From Mycobacteroides immunogenum (GTDB lineage: Bacteria > Actinomycetota > Actinomycetes > Mycobacteriales > Mycobacteriaceae): a stretch of DNA of 64,000 nucleotides. The stretch lies in contig NZ_CP011530.1 of NCBI RefSeq assembly GCF_001605725.1, positions 124,001 through 188,000 on the forward strand. The letters are read 5' to 3'. The translations under genes were made by a program, and so were the position numbers. The notes under the pieces are model-generated. The model saw only the letters and a list, made by a program, of their open reading frames with translations, ran no database searches and was not told the DNA's origin. Below, one piece after another: positions 1 to 64,000 of the stretch (position 1 is its first letter; each line of letters starts with the position of its first letter).

Positions 1-109
1 GGTCGGGTACACCGCGCAGCTCGCGGAGCCGTTCCGGGCCAGCGGTGCGTGCCACTTCGACGGGGTGAAATCTGAGGTGACGGCGACCGAGCGGCAGCCC
101 TCGACGTGA
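1..109 (+). CDS. C-terminal tail of an unidentified protein (partial)
   Basis: An open frame enters from the left edge in phase 2 and stops with TGA at 107-109, giving about 35 residues that end in ERQPST. Codon use looks coding (GC-rich third positions) and a GntR regulator begins 68 bases downstream on the same strand. The fragment is too short and featureless to assign to a family; no catalytic motif is visible. It may belong to the same locus as the GntR/MFS pair, but that is only inferred from position. Confidence 0.45.
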   Translation, partial: VGYTAQLAEPFRASGACHFDGVKSEVTATERQPST

Positions 110-165
110 CACTGAACACCCTGTGAGGTGCGACTTTCGGCTTGCGGGGCCACCGGCGGTGAGCT

Positions 166-184
166 TAGATACATGTTGTGTCTA
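166..184. promoter_or_regulatory. Near-perfect palindrome over the GntR start, candidate autoregulatory operator
   Basis: TAGATACA, a 3-base spacer, then TGTGTCTA: arms match at 7 of 8 positions. It covers both candidate start codons (GTG 178, ATG 184) of the GntR gene. TAGATA at 166-171 is also a plausible -10 hexamer seven bases before GTG 178, which would make the mRNA leaderless. FCD-type GntR proteins usually bind palindromes near their own promoter; binding here is inferred. Confidence 0.4.
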
Positions 185-822
185 TGATCCGTACGGTGGC
201 CATCTCCGCGAGTGAAGAGGCGTACCGCTCCGTCAAGGAGAGCATCCTCAACGGCGACATCCCTGGTGGCGAGCTGTTGAGCGAAGGCGAGATCTCCGCG
301 CGTATGGGGTGCAGCCGCACACCCGTGCGCGAGGCATTCCTGCGGCTGGAAGCGGAAGGCTGGCTGCGGCTCTATCCCAAACGCGGTGCGCTGGTGGTGC
401 CCATCACCCCCGAGGAGCGCCGCCACGTCGTCGACGCCCGCCGCGTCATCGAGGGAGCCGCGGCGGCACGCATCGCCGAGCGGGGTGCACCTCAGTCGTT
501 GCTGTCAGACCTCTCGGCGCTCATCGAGGTGCAGTTGGGCCGCGCGGCGCAGGGCGATGCCGCGGGTTTCGCGGCGGCCGATGTGGACTTCCATCGCGCG
601 ATCGTGGCCAAGCTGGGCAACCCGCTGCTGGAGAACTTCTATGACTCTCTCCGGGAGCGCCAGCGCCGGATGGCGGCCGCGGCCATCGGAGTGGACCCGG
701 TACGGGTCGCGCGATCGGTCGCCGGGCACCGCGCGCTGGTGGACGCGCTGGCGGCGGGCGATGCGGCCCGCTTCAGCACCGAATTGGTCGAGCACATGAA
801 AGTGGTGACGGAAGTTGACTAG
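178..822 (+). CDS. GntR family transcriptional regulator, FCD (FadR) subfamily
   Basis: A 214-residue DNA-binding regulator. An N-terminal winged helix (about residues 12-75, with SEGEISARMGCSRTPVREAF typical of GntR recognition helices) is followed by an all-helical FCD ligand domain (about 85-208) that keeps the family's metal-binding pattern: Asp and His in DVDFHRAI, then His in VAGHRALV and VEHMKVV. FCD regulators normally sense small organic acids or acyl compounds. The gene overlaps the following MFS gene by 8 bases, so it probably controls that transporter. Start GTG 178 is favoured because a -10-like TAGATA lies seven bases upstream; ATG 184 is the alternative. Ligand unknown. Confidence 0.9.
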   Translation: MSMIRTVAISASEEAYRSVKESILNGDIPGGELLSEGEISARMGCSRTPVREAFLRLEAEGWLRLYPKRGALVVPITPEERRHVVDARRVIEGAAAARIAERGAPQSLLSDLSALIEVQLGRAAQGDAAGFAAADVDFHRAIVAKLGNPLLENFYDSLRERQRRMAAAAIGVDPVRVARSVAGHRALVDALAAGDAARFSTELVEHMKVVTEVD

Positions 823-2074
823 CCGGCTGCTCTCACGCCTAGCGCCTTGGCAGCGTGTCGCTCTGGCGATGTTCGGAATTGCCTGGGGTGGTAACGAATT
901 CACTCCACTGCTGGTGATGTACCGGCAGGCGGGGCAGTCCGCGGCCTCGGTCGATACGCTGCTGTTCGCGTACGTGCTGGGCATCATCCCCGCCCTTTTC
1001 CTGGGTGGACCGCTCTCGGATCGTTACGGCCGTCGCGCGGTGATGCTGCCCGCACCGTTTGTCTCGATGCTGGGTTCTCTGGTGCTCGCACTCGGTGCAC
1101 AACATTTCGCACTGCTGTTCACCGGCCGCGTGTTCTCCGGTGTCGCGCTGGGCCTGGCGATGGCCGCGGGGAGCTCGTGGGTCAAGGAGCTTTCGGCGCC
1201 GCCGTTCGACCGCCCAGGTGCCGGGGCGCGGCGCGGGGCGATGAGCCTGACGGCAGGATTCGCACTGGGCGCCGCCGTGGCGGGTGCCTTGGCGCAGTGG
1301 GGTCCCTGGCCGCAGCACCTGGCCTTCTTTGTCAACATCGCGATCACGATTCCCGGTGCGATGCTGGCGCTTTCGGTTCCAGAATCGGCTGCCGAGCGCG
1401 CCCCGGGCCGTCTGATCGATGACCTCAAGATTCCGGCAGCGCGCCGCCGGCGCTTCCTGTTTGTGGTGATGCCGTTGGCGCCGTGGGTGTTCGGCTCGGC
1501 GGCGGTGGCCTATGCGGTGCTGCCGACGCTCATCGCCCCGACACTTCCGGGCGACCGCATCGCCTTTTCCGCGCTGTGCTGCCTGGTGTGCCTGGGCTGC
1601 GGCTTCACCGCCCAGATGCTGGCGCCCAGGCTCGACCGGGCGGGCACCGCCCGGCTGGGCATCATCGGGTTGGGGCTGGTTGCCGCAGGTATGGCACTGG
1701 CCGCGCTCGCCGCACACCAGCTCACCATCCCGCTGGTTCTGATCGCCGCCCTGGTGCTGGGCGCCGGCTACGGCACGGCACTGGTCAGTGGCCTGCAAGA
1801 GGTCAACCGGATTGCCGGGCCGACGGACCTGGCCGGACTCACCGCCGTCTTCTACGGACTGACCTACCTGGGCTTCGGGGTGCCGATGATGTTGACGATG
1901 CTCGGCGACGCATCGCCGGTGCTCACGCATCCGGTGCTGCTGTGCGGTGGCGCACTCTTGGCCACGGTCTGCTTGGTGGTGCTGATGCTCAACTCACGGA
2001 CCGATATCGGCGAACAGCCGGGCACCACCGCGGCGGCACCGGCCGAGGAAATGTGTGAGCCGGTGTTGCGTTAG
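815..2074 (+). CDS. MFS transporter
   Basis: A 419-residue polytopic inner-membrane protein with about 12 hydrophobic segments and the MFS motif A between helices 2 and 3 (GGPLSDRYGRRAVM). It begins with TTG inside the end of the GntR gene (8-base overlap), which implies translational coupling. MFS proteins move small solutes by proton coupling or facilitated diffusion; substrate cannot be read from sequence. The pairing with an FCD-type GntR repressor suggests export or uptake of the regulator's own ligand. The C-terminal 30 residues are a soluble Ala/Glu-rich tail. Confidence 0.88.
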   Translation: MTSRLLSRLAPWQRVALAMFGIAWGGNEFTPLLVMYRQAGQSAASVDTLLFAYVLGIIPALFLGGPLSDRYGRRAVMLPAPFVSMLGSLVLALGAQHFALLFTGRVFSGVALGLAMAAGSSWVKELSAPPFDRPGAGARRGAMSLTAGFALGAAVAGALAQWGPWPQHLAFFVNIAITIPGAMLALSVPESAAERAPGRLIDDLKIPAARRRRFLFVVMPLAPWVFGSAAVAYAVLPTLIAPTLPGDRIAFSALCCLVCLGCGFTAQMLAPRLDRAGTARLGIIGLGLVAAGMALAALAAHQLTIPLVLIAALVLGAGYGTALVSGLQEVNRIAGPTDLAGLTAVFYGLTYLGFGVPMMLTMLGDASPVLTHPVLLCGGALLATVCLVVLMLNSRTDIGEQPGTTAAAPAEEMCEPVLR

Positions 2075-2100
2075 CCGGCGCGCGGTTAGGCTTTCGCAGC

Positions 2101-2487
2101 ATGATCATCGCCGGGCTGGTACTGACGGGCATTGCCGCTCTCATCCACGTGTACATCTTCTATTTGGAGTCGATCTCCTGGACCAGCGAGAAGACCCGGA
2201 AGGTCTTCGGGGTCCGCACCGCGGAGGAAGCCGAGATCACCAAACCGCTGGCCTTCAACCAGGGTTTCTACAACCTGTTTCTGGCCATCGCCATCGGCGT
2301 GGGCACGGTGCTGTGGGCGCGTGGTTGTACCTCGGTGGGTGCGACGCTGGTGTTCACCGGCGCCGGATCGATGGTCGCCGCCGGGCTGGTGCTGCTGATC
2401 TCATCGCCCGATAAGGCCTCGGCGGCCCTGAAGCAGTTGGTACCGCCGCTGCTGGGAATCATCGCGCTGGCAGCCGGACTGCTCTAG
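2101..2487 (+). CDS. DUF1304 family small membrane protein
   Basis: A 128-residue protein with four predicted transmembrane helices and the DUF1304 features: an N-terminal helix ending in HVYIFYLESISW, then a TRKVFG segment and an AFNQGFYNLFLA helix. Function is unknown in this family; members are small inner-membrane proteins found across actinobacteria. The start ATG 2101 lies 26 bases after the MFS stop, so it may share that transcript. Its stop overlaps the stop of the convergent rhodanese gene by three bases. Confidence 0.85.
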   Translation: MIIAGLVLTGIAALIHVYIFYLESISWTSEKTRKVFGVRTAEEAEITKPLAFNQGFYNLFLAIAIGVGTVLWARGCTSVGATLVFTGAGSMVAAGLVLLISSPDKASAALKQLVPPLLGIIALAAGLL

Positions 2488-3320
2488 GCCGGGGTGGGAC
2501 CCGTCGCGACGGGGCGTTGCGGGTCGCTTGACCACTCCGACCACGAGCCCGGGTAGAGCGCCGCGTCGTATCCGGCGATGGCAAGCGCCGCGATCTGATG
2601 GGTGGCGGTGACGCCCGAGCCGCAGTACACCGTGACGGGTGCGGCACCCGCGCCCAACTTTTCGAAGCGTTCACGCAACTCGGCCACCGGTTTGAAGGTG
2701 CCGTCCGCGGTCAGGTTCTCGGCGGTGGGAGCGGACACGGCACCAGGGATGTGCCCGGCACGAGGGTCCAGGGGTTCTTCATCGCCGCGATAGCGGGCCG
2801 CGGCGCGTGCGTCGAACACCAGATTGTCTGGTGATTGGGCTTGAGCGGCAACCGCATCGGCGTCGACGGCGGCAAGACCGTGCAGTGAGTTGATGGTGAT
2901 GTCGCCCGCGGCGGGGACAACCTCCTCCGTCGCGACCGGACCACCCGACCGCTGCCAGGCAGCCCAGCCGCCATCGAGTATCCGGACATTCGACACGCCC
3001 GCTGCGCGCAGCAGCCACCAGCCGCGCGCAGCCGCCTGCCCGTTCCAATCGTCGTAGACCACCACGGCGTCGCCGTCGTTCAGACCCCAGCGGCGGGCGC
3101 TGGCCTGAAGAGCCTGCGGCGTGGGCAGCGGATGGCGCCCGCGACCAGTGGCGGAGTGATCGGCGAGGTCGGCATCGAGATCCACGAACACCGCGCCGGG
3201 CAGGTGACCCGCCAGGTAGGCCGGACGACCGTTCGGCGCCATGACTGTCCAGCGCACGTCCAGCAGCCGGACATCAGTCAGCCGGTCAGCGAGTTCGGAG
3301 GGCGAGATGAGCACGTCCAT
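2484..3320 (-). CDS. Two-domain thiosulfate/3-mercaptopyruvate sulfurtransferase (rhodanese)
   Basis: A 278-residue enzyme with an inactive N-terminal rhodanese domain (about 5-125, containing AGHLPGAVFVDLD) and a catalytic C-terminal rhodanese domain (about 150-270). The active-site loop is CGSGVTA with Cys233; CGSGVTA-type loops are seen in 3-mercaptopyruvate sulfurtransferases and in SseA-like enzymes. The protein transfers sulfane sulfur to thiophilic acceptors such as cyanide or thiols. It is convergent with the DUF1304 gene and followed on the same strand, 28 bases upstream, by an SDR gene, so it may be the end of that operon, although no functional link is evident. Confidence 0.9.
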   Translation of the reverse strand: MDVLISPSELADRLTDVRLLDVRWTVMAPNGRPAYLAGHLPGAVFVDLDADLADHSATGRGRHPLPTPQALQASARRWGLNDGDAVVVYDDWNGQAAARGWWLLRAAGVSNVRILDGGWAAWQRSGGPVATEEVVPAAGDITINSLHGLAAVDADAVAAQAQSPDNLVFDARAAARYRGDEEPLDPRAGHIPGAVSAPTAENLTADGTFKPVAELRERFEKLGAGAAPVTVYCGSGVTATHQIAALAIAGYDAALYPGSWSEWSSDPQRPVATGPTPA

Positions 3321-3348
3321 ACCGGTGACGGTACGCGCTGATGGGCTC

Positions 3349-4179
3349 CTATCGTTGGGTGCTGCCCGCGTCGACGGGAAGGCTCACCGAGGTGATGTAC
3401 CGCGCCTCATCCGAGGCCAGGAACAGCGAGGCGTTGGCGATATCGCTCGGCTCCACCCACGGCAGGTCGAGCAGGTTCATGGTCTTGGCCGCGACGGCGA
3501 AATCCTCGCGGGTCGGCTCTTCGAGGTCGGGCCGGAACATCCCCCGCACGTGCTCGTTCTGAATCATCGGGGTATCGACGTTGGTCGGATGCACCGTGTT
3601 GACCCGAATCTTGTAGGGGGCAAGTTCGATGGCCAGTGCGCGCATGAGGCCGACCACGCCGTGCTTGGCCGCCACGTAGTGCGACACCCCGACCAGCCCG
3701 CGCAGCCCGGCGATGGAGCTGACCAGCACCATCGCGCCGCCGCCACGCGCTATCAGGTGCGGTGTGGCCGCGCGGGTGGTGTGCCACACTCCGGTCAGAT
3801 TGACGTCAAGCATTGTCTGCCAATCACTCTCGGGCATATCCAGCAGCATCCCACGCGAGGTGATGCCGGCGGTGGCGCACACGATGTCGAGCCCGCCAAA
3901 CTCGGTGACCGCGTCCTGGGTGAAGGTCTGCACATCGCGCAGATTGCGCACGTCCACCACCCCGGGAATGACCCGGCGCCCGGCCGACTCGACGAGCTCC
4001 GAGGTCTTGTCGAGGTCGGCGCGAGTGGCCGGCGGGGTGATGGTGGTGTGTACCGGGGCGCAGATATCGAGCGCGATGATGTCGGCGCCCTCCTGCGCGA
4101 AACGCACCGCCTGAGCGCGCCCGATGCCCCGGGCGGCGCCGGTCACCAGGGCCACCTTGCCCGTCAATCGTCCAGTCAC
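3349..4179 (-). CDS. Mycofactocin-coupled SDR family oxidoreductase
   Basis: A 276-residue Rossmann dehydrogenase: glycine motif GAARGIG at about 14-20, catalytic Ser154/155 and YxxxK (Tyr168, Lys172). The N-terminal LTGKVALVTGAARGIGRAQA, the insertion after the second strand (residues 40-56) and the Arg/Ala-rich pattern match the mycofactocin-associated SDR subfamily (TIGR03971 type), whose NAD cofactor is non-exchangeable and is re-oxidised by mycofactocin. Substrates in this subfamily are usually secondary alcohols. It lies one base from a second such SDR, which overlaps a BVMO, so all three are probably co-transcribed and serve one oxidation route. Confidence 0.85.
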   Translation of the reverse strand: MTGRLTGKVALVTGAARGIGRAQAVRFAQEGADIIALDICAPVHTTITPPATRADLDKTSELVESAGRRVIPGVVDVRNLRDVQTFTQDAVTEFGGLDIVCATAGITSRGMLLDMPESDWQTMLDVNLTGVWHTTRAATPHLIARGGGAMVLVSSIAGLRGLVGVSHYVAAKHGVVGLMRALAIELAPYKIRVNTVHPTNVDTPMIQNEHVRGMFRPDLEEPTREDFAVAAKTMNLLDLPWVEPSDIANASLFLASDEARYITSVSLPVDAGSTQR

Positions 4180-4180
4180 G

Positions 4181-4975
4181 TCATGCCTTCTGTGTCAGTC
4201 CGGCGTCGACCACCAGCTGGGTGCCGGTGATGTACCGCGCTTCGTCGGAGGCCAGGAAGACCACCGCGTTGCTGATGTCGACGGCTTCTACCCACGGCAC
4301 CGGTAACAGGGTGCGGGCCGCCAGCGCCTCGGCGGCATCCTCGACAGTGGGGTGCTCCAGATCGGGGCGCAGCCGTGCGATGACCGCCGGGTTGAGGATC
4401 ATTCCGGTGCTTACCGCGCCGGGATGCACGGTGTTCACCCGAATACCCTGCGGCCCCAGTTCGTTGGCGGCCGTACGAGCCAAGCCGACGACGGCATGCT
4501 TGCTTGCGGTGTAGTGCGCCGTGTGGGCGGTGCCCTTGAGCCCGTTGGTGGAGCTGATGATGATCACCGAGCCGCCGTCCAGAAGGTGGGCGGCACCGGC
4601 CTTGACCGTGTGCCAGGCCCCGGTGAGGTTCACGTCCAGCGCGCGCCGCCAGGAGTCCTCGGTGAGCTCGCATGATGGAGCCAGGCCGTCGTAGACCCCG
4701 GCATTGGCGACCACGATGTCCAGTCGGCCGAGCATCCGCACCCCGGTGTCGATGGCCTCGGTCAGTGCCGCGGCGTCACGGACATCTGCGCACGCTCGCA
4801 CGCAACGACGACCGTGCTGTTCGACGGTGGCGGCGGTGTGGGGCAGTTCTTGCGAACCGGGCAGGTCGATGGCGATCACGTCGGCGCCTTCCTCGGCCAG
4901 GCGCGCACAGTGCGTGCGCCCCATACCCTTTCCGGCACCTGTGACGACGGCAACGCGCCCGGCCAGCCGGGTCAC
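4181..4975 (-). CDS. Second mycofactocin-coupled SDR family oxidoreductase
   Basis: A 264-residue SDR with VVTGAGKGMGRTHC at the N-terminus, an NAD-binding Asp and the catalytic YTASK. The extended insertion after the second strand again indicates the mycofactocin-dependent class. The start is placed at GTG 4975, not at the upstream ATG that opens the frame, because GTG overlaps the BVMO stop as GTGA (4972-4975) and begins right at the Rossmann fold. It is paralogous to the adjacent SDR at 3349. Two such SDRs in tandem after a monooxygenase suggest oxidation of different hydroxyls or of successive intermediates; exact substrates unknown. Confidence 0.85.
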   Translation of the reverse strand: MTRLAGRVAVVTGAGKGMGRTHCARLAEEGADVIAIDLPGSQELPHTAATVEQHGRRCVRACADVRDAAALTEAIDTGVRMLGRLDIVVANAGVYDGLAPSCELTEDSWRRALDVNLTGAWHTVKAGAAHLLDGGSVIIISSTNGLKGTAHTAHYTASKHAVVGLARTAANELGPQGIRVNTVHPGAVSTGMILNPAVIARLRPDLEHPTVEDAAEALAARTLLPVPWVEAVDISNAVVFLASDEARYITGTQLVVDAGLTQKA

Positions 4976-6585
4976 GCGTTGCTCCCGGTCAAGGTGAAGC
5001 CTTTGTACCCGCTGGCCGCGACGTCGGCACAGATGGTGCCGTAGACCCCGAACCCGCCGATGAACGGCATGAAAACCCTTGGCTTGCCAGGGATATTGGC
5101 GCCCAGATACCACGAATTGGCCTGGGGGAACATGGTGGAGGCGGCTCGCTCGTTGCATTCGGCCACCCAGTCGGATACAGCGCGAGGCTGGGCCTCCACC
5201 GTCGAGAAACCATGGTCGGCCATGTGGTTGAGCAGATCGCCGATCCAGTCGACGTGCTGCTCGGCGCCCAGCACCATATTGGCAAGCACCGAAGGGCTAC
5301 CCGGACCGGTCACGATGAACAGATTGGGGAACCCGTCGACTCCGAGGCCCAGGTAAGTGCGGGGACCGGCCTGCCAAGCATCCGCGAGTGGCTGCCCTCC
5401 GCGGCCGCGGATGTCGATGCGATTGAGCGATCCGGTCATGGCGTCAAAGCCGGTGGCGAACACGATCATGTCGAGGCCGTAATGCTGTGCGGCGGTGGCG
5501 ATGCCCTGCCCATCGATGGACTCGATCGGGGTGGCTCGCAGATCCACGATATGCACGTTGCTGCGGTTGTAGGTCTGAAAGTAGTTGGTGTCCGTGCAGA
5601 TCCGCTTCGTTCCTATGGGATGGTCGGTGGGTATGAGGACGTCGGCAACGGCAGGATCGTCGATGACGGCCCGCACCTTCTCCTCGAAGAAGGCGCGGGC
5701 CGCGTCGTTGGCGCGGATATCGGTGGTCTGATCCGGGAAGGTCTTTCCGAAAAGGACACCGCCCAGATTCCAGCGCTTCTCGAACGCGGCGCGGCGCTCC
5801 TCCGCGGAGATATCCAGCGTCTTGCGCGGATGAGCCTGATGCGGTGAACCGCCACCGCTTTCCCTGGACAGCCGGCGCCGCTCGTCATAGGTCGCCTTGA
5901 CCTCGGCCCGCCGCTGCGGCGTGATCACGGTATTACCCGCGGGCACGCTGTAGTTGGCGGTGCGCTGAAAAACGAAGAGCTCCTGCGCGGTTTGCGCGGC
6001 GATCGGCACCAGTTGAATGCCCGAGGAACCGGTGCCGATCACCCCGACCCGCTTCCCGGTGAAATCCACCCCGGCCGCCGGCCAATGCCCGGTGTGGTAC
6101 AGCTCCCCGGTGAAGGAGCCGAGGCCCGCGATATCGGGCATGTTCGCGGTGGACAGCGCGCCGGTGGCCAGCACGCAGAACCGGGCGGTCACCGCGTCAT
6201 CCCGGTCGGTGCGCACCGACCACAGCAGGTGCTCTTCGTCGAACACCGCCGACGTGACACGGGTGTCGCAGCGGATATCGCGGCGCAGGTCGAACCGGTC
6301 GGCGACATGATTGATGTAACGCAGGATTTCCTCTTGGGTGGCGTACTTCTCCGTCCAATCCCAATCCTGTTGTAGCTCATCAGAGAACGAATACGAGTAG
6401 TCGATGCTTTCCACATCGCAGCGCGCGCCCGGGTAGCGATTGAAGAACCAGGTGCCGCCCACGTCCGTGCCCGCTTCGAACACGATGACCGACAGACCCT
6501 GCGACCGCAGCCGTTGCAGGGCATACAACCCGGCGAAGCCGGCGCCGACCACCACCACGTCGAAGTTCTTCACGAGGGCTTTCAC
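4972..6585 (-). CDS. Flavin-containing / Baeyer-Villiger monooxygenase
   Basis: A 537-residue class B flavoprotein monooxygenase. It has the FAD-binding VVGAGFAGLYALQ (about residues 12-24), the complete Baeyer-Villiger fingerprint FxGxxxHxxxWP at 158-169 (FTGELYHTGHWP), and the NADPH-binding GVIGTGSSGIQ at 181-191. Class B enzymes insert one oxygen atom next to a ketone, giving an ester or lactone. It heads an operon with two mycofactocin-type SDRs and is divergent from an HsaA-like gene, with 125 bases between. With an esterase gene (9821) nearby, a ketone to ester to alcohol sequence is plausible, for example on a steroid side chain; substrate is inferred. Confidence 0.9.
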   Translation of the reverse strand: MKALVKNFDVVVVGAGFAGLYALQRLRSQGLSVIVFEAGTDVGGTWFFNRYPGARCDVESIDYSYSFSDELQQDWDWTEKYATQEEILRYINHVADRFDLRRDIRCDTRVTSAVFDEEHLLWSVRTDRDDAVTARFCVLATGALSTANMPDIAGLGSFTGELYHTGHWPAAGVDFTGKRVGVIGTGSSGIQLVPIAAQTAQELFVFQRTANYSVPAGNTVITPQRRAEVKATYDERRRLSRESGGGSPHQAHPRKTLDISAEERRAAFEKRWNLGGVLFGKTFPDQTTDIRANDAARAFFEEKVRAVIDDPAVADVLIPTDHPIGTKRICTDTNYFQTYNRSNVHIVDLRATPIESIDGQGIATAAQHYGLDMIVFATGFDAMTGSLNRIDIRGRGGQPLADAWQAGPRTYLGLGVDGFPNLFIVTGPGSPSVLANMVLGAEQHVDWIGDLLNHMADHGFSTVEAQPRAVSDWVAECNERAASTMFPQANSWYLGANIPGKPRVFMPFIGGFGVYGTICADVAASGYKGFTLTGSNA

Positions 6586-6710
6586 ACTTGGTCACGCTAG
6601 GGCCGCAGCGGTTCTCGGCGAGCCTGCGTTCCCAGTGACCGGGCGGTCGGATCCAACGGACCGCTGATCGGGAAAAGGCCCTATGGTGGCGGCGCCGCGA
6701 GCGCACTATC

Positions 6711-7898
6711 GTGCCCATGACCGAACGCGTACTCGATCGCATCAACGATCTCGCCGACCAGCTGCGTGAGCAGGCCTGGGAGGCGGAGAAGCTGGGCAAG
6801 CTGCCCGACGAGACCGCCAAGATGCTCAAGGCGGCCGGACCCATCCGGCTACTTCAACCCAAGAACCATGGCGGCTACGAGGTGCATCCTCGTGAGTTCG
6901 CCGAAACCGTAATGGCCACCGCCGCACTCGATCCGGCATCGGGATGGATTTGCGGCGTTGTCGGTGTACACCCCTGGCAGGTTGCCTTTGCCGACCCCAA
7001 GGTCGCCGAGGAGATGTGGGCCAAGGATCAGGACATCTGGATGGCCTCCCCCTATGCGCCAACAGGCGTGGCCACCCCGGTGGACGGCGGCTACCTCTTC
7101 AACGGGCGCTGGCAGTTCAGCTCGGGCACCGACCACTGTGACTGGATCATCCTGGGCGCGTTGCTGGGCGATGCCGACGGCAAGCCCGTGATGCCACCGA
7201 AGATGCTGCACATGATCCTGCCGCGAACGGACTACCAGATCGTCGAAGATTCCTGGAATGTGGTGGGGCTGCGCGGCACCGGATCCAAGGACATCGTGGT
7301 CGCGGACGCATTCGTCCCGGCGTACCGGGTGATGGACGGCGACGAGGTGATCGACGGCACCGCGCAGCGCAAGGCCGGGATGACGGACACCCTGTACCGG
7401 ATGCCGTGGTCGACGATGTTCCCGCTGGGCATCAGCTCGGCGGTGATCGGCATCGCCGAGGGCGCGTTGGCGGCACACCTGGACTACCAGCGCGAGCGCG
7501 TCGGCGCCCAAGGCACGGCGGTCAAGGACGATCCGTACGTGCTGTTCGCGATCGGGGAGGCCGCCGCGGATATCAATGCCGCGCGCCAGGAGATTCTTGC
7601 CAACGTCGACAAGATCTGGGACATCGTAGATTCCGGTAAGGAGGTGTCCTTCGCCGACCGCGCCGCGGGCCGTCGCACCCAGGTGCGTGCGGCGTGGCGA
7701 GCCGTGATGGCCGTCGACCAGATCTTCTCCCGCTCGGGCGGTAACGCGATGCGCTTGGACAAGCCCCTGCAACGTTATTGGCGTGACGCCCACACCGGGC
7801 TCGCGCACGCTATTCACGTGCCCAGCACGGTGTTTCACGCGTCGGCTCTCAGCTCGCTGGGAATCGAACCGCAGGGCCCGCTGAGGGCGATGATCTGA
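6711..7898 (+). CDS. HsaA-like flavin-dependent monooxygenase (acyl-CoA dehydrogenase fold)
   Basis: A 395-residue protein of the acyl-CoA dehydrogenase superfamily that aligns by eye with 3-HSA hydroxylase HsaA (LPDETAKML, SGWICGVVGVHPWQ, SSGTDHCDW, VGLRGTGS, PLQRYWRDAHTGLAHA). In cholesterol catabolism HsaA, using reduced flavin from HsaB, ortho-hydroxylates the phenolic ring A to a catechol. Its stop overlaps the start of an HsaC-like dioxygenase (ATGA), which would cleave that catechol, so the pair is coupled in order of reaction. No HsaB reductase gene is in the window. It is a paralogue or functional analogue; steroid specificity is inferred. GTG 6711 or ATG 6717 could start it. Confidence 0.85.
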   Translation: MPMTERVLDRINDLADQLREQAWEAEKLGKLPDETAKMLKAAGPIRLLQPKNHGGYEVHPREFAETVMATAALDPASGWICGVVGVHPWQVAFADPKVAEEMWAKDQDIWMASPYAPTGVATPVDGGYLFNGRWQFSSGTDHCDWIILGALLGDADGKPVMPPKMLHMILPRTDYQIVEDSWNVVGLRGTGSKDIVVADAFVPAYRVMDGDEVIDGTAQRKAGMTDTLYRMPWSTMFPLGISSAVIGIAEGALAAHLDYQRERVGAQGTAVKDDPYVLFAIGEAAADINAARQEILANVDKIWDIVDSGKEVSFADRAAGRRTQVRAAWRAVMAVDQIFSRSGGNAMRLDKPLQRYWRDAHTGLAHAIHVPSTVFHASALSSLGIEPQGPLRAMI

Positions 7899-8797
7899 TG
7901 CTGAAAAGCTTGGGATACATCACCATCCAGACCCAGGACATGGACCGCTGGCGACATTTCGCCCTGCGGGTGCTGGGCTTTGCCGAAGGCAGTGGGCCCG
8001 ATCCCGAGGCCCTGTACCTGCGCATGGACGAACGGGCCGCACGCATCGTGGTGGTGCCCGGAGAAACGGATCAGGTGGTCACCGTCGGCTGGGAAGTGCG
8101 CGACGGCACCGCATTGCGTGAGACCGTGCGAGCAGTGGAAGGGGCCGGCATCGGTGTGAAACAGCTGTCCGCCGATGAGGCGGAGGTGCGCCGGGTCGAG
8201 GAGGTGGTGACCTTCACCGATCCCGTCGGCACCACCGTCGAGGTTTTCCATGGTCCGGTGCTGGACCACAGCCCGGTGGTGACGCCGTACGGCGCGCGAT
8301 TTGTCACCGGCGCCCAGGGGCTCGGGCATGTGGTGTTGCCGGTTACCGACCCGAACGGCGCTTTCACCTTCTATACCGAGGTGCTGGGGTTCCGGCCGCG
8401 GGGTGCGTTTCGCATTCCCGCTCCGCCGGAGTTCGGCCCGATGCGGGTGCGTTTCCTGGGCATCAACGAGCGCCACCACAGTCTGGCGCTATGCCCCGCG
8501 CCGCACGGCGGTGCGCCCGGGCTGGTTCATGTGATGGTCGAGGTGGACAGTCTCGACGCCGTCGGACAGGCCCTCGATCGCGTGCTCAAGGACGGCTACT
8601 CGGTGTCCTCCACGCTGGGCCGGCACACCAACGACAAGATGGTGTCGTTCTACGTCCGGGCACCCGGCGGATGGGATATCGAGTTCGGCACCGACGGGGT
8701 ACTTGTCGACGAAACGTATTACACCGCTGAGGAAATCACCGCAGACAGCTATTGGGGCCACGACTGGTCCGGCAGCGAGCCGCTCGCCGCCATGTAG
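7898..8797 (+). CDS. HsaC/BphC-like extradiol catechol dioxygenase
   Basis: A 299-residue type I extradiol dioxygenase made of two VOC modules. The iron ligands of the family are present in the C-terminal module: His144 (GHVVLPV), His211 (LVHVMVEV) and Glu262 (DIEFG), and the GRHTNDKMVSFY segment matches HsaC/BphC. HsaC cleaves the catechol 3,4-DHSA between C4 and C5 in steroid ring A degradation. The ATG overlaps the HsaA-like stop, so the two are one translation-coupled unit. A strong hairpin follows 23 bases after the stop, ending the transcript. Confidence 0.88.
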   Translation: MLKSLGYITIQTQDMDRWRHFALRVLGFAEGSGPDPEALYLRMDERAARIVVVPGETDQVVTVGWEVRDGTALRETVRAVEGAGIGVKQLSADEAEVRRVEEVVTFTDPVGTTVEVFHGPVLDHSPVVTPYGARFVTGAQGLGHVVLPVTDPNGAFTFYTEVLGFRPRGAFRIPAPPEFGPMRVRFLGINERHHSLALCPAPHGGAPGLVHVMVEVDSLDAVGQALDRVLKDGYSVSSTLGRHTNDKMVSFYVRAPGGWDIEFGTDGVLVDETYYTAEEITADSYWGHDWSGSEPLAAM

Positions 8798-8819
8798 CCC
8801 CACCCTGGTCTCACCGAAT

Positions 8820-8867
8820 AGACGTATAAGCCCCCAAACACACGGTGTGCTGGGGGCTTATACGTCT
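8820..8867. terminator. Long perfect inverted repeat after the HsaC-like gene
   Basis: AGACGTATAAGCCCCC (8820-8835) pairs perfectly with 8852-8867 across a 16-base loop that itself holds the short pair CACAC/GTGTG. There is no U-tract after it, which is usual in mycobacteria. It sits between the HsaC-like stop and the IclR promoter, so termination is the simplest role. Confidence 0.6.
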
Positions 8868-8926
8868 GCTAGGGGCACTTGTGAGCCGGGGTTGTGGCGG
8901 CAGACACACTCATGGTACAAAAAGGT

Positions 8927-8945
8927 ATATGACTAATAGTCATAT
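8927..8945. promoter_or_regulatory. Perfect palindrome ATATGACT-AAT-AGTCATAT, candidate IclR operator
   Basis: Eight-base arms separated by three bases, an AT-rich island in GC-rich DNA, 34 bases upstream of the IclR start at 8979. Position and symmetry fit an autoregulatory operator. Whether IclR or another island regulator (PadR, MarR, KstR-type) binds cannot be told. Confidence 0.55.
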
Positions 8946-8978
8946 GTGACCGAGACCCCAAAGCCGTGGGAGGGCACC

Positions 8979-9824
8979 ATGACAACCACCATCACCGCCG
9001 ATGCGACCACCCCGAGCGCCGTCATCGATCGGGTGTCTCTGCTGCTGGACGCCTTCGACGGTCCGGGCCGGCTTACGCTGGCGCAGCTGGTGCGCCGCAC
9101 CGGTCTCCCCCGCTCATCCGTGCACCGGATGCTGGAGCGGCTGGTGCAATTGCGCTGGCTGCGGCGTGATGGACGTGACTATGAGCTGGGTACCCGGCTG
9201 GTCGAGCTGGGCTCCCTCGCGGTGCATCAGGATCGGCTGCACGCGGCGGCGCTGCCGATGCTGCACGAGCTGCATCGCGCCACCGGCCTGGTGGTCCACC
9301 TGTCCATCCTCGACGGCGCCGACGTCGTCTACTTGGAGAAGATCGGGGCCGGGATGGGCGCGGCCGTCACTACCCGCATCGGTGGGCGCCAGCCCGCGCA
9401 CTGCACCGCATCCGGGAAGGCCATCCTGGCGTACCGGGGTGACACGCTGGATGGCTTTACCGCGCTGGCCCGCAAGACACGCTTCTCCATCGGCTCGGCC
9501 GCGCAACTGCGGCCGGAGCTCGACAAGGTGCGGGGGCACGGGGTGGCCTTTGATCGCGAGGAATTGCAGCAGGGCATCGGCTGTGTGGCTGCTCCGATCG
9601 GCAGTATCGGCGATGCGGTCGCGGCGGTTTCGGTGTGCGGGCCCATGGCGCGGATGAGCTTTGATCAGCGTCTGGTGGCCCCCGTCCGGATGACGGCGAT
9701 GGGGATTTGGCGCAACGTCGAGAACGGCCCAAGCCGGGTGGCCCCGACATTGCAGCCGATCCGGCCGCTGCGCCCCGCCCCCGCGCGACGCGAGATGAGC
9801 TCGCGCACACTGCAGTACGCGTGA
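8979..9824 (+). CDS. IclR family transcriptional regulator
   Basis: A 281-residue regulator: winged helix at about residues 10-75 (LTLAQLVRRTGLPRSSVHRM), then the IclR effector domain with SGKAILAY and a C-terminal Cys-containing AAVSVCGP strand. ATG 8979 is chosen over GTG 8946 because GGAGGG ends four bases before it. IclR proteins sense aromatic acids, sugars or catabolic intermediates. It overlaps the esterase start (GTGA at 9821-9824), so it probably regulates that gene and perhaps the divergent or upstream ring-degradation genes. The C-terminal 35 residues are Pro/Arg-rich and may be a non-conserved tail. Confidence 0.87.
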   Translation: MTTTITADATTPSAVIDRVSLLLDAFDGPGRLTLAQLVRRTGLPRSSVHRMLERLVQLRWLRRDGRDYELGTRLVELGSLAVHQDRLHAAALPMLHELHRATGLVVHLSILDGADVVYLEKIGAGMGAAVTTRIGGRQPAHCTASGKAILAYRGDTLDGFTALARKTRFSIGSAAQLRPELDKVRGHGVAFDREELQQGIGCVAAPIGSIGDAVAAVSVCGPMARMSFDQRLVAPVRMTAMGIWRNVENGPSRVAPTLQPIRPLRPAPARREMSSRTLQYA

Positions 9825-10741
9825 GTCTCGATCCTCAGATAGCGGCGCTGCTGCCGGCGCTGAACGAGGGCTTCCCGCGCGTCGAAACGATGACCGGCGC
9901 GCAGGCGCGCGCGGCGATCCGTGCCCGGTACGCGCCGCCCACTGAGCCCACACGTATGCGTGCGGTGACCGATGAACGCGCCTCCGGACCGGGCGGTGAG
10001 ATACCGATCCGGGTGTACCGCCCCGACACGCCAGGACCCCTGCCCACCGTCGTGTTTGCCCATGGTGGCGGATTCGTGTTCTGCGACTTGGATTCTCATG
10101 ACGAGCTGTGTCGCCGCCTGGCCGCTCAGACACCCGCGGTGGTGGTATCGGTCGGCTATCGGTGCGCGCCGGAACATCGATGGCCGACGGCGGCCCAGGA
10201 CGTGTTCCTGGCGGCGTGTTGGGTGGTGCGTAATGCCCGCACGCTCGGTGGTGACCCCGCACGGGTGCTGGTCTGCGGTGACAGTGCGGGAGGGAATTTG
10301 GCCGCGGTCACCACGTTGATGGCCCGCGACCTGGGTGGGCCCGCGTTGGCGGGCCAGATTCTGATCTATCCGGTGCTGGACGCGGATTTCGATACCCCGT
10401 CTTACCGTCGGTTCGCGACCGGCTACTACAACACGCGTGCCGCGATGCGATGGTACTGGGACCAGTACCTGCCTGATCATGGGCTGCGCGGACACCCGTA
10501 TGCGGCGCCGCTGCACGCCGACCTGGAGCGGCTGCCACCCGCGGTGGTCGTCACCGCACGCTTTGACCCGCCGTGCAGTGAGGGTGAGGCCTATGCGAGC
10601 GCCCTGCGAGAAGCGGGCGTACCGGTGCGGTACAGGTGCTATGACAACGCGGTTCACGGATTCATGACCATGCTGGGGACTGACCTGGCCGGTGTGGCGA
10701 TCGAACGGCTATGCCGCGATGTCAACGACCTGCTCGGTTAA
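9821..10741 (+). CDS. Alpha/beta hydrolase, hormone-sensitive lipase (HSL) type esterase
   Basis: A 306-residue esterase with the HSL oxyanion motif HGGG (81-84), nucleophile elbow GDSAGG (Ser155), and catalytic Asp249 and His279. The start is taken as GTG 9821, overlapping the IclR stop; an upstream ATG would add 38 Arg/Pro-rich residues that lie over IclR codons. HSL-type mycobacterial esterases hydrolyse short acyl esters. Within this island it could hydrolyse the ester formed by the BVMO at 4972, or an acetylated steroid; it is not the HsaD (meta-cleavage product hydrolase) type. It is convergent with, and overlaps by four bases, the small Cys protein at 10738. Confidence 0.88.
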   Translation: MSLDPQIAALLPALNEGFPRVETMTGAQARAAIRARYAPPTEPTRMRAVTDERASGPGGEIPIRVYRPDTPGPLPTVVFAHGGGFVFCDLDSHDELCRRLAAQTPAVVVSVGYRCAPEHRWPTAAQDVFLAACWVVRNARTLGGDPARVLVCGDSAGGNLAAVTTLMARDLGGPALAGQILIYPVLDADFDTPSYRRFATGYYNTRAAMRWYWDQYLPDHGLRGHPYAAPLHADLERLPPAVVVTARFDPPCSEGEAYASALREAGVPVRYRCYDNAVHGFMTMLGTDLAGVAIERLCRDVNDLLG

Positions 10742-10995
10742 ACCCCGTATTCCCCGGCCAGCACCGGCAGTCGTCCGCTGCGCGCGGCATCAAGAATCGA
10801 GCCACGCAACGCCGAGCACACCAGGAACAAACCGGTGCAGTTCCGGCGCTCCGGGCACCGCGTCTCGGCCTCGGTATTCCACTGCACGCTGGTCTGCTGC
10901 CAGCTGCTCTTGCGCGCCAAAACCTCGGCCCCGCAGCGTTGGCAGTCCACCGGCACCATCGGCGAATCCGCCAGACGGTTATCCGTGCGGATCAC
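10738..10995 (-). CDS. Small Cys-rich (zinc-ribbon-like) protein coupled to KshA
   Basis: An 85-residue protein with a DCQRC pair near residue 18 and further cysteines in RCPERRNC and LVCSAL. GTG 10995 overlaps the KshA stop (GTGA), so it is translated with the oxygenase. Spacing of the cysteines does not fit a classical plant-type or bacterial-type ferredoxin; a zinc ribbon or an unusual iron-sulfur site are both possible. Similar short proteins are sometimes annotated as ferredoxins beside mycobacterial Rieske oxygenases, from memory. A role in delivering electrons to, or stabilising, KshA is inferred from coupling only. Confidence 0.65.
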   Translation of the reverse strand: MIRTDNRLADSPMVPVDCQRCGAEVLARKSSWQQTSVQWNTEAETRCPERRNCTGLFLVCSALRGSILDAARSGRLPVLAGEYGV

Positions 10996-12149
10996 GATGA
11001 CGCGCTCGCGGCCATGGCAGCGAGGTTCTCCTCAACCTGTGCCTTCCACACCTCACCCGGACGGGTGGTGTCCACCTCGTACTCGAACCTATCGGTCATC
11101 TCGGAGGTGACCTCGGCGGTGTCCACATAGAACTGTTCGTACCAGCGGCGCAGCTGGTACACCGGGCCGTCTTCCTCGCACAGCAGCGGATTGTCGATGC
11201 GCGCCTTGTTCTTCCAGATCTGCACGTCCTGCTCGAAGCCGGCCTTGATCCAGTCGCCCAGTGTGACGGCGGCGGCCAGTGCGTCGTCGTCGGACAGCCC
11301 CGCCGACTTCTTCACGATGATGCCGTACTGCAACACGAAGGAATTGGCGTCGATCGGGTAGTGGCAGTTGATCAGGATCGAATTCGAGTCGTACCCGACG
11401 AAGTGGTACGTCAGATCGTCGATCATGAATGACGGGCCGTAATACGACGCGACGGATGTCTGTCCGGTCATCTGCACGCCCTCGGGGATGGGTAGATCGG
11501 CGCGCGGCTCTCCGGTGTTCATGTATTGGGTCGCGATGTGTCCCTCGAAGATGTTCTTGAAGTACGTGGGCACGGCGCCGTGCACGTAGAAGAAGTGCGC
11601 CATGTCGACCACATTGTCGATGATCTCGCGGCAATTGGTGTTGACAACTGTTGTGTACCAATGCCAATCGGTCCACTCGTCACTATCGGCTCCCTCGATG
11701 CGGGGAATGGTGACGTCTTCGGGAGGCGGATTGCCTTGTGGGTCGTTCCAGATGAACAGCATGCCGTCCTGCTCCAGGGTGGTCCAGGTGGCGGTCCGTG
11801 CCAGCTTGGGTGTCCGGCGGCTGTAGGGCACCTTCTTGCAGCGCCCGTCACCGCCCCAGCGCCAATCGTGGAACGGGCAGGCGATTTCGTCGCCCTTCAC
11901 GTCGCCTTGGCTGAGGTCGCCGCCCATATGCCGGCAGTACGCGTCCAGGACACTCACCGTGCCATCCCCCGCGCGGAAGACCACAAGCTTCTGGCCGAAA
12001 GCGTGGACCGCATGCGGCTTGCCATCTCCGAAGTCTTGGATGAGGCCGAGGCAATACCAGCCACGGGCGAATCGTGCCGGCGCCGCGTCGGCTTCGATGT
12101 TCCGAACCGCCGCGGCACCGGATTCGGTATCTGACTGGGCTGTCGTCAT
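10992..12149 (-). CDS. kshA: Rieske oxygenase, 3-ketosteroid 9-alpha-hydroxylase oxygenase component (KshA-like)
   Basis: A 385-residue Rieske non-haem iron oxygenase. The Rieske cluster ligands are Cys72, His74, Cys91 and His94 (CRHMGGDL ... CPFHDW), and the mononuclear iron site is seen in DNVVDMAHFFYVH (His185, His190) with a later Asp. Overall sequence strongly resembles KshA, which with reductase KshB hydroxylates C9 of AD/ADD and so, together with KstD, opens steroid ring B. It is divergent from a KstD-like gene. No Shine-Dalgarno precedes ATG 12149; instead TAGAAC lies 7-12 bases upstream, fitting a leaderless transcript. No KshB is next to it, though the 379-residue reductase at 19636 is of the right type. 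Confidence 0.88.
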   Translation of the reverse strand: MTTAQSDTESGAAAVRNIEADAAPARFARGWYCLGLIQDFGDGKPHAVHAFGQKLVVFRAGDGTVSVLDAYCRHMGGDLSQGDVKGDEIACPFHDWRWGGDGRCKKVPYSRRTPKLARTATWTTLEQDGMLFIWNDPQGNPPPEDVTIPRIEGADSDEWTDWHWYTTVVNTNCREIIDNVVDMAHFFYVHGAVPTYFKNIFEGHIATQYMNTGEPRADLPIPEGVQMTGQTSVASYYGPSFMIDDLTYHFVGYDSNSILINCHYPIDANSFVLQYGIIVKKSAGLSDDDALAAAVTLGDWIKAGFEQDVQIWKNKARIDNPLLCEEDGPVYQLRRWYEQFYVDTAEVTSEMTDRFEYEVDTTRPGEVWKAQVEENLAAMAASASS

Positions 12150-12314
12150 AGACCCGTTCTAACAACCGAATTCCTGCCGTAGCAGGGGGTTGGTCCGCTC
12201 ACCGGACATCGTGTGTGGCGATTGACCGTCGTCTCCCGCTGGAAGGGAAACCCGGGCGTGGGGTGGCGTGTATCGGCTTAGCCTCGCTGCCGTCCACGCG
12301 AATTCGACGGAGGT

Positions 12315-14030
12315 ATGCACAGATGGCGTCAGCACCCCCCCGGACCGATCCCGGCCGGAACCGTCGCAGATGACATCGAGGTCGATCTGCTGGTTGTCGG
12401 CTCCGGGACGGGAATGGCCGCCGCGCTGGCCGCCAGTGAACTCGGGTTGTCGGTACTGATCGTCGAGAAATCGCACTATGTGGGCGGGTCTACCGCCCGC
12501 TCCGGAGGAGCCCTGTGGTTGCCTGCCAGCCCCGTGCTGGGGGCCGCGGGAACCGGCGACACCCCGGAGCGGGCGCGTACCTATCTGCGGGCGGTCGTTG
12601 CGGGAAGCGCCCCGGATGCGCGCAGTGACGCCTTCCTTGAGCACGAGGCGGCCACCGTCGAGATGCTGATGCGCTCGACCCCGATGCGCTTCACCTGGTG
12701 CCGCGACTACGCGGATTACCACCCGGAAGAGCCCGGTGGCAGCGCGGCGGGGCGCACCTGCGAATGCCGTCCGTTCGACGCGTCAGTGCTGGGCGAGTAC
12801 CGCGGCAGGCTGCAGCCGGGCGTGATGAAGCCGCCGGCGGTGCCGATGCCCGTCACCAGCGCTGACTACCGCTGGATGAACCTGATGGCGCGGCTACCGC
12901 GTAAAGCATTGCCACTCATCGTGAAACGCGTCGTACAGGGTGTCGGCGGGGCCGTGCTGGGCCGGCGGTACCTGGCGGGCGGGCAGGCGCTGGCCGCCGG
13001 ACTATTCGCGGGGGTGTTACGCGCGGGCATACCGATCTGGACCGATACTTCCCTGGTACACCTCACCATGGAGAGTGGCCGTGTCGCGGGCGCGGTGGTC
13101 ACCCATGACGGACGAGAGATCACGGTGACAGCCCGCCGCGGTGTGGTGTTGGCTGCCGGAGGCTTTGACCACGACATGGAGATGCGGCACAAATTCCAGT
13201 CGACGGCACTGGGCGAGAACATGAGCCTGGGTGCCGATACCAACACCGGCGATGCCCTCCGGATAGGCCAGGACAGCGGTGCGGCAATCGATTCCATGAA
13301 CCACGCGTGGTGGTTCCCGGCCGTGGCACCACTACCCGGCGCCGCGCCGAAGGTCATGCTGGCGGAGCGCTCGCTGCCGGGATCGTTCATCGTGGACCAG
13401 ACCGGGAACCGGTTCATCAACGAAGCCGCCGACTATATGTCGTTCGGTCAGCGGGTGCTGGAGCGGGAGCGCCGCGGTGCCCCGGTGGAATCGATGTGGA
13501 TCATTTTCGACCAGCAGTACCGCAACAGTTACGTCTTCGCGGGCCAGCTGTATCCCCGGATGCCGATACCGGGCAAGTGGTTTGACGCAGGGATTGCCCA
13601 TCGTGCCGGCAGTCTGGTTGAGCTCGCATCGTTGGCAGGGTTGCCGGAGGGCGAGTTCCTGGCCACCGTGCGGCGATTCAATGAATCGGCGGCCGCCGGC
13701 GACGATGCCGAATTTCACCGCGGCCGTAGCGCGTACGACCGTTACTACGGCGACCCGACAGTCACGCCGAATCCGAATCTGCGGCCGTTACGCGACGGAC
13801 CCTTCTATGCGGTGCGCATGGTTCTCAGCGACCTGGGCACCTGCGGTGGCCTGCGTGCCGACGAGCACGCGCGGGTAGTGCGTGAAGATGGCAGTGTCAT
13901 CGGGGGCCTGTACGCGATCGGCAACACCGCCGCCAATGCCTTTGGTGCCACCTACCCAGGTGCGGGAGCAACAATTGCCCAGGGCCTGGTGTACGGCTAC
14001 ATCGCGGCACGCGACGCGGCCGCGCGTTGA
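12315..14030 (+). CDS. kstD: FAD-dependent 3-ketosteroid delta-1-dehydrogenase (KstD-like), start uncertain
   Basis: A 571-residue flavoprotein of the KstD/fumarate reductase family: FAD motif LLVVGSGTGMAAALAASE, GGSTARSGGALWLP, active-site tyrosines in DYADYHPEEPGG and ADYMSFGQ (near residue 374), and the C-terminal TYPGAG (near 547), matching the KstD Tyr/Tyr/Tyr/Gly set. It introduces the C1-C2 double bond of 3-ketosteroids. The start is odd: ATG 12315 directly abuts GGAGGT, whereas ATG 12323 has ideal spacing but is out of frame. A run of seven C (12335-12341) separates them; one C fewer would read MASAPPGPIPAG into this frame. Possibly a sequencing error, a slippery tract or a true weak start. 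Confidence 0.85.
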   Translation: MHRWRQHPPGPIPAGTVADDIEVDLLVVGSGTGMAAALAASELGLSVLIVEKSHYVGGSTARSGGALWLPASPVLGAAGTGDTPERARTYLRAVVAGSAPDARSDAFLEHEAATVEMLMRSTPMRFTWCRDYADYHPEEPGGSAAGRTCECRPFDASVLGEYRGRLQPGVMKPPAVPMPVTSADYRWMNLMARLPRKALPLIVKRVVQGVGGAVLGRRYLAGGQALAAGLFAGVLRAGIPIWTDTSLVHLTMESGRVAGAVVTHDGREITVTARRGVVLAAGGFDHDMEMRHKFQSTALGENMSLGADTNTGDALRIGQDSGAAIDSMNHAWWFPAVAPLPGAAPKVMLAERSLPGSFIVDQTGNRFINEAADYMSFGQRVLERERRGAPVESMWIIFDQQYRNSYVFAGQLYPRMPIPGKWFDAGIAHRAGSLVELASLAGLPEGEFLATVRRFNESAAAGDDAEFHRGRSAYDRYYGDPTVTPNPNLRPLRDGPFYAVRMVLSDLGTCGGLRADEHARVVREDGSVIGGLYAIGNTAANAFGATYPGAGATIAQGLVYGYIAARDAAAR

Positions 14031-14720
14031 TCAGTCCGTCGGATCGGACTGGGTGGAAAGCTTTTCGGCGTCCACCCGCTTTTCCACCTCGCGCCAGTAG
14101 CCGGGGACCAGGCGAGGCGTGCCGCCATCCGGACCCGCCTTGTCGAACTCCTCGGCCGCCGCGGCCAGATCCTCGATCATCATCAGCGCCAGATCGCGCT
14201 CGGCCGCGTAGTAGCGCTCGGCCCATTTGAGCGCGACACGAGAGTATGCCCAGGCGGGCTGGGCTGCCGCGCCATCCGCGTCCAGCGCGGCCCGTCGCTG
14301 CATGTTCTCGGAGTACTCCACGTGGCGTTCCAGAATCTCCTTGAGCCGGGCAGGGTCCGTCATATGCCCCTGCATGACGCGGAGCACCACGCTGTGTTTG
14401 AGGACCTGAGGCTCGGCGGGCGTCTCGTTGGCCCACTGGCTCATCGCCGCCATACCCGCCGGAGTGATCTTGTACAGTCGCCGGCTGCGAGCGCCGTTGT
14501 CATGGTCTACCCGTGAGGTGGCATACCCGATCTTCTCCAGTTTGCGTAGCTCGGAGTAGATCTGGCTGAACGAGGGGCTCCAGTAGAAGTAGCTGATACT
14601 CCAGTCGGCCCATTTCTTGATGTCATAGCCGGAAACCTCTTCCTCGTAGGAGAGCATTCCGAGGATTGTCCAGCTGGTGGCAGCAAGATTGGGTTCGTCG
14701 GGCGAACTGGTTGCTGCCAT
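14031..14720 (-). CDS. PadR family transcriptional regulator
   Basis: A 229-residue regulator: PadR winged helix in the first about 95 residues (TSWTILGMLSYEEEVSGYDI, then YSELRKLEKIGYATS) followed by a long helical C-terminal domain (about 110-215) typical of PadR-s1/VirR proteins. PadR proteins repress detoxification and phenolic-acid genes and bind ligands at the dimer interface. It converges on the kstD stop with no gap and is divergent from a MarR gene, so the two regulators share an 85-base promoter region that contains a near-palindrome AACGTC-A-GATGTT at 14735-14747. Confidence 0.88.
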   Translation of the reverse strand: MAATSSPDEPNLAATSWTILGMLSYEEEVSGYDIKKWADWSISYFYWSPSFSQIYSELRKLEKIGYATSRVDHDNGARSRRLYKITPAGMAAMSQWANETPAEPQVLKHSVVLRVMQGHMTDPARLKEILERHVEYSENMQRRAALDADGAAAQPAWAYSRVALKWAERYYAAERDLALMMIEDLAAAAEEFDKAGPDGGTPRLVPGYWREVEKRVDAEKLSTQSDPTD

Positions 14721-14805
14721 CGATCAAGGGTAGCAACGTCAGATGTTCCGCAGGGTGGTCCGGGCCGCTCAGCGGGACGGCGGTAGCTGTGTCAACATCA
14801 CTGAT

Positions 14806-15240
14806 ATGGATGAGCAGGAATGGCAGCCGCTCGGCGCGTTGATGCATCGCGTGTCGGCAGCGTTGCGATCGGAGATCACGGCGGCGTTGGCGCCGCTGAA
14901 TCTGCCATTCCCCCAGTACGTCTGCATGCGGGTGTTGTCCAAGAACCCGGGCTGGTCCAACGCGGATCTGGCCCGCGCCATCGACGTGACCCCGCAATCG
15001 ATGAACACCGTCCTGCAGGCGCTGCAGGATGCCGGACTGGTGTCGCGGCCGGACACTGTCGACTCCGGCCGCGCACGTCCAGCGCAGTTGAGCCGGTCCG
15101 GGACGGCCTTGCTCAAACAGGCAGAAGCGTTGGCCCGGGAGGCCGAAGAGCGTTTGTTATCGGGCATCTCGGCACGGCAGCGCAGCGACTTCTTTCAAAC
15201 GCTGCGTGATATCGCCGGCGAGGATGCTGCCACTCCGTAA
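14806..15240 (+). CDS. MarR family transcriptional regulator
   Basis: A 144-residue winged-helix protein with the MarR core: LNLPFPQYVCMRVLSKNPG, NADLARAIDVTPQSMNTVL recognition region and the DSGRARPAQLSRSG wing. ATG 14806 is preferred over the upstream opening ATG (14743), because the extra 21 residues are unlike MarR proteins and lie in the shared promoter region. MarR proteins are usually repressors released by phenolic or oxidised ligands. Divergent orientation to PadR suggests mutual or shared control. A DUF1254 lipoprotein gene follows 39 bases after its stop on the same strand and is the probable target. Confidence 0.85.
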   Translation: MDEQEWQPLGALMHRVSAALRSEITAALAPLNLPFPQYVCMRVLSKNPGWSNADLARAIDVTPQSMNTVLQALQDAGLVSRPDTVDSGRARPAQLSRSGTALLKQAEALAREAEERLLSGISARQRSDFFQTLRDIAGEDAATP

Positions 15241-15279
15241 CGCGGGCACGCGGCGCCGGGGCCGGGGTACTTTCACACC

Positions 15280-16359
15280 ATGAAGTGGGTAGCCGCGGTC
15301 GTGTGGATCGGTGTTTGTGCGGTGGTCGCCGGTTGCGGGGCGCATACTCCGCCGCCCGAGGGGTCCGGCGGCCCCAGCACTCAGCTCCCCGATCGACGCA
15401 CACATGACGGGGCGATCATCGTTACTCCGGACAACTTCGTACGCGCGGAGTCAGACCTGTACTTCGGGAACATCGTGAAGGACGGGGGTTTTGGCGCGTT
15501 CCACCACATCCGTGAGCTGTCACCGCTGGACAAGCAGCTGGTTATCCGGCAGAACCGGGACACGCTCTACTCCTCGGCGGTGTTCGATCTCGACGCGGGA
15601 CCGATCACCATCTCCATGCCCGACCCGGGACAGCGGTTCATGTCGCTGCAACTCATCACCGAAGACCATTACGTGCCGGCCGTCTTCTACGGACGGGGTG
15701 AGCACACGATCACCAAGGAGCAGGCAGGCACCCGCTATGTGGCCGCGGCGGTGCGCACCCTGGTCAACCCGGGCGATCCCGCCGACCTCGCACAGGTTCA
15801 CGCACTGCAGGACGGTATCGCTGTCCGCCAAGAGAAGACGGGCACCTTCGACATTCCTGTGTGGGACAAGGTAAGTCAACAACGGGTGCGCACAGCTCTG
15901 CTGGAGCTCGCCGCGACCGTCCCCGATACCAAGGCGATGTTCGGCACCCGAGAAACAACCGATCCGGTACGTCACCTGATCGGCACGGCATCCGCCTGGG
16001 GTGGGAACCCCGAGAAGGATGCTTTCTATCTCACCGTGAATCCCGCGAAGAACGACGGCGCCACGGTGTATCGGCTCACCGTCGGGCAGGTACCCGTGGA
16101 CGGGTTCTGGTCGATCACCGTCTACAACAAGGACGGCTACTTCACGCCGAATGCCCGTAATGTCTACTCAATCAACAACATCACCGTGCGACGGGAAGGT
16201 AGCGGGGATGCCACGGTGCAATTCGGTGGGTGCGTGGAGGGCGTGGTGAACTGCCTGCCGATCACCACGGGCTGGAACTACATGGTCAGGTTGTACCGCG
16301 CACAACCGCAGGTTCTCGACGGCAGCTGGGTCTTCCCCGAGGCCCATCCCGTCGCATAG
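15280..16359 (+). CDS. DUF1254/DUF1214 domain lipoprotein
   Basis: A 359-residue secreted protein. The N-terminus is a lipoprotein signal with the lipobox VAGC (Cys19), followed by a Pro-rich linker, a DUF1254 domain (about 45-165) and a DUF1214 domain (about 225-350, with GFWSITVYNKDGYF). These domains are widespread in actinobacteria and have no firmly assigned reaction. The protein should be anchored on the outer face of the cytoplasmic membrane. It follows the MarR gene closely on the same strand and converges on a TetR gene. Confidence 0.87.
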   Translation: MKWVAAVVWIGVCAVVAGCGAHTPPPEGSGGPSTQLPDRRTHDGAIIVTPDNFVRAESDLYFGNIVKDGGFGAFHHIRELSPLDKQLVIRQNRDTLYSSAVFDLDAGPITISMPDPGQRFMSLQLITEDHYVPAVFYGRGEHTITKEQAGTRYVAAAVRTLVNPGDPADLAQVHALQDGIAVRQEKTGTFDIPVWDKVSQQRVRTALLELAATVPDTKAMFGTRETTDPVRHLIGTASAWGGNPEKDAFYLTVNPAKNDGATVYRLTVGQVPVDGFWSITVYNKDGYFTPNARNVYSINNITVRREGSGDATVQFGGCVEGVVNCLPITTGWNYMVRLYRAQPQVLDGSWVFPEAHPVA

Positions 16360-16366
16360 ACCAAAC

Positions 16367-16927
16367 CTATTGGGGTGTAACGATCCGGGCGATCTGCTGG
16401 GCGATTTCGGCGCGCATATCGGCATCGGACATGTCATCCAGGCCGAACCCGGCACGGAGGCTGGGACCCATCAATCGCCAGCCGAGCTGTAGCGCTATCG
16501 CATGGGCGCCGGCCAGCCGTGCTTCACGATCGTCGGCGTGACCAGGGCGGATTTGTTCCAGCAGCCACTCCATGCCCGGCTTGCGTTCCTGGAGTTCCTC
16601 GATGGGAAAACCGTCGAGGGTGGAGCGCACCATCACGCGCAGTTGAAGATCGTGTGCGGCCTCGAGTTCCTCGATCGGCGCCGCTGCTTCGCGCAGGGCG
16701 GCCGCGGCATCGGCGAGGTGCTGCAGGGTGGCGGCCAGCAGCTGGCGCTTGCTGCCGAAGTGCCGGTGGACCAGGCCGTGGTTCACCCCCGCGCGCGTAG
16801 CGACCTCGCGGATCGATGTCGCGGCCGGCCCCTTCTCGGCGAAGAGGCCTGAGGCGGCGTTCAGGACGGCCTCGACGACCTCCTCCTTGCCGACGGGCTT
16901 GGTATCCGTTGCCTCCTGTGTAGTCAT
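16367..16927 (-). CDS. TetR family transcriptional regulator
   Basis: A 186-residue repressor with the TetR helix-turn-helix at about residues 15-62 (TSIREVATRAGVNHGLVHRHFGSKRQLL) and a variable ligand domain. It is divergent from a TauD-type dioxygenase gene, and the 71-base interval holds a perfect 20-base palindrome (16952-16971). A second half-site with the same nine bases (16918-16926) covers the first codons of this gene, consistent with autorepression. It probably controls the dioxygenase. Confidence 0.88.
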   Translation of the reverse strand: MTTQEATDTKPVGKEEVVEAVLNAASGLFAEKGPAATSIREVATRAGVNHGLVHRHFGSKRQLLAATLQHLADAAAALREAAAPIEELEAAHDLQLRVMVRSTLDGFPIEELQERKPGMEWLLEQIRPGHADDREARLAGAHAIALQLGWRLMGPSLRAGFGLDDMSDADMRAEIAQQIARIVTPQ

Positions 16928-16951
16928 GTGTGTACAGTAGCGGATGACCGA

Positions 16952-16971
16952 GTGTAGTCATTTGACTACAC
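16952..16971. promoter_or_regulatory. Perfect TetR-type operator palindrome
   Basis: GTGTAGTCATTTGACTACAC: nine-base arms around TT, midway between the divergent TetR and TauD genes. A further copy of GTGTAGTCA occurs at 16918-16926 over the TetR start codon. Symmetry and placement make it the likely TetR operator. Confidence 0.7.
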
Positions 16972-16998
16972 CGGATTATCGAACAGAAGGAACGGGTC

Positions 16999-17931
16999 AT
17001 GAGCAGTGATTTGCGTGTAGTGAAGCTGGGCGAGAACATCGGCGCCCGTATCGACGGAGTTCGCCTGGGCGATGTGGACGCCGAGACCGCGCGCGCCATC
17101 AACGAGGCGATGCTGGAACACAAGGTGATCTTCTTTCGGGGCCAGCATCACCTGGACGACGAGGCACAGTTCGCGTTCGCACGATGCATGGGCGTACCCA
17201 CCTCGCCGCATCCGACGCTGAAATTCGACGGCGAGCGCGTGATGCGGCTCGATTCCGAGGAAGGCGGCCGCGCCAACCAGTGGCACACCGATGTCACCTT
17301 CGTGGACAGGATTCCGAAGGCATCCATCCTGCGGGCCGTCGAGCTGCCGCCCTATGGCGGCACCACCACCTGGGCCTCCACGGTCGCCGCGTATCGGCAG
17401 TTGCCCGCGGCGTTGCAGGAGCTGGCGGACAAGCTGTGGGCCATGCACAACAACCAATTCGATTACGCTCAAGTCGATCCCGCCAAAGTTGCAGAGCTAC
17501 TGGCCAAGTCGGGCTCCGGTTCCAAGTACGTGCGTGAGTTCGGCGCCACTCATTTCGAGGCCCAGCACCCGGTGGTGCGAGTGCATCCCGAGACGGGTGA
17601 AAAGGCCCTGCTGCTGGGCAACTTCGTCAAGCGAATCCTGGACGTGAGCGGCAGCGAGTCGCAGGCGTTGTTCCGGATGTTCCAGGATCGGATCACCTGG
17701 CTGGAGAACACGATTCGGTGGAGCTGGGAACTGGGTGATGTCGCGATGTGGGACAACCGGGCCACCCAGCACTACGCCATCTCCGACTACGGCGATCAGC
17801 GTCGCCGCATGCACCGCGTCACGCTGGCGGGCGATGTCCCGGTGAGCGTCGACGGGGAAAGTAGCCGGGTGATCGCCGGGGACGCCAGCGACTATTCGGT
17901 GATCGACAACCCGAAGCGCCTGGTGGCCTGA
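16999..17931 (+). CDS. TauD/TfdA family Fe(II)/2-oxoglutarate dioxygenase
   Basis: A 310-residue non-haem iron enzyme. Iron ligands are His96 and Asp98 (QWHTDVTF) and the distal His258 ([10 protein letters not shown]), with the 2-oxoglutarate-binding arginine in the following RRRMHRV. Family members hydroxylate the carbon next to a sulfonate, sulfate ester or aryloxy group; [13 protein letters not shown] is typical of the alkylsulfatase/taurine branch. Such enzymes release sulfite or sulfate or degrade phenoxy compounds. No transporter or sulfur-assimilation gene is adjacent, so the substrate is open; control by the divergent TetR suggests induction by substrate, not by general sulfur starvation. 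Confidence 0.88.
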
Positions 17932-17943
17932 GCGGGCAGCCCT

Positions 17944-18000
17944 CGAGTGGGAATCTCGCGAGGGAATCCAGCCGGTTTGCCTCGTGAGATTCCCACTCGG
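17944..18000. terminator. Imperfect long hairpin between convergent genes
   Basis: CGAGTGGGAATCTCGCGAGG (17944-17963) pairs with 17980-17999 with a single mismatch. It lies between the convergent dioxygenase and alkaline phosphatase stops, so it can terminate both. The arms are long and GC-rich with no U-tract. Confidence 0.6.
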
Positions 18001-18008
18001 CGCTCGGG

Positions 18009-19568
18009 TTAGGCCGGGCGTCTGCCCAGGAAGAATGCTGCCGCGGCACCCAGCGCGGCTGCCACTGCCGCGATGCCGCCGGCCACCCACCACGACGGGC
18101 CGTTGGAGGCGTCGGGGCTCTTGGGGCCGAGCAGTGCGCCCACGATGGTGTTGAAATTGTCGGTCTGATCGGTGAGGCCGGAGACATTCGCGGCACCCGG
18201 CCCGTATGCGGCGATGCGCACCTGGGTTCCGGTGTGAGTCTGCGACTCTCCTTCCGGCGCGGTGGGATACACGATTCGCATGGTGGCTCCGTCGGCGGTC
18301 TTCACCGCGACCGACAGGCTTGACGGGTTGTTGAAGTCCTCGGGAACGATGAGCGAGGAATGCCCGTGATCGGCGGTCACGATCACCAGGGTGTTGCGGT
18401 CCTGACGGGCGAAGTCCAGGGCGGCGGTGACGGCCTCGTCGAGGGCGATGGTCTCACCGATCTGGCCGCAGATGTTGGCCGCGTGATCCTGCTTGTCGAT
18501 CGAAGCGGACTCGACCTGCAGGAAGAAGCCCTTGTCCTTGCCCTTCTTGGAATTGACCAGTAGATCAATGGCTTTGGTGGTCATTGCGGCCAGTTGGGGT
18601 TGCTCCTTGGGCAGCTCGGGGTTTTGCCGGCAGGTGGTCGCGGGCAGCTTGCCGCCGTTGGGCACCGCGGCCGGTACCTTGTCCCACTGCACCGGCAGGT
18701 TGCCCTTGCCGAAGACCCCCAGTACGGGGTTGTCGAGGTTGTTCACCTTGTTCAGATCGCCTGCGGTGGTGGGTAACTGGTAGCCAGCGGCCTTGGCGAC
18801 CTCGAGGGACGTCTTGCCCTTGTGCTCGCCTGCGGTGATGGTCTCGTCGAAGTACTTGGCGCCGCCGCCCAGGCTGATATCGGCGCGGGTGTTCACCAGC
18901 TGCTCGGAGATGGATCCCCTGCCGCCGTTGTCGACGGCGTTGGTGGCGCATTTCGCGAGGGTCTCCTTGGGGCCCTTGCAGTCCCGATCGGTGACGTGCG
19001 CGGTGAGCACCGCCGGGGTGGCGTCCTGCAGTTCTGCGGTGGTGACATTGCCGGTCGCGAAGCCCTGCTTCTGCACGATCTCCAGGATCGTGTCGAGCGG
19101 CTTACCGTCCAGGCCGACGGAGATGGCGCCGTTGTAGGTCTTGGTGCCGGTGGCCCATCCGGTGCCGGAGGCCGCCGAGTCGGTCACGTAATCCGGCTTG
19201 CCCTTATCGGGCCCGTCCTTGGTCAGCGCGAACGTGGTGTATTCGCCAGTGATCGGCAGCGCGTCCAGTCCGGGCAATGTCCCGGCGGCGCCGTACTGGT
19301 AGTTGCGCGCCGAGGTGATCTCCGAGGTGCCCATGCCATCGCCGATCAGCAGGATGACGTTCTTGGCGTTCCGGCCACGTACCGAATCACGCAGATCTGC
19401 CGTCTTGTCACCGTCACGGCCGCCCTGGGTGCGGTTGGCACCGCCGGTCTTGGCGATCTCGTTCGTGGGCACCTCAGGTGAATCCGAAGGCGGCGCGGCG
19501 CCGGCTGCCGGGGCCAGGGCCAGGGTTAGCGCTGCGGACGCGGCCAGTGCCGTGCTGCGAAGGCTCAT
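18009..19568 (-). CDS. phoA: Alkaline phosphatase, exported and membrane anchored
   Basis: A 519-residue PhoA-type phosphomonoesterase. A signal peptide occupies about residues 1-25 (Ala-rich, ending AAGAAP). Core motifs are LLIGDGMGTSE (zinc/magnesium binding), the nucleophile in TDSAASGTGWATG (Ser131) and VTADHGHSS. The last about 30 residues form a transmembrane helix followed by RRPA, so the enzyme is held at the membrane with the catalytic domain outside, unlike E. coli PhoA. It should release phosphate from organic esters; no PhoP-type box was identified in the short upstream interval. GGAGG-like sequence was not checked further; the ATG matches the signal peptide. Confidence 0.9.
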   Translation of the reverse strand: MSLRSTALAASAALTLALAPAAGAAPPSDSPEVPTNEIAKTGGANRTQGGRDGDKTADLRDSVRGRNAKNVILLIGDGMGTSEITSARNYQYGAAGTLPGLDALPITGEYTTFALTKDGPDKGKPDYVTDSAASGTGWATGTKTYNGAISVGLDGKPLDTILEIVQKQGFATGNVTTAELQDATPAVLTAHVTDRDCKGPKETLAKCATNAVDNGGRGSISEQLVNTRADISLGGGAKYFDETITAGEHKGKTSLEVAKAAGYQLPTTAGDLNKVNNLDNPVLGVFGKGNLPVQWDKVPAAVPNGGKLPATTCRQNPELPKEQPQLAAMTTKAIDLLVNSKKGKDKGFFLQVESASIDKQDHAANICGQIGETIALDEAVTAALDFARQDRNTLVIVTADHGHSSLIVPEDFNNPSSLSVAVKTADGATMRIVYPTAPEGESQTHTGTQVRIAAYGPGAANVSGLTDQTDNFNTIVGALLGPKSPDASNGPSWWVAGGIAAVAAALGAAAAFFLGRRPA

Positions 19569-19635
19569 GCTGACAGCTTGCTGTGAATCGGCGTCCAGCT
19601 GCCAGCCTTACGGTGAACGCGGGGTGAACCGCCTG

Positions 19636-20775
19636 CTATCCGGCGGGCAGGTCCAGCACCAGGCGACCTTCGCCGCGCGAGACGCAGGTCAGGATCTGTC
19701 CCTCTTCTCGTTGCGACTCGGTGAGGATCTGATCGCGGTGATCTGCGTTGCCCGCCAGTACGTGCACCTTGCACGTGCCGCAGAAACCCTGCTGGCACGA
19801 GTAGGCCACGTGGGGCAGCCGTTCCTTGATGACATCTAGTGCGGTGCGGTCGGCGGGTACGTTCAGCACCGGTCCGCCCGGTCCCAGCTGCACCTCGAAC
19901 GGATGACCGTCCACCACGGGTGCCGCCGCGAAACGTTCGAAATGCAGTTCCACTGAAGGCATTTCGAGCAAGCGCCGCTGCAGCACCGCGAGCATCGGGG
20001 CGGGACCGCAGCAGTACACCGCGTCGTTCTCACCCACGTCGGGCAGCAGGTCGTCGGCCGTCGGCAGCCCGGACTGATCGTCAGTCCGGATGATCACCCG
20101 ATCACCAAAGCGCTTGAGTTCGTTGAGGAACGGAAGCGAATCCCGGTGCCGTCCGGTGTACACCATGGTCCACGGCTTACCCAGCTGTTCGGCGAAGGCG
20201 ATCATGGACAGGATGGGCGTGATGCCGATACCGCCGGCCACGAAATGCAGCTTGCGGGGTCCCGGCTGGGTCATGGCTAGCGGGAAGGCGTTGCGCGGTC
20301 CCAGGATCGACACCGTGGCGCCGATCTGCAGCGCGTCGTGTACCTCGATCGAGCCGCCACCGCCGTCGGGGATGCGGCGTACCGCGATGCGGTAGTGGTA
20401 CGGATCCGACACATCACCGCACAGCGAGTACTGCCGCATCCGTCCGGACGGCAGCAGCAGGTCCAGGTGTGCGCCCGGGTGCCATGGCGGCAGCCGCTCC
20501 CCGTCGGGCGACGCCAGCACTAGGCTTGCCACGTCCTGATCCTTGGCCTCGATCCAGCGGTCCTTGACCACCAGCTGCAGCGTCCGGTCGACGTGGTTCT
20601 CCGGTGGCTTCTTGAGAATCAGCAAGGCGCCGATGGCGCGGACCGCGACCGGGAACAGCGCGGTGCCCAGTGCGATCGTGGGTGAAACCGGCAGCGTGCC
20701 GTACAGCGTGGGCGGCAGTGAGGGCCGCTTGCGCTTGGGGGTGGACTGGGCCGTGCGGCGGAATCGGTCGAACAT
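19636..20775 (-). CDS. Ferredoxin-NAD(P) reductase with C-terminal [2Fe-2S] domain
   Basis: A 379-residue phthalate-dioxygenase-reductase/VanB type protein: N-terminal basic and hydrophobic leader (1-60), FMN/FAD domain (about 70-170, RQYSLCGD), NAD domain (180-290, FVAGGIGITPILSM) and a plant-type ferredoxin domain (295-379) with Cys in SCQQGFCGTC plus LTC. It passes electrons from NAD(P)H through flavin to a 2Fe-2S cluster and on to an oxygenase. The start codon overlaps by one base the stop of the PF10118 gene, so its natural partner is probably that diiron-like protein; it is also of the type that could serve KshA. Confidence 0.9.
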   Translation of the reverse strand: MFDRFRRTAQSTPKRKRPSLPPTLYGTLPVSPTIALGTALFPVAVRAIGALLILKKPPENHVDRTLQLVVKDRWIEAKDQDVASLVLASPDGERLPPWHPGAHLDLLLPSGRMRQYSLCGDVSDPYHYRIAVRRIPDGGGGSIEVHDALQIGATVSILGPRNAFPLAMTQPGPRKLHFVAGGIGITPILSMIAFAEQLGKPWTMVYTGRHRDSLPFLNELKRFGDRVIIRTDDQSGLPTADDLLPDVGENDAVYCCGPAPMLAVLQRRLLEMPSVELHFERFAAAPVVDGHPFEVQLGPGGPVLNVPADRTALDVIKERLPHVAYSCQQGFCGTCKVHVLAGNADHRDQILTESQREEGQILTCVSRGEGRLVLDLPAG

Positions 20776-21692
20776 CAGTAGCCGGCCGCAGCCTTGGCGG
20801 CGGGCGACGTACTCAGGTATGCCACCGCCTGCGCCGTGCTGCCCACCTGGTCGGGTGAGAAGCCCGGGCGCATGAACTCAAGAGCCGATTTACCCAGCTC
20901 GCGCCAGCGCAGGAAAGCGCCCCGCTTCATGGCCTTGTTCATCTGCCGCAGCACGCCGAACACGCCGTAGTTGGGCAACGACGGGTCCTGGCGCACCAAG
21001 AACTTGGTGTAGCGCAGCATCACACCGACCAGCAACACGGTGGCCAGTACGAAGGTGAGCATCATGTGTCCGCGCCGGATCTGGAAGTACCGGGCGACGT
21101 CGTACGCGACGCTGCGGTGCTCCACTTCCTCGGCACCGTGCCAGCGGAACAGGTCCACCATCTCCGGATCGGCGTTGAACTTCTCGAAGGGGTGGTTCAG
21201 TACCCAGTCGCCCAGCACAGCGGTGAAGTGTTCGATACCGGCGATGAGGGCCAGCTTCTCCACCATGACGCGGTAGCGCAGCTTCTCACTGCGCAGCTCG
21301 TTGGTGCGTTCCAGCATGTGGGTGATGTATTCGATCTGGGTCAGCGCCGGCCGTACATCCAGGCCGTTCTTTTCCAGGAAGTCGCCGAGGACCTTGTGGT
21401 GCGTCTCGGCGTGCACGGCTTCCTGGCCCATGAATCCGATCATGGCCTCGCGGATCTTGTCGTCCTTCACGTAGGGCAACGCGCGGGTGAAGGTATCGAC
21501 GAACGCCCGCTCGCCCTCCGGGAGAAGGAGATTGAAGGCCGAGATGAAGTGCGACACGATGGGCTCGTTCGGAATCCAGTGCAGCGGGGTGTGGCTGGTG
21601 TCGAACTGGACATTGCGCGGCCGCAGCACGACCTCGCCCGGCTCGGTGGGTACGACCTGCAGGCCCGTGGTGTCAGTTGTGTTGCGCGCCAT
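20775..21692 (-). CDS. PF10118 (putative metal-dependent hydrolase) ferritin-like membrane protein
   Basis: A 305-residue protein of the family usually labelled metal-dependent hydrolase. Repeated Glu/His motifs GQEAVHAETHH and WHGAEEVEHRSVAYD form a ferritin-like diiron pattern, and a hydrophobic helix near residue 225 (MLTFVLATVLLVGVM) suggests membrane association. The frame is open further upstream to 22307, but that part lies over the SDR gene; ATG 21692 follows AAGGAGATC and begins the domain. The companion reductase and SDR suggest it is an oxygenase or desaturase-like enzyme working on a lipid or steroid, not a hydrolase. This is inference from context. Confidence 0.82.
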   Translation of the reverse strand: MARNTTDTTGLQVVPTEPGEVVLRPRNVQFDTSHTPLHWIPNEPIVSHFISAFNLLLPEGERAFVDTFTRALPYVKDDKIREAMIGFMGQEAVHAETHHKVLGDFLEKNGLDVRPALTQIEYITHMLERTNELRSEKLRYRVMVEKLALIAGIEHFTAVLGDWVLNHPFEKFNADPEMVDLFRWHGAEEVEHRSVAYDVARYFQIRRGHMMLTFVLATVLLVGVMLRYTKFLVRQDPSLPNYGVFGVLRQMNKAMKRGAFLRWRELGKSALEFMRPGFSPDQVGSTAQAVAYLSTSPAAKAAAGY

Positions 21693-21712
21693 GATGTCTG
21701 ATCTCCTTCTCG

Positions 21713-22546
21713 CTACCGACTGATCTTGTCGCTGAGGCCCCAAAAGAACCGATTCAGCGCCGGGGCCAGGCGGCTGAAGTGGTACTGCACATGCGCCTCC
21801 GGGGTGACGGGCACGACTGACTTGCCCTTGGCGACGGCGTTGACGATCTCCTTGGCCACCTTCTCCGGGCCGTATCCGCGCTTGGCGTACAGGCCCGCCC
21901 CCTGCTGCTGGCGCTTGGCCTCTGCCTCCGGTGACAGACCCGAGAACTGGGTAGTGCGAATGATGTTCGTGTTGACGATGCCCGGACAGATGGTGCTGAC
22001 CTTCACCTTGTCGCGCGCGAGCTCGCCGCGCAGCACGTCGGAGAACATGAACACGGCTGCCTTGCTGGTGGCGTAGGCGCCCATCTCGGGGATCGGTGTG
22101 TACGCGGCGGCGCTGGAGATGTTGACGATGTGACCGCTCTTGCGCTCGGCCATCCGCGGCCCGAAGGCGCGGCAGCCGTGGACGACGCCGCCCAGGTTGA
22201 TGTTGAGCACCCGCTGGAAGTCGGCGGAGGGAGTGTCGAAGAACCGCCCGCCCTGTCCGATGCCGGCGTTGTTGATCAGGACGTCGGGCACACCATGCTG
22301 GGCGCACACATCGTCGGCGAACGCGGATACCGCCGTCTCGTCGGAAACATCCAGGGCATAGGGGTACGCGGATCCGCCGAGCTTCTCGATGAGCCCTACC
22401 GTTTCGTTGGCGGTATCGAGATTGATATCGGCGACGACGACGCGAGAGCCCTGGCGCGCGAAGGCCAGCGAGGTCTCGCGGCCGATACCGCTACCGCCGC
22501 CGGTCACCACCACCAGACTGTTGCGTTGGGCACTGCCGGATGTCAT
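21713..22546 (-). CDS. SDR family oxidoreductase (classical)
   Basis: A 277-residue NAD(P)-dependent dehydrogenase: VVTGGGSGIG at about 13-22, NNAG, catalytic Ser in NISSAAAY and YATSK. It lacks the mycofactocin-type insertion seen in the other three SDRs of this window. It is first of an operon with the PF10118 protein (20-base gap) and the ferredoxin reductase, and lies divergent to gltB across a 469-base gap. The C-terminal FFWGLSDKI region with basic residues resembles lipid-acting mycobacterial SDRs. Substrate unknown, likely a hydrophobic alcohol or ketone. Confidence 0.87.
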   Translation of the reverse strand: MTSGSAQRNSLVVVTGGGSGIGRETSLAFARQGSRVVVADINLDTANETVGLIEKLGGSAYPYALDVSDETAVSAFADDVCAQHGVPDVLINNAGIGQGGRFFDTPSADFQRVLNINLGGVVHGCRAFGPRMAERKSGHIVNISSAAAYTPIPEMGAYATSKAAVFMFSDVLRGELARDKVKVSTICPGIVNTNIIRTTQFSGLSPEAEAKRQQQGAGLYAKRGYGPEKVAKEIVNAVAKGKSVVPVTPEAHVQYHFSRLAPALNRFFWGLSDKISR

Positions 22547-23015
22547 GCATCCTCCGAATCCTGCGCACCGCTGCGCTTACGTGATGAAGGAGATTGTAAA
22601 ACACCGCGAGCACGCGAAAAAAGACGTGACGTCCAATACGGGATTCACCGGTATTCCCCGAGGAAACATGCGTTGACCTTGCTATGAAGAACGCATTGAG
22701 AACACGACGCCATCAGGTGTCGCGCCATCTAACCACCCGAGTTGGCGTGCGACGGGGTTCCTGACATATCGTTTTGATTACTTGTCGCGTCGGGGCACGA
22801 GATCCGCTGGTCAACGGTGTCCGGTGGGTGCCTCATCGTCACCGCGAGCGCAACCCAGCAGACGGGCGAGAAGGACGCTACGGACAAGGGCCAACGGGCC
22901 AGCCCCGGGGTAGAGCATCACCCCGTGCCGGTCTGTGAGGCACCTTCGAGGAGGGCATAGACGGGTGCATACAGCCGATGCACCTGAGCAGGCCCCGGAG
23001 ACGAGACGAGCAGCC
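22547..23015. other. Divergent promoter region upstream of gltB and the SDR operon
   Basis: These 469 bases lack a convincing gene on either strand. The first 150 bases are AT-richer (GTAAAACACCGCG, GAAAAAAGACG, TTGACCTTGCTATGAAG), fitting promoters; the right-hand 250 bases are probably the gltB 5' leader. An open frame of 68 codons on the minus strand (22811-23017) has no ribosome site and overlaps gltB. No clear riboswitch fold was recognised. Confidence 0.4.
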
Positions 23016-26000
23016 ATGCCACACCCCGCGACCGGGCTCTACAACCCGGCATACGAGCACGATTCGTGCGGTGTCGCCATGGTCGTGGATATGCACGGCC
23101 GGCGCAGCCGCGACATCGTGGACAAGGCAATCACCGCACTGCTGAACCTGGAGCACCGTGGTGCGGCGGGAGCCGAGCCGAACAGCGGTGACGGCGCCGG
23201 AATCATGCTGCAGATCCCGGACAAGTTCTTCCGTGCCGTCGTGGACTTCGAGTTGCCCGCCGAGGGCAGCTACGCCTCCGGTATCGCCTTCCTGCCGCAG
23301 GGGTCCAAGGACGCCGCCGCCGCGAGCGAGGCCGTCGAGAAGATCGTCGAGGCAGAGGGTTTGACGGTCCTGGGCTGGCGTGAGGTTCCGCACGACGACT
23401 CCTCGCTGGGCGCGCTCGCCCGCGACGCCATGCCCACCTTCCGGCAGCTGTTCATCTCCGGCGCCTCCGGCATCGAGCTGGAGCGGCGCGTCTACGTGGT
23501 GCGCAAGCGCATCGAGCACGAGCTGGGCAACCAGGGATCCGGCCGGGGCAGCCTCGGCGAGGAAACCGTCTACTTCCCAAGCCTTTCCGGCCGCACCTTC
23601 GTCTACAAGGGCATGCTGACTACCCCGCAGCTGCGGGCGTTCTATCTGGATCTGCAGGACGAGCGGGTTGAGAGCGCGCTGGGCATCGTGCACTCGCGCT
23701 TCTCCACCAACACCTTCCCGTCCTGGCCGCTGGCCCACCCCTACCGCCGGGTGGCGCACAACGGTGAGATCAACACCGTCGCAGGCAATGAGAATTGGAT
23801 GCGGGCCCGCGAGGCGCTCATCAAGACCGATGTCTTCGGTGAGCCCGGCCAGATCGAGAAGATCTTCCCGATCTGTACGCGCGGTGCCTCGGACACGGCG
23901 CGGTTCGACGAGGCACTGGAACTGCTGCACCTGGGTGGCCGCCCCTTGCACCACGCGGTGCTGATGATGATTCCCGAGGCCTGGGAACGGCACGAGTCCA
24001 TGGACCCGGAGCGCCGCGCCTTCTACGAGTACCACTCCTCCCTCATGGAGCCCTGGGATGGGCCGGCCTCGGTGTGCTTCACCGACGGCACCATCGTGGG
24101 CGCGGTGCTCGACCGCAACGGTCTACGGCCGTCGCGTGTTTGGGTGACCAACGACGGACTTGTCGTGATGGCCTCCGAAGCCGGCGTGCTGGACCTGGAT
24201 CCGTCCACCGTCGTGCAGCGCACCCGGCTGCAGCCCGGCCGCATGTTCCTGGTGGATACCACCCAGGGGCGCATCGTCTCCGATGAAGAGGTCAAGGCAG
24301 AGCTGGCCGCGGCCGAGCCGTACCAGCAGTGGCTCGACGAGGGTCTGGTGCGCCTTGAGCAGCTGCCGGACCGTCCGCACCAGCACATGCCGCACGACCG
24401 GATTGTGTTGCGTCAGCAGGTATTCGGTTACACCTACGAGGAGATCAACCTGCTGGTGGCGCCGATGGCCCGCACCGGCGCCGAGGCCCTCGGATCGATG
24501 GGCACCGACACCCCGATCGCGGTGCTGTCCAACCGTTCCCGGATGCTCTTCGACTACTTCCAGCAGCTTTTCGCCCAGGTGACCAATCCCCCGCTGGACG
24601 CCATTCGCGAAGAGGTCGTGACCAGCCTGGGCGGTGTGATCGGCCCCGAGGGTGACCTGTTGCACCCGACCGCCGAGTCGTGCCACCAGATCCTGTTGCC
24701 GCAGCCGGTGTTGCACAACGACGAGCTGGACAAGCTGATTCACCTCGATCCCGCCGATGAGGTCAAGGGCCGCCGGCATGGCTTCTCGAGCCGGGTGGTG
24801 CGCTGCCTGTACCCGGTCGCCGAGGGCGGCGCCGGACTGCGCACCGCGCTCGAATCGGTGCGCGCCGAGGTCTCCGCAGCCATCGCCGATGGCGCCCAGG
24901 TGATCATCCTGTCGGATCGTGAGTCCGATGATCAGATGGCGCCCATCCCGTCGCTGCTGGCGGTTGCGTCGGTGCACCATCACCTGGTGCGCGAACGCTC
25001 GCGCACCAAGGTCGGCTTGGTGGTCGAAGCCGGTGACGCCCGCGAGGTGCACCACGTCGCGGCGCTGGTCGGTTTCGGTGCCGCCGCGGTCAACCCGTAC
25101 ATGGCGTTCGAGTCCATCGAGGACCTCATCGACCGCGGCGTGATCTCGGGTGTGGAGCGCGACAAGGCGATCCGCAACTACATCAAGGCAGCCGGCAAGG
25201 GCGTGCTCAAGGTGATGTCCAAGATGGGCATCTCGACGCTGGCCTCCTACACCGGTGCCCAGCTGTTCCAGGCCATCGGTCTCTCGCAGGAGCTGCTCGA
25301 CGAGTACTTCACCGGACTGGCCTGCCCCACCGGCGGTATCGGTCTTGACGAGATCGCGGCCGATGTCGCCTCGCGTCACCACCTGGCATTCCTGGAACGC
25401 CCCGAGGAGTGGGCACACCGCGAGCTCGAGGTCGGCGGCGAGTACCAGTGGCGGCGTGAGGGTGAGTACCACCTGTTCAACCCGGACACCGTTTTCAAGC
25501 TGCAGCACTCCACCCGCACCGGCCAGTACTCGGTGTTCAAGGAGTACACCCAGCTGGTCGATGACCAGAGCGAGCGGATGGCGTCGCTGCGCGGCCTGCT
25601 GAAGTTCAAGGCCGGGATTCGTCCCCCTGTTCCCCTGGACGAGGTGGAGCCCGCCAGCGAGATCGTGAAGCGCTTCTCGACCGGTGCCATGAGCTTCGGC
25701 TCGATCTCGGCCGAGGCGCACGAGACGCTGGCGATCGCGATGAACCGCCTGGGCGGCCGGTCGAACTCCGGTGAGGGCGGCGAGGATCCGCGCCGGTTCA
25801 TCCCGGACGAGAACGGCGACTGGCGCCGCAGTGCCATCAAGCAGGTGGCCTCCGGCCGCTTCGGTGTCACCTCGCACTACCTGAGCAACTGCACCGACAT
25901 CCAGATCAAGATGGCGCAGGGCGCCAAGCCCGGCGAGGGTGGCCAGCTGCCCGCGCACAAGGTGTATCCGTGGGTGGCCGAGGTGCGCCACTCCACGCCC

Positions 26001-27591
26001 GGTGTGGGTCTGATCTCCCCGCCGCCGCACCACGACATCTACTCGATCGAGGATCTGGCGCAGCTGATCCACGACCTGAAGAACTCCAACCCGCAGGCGC
26101 GTATCCACGTGAAGCTGGTGTCGGAGAACGGTGTCGGCACGGTGGCCACGGGTGTCTCGAAGGCGCACGCCGACGTGGTGCTCATCTCCGGGCACGACGG
26201 CGGAACCGGTGCCACCCCGTTGACTTCCATGAAGCACGCCGGTGCGCCGTGGGAATTGGGTCTGGCCGAGACGCAGCAGACGCTGCTGCTCAACGGCTTG
26301 CGGGATCGCATCGTCGTGCAGGTGGACGGCCAGCTCAAGACCGGCCGCGACGTGATGATCGCAATGCTGCTGGGCGGCGAGGAGTTCGGTTTCGCGACCG
26401 CCCCACTGGTGGTCTCGGGCTGCATCATGATGCGCGTATGCCACCTGGACACCTGCCCGGTGGGCGTGGCCACCCAGAATCCGGTGCTGCGCCAGCGCTT
26501 CAACGGCAAGCCGGAGTTCGTGGAGAACTTCTTCCTGTTCATCGCCGAAGAGGTGCGCGAGCTCATGGCCGAGCTCGGCTTCCGTACCGTGAACGAGGCA
26601 GTCGGACAGGTCGGCGCGCTGGACACCGAGAAGGCGATCGCGCACTGGAAGGCCAGCAAGATCGACCTGACTCCGGTGCTGACCGAGCCCGAGTCGGCGT
26701 TCATGAACCAGGACCTGTACTGCAGCGGTTCGCAGGACCACGGCCTGGAGAAGGCGCTGGATCAGCAGCTCATCGTGATGAGCCGCGAGGCATTGGATCA
26801 CGGCACCCCGGTGAAGTTCGAGACGCTGATCACCAACGTCAACCGGACCGTCGGCACCATGCTCGGTCACGAGGTGACCAAGGCCTATGGCGGCGAAGGT
26901 CTCCCGGACGACACCATCGACATCACGTTCACCGGCTCGGCCGGGAACAGCTTCGGTGCGTTCGTGCCGCGCGGTATCACCTTGCGGCTGTTCGGCGACG
27001 CCAACGACTACGTGGGCAAGGGCCTGTCCGGCGGGCACATCGCGGTGCGCCCGTCCCGCGAGGCACCGGAAGGCTTCGAGGCCGAGAAGAACATCATCGG
27101 CGGCAACGTCATCCTGTTCGGAGCCACCAGCGGTGAGGCATTCCTCAACGGTGTGGTCGGTGAGCGGTTCGCCGTGCGTAACTCCGGGGCATCCGCCGTC
27201 GTCGAAGGAGTCGGCGATCACGGTTGCGAGTACATGACCGGTGGCACCGTGGTGGTGCTCGGCCCCACGGGCCGTAACTTCGCGGCGGGTATGTCGGGCG
27301 GCGTGGCCTACGTCTACGACCCCGACAAGAACCTGGTGGACAACCTCAACGACGAGATGGTCGATGTGGACGCGCTGGACCCTGACGATGAGCAGGTACT
27401 GCGCAGCCTCATCGAAAAGCATGTGGCGGCGACCGACTCTGCTGTCGGACAACGCATTCTGGCCGACTGGAGCGGCCAAAGCGACTCCTTCGTCAAGGTG
27501 ATGCCTCGCGACTACCGTCGCGTGCTGGAGGCCATCGCCGACGCGGAGCTGACCGGAGGCGATGTGAACGAAGCGATCATGGCGGCCGCTC

Positions 27592-27599
<8 letters not shown>
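23016..27599 (+). CDS. gltB: Glutamate synthase (NADPH) large subunit
   Basis: A 1527-residue enzyme that, with GltD, makes two glutamates from glutamine and 2-oxoglutarate. Domains in order: class II glutaminase with the catalytic Cys18 exposed after removal of a short propeptide ([10 protein letters not shown]), central domain, FMN-binding synthase domain with the [3Fe-4S] cysteines in CHLDTCPVG, and a C-terminal GXGXG beta-helix domain. ATG 23016 is chosen because it places Cys18 at the end of a typical propeptide; the frame is open 81 bases further upstream. The stop overlaps the gltD start. It is orthologous in context to M. tuberculosis Rv3859c. Confidence 0.96.
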
Positions 27600-29058
<1,459 letters not shown>

Positions 29059-29240
29059 CCGCTTCGGCCCGAGAGGGCGCTGACGTACGGAGTCCGGGCT
29101 GATTCCGCATGCGTTCTCCCACGTGGTTGCGAACATTGCCGGGTCTACCTGGTTCGGTAGCTCGCAGCGACTTCATTGCCCGCTGCCCAAAAGGTTTGCT
29201 TGACGCGGGTGTGACACGTGAGATCGGCATGAATTTGCGT

Positions 29241-29246
29241 TATGCT
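29241..29246 (+). promoter_or_regulatory. Possible -10 element for the 46-aa small gene
   Basis: TATGCT lies in the AT-richest part of the interval, 43 bases before the GTG start and 33 bases before the ribosome site. A TTGACG at about 29200 is too far upstream to be its -35, so the -35 is unclear. Confidence 0.35.
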
Positions 29247-29288
29247 ACGGACCGGTTCTGAAAGCTAGCCGACGCAGGAGATGTTCTC

Positions 29289-29429
29289 GTGCCCAACACA
29301 CCCGTTACCAAGACATGGGTTGGCCGAATTGCCTGGTCACTGCTCCGTCATCCCATGAAGAGTCATAGTTTCCCTGCGAAAAACGAGCGGCTGATCACTC
29401 CCGAAGAGCTGCTGCGCTTCAGCCACTGA
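29289..29429 (+). CDS. Small protein of 46 residues, unknown function
   Basis: GTG 29289 to TGA 29429 encodes a basic, amphipathic 46-residue protein (begins PNTPVTKTWVGRIAWSLL, ends in PEELLRFSH). AGGAG sits eight bases before the GTG, the best ribosome site in this interval, and a -10-like TATGCT is upstream. Codon third positions are GC-rich as in real genes. There is no signal peptide; the central IAWSLLRHPM is weakly hydrophobic and could be a peripheral membrane helix. It stands alone between gltD and an MPT64-like gene. No family recognised. An overlapping ATG at 29281 gives a less plausible 25-codon frame. Confidence 0.6.
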   Translation: MPNTPVTKTWVGRIAWSLLRHPMKSHSFPAKNERLITPEELLRFSH

Positions 29430-29570
29430 GCGTTGCTCGCGGCAGCTGTCGGCGTGTCCGATCGCAGACACGCGCAGTGCTTCAAGATCGTTATAGAGCT
29501 GTAACCAGCCGGGGCGCGGGTGGTAGCCGACGATGATTGAGTGCGTGATGGCTGGACCTGAGGGGGGGAC

Positions 29571-30362
29571 ATGGCGAGTGCGCATGTATGCGCCGGTCTG
29601 CTGTCGGCGGTTCTCTGTGGATGGTTAGGTCCGGCGGCCATGGCCCGGGCGGAGCCGTCGAGCGCGGCGGGCCTCTGCCATGAGATGCGTGGCAGTTGGG
29701 ACGAAGCTGCCACCAGATGCACGCTGATTTCCCGAAACAGCAAGGCGGCCGATGTGAAGGCCACCGCCACGTACTCGTCGGAGCTGCTCGACGACCCGGT
29801 CATGGGCCCGACACTGACCGATAACGTGCGGAAGTTTCTGGGGCAGTTCTCGTCACTGAATGACAGCTATATCGGTAGCAGCGAAGCGACGTTGGGCTAC
29901 ACCCGCTACGAGCGGACACCGGCAGATAAGTCAGTGGTGCTCAAGTACTACACATTCTTCGGTGGTGCAGCTCATCCGAACACGGCGCTGTCAACCTTTA
30001 CTTTTGACGTCACGCGTGGCAGGCAGCTGCAGCTTGCCGACTTGTTGTGTGGCGGAGGCAATCCCGACAAAATTCTGCCGCAGTACGTGCGTCCGTACCT
30101 TCAGAAGGAGATCGACAAACTCAATGCCAATCGGCCGGCAGGCAACTCTGCGCTGACGATCGACGAGTTCGAGCCATTACCTCCGGGGGCCGAGCACCGA
30201 CACACCTACGTCAACTCGTACGACGCGTGGGCCCTTGATGGCGAGTCGCTGCTGCTGTTCCTACCGTCTGCCCGACTGGGGCCGGTGGGTGCCGGACTCT
30301 TCCAGGTCAGAGTGCCGCTGTCGGCATTGCAACCGATTCTGCGGGAAAGTTGCGCTGCCTAG
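29571..30362 (+). CDS. Secreted MPT64/RsiV-like (DUF3298) protein
   Basis: A 263-residue exported protein with a signal peptide (about 1-28, cleavage after ARA). The mature part resembles the M. tuberculosis antigen MPT64: a Cys near residue 36 and 50 (LCHEMRG, TRCTLIS), the segment VVLKYYTFFGGAAHPNTA (compare MPT64 VVLKVYQNAGGTHP) and the FDV/LLFLP strands of the DUF3298 fold. MPT64 proteins are abundant secreted antigens without a known enzyme activity. It stands alone, convergent with the methionine aminopeptidase gene, whose end it overlaps by four bases. Start ATG 29571 follows GAGGGGGGAC. Confidence 0.82.
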   Translation: MASAHVCAGLLSAVLCGWLGPAAMARAEPSSAAGLCHEMRGSWDEAATRCTLISRNSKAADVKATATYSSELLDDPVMGPTLTDNVRKFLGQFSSLNDSYIGSSEATLGYTRYERTPADKSVVLKYYTFFGGAAHPNTALSTFTFDVTRGRQLQLADLLCGGGNPDKILPQYVRPYLQKEIDKLNANRPAGNSALTIDEFEPLPPGAEHRHTYVNSYDAWALDGESLLLFLPSARLGPVGAGLFQVRVPLSALQPILRESCAA

Positions 30363-31123
30363 GGCAACGTCAGAACCTGAGGCCCGTCCTCGGTGATGGC
30401 GATGGTGTGCTCGGAATGGGCGCCCCGCGAACCGTCCGCCATCCGCAGGGTCCACCCATCGGAATCCACGGTGAGCCGGTTGGTTCCGCGTCCGAACCAC
30501 GGCTCCAGCGCGAGCGTGAGGCCCGGTTCCAGCGTCAATCCCCGTCCGGCGGTCCCCTTGTTCGGCACGTGGGGGTCTTCGTGCATCGTGCGGCCCAGGC
30601 CGTGCCCACCGAAGTCGGTGTTGATTCGGTACCCGGCGTCTTGGGCGACCGCGGCCACTGCCGCAGAAATATCGCCGAGCCGATTACCCGGTCGGGCTGC
30701 CGCGATGGCGGCGTCGAGAGCCACCCGGGTGGTCTCGATCAGTCGGACATCCTCGGGGTCCGGGGTGCCAACGATGACGCTCACGGCGGAATCGGCCACC
30801 CAGCCGTCAATACTCACCGCGAAGTCCATGCTGAGCAGATCACCGTCGGCTAGCCGATAGTCGTGTGGAAGTCCATGTAGCACCGCGTCGTTCACCGAAA
30901 GGCAGATGACGTTGCGGAAGGGGCCGCGGCCAAATGAGGGGGAGTAGTCCCAGTAGCAGGACACGGCACCACGGTCGGCGACCATCTCTCGCGCGCGCTG
31001 TTCGAGTTCCAGCAGGTTTACTCCCGGCGCGGCCAGCGATGACAACTCGGTCAGCACGGAGGCCACGAACTCGCCGGTCACGCGCATGCGTCCGATCTCC
31101 GCGGGCGACTTCAGCTCGATCAC
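30359..31123 (-). CDS. map: Type I methionine aminopeptidase paralogue
   Basis: A 254-residue MetAP of the pita-bread fold with all five metal ligands: Asp100, Asp111, His174, Glu207, Glu238, plus His83 and His181 at the active site. It lacks the N-terminal SH3-binding extension of longer mycobacterial MetAPs. MetAP removes initiator methionine. Essential map genes normally sit next to secY/adk; this copy instead faces an XRE regulator, and its start is 16 bases from the first of two GGTATTTAAATACC palindromes. It is therefore probably an extra, regulated copy, perhaps with a specialised substrate set. Confidence 0.9.
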   Translation of the reverse strand: MIELKSPAEIGRMRVTGEFVASVLTELSSLAAPGVNLLELEQRAREMVADRGAVSCYWDYSPSFGRGPFRNVICLSVNDAVLHGLPHDYRLADGDLLSMDFAVSIDGWVADSAVSVIVGTPDPEDVRLIETTRVALDAAIAAARPGNRLGDISAAVAAVAQDAGYRINTDFGGHGLGRTMHEDPHVPNKGTAGRGLTLEPGLTLALEPWFGRGTNRLTVDSDGWTLRMADGSRGAHSEHTIAITEDGPQVLTLP

Positions 31124-31138
31124 GGGCTCCTCCTTGAT

Positions 31139-31180
31139 GGTATTTAAATACCACCTTAGGGCTTTTGGTATTTAAATACC
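31139..31180. promoter_or_regulatory. Twin perfect palindromes GGTATTTAAATACC between map and the XRE gene
   Basis: Two identical 14-base perfect palindromes at 31139-31152 and 31167-31180, centre to centre 28 bases (close to three helical turns), in the 75-base divergent promoter region. Such paired AT-rich sites are a strong candidate operator for the adjacent XRE repressor, which would control itself and map together. Confidence 0.75.
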
Positions 31181-31198
31181 AAGACTAGAGTCGGTGCC

Positions 31199-31465
31199 AT
31201 GGTCCGTCAGCCGCTTACCGCCGAACAACTCGCCGCCGGCAAGCGGCTGGGCGGCTTGCTGCGTGCCGCGCGTGCCGACCGGGCGCTGGAAGATGTCGCG
31301 CGGGCCTCGGGGATTTCTCCGGAGACGCTGCGGAAGATCGAAACAGGACGCCTGCCGACACCCGCATTCGGTGCCGTCGTCCAGCTGGCCGCAACACTGC
31401 GCCTCGACCTCAATGACGTGGCCGCGGTCTGGCAAGAAGAGTCCAAGATCGGCGCCGCGTCCTAA
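31199..31465 (+). CDS. XRE family helix-turn-helix regulator
   Basis: An 88-residue protein consisting of one XRE domain (about 12-80): LGGLLRAARADRALEDVARASGIS forms helices 1-2 and the PETLRKIETGR segment is the recognition helix. There is no ligand or peptidase domain, so it probably acts as a small dimeric repressor. It is divergent from the map paralogue, with two perfect palindromes in between that are its probable targets. The ATG at 31199 lies 19 bases after the second palindrome, so binding would also block its own promoter. Confidence 0.87.
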   Translation: MVRQPLTAEQLAAGKRLGGLLRAARADRALEDVARASGISPETLRKIETGRLPTPAFGAVVQLAATLRLDLNDVAAVWQEESKIGAAS

Positions 31466-31489
31466 CCACCACGGCCGTAAACTCGGCGG

Positions 31490-32821
31490 GTGCACAGCTG
31501 GGGTGGGGAGAGGCGGCTGCCGCGTAAGGCCGCGGTGATCGCGGTGGTGGTGGCGGTACTGGCGATGGTGGTACATGACCAGCTGGTCCCGTTCGGCATC
31601 CGTTTTTTTGGACTGACCGAGAACGGCTACGACCTGGACACCTACCGCGCCGCGGTGCGGGGGCTGTGGGAGGGCAAGCGGCTGTACGAGGCGCCGGCGC
31701 TCAACCAGGCCTGGTTCGTGTATCCGCCCTTCGCGATACTGATCCTCGCCCCGCTGGGATGGGCGTCATTCGAGGTCGCCAAGTGGGTACTGCTGGTGCT
31801 CTCGCTTTGCGCCCTCGCACTGATCGCGTGGCGCATCCTGCGGCTGGCCGGTATCCGCGGCGACGGACGGCTGCTCATTGTCAGTGTGGCGCTCGCAGTG
31901 ATGGTCATCGATGTCGAGCCGGTTCAGGCGACGCTCTGGTGGGGGCAGATCAACGTCCTGCTCATGGCCGCGGTGCTTCTCGATCTGCTGGGTCCGCCGC
32001 AGTCCCGGTGGCGGGGCATAGGGCTCGGTCTTGCCGCGGGCATCAAGCTCACCCCGCTGATCTTCCTGCCGTACCTGCTGCTTACCCGCCAGTGGCGTGC
32101 TTCGGCGATCGCCACGGGCACGTTCGCCGCCACCGTGGCGTTGACGTGGCCGCTGCTGCCGCGTGACAGTGGATGGTTCTGGAGCCATCTGGGCGACACC
32201 GCGCACATCAGCCGGATTGACCACCTGGCAAACCAGTCGATCAACGGATTTCTGGCCAGGTACTTCTTTCCTCTGCCGCGCCCGGAATGGCTGTGGATTG
32301 TGTTGAGCCTCTTGGCACTTGCCGCGGGTCTTGCTGTGGCCGTGTGGGCGTACCGCCGGGGTGAACGAACGCTGGCGGTGGTGTTGGTGGGCCTTACCGG
32401 CTGTGCGGTATCGCCGTTCAGCTGGGCCGCGCACTGGGTGTGGTTCGCACCCGCGATCATCTGGATGGTCGCGAAAGCATGTACAGCGCAACGGCCTTGG
32501 TCGCGCGGGTGGGCCTACCGCGCGGGCGGTCTTTTCGCGCTGGTCTTCATGTGGACTCTGCACCGGCCGGGGCGCGGAAACACCACCATCTACTTCAGCG
32601 GGGCGTACTGGAATTTCCTGGATCTGCGGCCCTTCTGGGTGGGCCAGCTGGCGAGCGGCTGGTATCCGTTGGTGTTTCTCTGCTTCATGATCGGCGCCGC
32701 CGGCTGGCTGCGCCTGAGCACCTATACGACTGCCCCACAGGACGAGCTCGCGCTGCTGACCGCGGACATCGAGGACTTCGTCCCCGACGATCTTGACGAG
32801 CCTATGGGGGCACGCGCCTGA
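31490..32821 (+). CDS. GT87 (DUF2029) polyprenyl-phosphomannose-dependent mannosyltransferase
   Basis: A 443-residue GT-C membrane glycosyltransferase with about 11 transmembrane helices. The first periplasmic loop has the acidic GYDLDTYRAA typical of the catalytic Asp region, followed by QAWFVYPPFAIL, and later GQINVLLMA and GIKLTPLIFLPYLL are hallmark GT87 segments. Mycobacterial members add alpha-1,2-mannose to PIM, LM or LAM from polyprenyl-phosphomannose on the outer face of the membrane. The C-terminal 35 residues are cytosolic and acidic. Start GTG 31490. It overlaps the next gene (ATGA), a membrane-anchored protein that may be a partner. Confidence 0.87.
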   Translation: MHSWGGERRLPRKAAVIAVVVAVLAMVVHDQLVPFGIRFFGLTENGYDLDTYRAAVRGLWEGKRLYEAPALNQAWFVYPPFAILILAPLGWASFEVAKWVLLVLSLCALALIAWRILRLAGIRGDGRLLIVSVALAVMVIDVEPVQATLWWGQINVLLMAAVLLDLLGPPQSRWRGIGLGLAAGIKLTPLIFLPYLLLTRQWRASAIATGTFAATVALTWPLLPRDSGWFWSHLGDTAHISRIDHLANQSINGFLARYFFPLPRPEWLWIVLSLLALAAGLAVAVWAYRRGERTLAVVLVGLTGCAVSPFSWAAHWVWFAPAIIWMVAKACTAQRPWSRGWAYRAGGLFALVFMWTLHRPGRGNTTIYFSGAYWNFLDLRPFWVGQLASGWYPLVFLCFMIGAAGWLRLSTYTTAPQDELALLTADIEDFVPDDLDEPMGARA

Positions 32822-34209
32822 TGACCGACGCGCCGCCGACTGCCAGACGATGGATGCTGCTGGCCGGTGCGGCCGCGCTGGTTGCGGCGCTGATCATCAC
32901 ATCCGTCGTGATTTCCCAAAGGCGTGATTCCGCGGCCCCATCCAGCGATCCCGTGGCCACACCCAGCACGAGCACGCCCGCAGCCCCTACCGCCTATGTG
33001 CCCACGCCGATACCGGAGCATCCGCTGCTGCGGTATCTGCCGGCGCTGGCCAATGCGCCCGGCTGGTTGGAAATGAACTACTGGGCACCTCATGGCGATG
33101 ACGATTACGCCAGATCGAGGCGTGCTCGGTGTGGTTTTGCCCCGGAGCCCGGCGACCCCAACAGGCCCATGCTGATTGGTGCCTATTACAAGAGGCCGAA
33201 TCGCGGCGGACCGAGCTTGCGTGTGCAGCTGTGGAGCACCTGGCCAGACCGTGATGTAGTGGACGATATGGTCGCGTGGGGCAACCACTGCGCGCGGTAC
33301 GTCGATGAGTTCCACAACACCCATATCATTCGAATGATTCGCAATAGTCCGGTAATGCCGAGCGACGCAATCCAATTCGAGCACCGAAACATCACTCCGC
33401 CCATCGCCCCGGACCCGAACTACGCCGACCCCAACAATCGTGCCGTGGTGATCGCCCGCAATGGGATGGTGCTGCGCGCCGAGACCTTCCCTACCCGTGA
33501 GAATTCCGGGGAAGGCGACTTAGCGCAGATGGTGCGGGCGTTCGTCGCCCAAGCGGCAGAGAAGCCCAACACCGTGATCTCGACGTCCAGCATCGCCCAG
33601 TGGCCTCCGGCACGGATTGCGACACCTGCCATGGCGCAGCCTGCGGTGGAGTCTGATGTGCGTATCCGGCCCCCCGACTTTCCGCCGCCCACCGTCACTA
33701 CGGATACCCAATCGTGCGAAAACGACCCGCTGGCGTCCAGGGGACGCGGCAGCGAAGACGCGTGGCGCACGTCGCCGCCGGGAGGCGATCTGCGGGTTGT
33801 GGCCAACGGTACGAAGGTGCTGCGGGAACGCGCCGGCGTGGACGGACTGGCATTACTCGACCGGTGGATTCAACAATGCCGGGAACACCTCGACACCCCG
33901 GAAGTCTGTGTCGGTACCGGTTGGAGTCCGTCATTGACGGCCCTGCCGCCCATCAGAATTCACGGCGAGTTGGTCAGCGGCTATGAGCGGGTGGTGCTGA
34001 CTCTGGGCCACGCCAAGGGCGGCAACGCCATCTGCGAAGTGACAGGCACGGTGGCACAGACAGCGCGGGTGCGCGGCGTCGTGCTCTACGCGGGGACACC
34101 GTACGTATCAGTGTCGGGTGTGAACAAGGCCTGGCCGGAAGCTGAGCAGGCGCTGCGCGAGCAACGCGATCAGCTGGCGTACGTGATCGATCGCATCCAC
34201 CACGCCTAA
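32821..34209 (+). CDS. Membrane-anchored extracytoplasmic protein of unknown function
   Basis: A 462-residue protein with a short cytosolic N-terminus, one transmembrane helix (about 12-31), a Ser/Thr/Pro/Ala linker (to about residue 65) and a large outer domain containing six spaced cysteines that could form three disulfides. No enzyme motif was recognised; two similar-length halves (about 70-260 and 290-460) are possible. Its ATG overlaps the GT87 stop, so it is co-translated with the mannosyltransferase and may act in the same cell-envelope step. The PHP gene follows nine bases after its stop. Confidence 0.72.
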   Translation: MTDAPPTARRWMLLAGAAALVAALIITSVVISQRRDSAAPSSDPVATPSTSTPAAPTAYVPTPIPEHPLLRYLPALANAPGWLEMNYWAPHGDDDYARSRRARCGFAPEPGDPNRPMLIGAYYKRPNRGGPSLRVQLWSTWPDRDVVDDMVAWGNHCARYVDEFHNTHIIRMIRNSPVMPSDAIQFEHRNITPPIAPDPNYADPNNRAVVIARNGMVLRAETFPTRENSGEGDLAQMVRAFVAQAAEKPNTVISTSSIAQWPPARIATPAMAQPAVESDVRIRPPDFPPPTVTTDTQSCENDPLASRGRGSEDAWRTSPPGGDLRVVANGTKVLRERAGVDGLALLDRWIQQCREHLDTPEVCVGTGWSPSLTALPPIRIHGELVSGYERVVLTLGHAKGGNAICEVTGTVAQTARVRGVVLYAGTPYVSVSGVNKAWPEAEQALREQRDQLAYVIDRIHHA

Positions 34210-34218
34210 GGTCTGACT

Positions 34219-35229
34219 ATGGACCCGGTTAGCGCGCTACGCGAGATCGCGTACTACAAGGAGCTCGCGCGTGAGGAATCCCGTCGAGTCATGGCCTACC
34301 GCAAGGCCGCCGAGGCCATCGCCGCACTCAGTCCCGAAGAACGAGAACGTCATGGCGACAACAAGACCTGGAAAAGCCTGACGGGCCTGGGGCCCAAGAC
34401 GGCGACCGTCGCCGCCGAGGCTTGGGCAGGCAAGGTCCCGGCGACCCTGGAACAACTGCGTGCCAATGCCCAGAGCACCGGTGGTGGCACTATGCGGGAG
34501 GCACTCAAGGGTGATCTGCATCTGCACTCCAACTGGTCGGATGGATCGGTCCCCATCGAGGAGATGATGAGCGCCGCCAAGGCGCTCGGCCACGAATACT
34601 GTGCGCTCACCGACCATTCGCCCCGTCTGCGGGTGGCCAACGGGCTATCGGCGGACCGGCTGCGCGCTCAGCTGAAAGTCATCGACGGTCTGCGAGATCA
34701 GATGGCGCCCATGCGAATTCTGACAGGCATCGAGGTCGACATTCTGGATGACGGTGATCTGGATCAGGACCCCGAGCTTCTCGATCAGCTCGACATCGTG
34801 GTGGCGAGCGTGCATTCCAAGCTGGCGATGGATTCCGCCGCCATGACACGGCGCATGATCGCTGCCGTCACCAACCCGCGCGTGGATGTGCTGGGACATT
34901 GCACGGGGCGGCTGGTGGAGGGGGAGCGCGGCACTCGCGGCGAGTCGAAATTCGATGCCGCCGAGGTATTTCGGGCCTGTCGCGATTCTGGCACGGCCGT
35001 CGAGATCAATTCGCGACCGGAGCGCCGGGATCCGCCGCGCCGGCTGCTGGACCTGGCGTTGAACATCGGCTGCGATTTTTCCATCGATACCGACGCGCAC
35101 GCGCCAGGGCAGCTGGAGTTCTCCGGGTACGGCTGCGAGCGCGCGCTCGACGCGGGGGTCCCGGAGGAACGCGTGATCAACACCTGGCCCGTCGAGCAGC
35201 TGCTGGCCCGGACGCAACAAGCCCGATAA
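34219..35229 (+). CDS. PHP-domain phosphoesterase with N-terminal HhH region (PolX-like C-terminal half)
   Basis: A 336-residue protein. The N-terminal 90 residues are helical with a helix-hairpin-helix-like LTGLGPKTATVA, and the PHP domain follows with metal-binding HLHSNWSDG (His101, His103), a His in ASVHSKL and DTDAHAPG. PHP domains are trinuclear-metal phosphoesterases; in PolX they act as 3' exonucleases or AP endonucleases. There is no polymerase domain here, so this is a stand-alone hydrolase likely acting on DNA ends or a small phosphate. By position it matches M. tuberculosis Rv3856c. Confidence 0.87.
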   Translation: MDPVSALREIAYYKELAREESRRVMAYRKAAEAIAALSPEERERHGDNKTWKSLTGLGPKTATVAAEAWAGKVPATLEQLRANAQSTGGGTMREALKGDLHLHSNWSDGSVPIEEMMSAAKALGHEYCALTDHSPRLRVANGLSADRLRAQLKVIDGLRDQMAPMRILTGIEVDILDDGDLDQDPELLDQLDIVVASVHSKLAMDSAAMTRRMIAAVTNPRVDVLGHCTGRLVEGERGTRGESKFDAAEVFRACRDSGTAVEINSRPERRDPPRRLLDLALNIGCDFSIDTDAHAPGQLEFSGYGCERALDAGVPEERVINTWPVEQLLARTQQAR

Positions 35230-35243
35230 TCGCCTATTGACAC

Positions 35244-35272
35244 TTTGAACACATTCGCGCAAAGTGTTCAAA
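35244..35272. promoter_or_regulatory. Inverted repeat TTTGAACAC...GTGTTCAAA, candidate TetR operator
   Basis: Nine-base perfect arms (35244-35252 and 35264-35272) separated by 11 bases, ending directly before the TetR start codon at 35274. TTGACA just upstream (about 35238) could be a -35, so binding would block the whole oxidative operon. Confidence 0.6.
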
Positions 35273-35273
35273 C

Positions 35274-35867
35274 GTGAAGCTCGTGAAGACGACGGGCCCG
35301 CGCGGCGAGGTTCCCGAACCGATCGTCGCTGCCGTCGCACAGACCCTGGTCAGATCCGGAATTCAACGATTCAGCCTCTCGGCCGCCGCCGACGAGGCGG
35401 GTGTTTCACGTGGCACCATCTACAACTGGTTCGGCGGCAAGAAGGAAGCCATCGATGTCGCCGTGGGCTTCATCGCGGGCGCCTTCATCGAGCTGTTCGC
35501 CGGAGCGGTGAGTGCCAAGACCACCCTCACCGATCAGGTCGGTGAGGCCGCGGTGCGTATCAGCGACCACCGCGCCTGGTCCGATCGGCTCGATCCGACG
35601 CTGCATGTCTCGAACGTGCTGGAGCTGGTGCTCGAAGAATGCGGCGACGACCTGATGCGCCGCTCTGTCGAGTTCTGGGTGCCACAGGTGGACGCGGCCA
35701 AGAGGAGGGGAGAAGTCGGCAATGACGTCGACGCCACCGAGGCGGCCGAATGGATCATGCGAACCCTGATGAGTATCGAAGTGCTGCCCGCCATCTCCGT
35801 CGACCTGAAGGACCCGGACCGGGTGCGCGGCTACTTCTCCCGTTACATCCTGCGCGGACTGGCATGA
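35274..35867 (+). CDS. TetR family transcriptional regulator (QsdR-like)
   Basis: A 197-residue TetR protein with the HTH at about residues 30-60 (SAAADEAGVSRGTIYNWFGGKKEAI) and a ligand domain whose ISDHRAWSDRLD ... HVSNVLELV pattern resembles the QsdR/steroid-responsive group. The GTG start directly follows a palindrome with arms TTTGAACAC. Its stop overlaps the FMO start (ATGA), so it is the first gene of a five-gene operon (FMO, SDR, P450, methyltransferase) that it probably represses. The ligand is probably a substrate of those oxidases, perhaps a terpenoid or steroid. Confidence 0.87.
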   Translation: MKLVKTTGPRGEVPEPIVAAVAQTLVRSGIQRFSLSAAADEAGVSRGTIYNWFGGKKEAIDVAVGFIAGAFIELFAGAVSAKTTLTDQVGEAAVRISDHRAWSDRLDPTLHVSNVLELVLEECGDDLMRRSVEFWVPQVDAAKRRGEVGNDVDATEAAEWIMRTLMSIEVLPAISVDLKDPDRVRGYFSRYILRGLA

Positions 35868-37426
35868 CGGACATCGACTTTCGGGTCGCAATCATCGGCG
35901 CAGGTCCGGGCGGCATCGCCGCCGCCCACTATCTGCGCAGGCAGGGCATCGACGATTTCGTGATCTTGGACCGCGCCGCCGACTTCGGTGGCACCTGGCG
36001 CGACAACACCTATCCCGGGCTCGCCGTCGATATCCCGGTGTTGTTCTACCAATTGAGTTTCGCGCGCACCGGGCAGTGGAACAGACTGTTTGCCGACGGC
36101 GCCGACATCCAGCGCTATCACCTGTCGGTGGTGGCACAGCTGGGGCTGCGCAGGCATTTCCGCGGTGACAGCGAGGTGATCGCGGAACGCTGGAACGAGC
36201 CCAGCGACTACTGGGAACTCACCATCGCGGGACGGCCGCCCATCCGCGCCAGGTATGTGATCAGCGCCGTGGGTGGATACATCGACACCAAACCGGGCCC
36301 GGATATCCCCGGCATCAGCGACTTTCGCGGCAGGGTCATGCGCCCGAACGCGTGGGACCACTCGTACGACTACGGCGGGAAGCGTGTCGCGGTCATCGGT
36401 ACGGGCTCCAGCGGCATCCAGATCGCGCCCGCCGTCGCCCGGACTGCCGCGTCGGTAACCACCTTCCAGCGCACGCCCGCATGGATCATCCCCAAGCCCA
36501 ACCCCGATCTATCGCCGCGCGCTCAGCGGATCCTCAACGCGCCGTTCGTGCTGACGATCATCAACATGCTGATTGTCGCGGCCATGGATATCGCGGAGGC
36601 CCTGCTGTTTCACTTGCTGCCACTGCTTCCGGAATCGATACTGCGCCTTCTGATTCCCCGGTACGACAACATGGCGAGGCGGTGGTACCGCAATCTGCTG
36701 GCGGGCATCGTCAGGGACCCGAAACTGCGGGACGCCCTGATGCCCAGCTACGGCATACTCGCGCGACGCACCATCTTGTCGAACGACTTCCTGCAGGCCG
36801 TGGATGCCGGTGCGGTTCGACTGGTCACCGAACCGATCACGTGCGTCACCGAGACCGGTATCGAGACGGCAGACGGAACACACCACGCTGTCGACCTTCT
36901 GGTGTTGGCGACGGGATACCAGATCTATACGGACCCGGAACACTACGAACCGGGAGTGGTTCAGGGCCGCAATGGATTTGACCTTGGTGAATACTATCGC
37001 GACAACGAGATGCGTACCTACGGCGGATCCGCGTTGCCTGGGTTGCCCAACCGGTGGATGTTGGTGGGACCCGAGGGCAACCAGGGGCAGGGCTGGCACG
37101 CGATGGTAGAGGCCAATGCACGCCACGCAGCCCGAATCATCGGCGAATCGCGCCGGCGCCGGCGCGAGGTCGCGGAAGTGAGTCAGCGTGCGTTCGACAG
37201 ATGGGTACGCCGAATGGCGCATCAGAGCAAGGCAATCCGGCTGTATGCCACCGATTGTCAGCCGCCGCTGAGTACTTACTTCGTCAACTCCAAGGGCGAG
37301 GCACGGTATTACCGTCCGCAAACGGTGAGCGAAATGAACTGGTTCTCCAGGCATTCCCGCATCGCCGACTACTCGTTGCGGCCGGCTTCCATGGATGCGG
37401 AGGTGCGTTATGACAAGTCAGCCTGA
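35864..37426 (+). CDS. FMO-family flavoprotein with atypical Baeyer-Villiger fingerprint
   Basis: A 520-residue class B-like flavoprotein monooxygenase: FAD motif IIGAGPGGIAAAHYL (10-24), GGTWRDNTYPGLAVD, and NADPH motif VIGTGSSGIQIAP (178-190). The fingerprint FxGxxxHxxxW[PD] is altered: FRGRVMRPNAWD at 154-165 has Arg160 where the catalytic-cycle His normally stands. The enzyme may therefore oxidise in another way (for example hydroxylation or uncoupled oxidation) or act on an unusual substrate. ATG 35864 overlaps the TetR stop; the longer frame upstream covers TetR codons. It overlaps the SDR start by 17 bases. A hydrophobic stretch near 225-250 suggests membrane contact. Confidence 0.87.
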   Translation: MTDIDFRVAIIGAGPGGIAAAHYLRRQGIDDFVILDRAADFGGTWRDNTYPGLAVDIPVLFYQLSFARTGQWNRLFADGADIQRYHLSVVAQLGLRRHFRGDSEVIAERWNEPSDYWELTIAGRPPIRARYVISAVGGYIDTKPGPDIPGISDFRGRVMRPNAWDHSYDYGGKRVAVIGTGSSGIQIAPAVARTAASVTTFQRTPAWIIPKPNPDLSPRAQRILNAPFVLTIINMLIVAAMDIAEALLFHLLPLLPESILRLLIPRYDNMARRWYRNLLAGIVRDPKLRDALMPSYGILARRTILSNDFLQAVDAGAVRLVTEPITCVTETGIETADGTHHAVDLLVLATGYQIYTDPEHYEPGVVQGRNGFDLGEYYRDNEMRTYGGSALPGLPNRWMLVGPEGNQGQGWHAMVEANARHAARIIGESRRRRREVAEVSQRAFDRWVRRMAHQSKAIRLYATDCQPPLSTYFVNSKGEARYYRPQTVSEMNWFSRHSRIADYSLRPASMDAEVRYDKSA

Positions 37427-38240
37427 CAAGCCCCTGGCCGGCCGCGTCGCGTACATCACCGGAGCCGGACGCGGACAGGGGCGCGCACACGCCCTCCGGT
37501 TGGCGGCCGACGGCGCCGATATCGTGGCCATCGACACCTGCGACAAGCCCTCGCCCTACAACGAGTACCCGGCGACCACACTCGAGGAGTTCGACGAGAC
37601 CGTCGCCGCGGTAAAGGATCTGGGACGCGACATCATCGCCGAGCGTGTCGACGTGCGCGATCTCGCGGGACAGCAGAAGGTGATCCAGGAAGCGATCACC
37701 AGGTTCGGGCGTCTGGACGTCGTGGTGGCCAATGCGGGTATCGCCAGCTGGGCGCGGCTCTGGGAGATCGAGGCCGACCAGTGGCGCGATGTGATCGACG
37801 TCAATCTGACCGGCGTGTGGAACACCATCAAGGCGGCGGTACCGGCCATGATCCAGGCAGGCAACGGCGGATCCATCATCACGGTGAGCTCGTCGGCGGG
37901 GATCAAGGCCATGCCGGGCTGCGGGCACTACGTGGCGGCAAAGTTCGGTGTGGTGGGTTTGACGAACTCACTCGCAGTCGAGCTGGGGGAGTACGGGATT
38001 CGTGTCAACTCCATTCACCCCTACGGAACCAATACACCCTTGGCGGCTGACCAGTCGGTGCTGAGAATGTTCGAGAAGCACCCCGCATACCTGCAAAGTT
38101 TCAGTCAAACGCTGGTGGATAACGACAGACTCGTTGAGCCCGCCGAGATCGCCGAAGTGGTGGCATGGCTCGCGGGCGACGCCTCTGGTGTCATGACCGG
38201 CGCGCAGATTCCCGTCGACAAGGGGTACCTGAAGAGATGA
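37410..38240 (+). CDS. Mycofactocin-coupled SDR family oxidoreductase (third copy)
   Basis: A 276-residue SDR starting at ATG 37410 inside the FMO end (the frame is open 15 bases further). It has AYITGAGRGQGRAHALRLA, the mycofactocin-type insertion CDKPSPYNEYPATTLEEF after strand two, catalytic Ser in TVSSSAG and YVAAK. Members keep their NAD bound and donate electrons to mycofactocin. The stop overlaps the P450 start (ATGA). Position between an FMO and a P450 suggests oxidation of an alcohol made by one of them. Confidence 0.87.
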   Translation: MTSQPDKPLAGRVAYITGAGRGQGRAHALRLAADGADIVAIDTCDKPSPYNEYPATTLEEFDETVAAVKDLGRDIIAERVDVRDLAGQQKVIQEAITRFGRLDVVVANAGIASWARLWEIEADQWRDVIDVNLTGVWNTIKAAVPAMIQAGNGGSIITVSSSAGIKAMPGCGHYVAAKFGVVGLTNSLAVELGEYGIRVNSIHPYGTNTPLAADQSVLRMFEKHPAYLQSFSQTLVDNDRLVEPAEIAEVVAWLAGDASGVMTGAQIPVDKGYLKR

Positions 38241-39472
38241 CCACATGTCCGTTCGCGCCAGGTTTCGATTTCACCGACCCGGACCTGATTCAGCAGCGCA
38301 TGCCCGCCGAGGAGTTCGCGCATCTACGGAAGACCGAACCCATCTGGTGGAACGCCCAACCCAGGGGAGTGGCCGGATTCGACGACGAAGGCTACTGGGT
38401 GGTGACCAAACACGCTGATATCAAGGAGGTGTCACGCCTCAGCGATATGTTCTCCAACAGTGTGAACACCACAGTGGTGCGCTACAACCAGGACATCACC
38501 GCCGAGCAACTCGAAATCCAGCGTGAGAACCTGCTGATCGATATGGACGAACCCAAGCACCGTGTCCTGCGGCGTATCGTCTCGCCACTTTTCACCCCCA
38601 AGGCTGTGGCGGGATTGCACGCGCGGCTCGTCGAGCGCGCCAGGGGAATAGTGGAGGCGGCCGCCCAAAAATCGAGCGGTAACTTCGTTTCCGATATCGC
38701 CTCGGTGTTGCCGATGCATGCCATCGCCGACCTTGTCGGCATTCCGGAATCGGACAGGCAACAGGTGCTGGACTGGACCAATCAGATGTTCGCCTACGAC
38801 GACCCCGCCATCGGCAAGGATACGGCCACCACCGCGACGGTTTCGATGCTCGGCTACGCATACGCGATGGCGGAAGAACGGCAATTGAATCCGCGAGATG
38901 ACATCCTGACCGGGCTGGTGCAAGGCGCCTACGATGACCGCCCGCTGACTCCCTTGGAGTTCGCCTACTTCGTCATTCAACTCATGGTCGCGGGCAACGA
39001 GACCTCACGCAACGCGATCACTCATGGCGTGTTGGCCTTCGCCAACAATCCGGCACAATGGCAGCTGTATCGCGAGTGCCGCCCACAGACAACAGCCGAT
39101 GAGATCATCCGGTGGGCCAGCCCCATCATCGCCTTTCAGCGCACCGCGCTTCAGGATGTGGAACTTGGCGGGGTGCAGATCCGCAAGGGCCAGCGCGTCG
39201 GAATGTTCTATGCGTCGGCCAACTTTGACGAGGACGTGTTCGACGATCCCTTCACCTTCAACATTGAACGCGACCCCAACCCGCACCTCGCCTTCGGCGG
39301 CCACGGGATCCACTACTGCCTCGGAGCGAATCTGGCCCGGCTGGAAATCGGCATCATGTTCGACGCGATGGCCGACCGGCTGCCGAACCTGGTGCCGACC
39401 GGTGGGCCCACCCGCTTTCGCTCGGGGTGGATCAACGGTGTGGTGACACTGCCGGCGAACTACGTCGGCTGA
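38237..39472 (+). CDS. Cytochrome P450, CYP125-like
   Basis: A 411-residue P450. The I-helix AGNETSRNAITHG (about 251-263), the ExxR-type helix around DEIIRWASP, and the haem loop FGGHGIHYCLGANLAR with Cys361 are all present. Long stretches match CYP125 (PGFDFTDP at the N-terminus, PIWWN, VQIRKGQRVGMFYASANFDE, PNPHLAFGG), the enzyme that hydroxylates C26/C27 of the cholesterol side chain, but it lacks the longer N-terminal extension of M. tuberculosis CYP125 and sits outside a cholesterol regulon. Likely a paralogue for a related sterol or terpenoid side chain. Redox partner not in the operon. Confidence 0.9.
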   Translation: MTTCPFAPGFDFTDPDLIQQRMPAEEFAHLRKTEPIWWNAQPRGVAGFDDEGYWVVTKHADIKEVSRLSDMFSNSVNTTVVRYNQDITAEQLEIQRENLLIDMDEPKHRVLRRIVSPLFTPKAVAGLHARLVERARGIVEAAAQKSSGNFVSDIASVLPMHAIADLVGIPESDRQQVLDWTNQMFAYDDPAIGKDTATTATVSMLGYAYAMAEERQLNPRDDILTGLVQGAYDDRPLTPLEFAYFVIQLMVAGNETSRNAITHGVLAFANNPAQWQLYRECRPQTTADEIIRWASPIIAFQRTALQDVELGGVQIRKGQRVGMFYASANFDEDVFDDPFTFNIERDPNPHLAFGGHGIHYCLGANLARLEIGIMFDAMADRLPNLVPTGGPTRFRSGWINGVVTLPANYVG

Positions 39473-39479
39473 GGTCGTC

Positions 39480-40091
39480 ATGGTCGATCGGTCACACGGA
39501 TATGAGGCCGCCGCCGCCGAATTTATGAAGGTTCGGTCACCCAGCATCGGAGTAGCGCGGGTTCAGGACTGGGCCAACGCGTTACCGCGGGGTGCCGCTG
39601 TCCTTGATCTGGGCTGTGGGCCCGGTGTCCCGATCACCGAAGTGTTGGTGGGCGCGGGACTTGGTGTGTACGGCATCGATGCGGCGCCGTCTCTCGTCCG
39701 GGAGTTTCGGCGCAACCTGCCCACCACACCGGTTGTGTGCGAGGCGGTCCAAGACTCGACGTTCTTCGACCGGACTTTCGATGGGATCCTGGCTTGGGGC
39801 CTCATGTTTCTGCTGACAGTTCAGGACCAGCGTCGCCTGATTCAGCGGATCGCTGAGGCGTTGGTGCCTGGCGGCCGACTGCTTTTCACCTCGTCGGCGC
39901 ACATCGCATCCGGTACCGACGTGTTGACTGGATTGGAATCGCGATCCCTCGGTGCCGACGAGTATCGGCAGCGGTTGGCCGCGGTCGGGATCTCAGTCGC
40001 TCATGAATATGTAGACGAGGGTGGCAACCACTACTTCGACGCCGTCAAGGGACCGGCGGCGCACCGGCCAGGATCAGCCACGACGCGGTGA
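39480..40091 (+). CDS. Class I SAM-dependent methyltransferase
   Basis: A 203-residue methyltransferase with the SAM-binding motif I LDLGCGPGVPITEVL (about residues 41-55), the acidic end of strand two (VYGIDAAPSLV) and motif post-III LVPGGRLLFTSS. The C-terminus lacks a distinguishing domain, so small-molecule O- or N-methylation or a protein substrate are all possible. It follows the P450 by seven bases and is the last gene of the TetR operon. In an oxidative cluster, methylating a newly made hydroxyl or carboxyl would be reasonable, but this is inference. Confidence 0.8.
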   Translation: MVDRSHGYEAAAAEFMKVRSPSIGVARVQDWANALPRGAAVLDLGCGPGVPITEVLVGAGLGVYGIDAAPSLVREFRRNLPTTPVVCEAVQDSTFFDRTFDGILAWGLMFLLTVQDQRRLIQRIAEALVPGGRLLFTSSAHIASGTDVLTGLESRSLGADEYRQRLAAVGISVAHEYVDEGGNHYFDAVKGPAAHRPGSATTR

Positions 40092-40100
40092 GTACACCTC

Positions 40101-40128
40101 ATGACCTGTGGCATCGCGGTCAGGTCAT
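40101..40128. promoter_or_regulatory. Inverted repeat ATGACCTG...CAGGTCAT upstream of ethA
   Basis: Perfect eight-base arms (40101-40108, 40121-40128) with a 12-base spacer, 75 bases before the ethA ATG and 9 bases after the methyltransferase stop. It could be an operator for ethA or a weak terminator of the preceding operon. Confidence 0.4.
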
Positions 40129-40202
40129 TGGCACAGTGTGATCGGGATCGCAAGGGTCTAACTTTACTTTTCTCGCCGAACCGTAAGCGGTAGCATCGCG
40201 GC

Positions 40203-41693
40203 ATGTCCGAACACTTTGACGTGCTCATTGTCGGCGCAGGTATCTCCGGAATCAGTGCCGCCTGGCACATCCAGGATCGCTGCCCGTCCAAGACCTACGC
40301 GGTGCTTGAGGCCCGCGACGACATGGGTGGCACCTGGAACCTGTTCAAGTATCCCGGCATCCGGTCCGACTCGGACATGTACACACTGGGGTTCCGTTTC
40401 TCTCCATGGAATGACAGCCGGACCCTGGCCGACGGTCCGTCGATCCTTGACTACGTACACAAGACGGCGGCCAACGCGGGTATCGACGGGCACATCCGCT
40501 ACCGGCAGAAGGTGGTCGGCGCGGCCTGGAACACCGAAACTCAGCAGTGGACGGTCCAGGTGGATCACGATGGCAAGACCGTCGAGTACACGTGTTCCTT
40601 CCTGTTCTGCTGCAGCGGTTACTACGACTACGACCAGGGCTACTCACCAGAGTTTCCGGGGGTGGCGGACTTCAAGGGCACCGTGGTGCACCCACAACAC
40701 TGGCCCGAGGATCTGGATTACCAGGGCAAGAAGGTCGTGGTTATCGGTTCCGGTGCCACTGCGGTCACGCTGGTTCCTGCGATGGCGCCCAACGCCGGCC
40801 ACATCACCATGTTGCAGCGCTCGCCCACATACATCATGTCGCTGCCCAACGAGAACCCGATCATCAATGGGCTGCGAAAGATCCTGCCGCCCAAGGTTGC
40901 TTACCCGATCGCGCGCTGGATCAACATCGGCCAATTGATCTTCAGCTACCAGGCCAGCCGCAAGTTCCCGCGCGCCGCGCGCCGGCTGATCATGGCGCAG
41001 GCCAAGCTTCAGCTGCCCAAGGGTTTCGACTACCAGACCCACTTCGGCCCCAAGTACAACCCGTGGGACGAACGTCTGTGTGTGGTGCCCAATGGCGACC
41101 TGTACAAAGCGATTCGCAAGGGTGAGGCCGATATCGTCACCGATCACATCGAGACGTTCGACGAAACCGGCATCAAGCTGAAGTCGGGCAAGCACCTCGA
41201 CGCCGACATCATCATCACGGCGACGGGTCTGAATCTGAAGTTCTTCAGCGGTGTCATCCCGACTGTCGACGGCGAGCCGGTGGACCTGCCCGCGCAGACC
41301 GTTTACAAGGGTGCGATGCTCACCGGCGTTCCGAACATGGCATTCACCATTGGCTACACCAACGCCTCGTGGACCCTCAAGGCCGACCTGGTCTCGGAGT
41401 ATGTGGGCCGACTGCTGAACTACATGGACGAGAACGGTTATGTCACAGCAGTTCCGGAGCTGGCGGATGAGACTCTGGAGAAGCAGCCGTTCATGGACTT
41501 CACCCCGGGGTACGTGTTGCGCGCGCTGGATGAATTGCCCAAACAGGGCGACAAGCACCCGTGGCGTTTGAAGCAGAACTACGCCTACGACATCGGGATG
41601 ATGCGTCGCAGCCGGGTCACCGAAGGCATGCGCTTCGGCAGGAAGAAGGTGGCAGCAGAGCCTGCCGCCGAGCGGGCAGCCGTCAATAGCTGA
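40203..41693 (+). CDS. ethA: Baeyer-Villiger monooxygenase EthA homologue
   Basis: A 496-residue class B flavoprotein very similar along its length to M. tuberculosis EthA (starts MSEHFDVLIVGAGISGISAA, keeps MGGTWNLFKYPGIRSDSDMY). The BV fingerprint FKGTVVHPQHWP is intact at 157-168, and the NADPH motif VVIGSGATAVTLVPAM follows. EthA oxidises ketones to esters and activates thioamide prodrugs such as ethionamide; its natural substrate is probably a long-chain or cyclic ketone. In M. tuberculosis ethA is divergent from its repressor ethR. Here no ethR-like gene precedes it; a different operon does, and a TetR gene lies downstream in convergent orientation. Confidence 0.9.
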   Translation: MSEHFDVLIVGAGISGISAAWHIQDRCPSKTYAVLEARDDMGGTWNLFKYPGIRSDSDMYTLGFRFSPWNDSRTLADGPSILDYVHKTAANAGIDGHIRYRQKVVGAAWNTETQQWTVQVDHDGKTVEYTCSFLFCCSGYYDYDQGYSPEFPGVADFKGTVVHPQHWPEDLDYQGKKVVVIGSGATAVTLVPAMAPNAGHITMLQRSPTYIMSLPNENPIINGLRKILPPKVAYPIARWINIGQLIFSYQASRKFPRAARRLIMAQAKLQLPKGFDYQTHFGPKYNPWDERLCVVPNGDLYKAIRKGEADIVTDHIETFDETGIKLKSGKHLDADIIITATGLNLKFFSGVIPTVDGEPVDLPAQTVYKGAMLTGVPNMAFTIGYTNASWTLKADLVSEYVGRLLNYMDENGYVTAVPELADETLEKQPFMDFTPGYVLRALDELPKQGDKHPWRLKQNYAYDIGMMRRSRVTEGMRFGRKKVAAEPAAERAAVNS

Positions 41694-41705
41694 GCATTTC
41701 TCCAG

Positions 41706-41740
41706 AACGGCCGGGTGTCACGACATGGCACCCGGCCGTT
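41706..41740. terminator. Bidirectional hairpin terminator between ethA and tetR
   Basis: AACGGCCGGGTG (41706-41717) pairs perfectly with 41729-41740 over an 11-base loop, between the convergent ethA and TetR stops. The 12-base GC-rich stem can serve both strands. Confidence 0.75.
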
Positions 41741-41749
41741 TCGTCAAAG

Positions 41750-42409
41750 CTACTTCTGTTCTGGTGCTGTGTGATTCGCGCTCGCGGCGATCAGGGCCGA
41801 AAGCATTGGTTGCATGGGCAGCAGCGGTCGTGCCGCGGTCAGCAGCCGCGCCGTCCAGTCGATCGTCGACGACGGGTCCTTGATGCTGTCGAGAGCGACT
41901 CCCTGACCTACCGCGACGCACAGGCGGGCGAGGTCCCGCACGCTTTGTTCGGGCAGCCCGCGATCTTCATCGAGCTGCGCGATCATGTCGGCAACGTGCT
42001 GGAGCATGGTCTTGTCGCGGTCGGCCAGCTCATCGTTGAGCGCGGAATTATGCCGGGCGACGAGCGCGAGCTCTATCTTCAGCAGGGCCCAGCCGGTTTC
42101 GCTGAGGGACTGCTCAATCCACGCCTGAAACCTTTCTAGGCGGTCTGCCGGAGAATCCTCGGCGAGTGATTGGCGGTAGCTCTGCATAACTTGCTCGGTG
42201 TGGCGATCGATGACCTCTAGCGCCAGCGCCTCTTTACTCGGAAAGTTGGAGTACACCGCGCCACGGCTGTAGCCCGCGTCTTCAGCCACCTGCTCATTCG
42301 ATGTCGCCGCGAAGCCATGCTGTAGGTAGAGCCGGGTCGCGGACTCCACGAGGCGGGCCTTTGTCTGCGCCTGAGCCTCAGAGCGCGTCAATCGTTTGGC
42401 CACGACCAC
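41750..42409 (-). CDS. TetR family transcriptional regulator
   Basis: A 219-residue TetR protein: HTH at about residues 27-57 (NEQVAEDAGYSRGAVYSNFPSKEALA) after an RLTRSEAQAQTKARLVESATRLYLQHG helix. GTG 42409 is used as start (GTG 42403 also possible); the much longer open frame upstream runs across the ECH gene and is a shadow. It does not resemble EthR. It is divergent from an enoyl-CoA hydratase gene, its likeliest target, with 75 bases between. Convergent with ethA. Confidence 0.83.
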   Translation of the reverse strand: MVVAKRLTRSEAQAQTKARLVESATRLYLQHGFAATSNEQVAEDAGYSRGAVYSNFPSKEALALEVIDRHTEQVMQSYRQSLAEDSPADRLERFQAWIEQSLSETGWALLKIELALVARHNSALNDELADRDKTMLQHVADMIAQLDEDRGLPEQSVRDLARLCVAVGQGVALDSIKDPSSTIDWTARLLTAARPLLPMQPMLSALIAASANHTAPEQK

Positions 42410-42484
42410 GGAGTCTATGCGGTCGGCTCCGCGTGAAAGGACTGCGATGTACGGTCGATCGATGATCCGCTGGGAGGGTTCGGT

Positions 42485-43267
42485 GTGACCGAACTGCTGG
42501 CCGATATCGACGGCGGGGTAGCGACACTCACGCTGCATGGACCGGCGACGCGTAATTCCTTCACCGCCGAGTTGGGACGCCAACTCGGTGCCGCTTATCG
42601 CCTCTTCGATGATGACCCGGCCGTTCGGGTTATCGTGCTCACCGGCACCGCGCCCGCGTTCTGCAGTGGCGCGCAGATCTCTCCCGACGCGGAAACATTC
42701 GCTGCCCCAACCAATCCGGACTTCTCGGCGTCGCCCGTGCGGCCCACCGCGTTTGAGCTGAGGACCCCCGTTATCGCGGCGGTGAATGGGCATGCGATCG
42801 GTATCGGGATGACGCTGGCCCTGCACGCCGACATCCGCATCCTCGCTGAGGAAGGGCGTTACGCGATACCGCAGGTGCGCTTGGGAATGGCGCCGGATGC
42901 CATGGCGCATTGGACGCTACCCAGGCTGGTCGGTACGGCGGTCGCGGCGGAACTACTGCTCACCGGCACGAGCTTCTCGGCTCGGCGGGCTGTCGAAACC
43001 GGCTTGGCCAACCGTTGCTTACCCGCCGATGAGGTGCTGGGTGCTGCGCTGGAGCTGGCTCGCGATATAGCGGCCAATGTGGCACCCGAGTCTGCGGCGC
43101 TCACCAAGCGGTTGCTCTGGGACACGCAGATGACCGGCATGCCTCCCGACGCGGTGGCGTCCCGAGAAACGGAGGACCACCTGCGGCTCATGGGCTCAAG
43201 GGACGCGACCGAGGGACCGCGTGCGTTCGTGCAAGGCCGCACACCGCGCTGGAGCGGTCTGGGATAG
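42485..43267 (+). CDS. Enoyl-CoA hydratase/isomerase family protein
   Basis: A 260-residue crotonase-fold protein with oxyanion-hole segments AFCSGAQIS (about 57-65) and NGHAIGIGMTLALHADIRI (about 101-119). The catalytic acidic residues of classical hydratases are not obvious in the usual AxxxE position: the helix reads RYAIPQVRLGMAPDAMAHW. It may therefore be an isomerase, hydrolase or a catalytically different member. GTG 42485 is preceded by GGGAGGG at good distance. It is divergent from a TetR gene that probably represses it. Confidence 0.85.
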   Translation: MTELLADIDGGVATLTLHGPATRNSFTAELGRQLGAAYRLFDDDPAVRVIVLTGTAPAFCSGAQISPDAETFAAPTNPDFSASPVRPTAFELRTPVIAAVNGHAIGIGMTLALHADIRILAEEGRYAIPQVRLGMAPDAMAHWTLPRLVGTAVAAELLLTGTSFSARRAVETGLANRCLPADEVLGAALELARDIAANVAPESAALTKRLLWDTQMTGMPPDAVASRETEDHLRLMGSRDATEGPRAFVQGRTPRWSGLG

Positions 43268-43372
43268 ACGCACCTGCGGCCGGGGGTTGAAGGATGGCCC
43301 AGGGCCGCCTAGTCTATTTCTGGTTACGCACCGTATCCAGATAGCCGGAATGGGCGAGCAGAGGAGCGCATC

Positions 43373-43540
43373 GTGGGTCGACACCACCTCCCCGCTGTCG
43401 TGGACGACGAGCCGGGGTTGCCGTCCCTTGCCGGCCGGAGCGCCGATGTCGACTGGGACCGGGAGCGCGCCGGGACAATACGCGCCGCGATCGAGCCCGA
43501 TCGCGATCTCCCGATGCCGCCGCCCTGGTTCAGGGGCTGA
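43373..43540 (+). CDS. Small protein of 55 residues, unknown function
   Basis: GTG 43373 to TGA 43540. A perfect GAGGAG lies six bases before the start, the strongest ribosome site nearby. The 55-residue acidic and Arg-rich product starts GRHHLPAVVDDEPG and ends in a Pro-rich MPPPWFRG; no signal peptide or membrane segment. Codon use is typical of coding DNA. It follows the ECH stop by 105 bases and its last 11 bases overlap the end of the convergent lactone oxidase gene. No family recognised. Confidence 0.6.
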   Translation: MGRHHLPAVVDDEPGLPSLAGRSADVDWDRERAGTIRAAIEPDRDLPMPPPWFRG

Positions 43541-44816
43541 CGGGTCCTAGCAGCCGGTTCAGGTAGTCGCCGCTGAACGTGCCCTCGGGATCCATGCGGG
43601 CACGGATGTTCTGGAATGTGCGCCATTCGGGGTACCGCTCACTCAATTGCCCGGCCGTCAACGTGTGCCGCTTGCCCCAATGCGGCCGCCCGCCCAACCC
43701 GATCAGGACGGGCTCAAGGTCGCGGAAGTACGGCTCCCACGCTCCGTGAATTGTTTGATGTACAGCCAGATATACGCTCTCGCGCCCGTAGGCAGGCGCC
43801 AGCAGCGCGTCATCGGCCTGGGTAAAACGAACCTCCAGTGGGAAGGCCACCAGATGCCGATTTCGCTCGATTGTGGCCAGCGCGGTCTCGATTGCTTCAT
43901 GGGCATTGGCCAGTGGGAGTGAGTACTCCATCTCGGTGAACTTCACCTTGCGGGGGCTGGCGAACACCGCCGCGCTCTCATCCTGAGACTCGTTGGAACC
44001 AGCAAGGGCGGCAACAAATTTGGATATATGTGGGGCGGCGGTGGGCAGCCGCCCGGCCGTCCACATCAGTGCGCCGAGCGCACCGTTCTCCACCAAGTCG
44101 CGTTCCACCCAGTGCTTGAGCGGATTGCGTGGCCACGGCGCCGCGTCGGTGCGGGTCGACTGCAGCAGCAGCACCCGGCGTGTGTGCGGAAACAGATACA
44201 ACTCAAGGTGATCGGTATCGGCCAGCAGTGTGGGTAGCTCGGCGAGCACGCTGTCCAGATCCTGCACGGACTGACGGCGGTGCAGCCGGAAGGCCGGAAC
44301 GCATTGCAAGGTGAACTCGGTGACCACGCCGAGTGCGCCGAGCGAAATGCGAGCGGCGCGCAGCTCATCTCCGCCATTGATCTCGTGAATGGTTCCGTCG
44401 GCAGCCATGATTCGCATGGACAGGACTGTCTGTGAAACGTTGCCGAATTTCAGTCCGGTCCCGTGTGTGCCGGTGGCCGCGGCCCCTGCCAGTGTCTGCA
44501 CGTCGATATCGCCGAGGTTGGGTAGCGCCAGCCCGTGCCGCAACAACTTGCGGTTCAGGTCGTGCAGGCTGATTCCTGCCTGCACGCGTACTCGATCCTG
44601 ATCGTCCACCGAGATCAGTTGGCGCAGTTCGGAGATATCAATCTGTACATCGTTGGTGACACAGAGCTGGGTGAAGGAATGGGAGGAGCCGATCGGCCGC
44701 ACGGTGCGCCCCGCCGAACGTTTCAGGGCGAATGCCAGTTCCTCTTCCGACCGAGCACGCGCCACCATTGCTGGGGCGCAAGATGTTTGGCCGCTCCAAT
44801 TGCGCCATTCGCTCAC
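43530..44816 (-). CDS. D-arabinono-1,4-lactone / L-gulono-1,4-lactone oxidase family FAD enzyme
   Basis: A 428-residue FAD-linked oxidoreductase of the VAO fold: PCMH FAD domain (about 12-180) with PIGSSHSFTQL (His46) and GAAATGTHGTGLKFG, then an ALO substrate domain ending with GGRPHWGKRHTL. Such enzymes oxidise aldonolactones, and the M. tuberculosis counterpart Rv1771 is an L-gulono-1,4-lactone dehydrogenase. The start overlaps the stop of the PLP aldolase gene (44813-44816), so the two form a coupled pair that runs from rraA. The shared physiological role of this trio is unknown. Confidence 0.88.
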   Translation of the reverse strand: MSEWRNWSGQTSCAPAMVARARSEEELAFALKRSAGRTVRPIGSSHSFTQLCVTNDVQIDISELRQLISVDDQDRVRVQAGISLHDLNRKLLRHGLALPNLGDIDVQTLAGAAATGTHGTGLKFGNVSQTVLSMRIMAADGTIHEINGGDELRAARISLGALGVVTEFTLQCVPAFRLHRRQSVQDLDSVLAELPTLLADTDHLELYLFPHTRRVLLLQSTRTDAAPWPRNPLKHWVERDLVENGALGALMWTAGRLPTAAPHISKFVAALAGSNESQDESAAVFASPRKVKFTEMEYSLPLANAHEAIETALATIERNRHLVAFPLEVRFTQADDALLAPAYGRESVYLAVHQTIHGAWEPYFRDLEPVLIGLGGRPHWGKRHTLTAGQLSERYPEWRTFQNIRARMDPEGTFSGDYLNRLLGPVSP

Positions 44817-46000
44817 AGGAACATCATTCCCTCGCCGCGATAGGTGGAAACCGACCCGGCGTGCTGGCCGTGCTCGACAAGCTGCAATTCGGTGAAATGC
44901 TCGCAGAGCTCACCGGCCTTGGCGTGCCGGAACCACACCACGTCGCCGATCTGTAGCGCTCGCGCGCCGCGCAGGGGAGTCTGCACTTCGCCGGCGCCCT
45001 CGGAGGCCTCGAAGGATAAACCCGTGGGCCACGAGGGAACCGGAACGCGGCTCGCACCCGCCGGGCCACTGGCGATGTATCCGCCGCCCAGCACCGTGGC
45101 CAGGTCCGGCGCGGGTTTACGAACCACCGGAAGCGCGAACGCGGCGGCGGGATCCAGCCGCAGGCTGCGGTAATGATCGAACAGTGCGGGTGCGAAGAAG
45201 CCTGACCCGGCGGCCAATTCAGTGGCGAAGCCCAACCCGGCGATACGGGCGAGGCTGCCGGTGCCGCCGGCGTTCACCAACTCCAATGGCGGTGCGCCCG
45301 CGGCCCGTAGCCGCGCGGACACCGCGTCCAAGATCCTGGGCAGGCGCTCGCCGAGTTCGCGAAGGGAAGAGGCCTGCATTCCACGAACCGCCAACTGGTA
45401 CCACGGATTTCCCGGCACAATATCGCCCACGCCGGCGATCTGCCCGTCGTAGGCCATCACTGCCGCGAGTCGCAGACCCGGGGTCGCGCACACCAGGTCG
45501 GTCAGGGCTGCCGCCTGCTCCGGAGTGCGCACGGGTGATCGCTTCGGTCCCAGATGCATCGGGCCGCCGAGAGGTCGCCAACCCGCATCGATATCCAGGC
45601 ATACCGGGATGGGGGCGTTCGTCTCACGCGCGATGTCCGCCAATAGACGCACGTGGTCGGCCGAATCGATCAAAGGCCGGATGACAGAGCGGTGACGGGC
45701 CGCGGTGGCCAGGGCCCCGCGGTCGACACTGGGATAGGCGATCAGCAAGTCCTCGACACCGGCGTCGGCCAGATGCACGGCCTCTGCCGGGGTGAATGCC
45801 AGGACCCCCTGAAAACCCGGTATCTCCAAAAACTTCCGGATCAGCGCGGTACTGCGTATCGACTTACTGGCAACCCTGATGGGTAGCCCGGATGCGGCTT
45901 CTACCAACGCCGCGGCATTGGATCGCGCCGCATCCATGTCCACCGCGGCCAGCGGCACGGGTGCCCCCCGCAGCGCCTCGGCCAGCCGCCGCACCGACAT
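44813..46000 (-). CDS. PLP-dependent amino acid deaminase/aldolase (D-threonine aldolase/alanine racemase fold)
   Basis: A 395-residue fold type III PLP enzyme. Lys46 in RVASKSIRS is the Schiff-base lysine; an N-terminal alanine-racemase barrel (about 10-260) is followed by a D-threonine-aldolase-like beta domain with the metal-site pattern GDVVWFRHAKAGE near the C-terminus. Members cleave beta-hydroxy-D-amino acids or deaminate D-serine. It overlaps rraA by one base and the lactone oxidase by four, so the three genes are co-transcribed. Substrate not determinable. Confidence 0.85.
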   Translation of the reverse strand: MSVRRLAEALRGAPVPLAAVDMDAARSNAAALVEAASGLPIRVASKSIRSTALIRKFLEIPGFQGVLAFTPAEAVHLADAGVEDLLIAYPSVDRGALATAARHRSVIRPLIDSADHVRLLADIARETNAPIPVCLDIDAGWRPLGGPMHLGPKRSPVRTPEQAAALTDLVCATPGLRLAAVMAYDGQIAGVGDIVPGNPWYQLAVRGMQASSLRELGERLPRILDAVSARLRAAGAPPLELVNAGGTGSLARIAGLGFATELAAGSGFFAPALFDHYRSLRLDPAAAFALPVVRKPAPDLATVLGGGYIASGPAGASRVPVPSWPTGLSFEASEGAGEVQTPLRGARALQIGDVVWFRHAKAGELCEHFTELQLVEHGQHAGSVSTYRGEGMMFL

Positions 46001-46488
46001 CAGGCAGGAACCACGACAACGCCGTCATGGTCGGCGTAGCAGATAGCGCCCGGTGTGAAGTCGATGCCGCCGAAGCTCACGACGACATCGCGTTCGCCGG
46101 CGCCGGTCTTGTGACCCTTGCGGGGATTGGTGCCCAGGGCCTTGATACCGATGTCCATGGTCGCCAGCTCCGCACTGTCCCGGACGACGCCGTTGATCAC
46201 CAGGCCCGACCAGCCACTGTCGACGGCGATCCCGGCGATCACGTCGCCGACCAGCGCGCAATGTAACGAGCCGCCGCCGTCGATGACCAGCACTCCACCT
46301 GAACTAGGCTCGGACAGAACGGATTTGAGCAGTGCATTGTCATGGTGACAACGCACCGTGGTGATGACCCCGGCGAATACCGGCCGCGCTCCGTACTGGG
46401 TGAGCTGCAGATCGCAGCTGGCCATGTCGATGCCGAGCTCGTCTCCCAGGTCGGCGGTCGGTCGGGGGGTGATCGGTGCGGTCGTCAT
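46000..46488 (-). CDS. rraA: RraA family protein (RNase E inhibitor / HMG-aldolase-like)
   Basis: A 162-residue RraA protein: TADLGDELG at the N-terminus, the glycine-rich [20 protein letters not shown] and [14 protein letters not shown], which in HMG/CHA aldolases carries Arg and Asp used in catalysis. In E. coli RraA binds and inhibits RNase E. The M. tuberculosis orthologue Rv3853 was once called menG; a methyltransferase function is not supported by the fold. It leads a three-gene operon and stands beside the H-NS-like gene as in M. tuberculosis. Confidence 0.9.
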
Positions 46489-46555
46489 ACCCCGAGTTTA
46501 TTGCCCGGTGTGGCCGCCGTTGGAGGCCACCGCCTAGGCAATCTGACCGGACCGA

Positions 46556-47176
46556 TCACTCCGATTCGACGGCGTCTTCACGTCCGCGCCGGCGACGCAG
46601 CAGCACCAGGGCCAGGACCGCGACTGCAGCGCCGATTATGACCTTCAGGTTCGGGGATTGCCGGCCCTGTTCGGGCGCGGGGCCGGGGATCGGCGGCGGA
46701 GCGGAGTCGACGGTGGATTTGGCCTGCGCGGCGGCCTCGCGCGCGGCGGCCGCGAGATCCGGCTGCGCGGGCTCGGGAAGGGGCGCCGGCGCGGGAGCTT
46801 CCGGCTTGGGTGCCGGTGCGACAGGTTTGGGAGCCGGAGTCGGAGCCGGAGCCTGGGCGGCTGGCGCCGGCTCGGACGCGGGCGGCGCAGGCTTGGCAGC
46901 CTCGGCGGTCTTAGGAGCTTCGGGTGCCGGTGCCTTGACGGGCGGCTTGGGTGCTGCGGGCGGCTTCGGGGCAGCCTCCGCTGGGGATGCGGCCTTGGGG
47001 CCAGACTTGGGCGGCGCCGATGACCCGGCGGGCCGCTTGGCAGGCGCACGTTTGGCAGCCGGACGCTTGGCGGCCTTCGCCGGGCGGGCCGGAGGCGCGG
47101 GCTTCGGTGCCTCGCCGCTGGCTGCCTTCTCCGGTGTTTGGTTGGGCTCGTTGGCCGAATTGTCCTGGTCCGCCAT
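46556..47176 (-). CDS. hns: H-NS-like nucleoid-associated protein with C-terminal membrane anchor (Rv3852 homologue)
   Basis: A 206-residue protein: acidic start (MADQDNSANE), a Lys/Arg/Ala/Pro segment resembling histone H1 tails (PAKAAKRPAAKRAPAKRPAG, about 33-52), a long Pro/Ala/Glu linker, a helix AAREAAAQAKSTVD and a transmembrane helix (about 182-198) with a RRRRGR tail. The helix and anchor match Rv3852. ATG 47176 is chosen because GGAG lies seven bases upstream. M. tuberculosis Rv3852 binds DNA weakly at the membrane. The PAKK-type repeats are fewer here, and most of the length is an APKP-rich linker, so DNA binding may be weaker. Confidence 0.8.
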   Translation of the reverse strand: MADQDNSANEPNQTPEKAASGEAPKPAPPARPAKAAKRPAAKRAPAKRPAGSSAPPKSGPKAASPAEAAPKPPAAPKPPVKAPAPEAPKTAEAAKPAPPASEPAPAAQAPAPTPAPKPVAPAPKPEAPAPAPLPEPAQPDLAAAAREAAAQAKSTVDSAPPPIPGPAPEQGRQSPNLKVIIGAAVAVLALVLLRRRRGREDAVESE

Positions 47177-47324
47177 GCGCCTGCTCCTTCGCAAGTTTCG
47201 GTCGTCCTGGGTGTTCGTGGCGCGCTCTCGGCCACGATGGGCGGCTCACACCCGAATCTCTGCCGCCCCGCCGCTGTCCATCATGCCGTTACGGCGCAAA
47301 AAGGCCAGTCGAGCCCCCAGCCGC

Positions 47325-47894
47325 TCACGACTGACGGCGCTGAGTCCAAAACAGCGCGGCGCCTACCGAGACCACTACGGCCACCACGAACGGCCACATA
47401 GGTAGGTCCCCATCGGTGGAATCGGCGGACGGCGTAGGTGCCGCGGATGTGGCTCCCGATGGCTGCTGCGATACCGCAGGTGCGCCCGCGGCGGCCGGCG
47501 CGCCAGAGCCGGTGATGGTGAATGGCCACGACCCGTCGACCGGGTGACCGTCTTCGGAGATCACCCGGTAGTTGATCGTGTACTTCCCGGCGGGGGCGTC
47601 CGGCTTCATCCCGACAGAAATCACTGCGCCCGAAACCACGGGATCGCCCGACTGCCACGGATCGGTCTTGCTGTCCGGGCCGATGATGGTCATCGCGGAG
47701 AAGCGCTTCTGTAGCGGTTCGTTGAAGGTGGCGCTGACCTGCACCGGTGGTCCCGAAAGTACAGCGTTCTCGGCGGGATCGGACGAGACCTTGACCGCGT
47801 GTGCCGAGGCTACTGCCGGGAGTGCCAGGCCGAGGGTCAGCGCGATGAACGCCGCAACCAACGCCGAGGCCGATTTCCGTAGCACTGTCATCAC
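47325..47894 (-). CDS. CopC/YobA-type copper-binding exported protein
   Basis: A 189-residue protein with a signal peptide (1-31) whose cleavage would leave His32 as the mature N-terminus (AHAVKVSSDPAEN), as in CopC copper sites. The CopC domain (32-125) contains the second copper motif EDGHPVDGSW, then a Pro/Ser linker, a transmembrane helix (about 163-183) and a short basic tail. It is expected to bind Cu(II) outside the membrane. Its start overlaps the YcnI gene stop (ATGA), a pairing seen in copper uptake or handling loci (ycnI-copC/ycnJ). Confidence 0.88.
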   Translation of the reverse strand: MMTVLRKSASALVAAFIALTLGLALPAVASAHAVKVSSDPAENAVLSGPPVQVSATFNEPLQKRFSAMTIIGPDSKTDPWQSGDPVVSGAVISVGMKPDAPAGKYTINYRVISEDGHPVDGSWPFTITGSGAPAAAGAPAVSQQPSGATSAAPTPSADSTDGDLPMWPFVVAVVVSVGAALFWTQRRQS

Positions 47895-48556
47895 TGTTGC
47901 TTCCGCCTATTCGTCACAGCAAGCACGAGGGCGACGGCGCCGAGGATCAGCCCGATCCCGCCGAACCAGCGTGCCGTCTTGTCTGGGTGAGCACCGCTTG
48001 CGCCGGACTCATGGGTGGCCGAAACCTGGGGTGAGTGAGCCGAGTGGCCGTCGTGATCGGCCTTGCCCTCAGTCAAGTCCAGTGTGGGCGCCGGGTGCTC
48101 AGGTTCGGCACCACCGGGCTGCGACTGCTGATTCCACGTGACCACCTGGCCGTCGGCGTAAGTCTGAGTAGCCGGGAACGTCACCGAATCGGTATCGGGC
48201 AACTTGACGCGCACCCGGAACAACGCGAACTGGTCGGGCCCGATCCCATTGCCGGCCACGGCCTTCCATGTCACCGACCGCACGGTGCCCTTCGCGGTAT
48301 CCCGATCGACCGCGCTGGTCCAGCCCGGCAACAGCTCGGTGCTCGCCGAACCGACGTCCGGCAGCCGAACGGTCAGCTCGGTGGTCAGCGCTTTGGTCTG
48401 AGACTCGTTCGGGACCGAGAACTCCAGCGTCGCGTAGCCGCCACGTGCGGTGTTGTCAGTGGTCACCCGCACGTGCGCGGAGGCCGGAATGGCCAGCGCG
48501 ACGAGGGCGGTGGCCGCCGCGGCCGACGCCGCGATCACCCGGGGAAACGCGCGCAT
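47891..48556 (-). CDS. YcnI family (DUF1775) copper-binding protein
   Basis: A 221-residue exported protein: signal peptide (1-27), with His28 at the mature N-terminus (ASAHVRVTTDN), the DUF1775 domain (28-150, with WKAVAGNGIGPDQF and the Trp-containing LPGWTSAVD), a His-containing linker and a C-terminal transmembrane helix (about 195-215). YcnI binds copper through the N-terminal His and a Trp. It is coupled to the CopC gene, and three bases upstream the DUF6474 gene ends, so the copper pair may be read from that promoter. This pair separates hns from the Rv3850 homologue, unlike M. tuberculosis. Confidence 0.88.
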   Translation of the reverse strand: MRAFPRVIAASAAAATALVALAIPASAHVRVTTDNTARGGYATLEFSVPNESQTKALTTELTVRLPDVGSASTELLPGWTSAVDRDTAKGTVRSVTWKAVAGNGIGPDQFALFRVRVKLPDTDSVTFPATQTYADGQVVTWNQQSQPGGAEPEHPAPTLDLTEGKADHDGHSAHSPQVSATHESGASGAHPDKTARWFGGIGLILGAVALVLAVTNRRKQQ

Positions 48557-48559
48557 GGA

Positions 48560-49216
48560 TTACCTCACTCCCAGTCGTGCGAGCAGATCGGCGTCGATGC
48601 CGTCGAGCTCGCGGGCTATCGCGGCATGCGCCGCACGCCGGCGGGTCGGCGGCATGTGCTCGGAAGCTCCGACGGCCGTGCCCAGTTCCTCGAGCCGCGC
48701 CCGGACTGTTGACGTGAACTTCTTGGTCTCGGCGTCCTTCGGGGCTCGATCGAGCACGGCCTGCAGCGACTGCTCGGCGCCCGCGATGCGGGCGGACAGC
48801 TCCGCGCCGAACCCCGAATACTGGCCGAGCTCAGCCAGCGGAATGCCGAGACGATCGGCGCGGCGTTGATCCAGGACCCCGCGAACCGCGATCGCCGCCT
48901 TGTAGAGCACCGGCAACAGCACCGGGGCCAGCAGCCGTACCACCGTCAGCGTGCGCTTGATGCGGGTGGGTGAGAGCAGCTTGCCCTCACGTACCGCCCT
49001 GAGCTGGTCTTGGGCGATTTGCCGCTGTGCCTTCAACGTCGCCAGCTCGGTCTTGCGTGCGTCGCGCCGGGCGGCGGACTCGGAGCGCGCTTGCACGCGC
49101 ATCCGTCGCCGGTCATTGCGCGCCGCCAACCTGGCTTCGAGCTTGGCCTTTGCCTTCAGGGCGCGCGCCTCGGCGCGCTTGGTCGAGCGGCTCTTGCGGC
49201 TGGTGAGAAAACCCAT
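48560..49216 (-). CDS. DUF6474 family protein (Rv3850 homologue)
   Basis: A 218-residue protein. The first about 80 residues are extremely basic and Ala-rich (SRKSRSTKRAEARALKAKAK and similar), predicted as a long helix or coiled coil; the middle has a hydrophobic stretch LAPVLLPVLYKAAIAV (about 108-123) and the rest is helical and amphipathic. No enzymatic motif. Length and position (between the hns and espR homologues) match M. tuberculosis Rv3850. The basic N-terminus could bind nucleic acid or membranes; function unknown. Confidence 0.8.
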   Translation of the reverse strand: MGFLTSRKSRSTKRAEARALKAKAKLEARLAARNDRRRMRVQARSESAARRDARKTELATLKAQRQIAQDQLRAVREGKLLSPTRIKRTLTVVRLLAPVLLPVLYKAAIAVRGVLDQRRADRLGIPLAELGQYSGFGAELSARIAGAEQSLQAVLDRAPKDAETKKFTSTVRARLEELGTAVGASEHMPPTRRRAAHAAIARELDGIDADLLARLGVR

Positions 49217-49451
49217 CCCAGCGGCCTCCGTTCATCGCGTTGCGAGTGTGGCGCTAACCCTAGCGCGCCGATCCGCGTCGGCCCCGTGCGGATAGGACCT
49301 CGTATTCAGGTGGTCGTGGCGTGCACTGCAAAGGTTCCCGCCGCCCCTCAGCGAATTCCTGACGGCGATCATTCGGGTGGTCCATGAGGAACATGAGGTG
49401 AAAGACCCCACAATCTGTGATAGACATTTGACCTCCGAGCAAATTCCCGGC

Positions 49452-51089
49452 ATGCTGTTCGCCGTGGGGCGACATCGAGCAAATCCGAGCAGGAGAAGCC
49501 AGCGGCTGAAGCGTGCCTCCGCACGCGCGGCCGTGGTGACCGTGCTCAGCTCTGGGACCCTGATGGGCGGATTCGGAGTCTTCGCCATCACAACGCCGGC
49601 GGCGGATGCCAAGCCGGGCGGCGGATCGGGCAACGATCACGACCACGATCACGGCCTGGGTGGTGCCCTGCACAAGCTGACCGGCGGCCTGCTGGGCGGA
49701 GGCGGCGGTAACGGTGGCCCGGGCAGCGGCGGAAGCCGCAATGCTCCGTCGTCCCCGAGTTTCGGTAAGAGCCTGCATGGCTCCGGATCGGACAGCGCGG
49801 CGGCCAGCAGCAGCGATTCCGCCAAGAGCGACAAAGACAAAGACAAAGACAAGAGCCCCGGGGCAAACGTCCCGAAGCCCGGATCTGTCGGCTCCACCGG
49901 CAAGACGTCCGACGGCCCGGCAGGTAGTGCGGGTTCAGGTACCAATACCGCGGGTACCCCGGCTGGTTCGACGGGCGGGGGAATCGGGGGCGTGGGAGTA
50001 ACGCTGCCGCACTCGGGTGGCTCTGCCGGAGTGCATACTCCGACCGCCGAAGGTGCTGGCGCTACGGAAAACTCCAGTGCCACGGGCACTCACACCGAAG
50101 AACGCCCCTCCTTGAAGGGTGCGCTCGGCTCGGTGGCCGGTGCGCTGTCACCCAAGACGGAGACCGCGACGACGCCGAAGACCGAAACGGCTACCTCGCC
50201 GCACACGTCCACGGCGCCGGGCGCAACGGCCGATACCCCCACCACCGGCACCACGCATACCGAACATGAGGCAGCTTCCGAGGAGCCCAAGGTTCCCGGC
50301 GTCACGGTCAACATGGGCGGGCGCACCATCATCATCTGGAAGAAGAAGCCCAGTACCTCGACACACACTCCGGGTTCGGGCACCGGCACGAATCCCGAGC
50401 ATGAGTCCGAGGGTGGCCGTGATCCTGGGGCAAGCCTTCCGGGGAATGTTCTTGAGGGTTCGGGTTCGGGTTCGGGTTCGGGTTCAGGCCATGAGCATGG
50501 ATCTTCGGGCACCGGAACGAATTCCGGGCACGGATCCGAGAGCGACCACGATCATGGGATCAATCTGCCGGGATTCCCTGGCCTCGGCGGTTCTACCAAC
50601 CCGAACGCCCCATTCGGCGGTGCCGCGGGAACGCAGAACACGGGCGGAAACCCCAGCATCCACACGGGTCCTGTCGCGCCGCCGGTGGCGCCCATGCCGA
50701 AGTCTCCCGCTGTCGCGATCGCTACACCCCCCGCGCCGCCGGTCATCGCGCCGCTGGCGCCGGTTGTGCCTCCGACGCCCCCGGTTGTCACCGTGAAGCA
50801 GGCCGAGGCCGGCCGTGGCGGCGACGCCGTGGTCACTGCGGGTGGTACCAAGCAGCCCGAGGCCGTCACCAAGCCGATCCAGCAGTTCGTCGCGGCAGAG
50901 ACCATCGCGCCGCGCACCGGCTACACCGACTACCTGCGTCTGACGAAGACATCCGAGATCGCCGCGGTGGCCATTCCGGGCGCTGCCGGCATCGCGATGA
51001 TGACGTTTGTGGGAGCCGCGCTGGGCTATCGGCAAGCCAAGGCCGGGCATACCGTGCGCGCCTCCGCCGCCGCCCGCTTCCTGGAGTAG
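49452..51089 (+). CDS. Low-complexity exported or surface protein rich in Gly/Ser/Thr/His
   Basis: A 545-residue protein (from ATG 49452; GTG 49377 also possible). A basic N-terminus and one hydrophobic helix (about 28-50, ending ADAKPGG) look like an uncleaved or late-cleaved signal. The body is low complexity: DHDHDHG, KDKDKDK, GSGSGSGSG, HEHG and DHDHG blocks, then an Ala/Pro stretch; the C-terminus has a hydrophobic helix (about 513-530) and a short tail. His/Asp-rich repeats could chelate metal. Coding repeats (four GACAAR at 49830-49853, five GGGTTC at 50456-50485) are prone to in-frame length change. No family recognised. Confidence 0.75.
   Translation: MLFAVGRHRANPSRRSQRLKRASARAAVVTVLSSGTLMGGFGVFAITTPAADAKPGGGSGNDHDHDHGLGGALHKLTGGLLGGGGGNGGPGSGGSRNAPSSPSFGKSLHGSGSDSAAASSSDSAKSDKDKDKDKSPGANVPKPGSVGSTGKTSDGPAGSAGSGTNTAGTPAGSTGGGIGGVGVTLPHSGGSAGVHTPTAEGAGATENSSATGTHTEERPSLKGALGSVAGALSPKTETATTPKTETATSPHTSTAPGATADTPTTGTTHTEHEAASEEPKVPGVTVNMGGRTIIIWKKKPSTSTHTPGSGTGTNPEHESEGGRDPGASLPGNVLEGSGSGSGSGSGHEHGSSGTGTNSGHGSESDHDHGINLPGFPGLGGSTNPNAPFGGAAGTQNTGGNPSIHTGPVAPPVAPMPKSPAVAIATPPAPPVIAPLAPVVPPTPPVVTVKQAEAGRGGDAVVTAGGTKQPEAVTKPIQQFVAAETIAPRTGYTDYLRLTKTSEIAAVAIPGAAGIAMMTFVGAALGYRQAKAGHTVRASAAARFLE
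50456..50485 (+). repeat. Five tandem GGGTTC hexamers coding (Gly-Ser)n
   Basis: Exact hexamer repeated five times inside the low-complexity surface-protein gene. A one-unit slip would add or remove one Gly-Ser without changing frame. A second tract of four GACAAR units lies at 49830-49853. Confidence 0.9.
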
Positions 51090-51155
51090 GGGAGAATCGA
51101 CACAGCACCCCATGAGGGGTCTGTCCGGGAAGGCACACCGTGAGGGGAGAGGCAC

Positions 51156-51647
51156 ATGGGCGCAGGCCGTCGTGTGACCGACGCCGTCAACGCGGTGCTT
51201 GATCTTGCCCCACGCAAGGGCGAGGTGACGTTGACAGCTCTCGTGGAGGCTGTCGGACGGGACCGGGACCGGTCCATCGAGATCATCTCAGCCGACCTGC
51301 CTCCCGGCGTGTGCGGTCAATGGCGCCAATACGAGAACGAAGACATCTTCATCATTCAGCGCGGGCTGCCCACCTGGGACCGCACCCTTGCCCATGAACT
51401 CGGACATGTGGTGTTGCGGCACGAGGGTATTTCGGTAGTCGAAATGGCAAGGGATGAAGCAGAATTCGCTAGTGATGATCTGATCGCCTACATGCTGTCG
51501 CAGCGCACCGGGTGCATGGGTGCCGCAGGCATGGAGGCTGAGCAGGAAGCCGAGGATTTCGCGGCACTGCTGCTGTACCGGCTGGGCCGACTGCCCTCGG
51601 ATCGCGCATCCATCGTTCAGGTGAGGCTCGGGGAGGCCTTTGGGTGA
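51156..51647 (+). CDS. ImmA/IrrE family metallopeptidase
   Basis: A 163-residue zinc peptidase with HELGH at 80-84 (His80, Glu81, His84) and downstream acidic residues (DEAEFASDDLIAYML) that supply the third ligand. ImmA/IrrE enzymes cleave XRE-type repressors to switch on mobile elements or stress genes. There is no repressor in the same operon; instead its stop overlaps the start of a membrane protein (GTGA at 51644), and the XRE protein EspR lies 1.2 kb downstream in convergent orientation. ATG 51156 follows GGGAGAGGCAC. Confidence 0.87.
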   Translation: MGAGRRVTDAVNAVLDLAPRKGEVTLTALVEAVGRDRDRSIEIISADLPPGVCGQWRQYENEDIFIIQRGLPTWDRTLAHELGHVVLRHEGISVVEMARDEAEFASDDLIAYMLSQRTGCMGAAGMEAEQEAEDFAALLLYRLGRLPSDRASIVQVRLGEAFG

Positions 51648-52759
51648 TCGCCTGGGTGATTGCCGGGCTGCTGGGTATGGCGACGGGCTTGCGCATCGGG
51701 TGGGTGCTCGTCCACAAACAATCCCCGGTGAGTACCGGAATGATTGTCGCGCTCGGAAGCTTGGCGCTGGTGTCGGCGCTGAACTGGGAGCCGTTGACGA
51801 TACTGGTGGACAGCTCGGTGGGTTGGCCCAACATCTCGGTCGCACTGAGCCAGGCCGCGCTGACGGCTTGTGCGGCGGGCAGCTGCGTGATGATCACCAG
51901 TATGTCTGCCAACCGCACCGCGGCGGCCAACAAGCGCTGGGCGCGCTGGCAGTACCTGGCCGCGACCGTCATCGGCGGCGCCAGCCTCGCGGTGTTCTTC
52001 TATCGCGGTCGGCAGCCGGAGATGACCCCGCGCGAGTTCCTGCGGCGCGATCTTGGCGGATTCGCTTCCGGCACGGCGTGGTTGGTGCCGATGTTGTACA
52101 TCGCGGTGGCGTTGTCGGTGGTGCTGTGGGCCGGCATGGCCTACTCGAATCGCACCCGCCGGGGTCGCGCCCTATTCCTCTTCACCGTCGGAATCAGCCT
52201 GCTGGTGCTGGCCGTGCTGGTGGTCGCCGGGGTCGCGGTGGCCAAGTCCGAATACGTAACCATTGGCACCGCGGCCACATTGATCGGGTGCGCGATGGCC
52301 ATGGTGGCGGTGGGTTCGCTGCTGCCGACCTTTGAGACCTGGTTGGTGGCCCGGCGCGAGATGTTCGTGCTGGCCCCGTTGTACAAGGACCTGAAGAAAC
52401 GTCAGCCGGATGCCGCGATCGGAGTGCGGCCCCGGGGACCACTGGCTTTCCAGGTGGCCGACCGCATGGCGTACATCTCCGACGCGCTGTTCCTGGAAGC
52501 GATGCATGCCCAGGGCCTCGATCCAGAATCCGAGGGCGAAGGCGATATCGAGCTGGGCGTGGAACCGGTCAAGCTTGACGTGCTGCCTACGGCGCAAGCG
52601 CACGCGGTAGTGAAATGGGTTCTCACTGAGGGCGATCCGAAGGAAAACTTCCCGGGCCCCGAATGGCTGCACCAGCCCGACGGATACTCCGATCGTGAGT
52701 GGATTCTCGCGATCGCTACCGAGTACCGCAGGCTGGTGCGTGCTGAACGTCGTTCTTAA
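51644..52759 (+). CDS. MAB_1171c / DUF6545-like multi-pass membrane protein
   Basis: A 371-residue protein: about seven transmembrane helices in the first 240 residues and a soluble C-terminal domain (about 245-371) that begins YKDLKKRQPDAAIG. It looks like the actinobacterial family listed as MAB_1171c putative transporter, which is nearly always coupled to an ImmA-type peptidase gene, from memory. No substrate-binding motif is visible; the seven-helix plus soluble tail layout could equally be a sensor that controls the peptidase. GTG 51644 overlaps the peptidase stop. Confidence 0.78.
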   Translation: MIAWVIAGLLGMATGLRIGWVLVHKQSPVSTGMIVALGSLALVSALNWEPLTILVDSSVGWPNISVALSQAALTACAAGSCVMITSMSANRTAAANKRWARWQYLAATVIGGASLAVFFYRGRQPEMTPREFLRRDLGGFASGTAWLVPMLYIAVALSVVLWAGMAYSNRTRRGRALFLFTVGISLLVLAVLVVAGVAVAKSEYVTIGTAATLIGCAMAMVAVGSLLPTFETWLVARREMFVLAPLYKDLKKRQPDAAIGVRPRGPLAFQVADRMAYISDALFLEAMHAQGLDPESEGEGDIELGVEPVKLDVLPTAQAHAVVKWVLTEGDPKENFPGPEWLHQPDGYSDREWILAIATEYRRLVRAERRS

Positions 52760-52819
52760 GTTGTCAGGGCCGTCCCCCTTGCGCGTTCCCCGCCGGCTCG
52801 ACGAGCGGTGAACGCCAAA

Positions 52820-52852
52820 CTGGCCGGTCCTTTCCCCGAGTGGACCGGCCAG
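52820..52852. terminator. Bidirectional hairpin terminator after the membrane protein and espR
   Basis: CTGGCCGGTCC (52820-52830) pairs perfectly with 52842-52852 over an 11-base loop, between the stops of the convergent membrane-protein and espR genes. Confidence 0.75.
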
Positions 52853-52864
52853 ACAAGCGATGGA

Positions 52865-53263
52865 CTAGCTGTCGAGACCCTCTTTACGGCGGTACTCGTC
52901 GACGGTCTGGGTGATGCGATCCTGCGCCTCGACGGACAGCCCCACGGTGCGGGCCGCGATCCGGCGGACACCCTCGTCGCGCATGTTCGCGAGCCAGGTC
53001 AGTTCCTGGTCGAGCTTCTCGTAGTACTCGTCATCGGTGAAGTACGCCGGCTTGATCCGGAAAAAGTTCGCGAGAGCCTTCATGGTCGCCGACGAAGGGT
53101 TCGTGCGGTTACCCGAGCGCAGCTGCGACAGGTACGGCGCGGACATGGTGATGCCCTCGGAACGCAGGGCTGCGATCACCTCGGCAGAGGTGTGGGGGCC
53201 ACGCCCGGGGGGATACACGGTGTCGAACAACCGATTCAGACGGGCGGTGAACGTGGTGCTCAT
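52865..53263 (-). CDS. espR: Nucleoid-associated regulator EspR
   Basis: A 132-residue protein nearly identical through its DNA-binding half to M. tuberculosis EspR (Rv3849): RLNRLFDTVYPPGRGPHTSA, the HTH helices ITMSAPYLSQLRSGNRTNPS and the FFRIKPAYFTDDEYYEKLD dimer region. EspR binds DNA as dimer of dimers, bridges distant sites and activates the espACD locus controlling ESX-1; here the regulated genes are unknown. GGAGGT lies nine bases before the ATG. A plausible promoter is at 53322-53350. The C-terminal 40 residues are less conserved than the HTH, as expected for the dimerisation part. Confidence 0.96.
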   Translation of the reverse strand: MSTTFTARLNRLFDTVYPPGRGPHTSAEVIAALRSEGITMSAPYLSQLRSGNRTNPSSATMKALANFFRIKPAYFTDDEYYEKLDQELTWLANMRDEGVRRIAARTVGLSVEAQDRITQTVDEYRRKEGLDS

Positions 53264-54452
53264 CGAGCCTTACCTCCACAAACAGATAAAGTTGCTAATT
53301 CGGGGGACGTATTTGCTGCCCATCGTAACCTTAGTTTTGCCTGTAGCCAAGCGCAACCGTCAAGTTTGGCTACGGTGGACACGGTGTTCGGTTATCCAAA
53401 CCTGCTAGCTCAGGAACAATTGTGCAGCGTCCAATATTCAGGACGATCTGGGAATCTTCGTTCTCAGGCAAATGATTGATAAATCCCCAGCGCGACGGCG
53501 CTGAGGCTCCCGCGCGGGCTCCGCTCAGAGATCGCATTCGTTTCCTAAGTCCGCACGGTTGGGTGCCCGACTGTATAACCTGCTGAGTTGCTACTCGCAC
53601 CAAGACCGCACTTCCTGCGCGCACGCCTCGTTGACCTGGCACGATGTCATGCTCGTGACGATAACCGCAGCTGGCGTTTATGGTGTGAATCGCCGCGCAT
53701 AGGTAACGTTTTAATAATGGAACGGTGACCGCAAGTGTGGCCTTCAGCTGGGCATCGCCTCTGACCAGCGGCGAATCAGCGCCGAACGACTGTGAGGAAG
53801 ATCACAGCAACCATCAAGCTTTGAGGGCGGCCACGTGTCATCTAAGACGGACCCGGCGGGCCGATCAAGATCATTCGGAGCGGAAAGATCGCGGCCTGCG
53901 GCCGGCTTGCTCGGTGGCGGATGTGGCCCATGGGTCTAGAGCGGACGCCGCCTCTGGGGCGCGAGGGATGTCAGCGCACATGACGTCCCTTCCTGGGCCT
54001 GGCTTTCGGGGAATTCCGCCGACGGTCGCTGACAGGTAACGCGGTGCTCCGCTTTCTCGCGCTGAAATGCGGGGGCAGGCTCCCATAGAGATGGTCGCCA
54101 GGAGGGCCGATTGAGCGATGCGGGCGGTCGCTGGTTTTCGTGCGCCGTTTGCGTCGTCGGTGTCGTGGGGATGTCTTGCGGAGTTCGGGCCGGGTGGAAG
54201 CCGGGCCGGCGCGGTGCCCGCGTGGGCTCCGGCCGGAGGCCGCTGAGTCGGGCGCGGTGGCCGGGCGGATCGACGGGCGCGTGAATCTGTAGGACCGGCA
54301 CTCTTGGTGAGTGGATGGCTCCAGGAACCGGCGGGTGCGGCGTGGAGCTAGTGATGGAGTGGTTGCTGGAAACAACATTCATCTGCGTGGGCGGCCCCGC
54401 GATCAGGCGCCGAAACAGCGTCGAAAGGTGGGGCGGGCGGCGCCGAAAGCCG
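53264..54452. other. 1.2 kb gap between espR and the Rv3847 homologue
   Basis: No gene can be supported. The espR-proximal 150 bases are AT-rich and hold a candidate promoter. From about 53450 to 54450 several open frames of 90-175 codons exist on both strands but have Pro/Arg/Ser-rich, non-family-like products and no ribosome sites. M. tuberculosis has the 300-residue membrane gene Rv3848 at this position, so the gap may contain decayed sequence or regulatory DNA for espR. Confidence 0.4.
53322..53350 (-). promoter_or_regulatory. Candidate espR promoter
   Basis: On the minus strand TTGGCT (53350-53345) and TACGAT (53327-53322) are separated by 17 bases, with the -10 about 59 bases before the espR ATG. 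Spacing is ideal but the hexamers are only moderately good. Confidence 0.4.
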
Positions 54453-54986
54453 CTATGCGGCAAGCAGCATTGCCAACACCGCGGTGTCTGGATCGCTGAT
54501 GGGGTCGATGCCCACCCGGCTCACCACCGATGTGACGGTGCCGTCCGACTCGGCCTCTACCCACGCGGCTCGATGTTCCAAACCCAAATGCGGCAATCCG
54601 GGCAGCAGCAGGCAACCCGACGCCGCGCCAAGACATTCCGGCAATGTTGGATTGGTCTCCGACGGCGGGTGGAGCATGAGTAGCGCCGGCGGTTGATGCT
54701 CCGCGAAACGCCCAGGGGTGACAGCTGATTCACCGATAACGGTGCCTTCGGCGATCACCAGTCCGACCATCCCTGGTGCGGGATCGTCGGGCAGATCTTC
54801 GCGGGCGCCAAAAATCGTTGTGGTGGAAAGCAATCCAGGCAAGGTGGCGATGCGTACCGTCACGATGAGCAGTTGCATCCACTCCTTGGTGGAATCTGGC
54901 CAGCGGCCGCACACCACGAACCCTCTGAGCGATCCGCCCGCGTGAAAGGGCGCGATCTCGATCGGCTGATCGGAACTGGTCGCCAT
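54453..54986 (-). CDS. Conserved mycobacterial protein (Rv3847 homologue)
   Basis: A 177-residue protein taken from ATG 54986; the frame is open far upstream but that part overlaps the sodA terminator and sodA. It is a compact, hydrophobic beta-rich protein (SLRGFVVCGRWPDSTKEWMQLLIVTVRIA, given here in part) without signal peptide or recognisable catalytic motif. Its length and its position next to sodA match M. tuberculosis Rv3847, which is one reason for this start; a GTG a few codons upstream and ATG at about 55059 remain possible. Function unknown; SodA-associated by conserved neighbourhood only. Confidence 0.68.
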   Translation of the reverse strand: MATSSDQPIEIAPFHAGGSLRGFVVCGRWPDSTKEWMQLLIVTVRIATLPGLLSTTTIFGAREDLPDDPAPGMVGLVIAEGTVIGESAVTPGRFAEHQPPALLMLHPPSETNPTLPECLGAASGCLLLPGLPHLGLEHRAAWVEAESDGTVTSVVSRVGIDPISDPDTAVLAMLLAA

Positions 54987-55104
54987 ATCTGCCACGCTCA
55001 CAATCACTCTGACATCACTACCAGTATTGCGCGACGCTGCTGATTCCAGAATTACCATGCGCGGGACCACCCCGCAATCGCTAGCGGACACGCCGAAAAC
55101 ACAC

Positions 55105-55139
55105 TTGGGCCCCGGATTCGTAACGAACCCGGGGCCCAA
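55105..55139. terminator. Hairpin terminator of sodA
   Basis: TTGGGCCCCGG (55105-55115) pairs with 55129-55139, and the loop can extend through TTCG/CGAA. It starts 15 bases after the sodA stop (on the minus strand) and is a strong GC-rich stem. Confidence 0.75.
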
Positions 55140-55153
55140 ATGAAACAGTGAGA

Positions 55154-55777
55154 TCAGCCGAAGATCAGACCCGACGTCTTGGTGGTCGCCGCGGTGTAGC
55201 GGTCCTGCACGTCGGCCCAGTTGACCACGTTCCAGAACGCCTTCACGTAGTCGGCCTTGACGTTCTTGTACTGCAGGTAGAAGGCGTGCTCCCACATGTC
55301 GACCTGGAGCAGCGGGATGATGCCCAGGGGAACGTTGGCCTGCTGGTCGTACAGCTGGAAGGTCAGCAGCTTCTGTCCGAGGCTGTCGTAGCCGAGCACT
55401 GCCCAGCCCGATCCCTGCAGGCCATTGGCGGCGGCGGTGAACTGCGCCTGGAACTTGTCGAACGAACCGAACTGATCGTCGATGGCAGCGGCCAGATCGC
55501 CGGTGGGCTTGTCGCCACCGTTGGGGGACAGGTTCTTCCACCAGATCGAGTGGTTCACGTGGCCGCCGAGGTGGAACGCGAGGTTCTTCTCGTTGAGGAA
55601 GATTGCCGCGTGGTCGCCCTTCTCGCGAGCCTCTTCCAGCTTGGCCACTGCGGAATTGACGCCCGCCACGTAGGCCGCGTGGTGCTTACTGTGGTGTAGC
55701 TCGTTGATCTGTCCCGAGATGTGGGGCTCCAGCGCTCCATAGTCGTAGTCCAAATCGGGCAGTGTGTACTCAGCCAC
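55154..55777 (-). CDS. sodA: Superoxide dismutase (predicted Mn)
   Basis: A 207-residue Fe/Mn SOD, 1:1 along its length with M. tuberculosis SodA. GTG 55777 gives [19 protein letters not shown]. Metal ligands are His28 (in ELHHSKHH), His76 ([10 protein letters not shown]), Asp160 and His164 (VDMWEHAFY). Residue 145 is Gln ([10 protein letters not shown]); in the iron enzyme of M. tuberculosis it is His, and manganese SODs of fast-growing mycobacteria have Gln. No signal peptide; mycobacterial SodA is exported by SecA2. It stands on its own transcript with a strong terminator. Confidence 0.95.
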
Positions 55778-55995
55778 GAGATTCCTTTCCGCTTGCGTCG
55801 TAATCGCTCGTATCTGCGTTATGTGCAGATCCATCCAACAGAAGGCACGGTCCAACCTGTTCCCACCGGAGTGCCGGCCTACAGATTCAACCCTGCTCTA
55901 TTGCGCTCTGGGCCGCAAGGACTGGGGCAGGGCGCGCGGGTTCCCGAGGGGATTACTGAACACTCGAGGCGGGGCAGGCAGACCGAGGACGGGGG

Positions 55996-56151
55996 TCAGA
56001 CCAGGATGAGAAATGCGAGGCCGGCCGCCAAGATCAGGGCGATGATCAACGCGCGGAATGCCGCGACGCGGTACGAGGTGTTGTAGCAGCGAGGCGTCAA
56101 CTGCCAGCCGGAAGTGGACATCGGATCGTGTCCTGCCGACTGTGCTGTCAT
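55996..56151 (-). CDS. Small single-pass membrane protein (51 aa)
   Basis: ATG 56151 is preceded by AGGAGGGCAGCG, a strong ribosome site. The 51-residue product has a polar N-terminus (TAQSAGHDPMSTSGW), CYNTSYRVAAFRAL and a C-terminal hydrophobic helix of about 18 residues (ALIIALILAAGLAFLILV). A longer frame extends upstream to 56406 but overlaps msrA in antisense and lacks a ribosome site. Function unknown; it lies between sodA and msrA, both oxidative-defence genes, and could belong to that response. Confidence 0.62.
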   Translation of the reverse strand: MTAQSAGHDPMSTSGWQLTPRCYNTSYRVAAFRALIIALILAAGLAFLILV

Positions 56152-56327
56152 CGCTGCCCTCCTGCCGCTCTGAGCAAGTACCTGCACGGTGAGATGAGTC
56201 ACAGCACCTCTCGTGTGACGGTCATCATAGCTCCAAATCGCGGTGCGCGAAAATTCACCCAGCGTGTACCTGGAAACCGCAGCTAGACCAGCAAATTGGA
56301 ACCCCCTGGCGGCGTACCATCGAATGC

Positions 56328-57071
56328 ATGGCTTCTTGGGTGGATAACGTTCGCGATCAGATCTTGGGCCGACTCGAAGACGGCCTCGCGCCGGGAAAGT
56401 CGGCAATCGTCGCAGAGGACGCGGCGCTACCGGGCCGTGCCACGCCCATACGGATATCCGGCACGCATTTCGTCAACGGGCACGCGATCGTGCCGCCCTT
56501 CCCCGAAGGGCTCGAGATCGCGGTGTTCGGTGAGGGGTGTTTCTGGGGCGCCGAGCGTGGCTTCTGGAAGCTGCCCGGCGTCTATTCCACCGCGGTCGGG
56601 TACGCCGGCGGGTACACGCCCAACCCGACCTATGAAGAGGTGTGCTCGGGGCGGACCGGGCATGCGGAGGTTGTGCTCGCGGTGTTCGATCCCCGTGAAG
56701 TGACCTACGGGCAGCTGCTGGTGCATTTTTGGGAGAGTCATGACCCGACTCAGGGCATGCGGCAGGGCAATGACCGCGGAACCCAATATCGCTCGGTGAT
56801 CTACACGACCAGCGAGGGTCAAGCGTCCGAAGCTGCCGAAAGTGCCGAAAGGTATGAAGCCGCCCTGGCGGACGCCGGATACGGAGCGATCACGACCGAG
56901 ATCGCGGCACTGGACGGCCCCGTCGGGCACGCTTCGCGGCGCTTCTTCTATGCCGAGGAGTATCACCAGCAGTACCTGGCCAAGAACCCGAATGGGTACT
57001 GCGGCCTCGGCGGGACATCGGTTTCCTGCCCTATAGGCCTGGATGTGCCGCCCGGTTCGGCACCGGCGTGA
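56328..57071 (+). CDS. msrA: Peptide methionine sulfoxide reductase MsrA
   Basis: A 247-residue MsrA. The N-terminal 65 residues are an extension that is common in longer MsrA proteins (compare E. coli), then [12 protein letters not shown] with nucleophile Cys71, and the C-terminus has recycling cysteines in [13 protein letters not shown]. It reduces S-methionine sulfoxide using thioredoxin. ATG 56328 matches the extension length. It stands alone, followed by 244 bases carrying DnaA-box-like sites. The neighbouring sodA suggests grouping of oxidative-damage genes; no OxyR/SigH site recognised. Confidence 0.92.
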
Positions 57072-57201
57072 GCTATCCCACGGGCACGGCAGTGAATTCG
57101 CTAACTCTGCACAGGCAGTGCTACGGTTCCCCGTCGCGAACTCCGCTGAACCTGCCCGTGGAGTCCTGGCCAGCGCAAATGCAAATGAGCAAGCTGTGGT
57201 T

Positions 57202-57231
57202 TGTGGATCAACCTGTGGATAGTGTGGATAA
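57202..57231 (+). promoter_or_regulatory. Cluster of three DnaA-box-like sites
   Basis: TGTGGATCA (57202-57210), TGTGGATAG (57214-57222) and TGTGGATAA (57223-57231) lie in the same orientation; the last is the exact complement of the classical DnaA box TTATCCACA. A further TGTGG starts at 57195. They lie upstream of the rhodanese gene and outside any known oriC gene context (no dnaA/dnaN in the window). Confidence 0.55.
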
Positions 57232-57315
57232 GCCGACATTGCTGTGGCGTGCGTCACACTGTGAAAAGTTGCGGGAGCCACGACAGTCATATCGATCGAG
57301 CGACAGGAATGGACG

Positions 57316-57642
57316 ATGAGTTTCCCTTCGGGCGATGAGGTTCCACAGGTCGGCATCGACGAGATTTCCGCCGCGCTGGATCTTGGTGTCAAGTTGCTTG
57401 ACGTTCGTGAGGACGACGAGTGGGCGGCCGGCCACATCGAGGGCGCGCAACATATACCGCTCGGGGATGTGCCCTCCCGGATGGACGAGTTGGACCCCGA
57501 TGCGCCGCTGTGGGTGATCTGCCACGCAGGTGGGCGTTCTCAGCGCGCCGCCGCATACCTGAACCGCAACGGTTTCGATGTCAGCAACGTCTCTGGAGGC
57601 ATGCTGGCCTGGGTTCAGGCAGGTAAACCCACTATCAGCTGA
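57316..57642 (+). CDS. Single-domain rhodanese-like protein
   Basis: A 108-residue rhodanese domain with EISAALDLGVKLLDVREDDE, GHIEGAQHIPLGD and the active-site loop CHAGGRS (Cys69). Single-domain rhodaneses transfer sulfane sulfur or act as thiol redox proteins. ATG 57316 is used. The 244-base upstream region contains the DnaA-box cluster. It is not coupled to the following gene (81-base gap to the start at 57724). Confidence 0.9.
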   Translation: MSFPSGDEVPQVGIDEISAALDLGVKLLDVREDDEWAAGHIEGAQHIPLGDVPSRMDELDPDAPLWVICHAGGRSQRAAAYLNRNGFDVSNVSGGMLAWVQAGKPTIS

Positions 57643-57723
57643 GCTCGGGGCGACGGGCCTCCGTAGCCGCGGCCATTGTCGTACTCGCTGCAGGTTGCGC
57701 CCCCAGGCCGTTACGCTGGACGA

Positions 57724-58887
57724 ATGATCCAGGTGTGCTCCCGCTGCGGAACCCAGTGGAACGTGCGCGAGCAGCGCCGATACTGGTGCCCGCGGTGTCG
57801 GGGCACGCTGCTTGAGCCGGGTATGACGGCCCCCCCGCGGCCGGCCGGGCCTACGCCGCGCCCGCCCGCCGGGACCCCGCCGCCGGCTGGAAAGTATTGG
57901 GTTCCGCCCGCGCAACCGGGTTCCGTGGCAACGTCTGCGGGACGCCCGCAGGCTCGTCCCACCCGGCTTCCGGCGGGATACCGATGGATTGCCGTGCGCC
58001 CCGGTTCGCCGCCGTCACCGACCCGCCGACGGCGCCCGTTGGGACCCACACCGCGTTACGCCTACATCCCCCGCTGGGGTCTGGTCGACCACATCGAGCC
58101 GGCCGGATCGTCACGCCAAGGGATAGCCGGGGGTGGTGTCCCCAGCCGGGTGCTGGAAAGGCTCCTGCTGGGGACAATCATCACCCTGGCAATCACCGCG
58201 TGTGCGCATTTTCTTCGATATGCGTTGATGGTTTATAACCGCGGCGCGCTGATCCCGCGGTTTGTCGCCAGCGTGTCGAACGGGCTAGTCCTCGTGAGCG
58301 TGGCGCTCGCTTGCGCGGTGCTGGTGGCCACCGCGTGGTTCCTGACCGAATGGATGATCGCGCGGCGGGCAGATACTTACCGAGAACTGGGGTTCCACGA
58401 TCCCCGCGGGGTGTGGGAGATCCGCGTGCTGTGCCTGCTGCCGATCGCGAACATCGTGGGCATCCCGCTGCTCCTGCTGGAACTCGCCAAGATCGAGAAC
58501 CGCTGGTATCGGCAGTACCGGAACATTGTGTGGTGGTCGGCGCTGTGGGCCGCGACATGGCTGCTGGTGCTGGTGACCTGGGTGGCCCGCGATTCGGTGA
58601 CGGTGCAGGGAGTCGCTGACAACGCGTTGTTCACCGCCATCGACTACGCGGTCGCGGCGGTCGCGGCCTGGTCGCTTCGCCGGGTGTACGAGGGCTTCAC
58701 GGTGCCCGAAGGACATCACCGCGCGGTGCGTTGGCTGGCGGTGGAATCGCCCCAAGGTCCGGTGCCCCTTGACGCCGATCGCCCGGATGTTCCGCCGACA
58801 CGTGAGAACAATTCCGGCGCTGCGGTTGAACCAGTGGGCCCGGAACCGGCAGCATTGGAGCGTGACCGAGTCGCCGGAGCCTGGTGA
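57724..58887 (+). CDS. Zinc-ribbon, Pro-rich and DUF4328-type membrane protein (Rv3843c homologue)
   Basis: A 387-residue protein. Residues 1-32 form a zinc ribbon (CSRCG ... WCPRC, four cysteines), then a Pro-rich linker (to about 110), then about six transmembrane helices with DUF4328-like GVWEIRVLCLLPIANIVG and WWSALWAATW, and a Pro/Arg tail. ATG 57724 begins directly at the zinc ribbon; the upstream extension has no ribosome site. M. tuberculosis Rv3843c is its positional match. The last 26 bases overlap the glpQ start. Membrane zinc-ribbon proteins of this sort have no assigned function. Confidence 0.82.
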   Translation: MIQVCSRCGTQWNVREQRRYWCPRCRGTLLEPGMTAPPRPAGPTPRPPAGTPPPAGKYWVPPAQPGSVATSAGRPQARPTRLPAGYRWIAVRPGSPPSPTRRRRPLGPTPRYAYIPRWGLVDHIEPAGSSRQGIAGGGVPSRVLERLLLGTIITLAITACAHFLRYALMVYNRGALIPRFVASVSNGLVLVSVALACAVLVATAWFLTEWMIARRADTYRELGFHDPRGVWEIRVLCLLPIANIVGIPLLLLELAKIENRWYRQYRNIVWWSALWAATWLLVLVTWVARDSVTVQGVADNALFTAIDYAVAAVAAWSLRRVYEGFTVPEGHHRAVRWLAVESPQGPVPLDADRPDVPPTRENNSGAAVEPVGPEPAALERDRVAGAW

Positions 58888-59725
58888 TGATGAGGCCCAT
58901 GCACGGGGAGCCGACGACATAGACGGCAGAGGCGAACGCCACCCGTTCGTCGTCGCACATCGGGGCGCCTCGGCGGCCCGGCCCGAGCACACCCTCGCCG
59001 CCTACGAGCTCGCCCTGGAAGAAGGCGCGGACGGCGTCGAATGCGATGTCCGGCTCACCCGGGACGGCCAATTGGTCTGCGTGCACGACCGCAGAGTGGA
59101 TCGCACCTCCAACGGGACCGGCCTGGTGAGTGAGATGACGTTGAGTCAGCTGCGCGCACTGGATTTCGGCAGCTGGCATCCCGGCGGTACAGAAGTTGAG
59201 TCGGGTACCGGGCTGCTGACGCTGGAGGAATTGGTCTCACTGGTACTGGACTGGAACCGTCCGGTGAAGTTGTTCATCGAAACCAAGCATCCCGTCCGCT
59301 ATGGGTCGTTGGTCGAGAACAAGGTGCTCGCGCTGCTGCATCGCTTCGGAATCGCCGCACCGGCCTCGGCCGACATGTCGCGTGCGGTCGTGATGTCGTT
59401 CTCGGCCGCCGCGGTGTGGCGTATCCGCCGGGCGGCGCCCATGCTTCCGACGGTGCTGCTCGGCGAGACCTCCCGGTATCTCGGCGGCAGCGCCGCCACC
59501 ACGGTGGGCGCCACTGCGGTGGGGCCCTCTATCGCGACCCTGCGTGAACACCCCGAGCTGGTGGACAGGGCGGCGGCACAGGGACGGGCGACATACTGCT
59601 GGACCGTCGACCACTACGAGGATGTTGAGTTCTGCCGGAGCATCGGCGTCGCCTGGATTGCCACCAACCACCCAGGACGGACCAAATCGTGGCTGCAGCG
59701 GGGGCTTACCGGCACCACGTTGTAG
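58862..59725 (+). CDS. glpQ1: Glycerophosphodiester phosphodiesterase
   Basis: A 287-residue GDPD enzyme, very similar to M. tuberculosis GlpQ1 (Rv3842c): FVVAHRGASAARPEHTLAAY contains the catalytic His and Arg, followed by ADGVECDVRLTRDG (metal-binding Glu/Asp) and VHDRRVDRTS. It hydrolyses glycerophosphodiesters to sn-glycerol-3-phosphate and alcohol. GTG 58862 overlaps the upstream membrane-protein gene by 26 bases; the first 20 residues are acidic and dispensable-looking. No signal peptide, so it acts in the cytosol on imported or internal glycerophosphodiesters. Confidence 0.92.
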   Translation: MTESPEPGDDEAHARGADDIDGRGERHPFVVAHRGASAARPEHTLAAYELALEEGADGVECDVRLTRDGQLVCVHDRRVDRTSNGTGLVSEMTLSQLRALDFGSWHPGGTEVESGTGLLTLEELVSLVLDWNRPVKLFIETKHPVRYGSLVENKVLALLHRFGIAAPASADMSRAVVMSFSAAAVWRIRRAAPMLPTVLLGETSRYLGGSAATTVGATAVGPSIATLREHPELVDRAAAQGRATYCWTVDHYEDVEFCRSIGVAWIATNHPGRTKSWLQRGLTGTTL

Positions 59726-59774
59726 CCGGATTTCGTCTAAAACGCCAGGGCCGTAGCTCTTTCCGTGTTGTGTC

Positions 59775-60692
59775 CTAGTCCAGGTAGGTGACCGGCAGGG
59801 TCGCGGTGAGGAACCTGCGCGCGTCGAACTCGTCTACATAGGGTGCCAGCGCGCCGTTCGTCCGCAAACCGTAGCGGTCCGCGAGTTCACGTCCGGTAGT
59901 GGTTTGCGCCAGCCAGCCGTGCCCCGATAGCCATTCGCTGGACCGGGTGCGCTCTTCATAGCCACGCGTCAGCTCCGAAGCATTGAACGCCTCGGCGGCA
60001 AGGGCGTCGCGAACGTCCGCCCAGGACTGTCCCGAGGGAGAGATTCCGTCGGTGTCCGTCGCGATGGTGCTGCCCAGCGCGGACATTTCGATGATCCGCT
60101 CAAAGAGTGCGTCATGACTGGGGCCGGGCAGGTGAGAGATGAGTGCCTCGGCCAGCCAGGCGGTGGGCAGATCGGGGTCGAAACCGGCCGCGGTCAGGTC
60201 GGACTGCCACGGCCCGCTCAAGAAGGTGGCGACCTGCCGTCGTGCGGTGCGCGGTATCGCCCCCACCGACTTGAGCACACTGGCCTTGAACTCAAGTAAT
60301 TCCGGGTAGTCGATCTCGAAGACCGTGACGCCGGCCGGCCAATCCAACCGGTAGGCGCGCGTGTCCAGTCCGCCGGCCAGGAGCACTACCTGGGTGGCTC
60401 CGGATTGGGCCGCGGCCAGCAGTGCGTCGTCGTAATGGCGTGTCATCACCGCCCGGCATCGGGCGAGAAAGAGAGCGCGCTCGGTGGCCGCGGCGGTAGG
60501 CGGATGTGCCCGCGCTGTCTGCAACAGCGCCAGTGCGTACGGATCATCGGACTTCAGCACCAAGCGTTCCGCGAAGGTGTCGACGAACAGCGGTTCGGCC
60601 CGGTCTGACTCGATCGCACGGGAAGCAGTCAGCGTCAGTTGAATTTGCCTACCGCGGAACAATGCCTGCACCGCCTTTCGCCGCGTCGTCAC
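59775..60692 (-). CDS. SAM-dependent methyltransferase of the mycobacterial TIGR00027 family
   Basis: A 305-residue protein with the family signature VLLAGGLDTRAYRLDWP (about 102-118), DYPELLEFK and PTAWLAEALISHLPG. Mycobacteria have many paralogues of this family; they resemble leucine carboxyl methyltransferases (LCMT/PPM1) and their substrates are not established. It stands alone, convergent with glpQ1 and separated from bfrB by the hairpin at 60773. The insertion compared with M. tuberculosis order suggests an added gene. Confidence 0.87.
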   Translation of the reverse strand: MTTRRKAVQALFRGRQIQLTLTASRAIESDRAEPLFVDTFAERLVLKSDDPYALALLQTARAHPPTAAATERALFLARCRAVMTRHYDDALLAAAQSGATQVVLLAGGLDTRAYRLDWPAGVTVFEIDYPELLEFKASVLKSVGAIPRTARRQVATFLSGPWQSDLTAAGFDPDLPTAWLAEALISHLPGPSHDALFERIIEMSALGSTIATDTDGISPSGQSWADVRDALAAEAFNASELTRGYEERTRSSEWLSGHGWLAQTTTGRELADRYGLRTNGALAPYVDEFDARRFLTATLPVTYLD

Positions 60693-60772
60693 CGTGCGAT
60701 GTTCCCTGGATCCCGATCAAAGATTATCGGAAAGCAACTAAGCAAACGGGTGGGTTGACGGCCGGAAATACG

Positions 60773-60815
60773 AGATGTCCCCCACCCCGGCGATGAAACG
60801 AGGTGGGGGACATCT
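60773..60815. terminator. Hairpin terminator downstream of bfrB
   Basis: AGATGTCCCCCACC (60773-60786) pairs perfectly with 60802-60815 across a 15-base loop, 11 bases past the bfrB stop on the minus strand, then TTGTTGG on the plus strand. A strong, possibly bidirectional, terminator. Confidence 0.8.
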
Positions 60816-60825
60816 TGTTGGGTGC

Positions 60826-61371
60826 TTAGAGCGCGCCGCCCGCTGCCGGTGGTGCGGTCGGGTCGCTTGAATCAACCGAGATCTCGCGTGCCACGAACTC
60901 TTCGAGGTCGAAGTAGTTGTCGCCGGCCCGCTCCGCGACGGTGAGCAGCGTGTCCATGAGCGCGACCTCTTCGACCTGTTCCTTGAGGAACCACTGCATG
61001 AACTGCTCACCGATGTAGTCGCCCTCGTCCCGCGCGGTGCGCGCGAGTTCGGTGACCTGCTCGGTGACGGTCTGCTCCTGGGCCAGCGCCAGCGCCAGCG
61101 GCTCGCGCGGCGCCGTGAAACCGTTGGTCACCGCACCCACCGGAGGGATCTCGACGGAGACGTTCCTGTCGATGAGGTACCGCACGATCATCATGGCGTG
61201 GTTGCGTTCTTCGACCGCCTGCTTGTAGAAGTGTGCGGCGAGCTGGGGAAGGTCGGCATCATCGAAATACGCGCCAATTGCAATGTATTGCTGAGACGCG
61301 GTGAACTCGTGGCCGATCTGGTCGTGGAGGAGCGCGTTGAATTTCGTCTTGGGAGTATCGGTCGCGGACAT
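60826..61371 (-). CDS. bfrB: Ferritin BfrB
   Basis: A 181-residue non-haem ferritin closely related to M. tuberculosis BfrB (Rv3841), which forms 24-mers and stores iron. Ferroxidase ligands are in HEFTASQQYIAIGAYF, EERNHAMM and the EQVEEVALM helix; no haem-binding Met is evident. The C-terminus ends in Pro/Ala. ATG 61371 has no ribosome site but a -10 TATTGT (61384-61379) and -35 TGACAA (61406-61401) put the mRNA start at or next to the A of ATG, so it is predicted leaderless. An IdeR box lies upstream at 61424-61442, matching iron-dependent activation. Confidence 0.93.
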   Translation of the reverse strand: MSATDTPKTKFNALLHDQIGHEFTASQQYIAIGAYFDDADLPQLAAHFYKQAVEERNHAMMIVRYLIDRNVSVEIPPVGAVTNGFTAPREPLALALAQEQTVTEQVTELARTARDEGDYIGEQFMQWFLKEQVEEVALMDTLLTVAERAGDNYFDLEEFVAREISVDSSDPTAPPAAGGAL

Positions 61372-61378
61372 GAATTCG

Positions 61379-61406
61379 ACAATAGGCCAGGTCAGGGCCA
61401 TTGTCA
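61379..61406 (-). promoter_or_regulatory. bfrB core promoter (predicted leaderless)
   Basis: On the minus strand TGACAA (61406-61401) and TATTGT (61384-61379) are separated by 16 bases, and the -10 ends seven bases before the ATG at 61371. Good spacing, no Shine-Dalgarno before the ATG. Confidence 0.5.
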
Positions 61407-61423
61407 CCCAAGGTGAACCTTAA

Positions 61424-61442
61424 TGAGGTTACCTTCACCTAA
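61424..61442. promoter_or_regulatory. IdeR iron box upstream of bfrB
   Basis: TGAGGTTACCTTCACCTAA (minus strand TTAGGTGAAGGTAACCTCA) fits the 19-base IdeR consensus TTAGGTTAGGCTAACCTAA at most positions of both arms. In M. tuberculosis IdeR binding to boxes at this distance activates bfrB under high iron. A weaker second match (AAGGTTCACCTT) lies adjacent at about 61410-61421. Confidence 0.75.
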
Positions 61443-61480
61443 GTAATTGGTGGATATTAGGCAAGTAAATTGGCCTATTG

Positions 61481-61499
61481 TTAACTTAGCCAAAGTTAA
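61481..61499. promoter_or_regulatory. 19-base perfect palindrome upstream of the bfrB iron box
   Basis: TTAACTT-AGCCA-AAGTTAA: seven-base arms with the same 7-5-7 geometry as an IdeR box but different arm bases. It lies 38 bases beyond the iron box, further from bfrB. Its binder is unknown. Confidence 0.45.
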
Positions 61500-61503
61500 T
61501 GAA

Positions 61504-61535
61504 TGCGCATTGGTGATGAGGAATCACCGTGCGCA
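61504..61535. terminator. Hairpin after the second ferritin gene
   Basis: TGCGCA/TGCGCA (61504-61509, 61530-61535) and GGTGAT/ATCACC (61512-61517, 61523-61528) form one stem with small bulges, seven bases past the stop of the second ferritin gene on the minus strand. Confidence 0.6.
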
Positions 61536-61542
61536 CAATTGT

Positions 61543-62100
61543 TTAGAGCGCGCCCCCGGCCGCCGTCGGCGCCGTCGGATCCTGGCCGGTGCGGCGATTG
61601 AGCTCACGCTCCACGAAGTTCTCCAGGTCGAACAGGTCGTGATCGGCGCGGTCCACCACCGTCAAGAGCGTATCCATGGTGGCCACCTCCTCCACCTGTT
61701 CCTTGAGGAACCACTGCATGAACTGCTCGCCGTAATAGTCGCCCGAGGAGCGCGCCGCCCGGGCGAGCTCGGTGATCTGGTCGGTGACACGTTTTTCTTG
61801 ATCGAGGGCAAGGGCGATGGGCTCGCGTGCGTCGGCGAACTCAGTGATCACGGGATCGACCCCGGGGATCGTGACTGTCACTTTTTTGTCGATGAGGTAT
61901 CGGATGATCATCATGGCGTGATTGCGTTCCTCGACTGCCTGCGCATAAAACTTTTTGGCCAGCTGCGGCAGGTCGGCATCGTCGTAATACACCGCGATCG
62001 CGATGTATTGCTGAGACGCGGTGAACTCGTTGCCGATTTGATCGTGCAACAGTGCCAGGAACGGCGAGGATGGGCGCGCATGCGGATCGGTGGTAGCCAC
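61543..62100 (-). CDS. Second ferritin paralogue
   Basis: A 185-residue ferritin, paralogous to bfrB next door: same core (NEFTASQQYIAIAVYY, EERNHAMMIIRYLI, QFMQWFLKEQVEEVATMDTL) and similar Ala/Gly-rich tail. Ferroxidase residues are conserved, so it can probably store iron; the two could even form mixed cages. It has no IdeR box or own promoter in the 18 bases before its ATG: it directly follows the LCP gene and is likely co-transcribed with it, hence constitutive or envelope-linked control, unlike bfrB. It looks like a local duplication (M. tuberculosis has one bfrB here). Confidence 0.92.
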   Translation of the reverse strand: MATTDPHARPSSPFLALLHDQIGNEFTASQQYIAIAVYYDDADLPQLAKKFYAQAVEERNHAMMIIRYLIDKKVTVTIPGVDPVITEFADAREPIALALDQEKRVTDQITELARAARSSGDYYGEQFMQWFLKEQVEEVATMDTLLTVVDRADHDLFDLENFVERELNRRTGQDPTAPTAAGGAL

Positions 62101-62118
62101 ACCGAAAACCCTAGTAGG

Positions 62119-63348
62119 TCAGGGAGTCGGTGTGGCCGGGTCGGGCAAGAGGTCTGCGGGAACTTGTTGGCCGGTGCGCAGGGCGTCGAAAAGGCGGGCC
62201 GAGGCGTCCTGGTCCCAGGTGACGATGTCGCCCGCCCAGTTCGACGAGAACGAACCGATGGGGATCGTCAGATTCTGTACCGAACCCGCTAGCGCCCAGC
62301 CCAATTGAGCCAGATTCCAGCTGTGATCGCCCTCGGCGATAGTGATCGCGTCGGCGGTCGAGGTGGCAAGCGGATACCACCGGAACGGATTGGCCCACAC
62401 CGCAGGACTGCTCATCCGGTGAAACAGTGCGGCCATGAAGGCGCGCTGATGCGTCATCCGATCCAGATCGGCGCGGGGTGTGGCCCGGCTGCGTACGTAC
62501 CCAAGTGCGTTGGGCCCGTTGAGAATTTGGCAGCCTGGGGCTAGGTCGACGCCGGCCAGGGGATCGTCGATAGCCTCGTCGAGGCACAGCGAGACGCCAC
62601 CGATCGCATCGACTACGGAGGCGAATCCGCTGAATCCGATTTCCGCGTAGTGGTCTATGCGCAGGCCGGTGGCCTGTTCCACGGTCTGGGTGAGCAGCGC
62701 CGCACCCCCGAGGGAAAACGCGGCATTGAGTTTGTTGCTGCCGTTCTCGGGGATGGGGAGGTACGAGTCGCGGGGGAGCGAGATCATGGTGGCCGCCCCG
62801 CCGTCGTAGAACGCGGGTATGTGTACCAACAGGATGGTGTCGGTGCGGCCGTCACCGATGTCTCCCCCGGTGGTCAGCTCGGCCTCCTGCGCCGGGGTCA
62901 GGCCCTGACGGCTATCGGAACCGACTAACAGCCAGTTGGTTCCGCTGCCCGGTGCGGGACGGTCCGGGTAGTCGTTCACCGCGTTGACGTGGTGTAACCG
63001 TCCGTCGAGCCAGAATGCCGTGCCGATGACGGTGCAGAATCCGAGCAGTAGGACGGTCAGGGCCAGCGCGAAGGCGCGCCGTATCCAGGTTCCCCACCGC
63101 CGCTTGCGCGGCGGACGTGTGGGGGGTGGGGGAGCCGGCGGCGGGGCAGCAGTGCGCCGCGATCGTGGCTCGCGCGCTACCGGCCGTGCCGGCGGTGGTT
63201 GCCTGCGTGGTGGTGGCGGCGGTGGACCGGGCCTGGGCGGTGGATTCACCGGAGGTGGCGGTGCCGGTTGGGGACGGCGCCGGATGACCTGGCTGTCCTC
63301 CCGGCGGTCGGGGCGCCGACCGCGGAAGGGAATGGTGGGCTCGGTCAT
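62119..63348 (-). CDS. LytR-CpsA-Psr (LCP) family cell-wall ligase (Rv3840 homologue)
   Basis: A 409-residue membrane protein: a cytosolic, very Pro-rich N-terminus (about 20-80), one transmembrane helix (about 93-113) and an outer LCP domain with RTDTILLVHI, ISLPRDSYLPIP, NKLNAAFSLGG and RSRATPRADLDRMTHQR, which hold the conserved Arg and Asp for pyrophosphate lipid binding. LCP enzymes transfer arabinogalactan or teichoic polymers onto peptidoglycan. ATG 63348 is chosen; the upstream frame runs into the CPBP gene. It is followed by the second ferritin gene after 18 bases. Confidence 0.9.
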   Translation of the reverse strand: MTEPTIPFRGRRPDRREDSQVIRRRPQPAPPPPVNPPPRPGPPPPPPRRQPPPARPVAREPRSRRTAAPPPAPPPPTRPPRKRRWGTWIRRAFALALTVLLLGFCTVIGTAFWLDGRLHHVNAVNDYPDRPAPGSGTNWLLVGSDSRQGLTPAQEAELTTGGDIGDGRTDTILLVHIPAFYDGGAATMISLPRDSYLPIPENGSNKLNAAFSLGGAALLTQTVEQATGLRIDHYAEIGFSGFASVVDAIGGVSLCLDEAIDDPLAGVDLAPGCQILNGPNALGYVRSRATPRADLDRMTHQRAFMAALFHRMSSPAVWANPFRWYPLATSTADAITIAEGDHSWNLAQLGWALAGSVQNLTIPIGSFSSNWAGDIVTWDQDASARLFDALRTGQQVPADLLPDPATPTP

Positions 63349-63371
63349 CGGGGGTGTCCCATGAGATGAGG

Positions 63372-64000
63372 CTAATGGAGCCAGCCCAGGTGATCCCGGA
63401 GCAACGCGAACCCGACGAATGCCACCGTATCTATCACGCCATGGGCGACGACCAGGGGCCATAGCCGTCCGGTGCGGTGCCATACGTATCCGAAGAGCAG
63501 GCCCATCACGAGGTTCCCGACACCCGCCGAGACACCTTGATACAGGTGATAGCAACCACGTAGCAGTGCCGAGGACGCGATGGCGGCCGTCGCGCCGTAA
63601 CCGAGTTGGCGCAGACGCGTCTGCAGATACGCGACGACCACCACCTCCTCGGCCCATCCGTTTGCGAATGCGGACAGCACCAATACGGGCACCCGCCACC
63701 AGGTGTCATCGAGCGAGGCGGGAATGACCTGGACGCTCATGCCCATCCAGCGCGCACCGACGTACAAGGCCAGACCCGGCAGTCCGACGAGTGCTGCCAG
63801 GCCCAGCGCGCCCAGGCCGTCGGTCCGCCAGCGCCAGCGGCCGAGTCCGATCGAGGACGGGCTGTATCCGCTGCGCCACAGCAGATACACCGCAAGCGCA
63901 CCCCACGCCACCAGTCGGGTGATGGACACCAGGTTCAGCCCCAGGTCAATCAGACCGAGCTCGGCGCGGCGCGGATTGAGGGCGACGGTCTGGTTCGCCA
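63372..64000 (-). CDS. CPBP family intramembrane metalloprotease (partial, runs off the edge)
   Basis: At least 209 codons. Membrane helices, AEEVVVVAYLQTRL (first metal-binding motif), LRGCYHLYQG (second) and VVAHGVIDTVAF (third His) mark a CPBP/Rce1-type protease. The frame stays open without a stop to the right edge (reading ANQTVALNPRRAELGLIDLG upstream of the possible GTG 63929), so the true start lies outside the window. CPBP proteins process prenylated or membrane proteins or give bacteriocin self-immunity; substrate unknown. It is 23 bases upstream of the LCP start, so the two may be one operon. Confidence 0.85.
   Translation of the reverse strand, partial: ANQTVALNPRRAELGLIDLGLNLVSITRLVAWGALAVYLLWRSGYSPSSIGLGRWRWRTDGLGALGLAALVGLPGLALYVGARWMGMSVQVIPASLDDTWWRVPVLVLSAFANGWAEEVVVVAYLQTRLRQLGYGATAAIASSALLRGCYHLYQGVSAGVGNLVMGLLFGYVWHRTGRLWPLVVAHGVIDTVAFVGFALLRDHLGWLH

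Follow-up and report, generated by a model that had tools for sequence, protein, structure and literature searches.

The C-19+ cluster of Mycolicibacterium smegmatis, which we take to extend over MSMEG_2851-2901, presumably holds hsaA2, hsaC2, hsaD2 and a PadR-like repressor; MSMEG_2868, beside MSMEG_2869 (kstD2), is likewise taken to be PadR-like. C-19+ has been described as a second mycobacterial steroid cluster outside the KstR regulon (PMC5962712), and kshA2 and kstD2 of M. smegmatis as the consecutive genes MSMEG_2870 and MSMEG_2869 (PMC5270728). The steroids on which C-19+ genes act have been called still unknown (PMC6593523), as has the function of the RHA1 cluster 2 subclade (PMC4810484), and how C-19+ is activated in nature is described as not yet established (PMC10672877). 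For R. ruber Chol-4, a figure legend gives the set kstD-kshA-hyd-hsaC-iclR-padR-ntaA-chnB (PMC6498646). The steroid monooxygenase (STMO) of Rhodococcus rhodochrous is reported to convert progesterone to testosterone acetate, and the pdc cluster is described as one of four genes, its BVMO (30% like STMO) being accompanied by an LLM, a TetR and a LuxR regulator (both PMC12239570). A BVMO with 31% likeness to STMO is reported to have failed on progesterone (PMC12724338).

The locus compared with these systems lies in a window, the whole 64-kb stretch of Mycobacteroides immunogenum DNA that was analysed. The island is most likely a compact version of the larger mycobacterial second steroid cluster of C-19+ type. 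Judged from its genes, it is probably a compact, separately regulated cluster whose main task would be the funnelling of C21 17-acetyl (20-keto) steroids into the 9,10-seco pathway. Gene families, synteny, co-occurrence and the common motif, including that of a remote hydrolase, were computed directly. Domain and family searches of the window found the genes named in the original prediction (BVMO, two mycofactocin-type SDRs, HsaA-like, HsaC-like, IclR, HSL, KshA, KstD and PadR) where they had been placed, all uninterrupted, at 3349-14720 (Table 1). Of the regulators, IclR is inside the island, but PadR and a MarR gene (14743-15240) lie just beyond the end first assigned to it; PadR belongs to the unit by its conserved order with KshA and KstD in 20/20 relatives, whereas among 79 loci MarR turned up in no more than 3, the closest ones. 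The longest-ORF starts of SDR2 and HSL were corrected to GTG codons at 4975 and 9821, overlapping the stops of BVMO and IclR, respectively. Antisense ORF families from automatic clustering had no domain match where searched and were ignored.

Table 1. Genes, repeats and predicted operator sites of the island, in window positions
Feature	Position	Strand	Basis or remark
SDR1, mycofactocin-coupled short-chain dehydrogenase	3349..4179	-	TIGR03971 above cut-off; TGxxxGxG and YxxxK motifs
SDR2, second TIGR03971 dehydrogenase	4181..4975	-	family match and motifs; GTG start overlaps BVMO stop
BVMO, type I, STMO type	4972..6585	-	fingerprint FTGELYHTGHWP; 67.3% STMO, 51.4% PAMO
Predicted operator TCCCAGTGACCGGGC	6630..6644	.	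16.8 bits, window best; BVMO/HsaA2 divergent promoter
Predicted second operator GACCGCTGATCGGGA	6659..6673	.	12.3 bits; 29 bp from first; identical in L106-L108
HsaA2, HsaA-like flavin phenol hydroxylase, oxygenase part	6711..7898	+	conserved start probably 6717
HsaC2, HsaC-like type I extradiol dioxygenase	7898..8797	+	family match
Inverted repeat, 17-nt arms, 100%, terminator-like	8820..8867	.	3' of HsaC2
Perfect 9+1+9 palindrome directly before iclR	8927..8945	.	kept in L106-L108
IclR-family regulator	8946..9824	+	family match
HSL-type esterase	9821..10741	+	LipP1 family above cut-off; HGGG, GDSAG
KshA, 3-ketosteroid 9alpha-hydroxylase oxygenase	10992..12149	-	Rieske and mononuclear iron motifs
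Predicted operator GTCCGCTCACCGGAC	12193..12207	.	15.3 bits, window second best; KshA/KstD divergent promoter
Predicted weaker second copy TCCCGCTGGAAGGGA	12234..12248	.	9.0 bits
KstD, 3-ketosteroid delta1-dehydrogenase	12315..14030	+	NF009479 above cut-off, 1076 bits; FAD motif, YPGAG
PadR-family regulator	14031..14720	-	conserved KshA-KstD-PadR order

The BVMO carries the type I fingerprint, and STMO is its closest solved BVMO and best PDB match (831 bits versus 611 for phenylacetone monooxygenase); identity to STMO is 67% along almost the full length, against 51% for PAMO. The cluster BVMOs of relatives are 62.6-75.9% identical to STMO in all loci except L092, and 50-54% identical to PAMO where both were scored. 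For the two SDRs, the mycofactocin radical-SAM maturase is present in the genome (673 bits). KshA has the KshA_C domain, the Rieske CxH-CxxH pattern and the two histidines of the mononuclear site, these being the residues covered by the motif check. The order KshA-KstD-PadR, counted at 20 of 41 same-genus KstD places, was the same in all 20 relatives; the genes are adjacent in 16, and in the other 4 (L223, L224, L225 and L235) some of them are separated by further genes. KstD2 of R. ruber, whose gene tag neighbours kshA2, is reported to prefer progesterone (PMC5348764). This preference transfers only loosely because the KstD-like genes of the Nocardia and Rhodococcus loci, at 41-46% identity to the island KstD, are of another lineage.

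The HsaA-like and HsaC-like proteins matched at 391 and 373 bits, both below the 450-bit cut-offs of NF045629 and NF045631, and are 43% and 47% identical to the canonical HsaA and HsaC of the same genome at 698 kb, which score 676 and 564 bits. The predicted families are present, but as a separate lineage and not, by cut-off, as HsaA and HsaC equivalogs. For HsaC2 the family was matched, and the motif patterns for the iron ligands caught the first His and a C-terminal Glu and not the second His. A possible full route within 11 kb, as originally proposed, was too strong a claim: the annotated island proteins include no HsaD-type hydrolase and no KshB-type or HsaB-type reductase. A single-locus route was ruled out, since the HsaD-like hydrolase (HsaD2, 65% identical to the cluster HsaD2 of relatives) is encoded at 4.37 Mb and the reductases at the cholesterol locus at 698 kb. 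The best KshB-type match is the one at that locus (55%), and a weak match (26%) at window positions 19675-20604 is outside the island; no HsaD above the model cut-off was found in the Mycobacteroides-like clade. Most relatives have about 1.5 kb between HsaC2 and IclR, which was first guessed to be HsaD or HsaB. This was ruled out, as the insert encodes an FAD-binding, PRK07121-type flavoprotein, and none was found between HsaC2 and IclR of this island.

A 15-bp palindrome taken from other genera and species gave, as its top two matches in the 64-kb window, both divergent promoters of the island. A pattern spotted by eye served as seed for the matrix, whose training set was 105 regions upstream of HsaA2 and KshA (L109-L184); the counts before HsaA2 (56/59) and KshA (26/29) are therefore in-sample. 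The motif also precedes all BVMO genes with a start over 500 bp away from HsaA2 (43/43) and 14/15 nearer ones, and it was found upstream of KstD in 20/20 relatives versus 98/1000 random windows. Control upstream regions gave 0/70 for HsaC2, 1/22 for SDR1 and 1/23 for SDR2; it also occurs before HSL in 10/48 and IclR in 5/58 loci. In these counts related species recur, and the locus and genome sets overlap in part. Shuffled windows (n = 20) had a mean of 1.5 matches above 12 bits and reached 18.1 bits, so single window matches are not significant by score; the argument rests on position and conservation instead.

A strict pattern, drawn up knowing that it would catch both island sites and that of HsaD2, gave 34 sites genome-wide, 27 of them in ORFs judged coding by GC3. 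Three of the other 7 lie 45-121 bp before a gene start, namely at BVMO/HsaA2, KshA/KstD and HsaD2, and the remaining 4 touch or lie within ORFs. Of the 27, 3 are near a start, one being 10 bp inside canonical hsaC (698096); the coding-ORF sites at 1313971 and 4774955 are 57 and 101 bp before ORFs and inside another ORF. At 2608744, a site close to a KstD-like flavoprotein was dropped, as this protein has 41% identity to the flavoprotein of the cluster and an upstream ORF contains the site. The HsaD2 site is 56 bp upstream of its gene and is kept in 7/7 near genomes, with letters changed in 6. The only further non-coding match before a gene was that of the HsaD-like hydrolase (4.37 Mb), so the island resembles a single regulon, one part of which lies far away, rather than a full route in 11 kb. 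The motif would be an operator, read by IclR or PadR, with IclR as the candidate reader. The palindrome before iclR, which had no further copy in the window with up to 3 mismatches, may be a regulator site distinct from the 15-bp operator. Control by KstR was rejected, as no KstR operator (TNNAACNNGTTNNA) occurs in the island and the sole window match is at 40335.

Conservation of the set as a unit goes beyond chance, as judged from co-occurrence, synteny and the common motif. Among 71 same-genus genomes, BVMO was found in 36/39 with HsaC2 (absent from 3) versus 5/32 without, and KstD in 36/39 versus 3/32. Where both genes were present, BVMO was within 4.6 kb of HsaC2 in 35/36 genomes and KstD within 42.4 kb in 31/36, the rest being on different contigs. 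The layout is not an isolated one: of 395 genomes sampled from the genus, 262 have the HsaC2 marker, and BVMO and HsaC2 were found together in 36/71, and related sets in Nocardia, Rhodococcus and Gordonia. At identity thresholds of 50-60% and with 10-kb flanks (some contigs end early), BVMO was counted in 10/14 Nocardia loci and HSL in 10/14; for the Rhodococcus/Gordonia/Antrihabitans loci the counts were 2/7 and 6/7, and the esterase can therefore occur without a nearby BVMO. SDR1 was near HsaA2 in 13/55 and SDR2 in 20/55 other mycobacterial loci.

Steroid catabolism is well supported, and the C21 17-acetyl reading of the original prediction is the best available because an STMO-like BVMO, an adjacent HSL and SDRs are combined with one predicted operator for side-chain and ring genes; its substrate and order of steps, and the inducer, are what we infer. 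The BVMO would insert oxygen between C17 and C20, turning a progestin into a 17-acetate ester, which the HSL esterase would presumably hydrolyse to the 17-hydroxyl. SDR1 or SDR2 would oxidise this to the 17-ketone, a 17-hydroxysteroid oxidation that is the likely role of SDR1. KstD and KshA would then open ring B, HsaA2 would hydroxylate and HsaC2 cleave ring A, and the HsaD-like hydrolase, whose gene is 4.2 Mb distant but has the same predicted operator before it, would complete ring-A cleavage, with KshB and HsaB reductases supplied by the cholesterol locus. M. smegmatis is said to use progesterone once an 'ADD+' cluster is derepressed (mBio 2025, personal communication), a use which the authors credit to an LLM (MSMEG_4862) and not to a BVMO. 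The presence of BVMO in only 2/7 Rhodococcus/Gordonia/Antrihabitans loci and in 5/32 genomes without HsaC2 also counts against the C21 reading, as do its absence from 3/39 genomes with HsaC2, the low counts of SDR1 and SDR2 near HsaA2 and the motif sites before HSL and IclR.

The same genes could serve a cluster for C19 steroids of the C-19+ type, in which the ring enzymes act on AD, testosterone and testosterone esters, the BVMO is accessory and HSL cuts pre-existing 17-esters. This is consistent with HSL lacking a nearby BVMO in 4/7 Rhodococcus/Gordonia/Antrihabitans loci, with the match of the KshA-KstD-PadR order (20/20 relatives) to MSMEG_2870 kshA2 and MSMEG_2869 kstD2 (PMC5270728) and with the description of C-19+ as apparently needed for efficient C19 steroid use (PMC5962712). 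We nevertheless regard it as rather unlikely, since it leaves unexplained both the STMO-type BVMO with HsaC2 in 36/39 same-genus genomes and the motif in 43/43 BVMO promoters apart from HsaA2. A BVMO with an esterase would also fit a D-ring route in which the 17-ketone is lactonised (AD to testololactone) and HSL opens the lactone, as fungal BVMOs form such lactones (PMC12239570). According to the same source, no lactonisation of AD was observed with R. rhodochrous STMO, which among characterised enzymes is nearest to the island BVMO; the route is scarcely probable.

It was also considered that two unrelated modules are neighbours here, the BVMO, SDRs and esterase acting on aliphatic, terpene or aryl ketones beside orphan steroid ring enzymes; TIGR03971 presumably includes terpene-alcohol enzymes. 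A Rhodococcus BVMO is reported to turn ketone to ester in subterminal alkane oxidation (PMC12724338). Such an arrangement is highly improbable, as a single motif marks the BVMO, HsaA2, KshA, KstD and HsaD2 promoters and both BVMO and KstD co-occur with HsaC2.

If the C21 reading is correct, one predicted operator over an STMO-type BVMO, an esterase and ring enzymes would give this cluster a specific candidate substrate and inducer, a C21 20-ketosteroid, and the recurrence of the set in many mycobacteria suggests a role for the poorly understood second steroid cluster. More tentatively, and with some doubt, we propose that this second cluster may be a dedicated C21 20-ketosteroid (pregnane) regulon set by the 15-bp TYCCRSTSASYGGRA operator, to which the Mycobacteroides-like clade would add a remote HsaD2 serving both the cluster and the cholesterol pathway. 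The C21 reading, if borne out, would matter for how progestin pollutants are broken down and also in industrial strains, in which such clusters consume steroid products.

By described or presumed gene content and order, the island shares with C-19+ the KshA2-KstD2-PadR group and the HsaA2/HsaC2/HsaD2 ring-A set, though its HsaD2 is at 4.37 Mb. It differs in being compressed to 11.4 kb without a KshB-type gene and in having an STMO-type BVMO and an HSL esterase in its core. The genome's own cholesterol (KstR) hsa/kshB/kstD locus performs the same ring-opening chemistry, but the lineages are separate (42-47% for HsaA, HsaC and KstD) and the island has no KstR-type site. The R. ruber Chol-4 set, as given in its legend, has the same kinds of neighbours, the BVMO-like chnB included (PMC6498646), whereas the KstD-like genes of Rhodococcus loci are of another lineage (42-45% to the island KstD). 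Steroid cluster 2 of R. jostii RHA1 is another candidate relative of the island. The RHA1 hydroxylase 2OR0 is related to the cluster HsaA2 as a paralogue at greater distance; an RHA1 identity by way of 2OR0 was rejected, as 2OR0 and the gene of R. jostii NBRC 16295 are not orthologues. A luciferase-like (PF00296) match, the pdc-type partner of the BVMO, was not found in the 64-kb window. With R. rhodochrous STMO (PDB 4AOS) the island BVMO shares 67% identity and the same motifs, from which its activity is predicted. In the pdc cluster of Caenibius tardaugens, which acts on progesterone, the BVMO makes testosterone acetate and so feeds the 9,10-seco pathway, as is proposed for the island.

Scored against solved structures, the island BVMO gave 831 bits with the R. 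rhodochrous steroid monooxygenase (STMO; 67.3% identity) and 611 bits with phenylacetone monooxygenase (PAMO; 51.4%), and its FAD/NADP motifs and BVMO fingerprint were intact. Intact motifs were likewise found in HSL (HGGG and GDSAG; above the LipP1 family cut-off), in KstD (YPGAG; NF009479, 1076 bits versus a cut-off of 793), in the SDRs (YxxxK), and in KshA (Rieske and mononuclear iron histidines; PF19298), whose best solved match was 4QDF, a 3-ketosteroid 9alpha-hydroxylase oxygenase. In HsaC2, motif patterns located the first iron-ligand His and a C-terminal Glu but not the second His. The island HsaA-like and HsaC-like enzymes (HsaA2 and HsaC2) scored below the HsaA and HsaC model cut-offs, while HsaA, HsaC, and HsaB of the host's canonical cholesterol locus at 698 kb exceeded theirs. 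The island ring enzymes therefore form a second lineage, apart from the canonical set.

The window occupies positions 124001-188000 of a single 5.57-Mb host contig. GTGA overlaps join BVMO to SDR2 and IclR to HSL. The entire block was preserved in all three of the closest named relatives at this locus (Mycobacterium sp. D16Q13 and D16R12 and Mycobacteroides sp. LB1), two of which shared the GntR/MFS left flank. Directly after SDR1 lies a 3-mercaptopyruvate sulfurtransferase-like rhodanese (2484-3320; below its model cut-off), which was seen in just these three of 79 named loci. A second oxidative cluster was observed at 35750-42910, and the sole KstR-like motif of the window (40335) falls inside an FMO-like gene.

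Features of the island and of the second oxidative cluster (window coordinates)
Feature	Position	Strand	Remark
BVMO-SDR2-SDR1	within 3349-14720	minus	
HsaA2-HsaC2-IclR-HSL	within 3349-14720	plus	divergent from BVMO
KshA	within 3349-14720	minus	divergent from KstD
KstD	within 3349-14720	plus	
PadR	within 3349-14720	minus	after KstD
FMO-like	35750-37426		
SDR	37395-38240		
P450	38165-39472		
methyltransferase	39480-40091		
another FMO-like	40203-41693		
TetR-domain protein	within 35750-42910		

Conservation of the whole set as a unit, a check proposed in the original prediction, was examined through co-occurrence, proximity, and joint gene content. At E up to 1e-120, HsaC2 was detected in 262 genomes out of 395 sampled from the same genus. 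Among 71 genomes of that genus, BVMO was found in 36/39 with HsaC2 versus 5/32 without, and KstD in 36/39 versus 3/32 (Fisher 2e-11 and 4e-13, respectively, uncorrected for shared ancestry). Where they shared a contig with HsaC2, BVMO (35 genomes) and KstD (31 genomes) were at most 4.6 kb and 42.4 kb away from it, respectively. BVMO, HsaA2, HsaC2, IclR, and HSL occurred jointly in 41/79 named loci and 28/41 same-genus loci, counted in flanks of roughly 10 kb, several of them truncated where a contig ended. The island is thus a compact version of a larger cluster. Counting against uniformity, BVMO was found in 2/7 Rhodococcus/Gordonia/Antrihabitans and 10/14 Nocardia loci, and SDR1 and SDR2 were found in 13/55 and 20/55 other mycobacterial loci.

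Relatives also showed additional genes. A PRK07121-type FAD flavoprotein, possibly (this is a guess) a ketosteroid dehydrogenase of another kind, lies between HsaC2 and IclR (L081:10867-12366 and equivalents); it was near HsaA2 in 41/55 other mycobacterial named loci and 0/3 Mycobacteroides-like loci. Beside the cluster, many of the mycobacterial relatives have another BVMO that is longer (~650 aa; L053:15995-17959 and equivalents), accompanied by a reductase of the OYE type and a protein with a Dabb domain. Several mycobacteria (L082, L084, L124, L139, L144, and L158) had two HsaA2-HsaC2 copies separated by a few kilobases.

The canonical locus (G000:C1, 698 kb; L096:6866-9561) has the order hsaA-hsaC-hsaB with hsaD absent between hsaA and hsaC, and a search of the host genome yielded no HsaD above the model cut-off. 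The best HsaD-like protein there was HsaD2 at 4.37 Mb (L189:10078-10929), 65% identical to the HsaD-like hydrolase near HsaC2 in relatives. Seven near genomes also had no HsaD over the cut-off and carried HsaD2 at 94-97% identity. The same absence was found in G022 and G069, both lacking HsaC2; G029 had an HsaD over the cut-off.

A recurrent 15-bp palindrome was noticed among the upstream regions, and a matrix (consensus TCCCGCTCAGCGGGA) was trained on sequences preceding HsaA2 and KshA in other genera and species. Its top two matches in the 64-kb window lay in the BVMO/HsaA2 and KshA/KstD promoters, the fourth-best lying 29 bp from the best. In named loci, the motif preceded BVMO in 43/43 genes starting >500 bp from HsaA2 and in 14/15 nearer ones. 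It preceded 56/59 HsaA2 genes not directly behind KshA, the gene class used in training, and 0/22 directly behind it. In the same loci the counts were 0/70 for HsaC2, 1/22 for SDR1, 1/23 for SDR2, 5/58 for IclR, and 10/48 for HSL. It was found upstream of KstD in 20/20 relatives inspected, versus 98/1000 random 300-bp windows. The strict pattern occurred 34 times genome-wide (reversed control, 15); three sites lay outside ORFs judged coding and 45-121 bp before a gene start, namely, those of BVMO/HsaA2, KshA/KstD, and the remote HsaD2. The HsaD2 site kept its distance in 7/7 near genomes, with letters altered in six. The shared motif is probably an operator. Candidate regulators are IclR, nearby in 61/79 named loci, and PadR, after KstD in 20/20 relatives inspected; mutants in the PadR-like MSMEG_2868 reportedly derepress C-19+, the second steroid cluster of M. 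smegmatis.

A single motif thus links an STMO-type BVMO and an esterase with alcohol dehydrogenases and enzymes of ring opening, a combination consistent with loss of a 17-acetyl group and subsequent entry into the 9,10-seco route; the substrate and step order are what we infer. According to one source, STMO converts progesterone to testosterone acetate, and lactone from AD was not observed (PMC12239570). Other papers state that R. ruber KstD2 prefers progesterone (PMC5348764) and, by personal communication in mBio, that M. smegmatis uses progesterone once its ADD+ cluster is activated, although the mBio paper credits this use to an LLM. We regard these reports as supports for the 17-acetyl reading rather than tests of it. 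A literature search, with most subscription papers outside it, found neither this cluster type assigned to C21 steroids nor the motif described. That a BVMO-like gene lies close to a steroid set of this kind is probably already in print, since one figure legend for R. ruber Chol-4 lists kstD, kshA, hyd, hsaC, iclR, padR, ntaA, and chnB together (PMC6498646).
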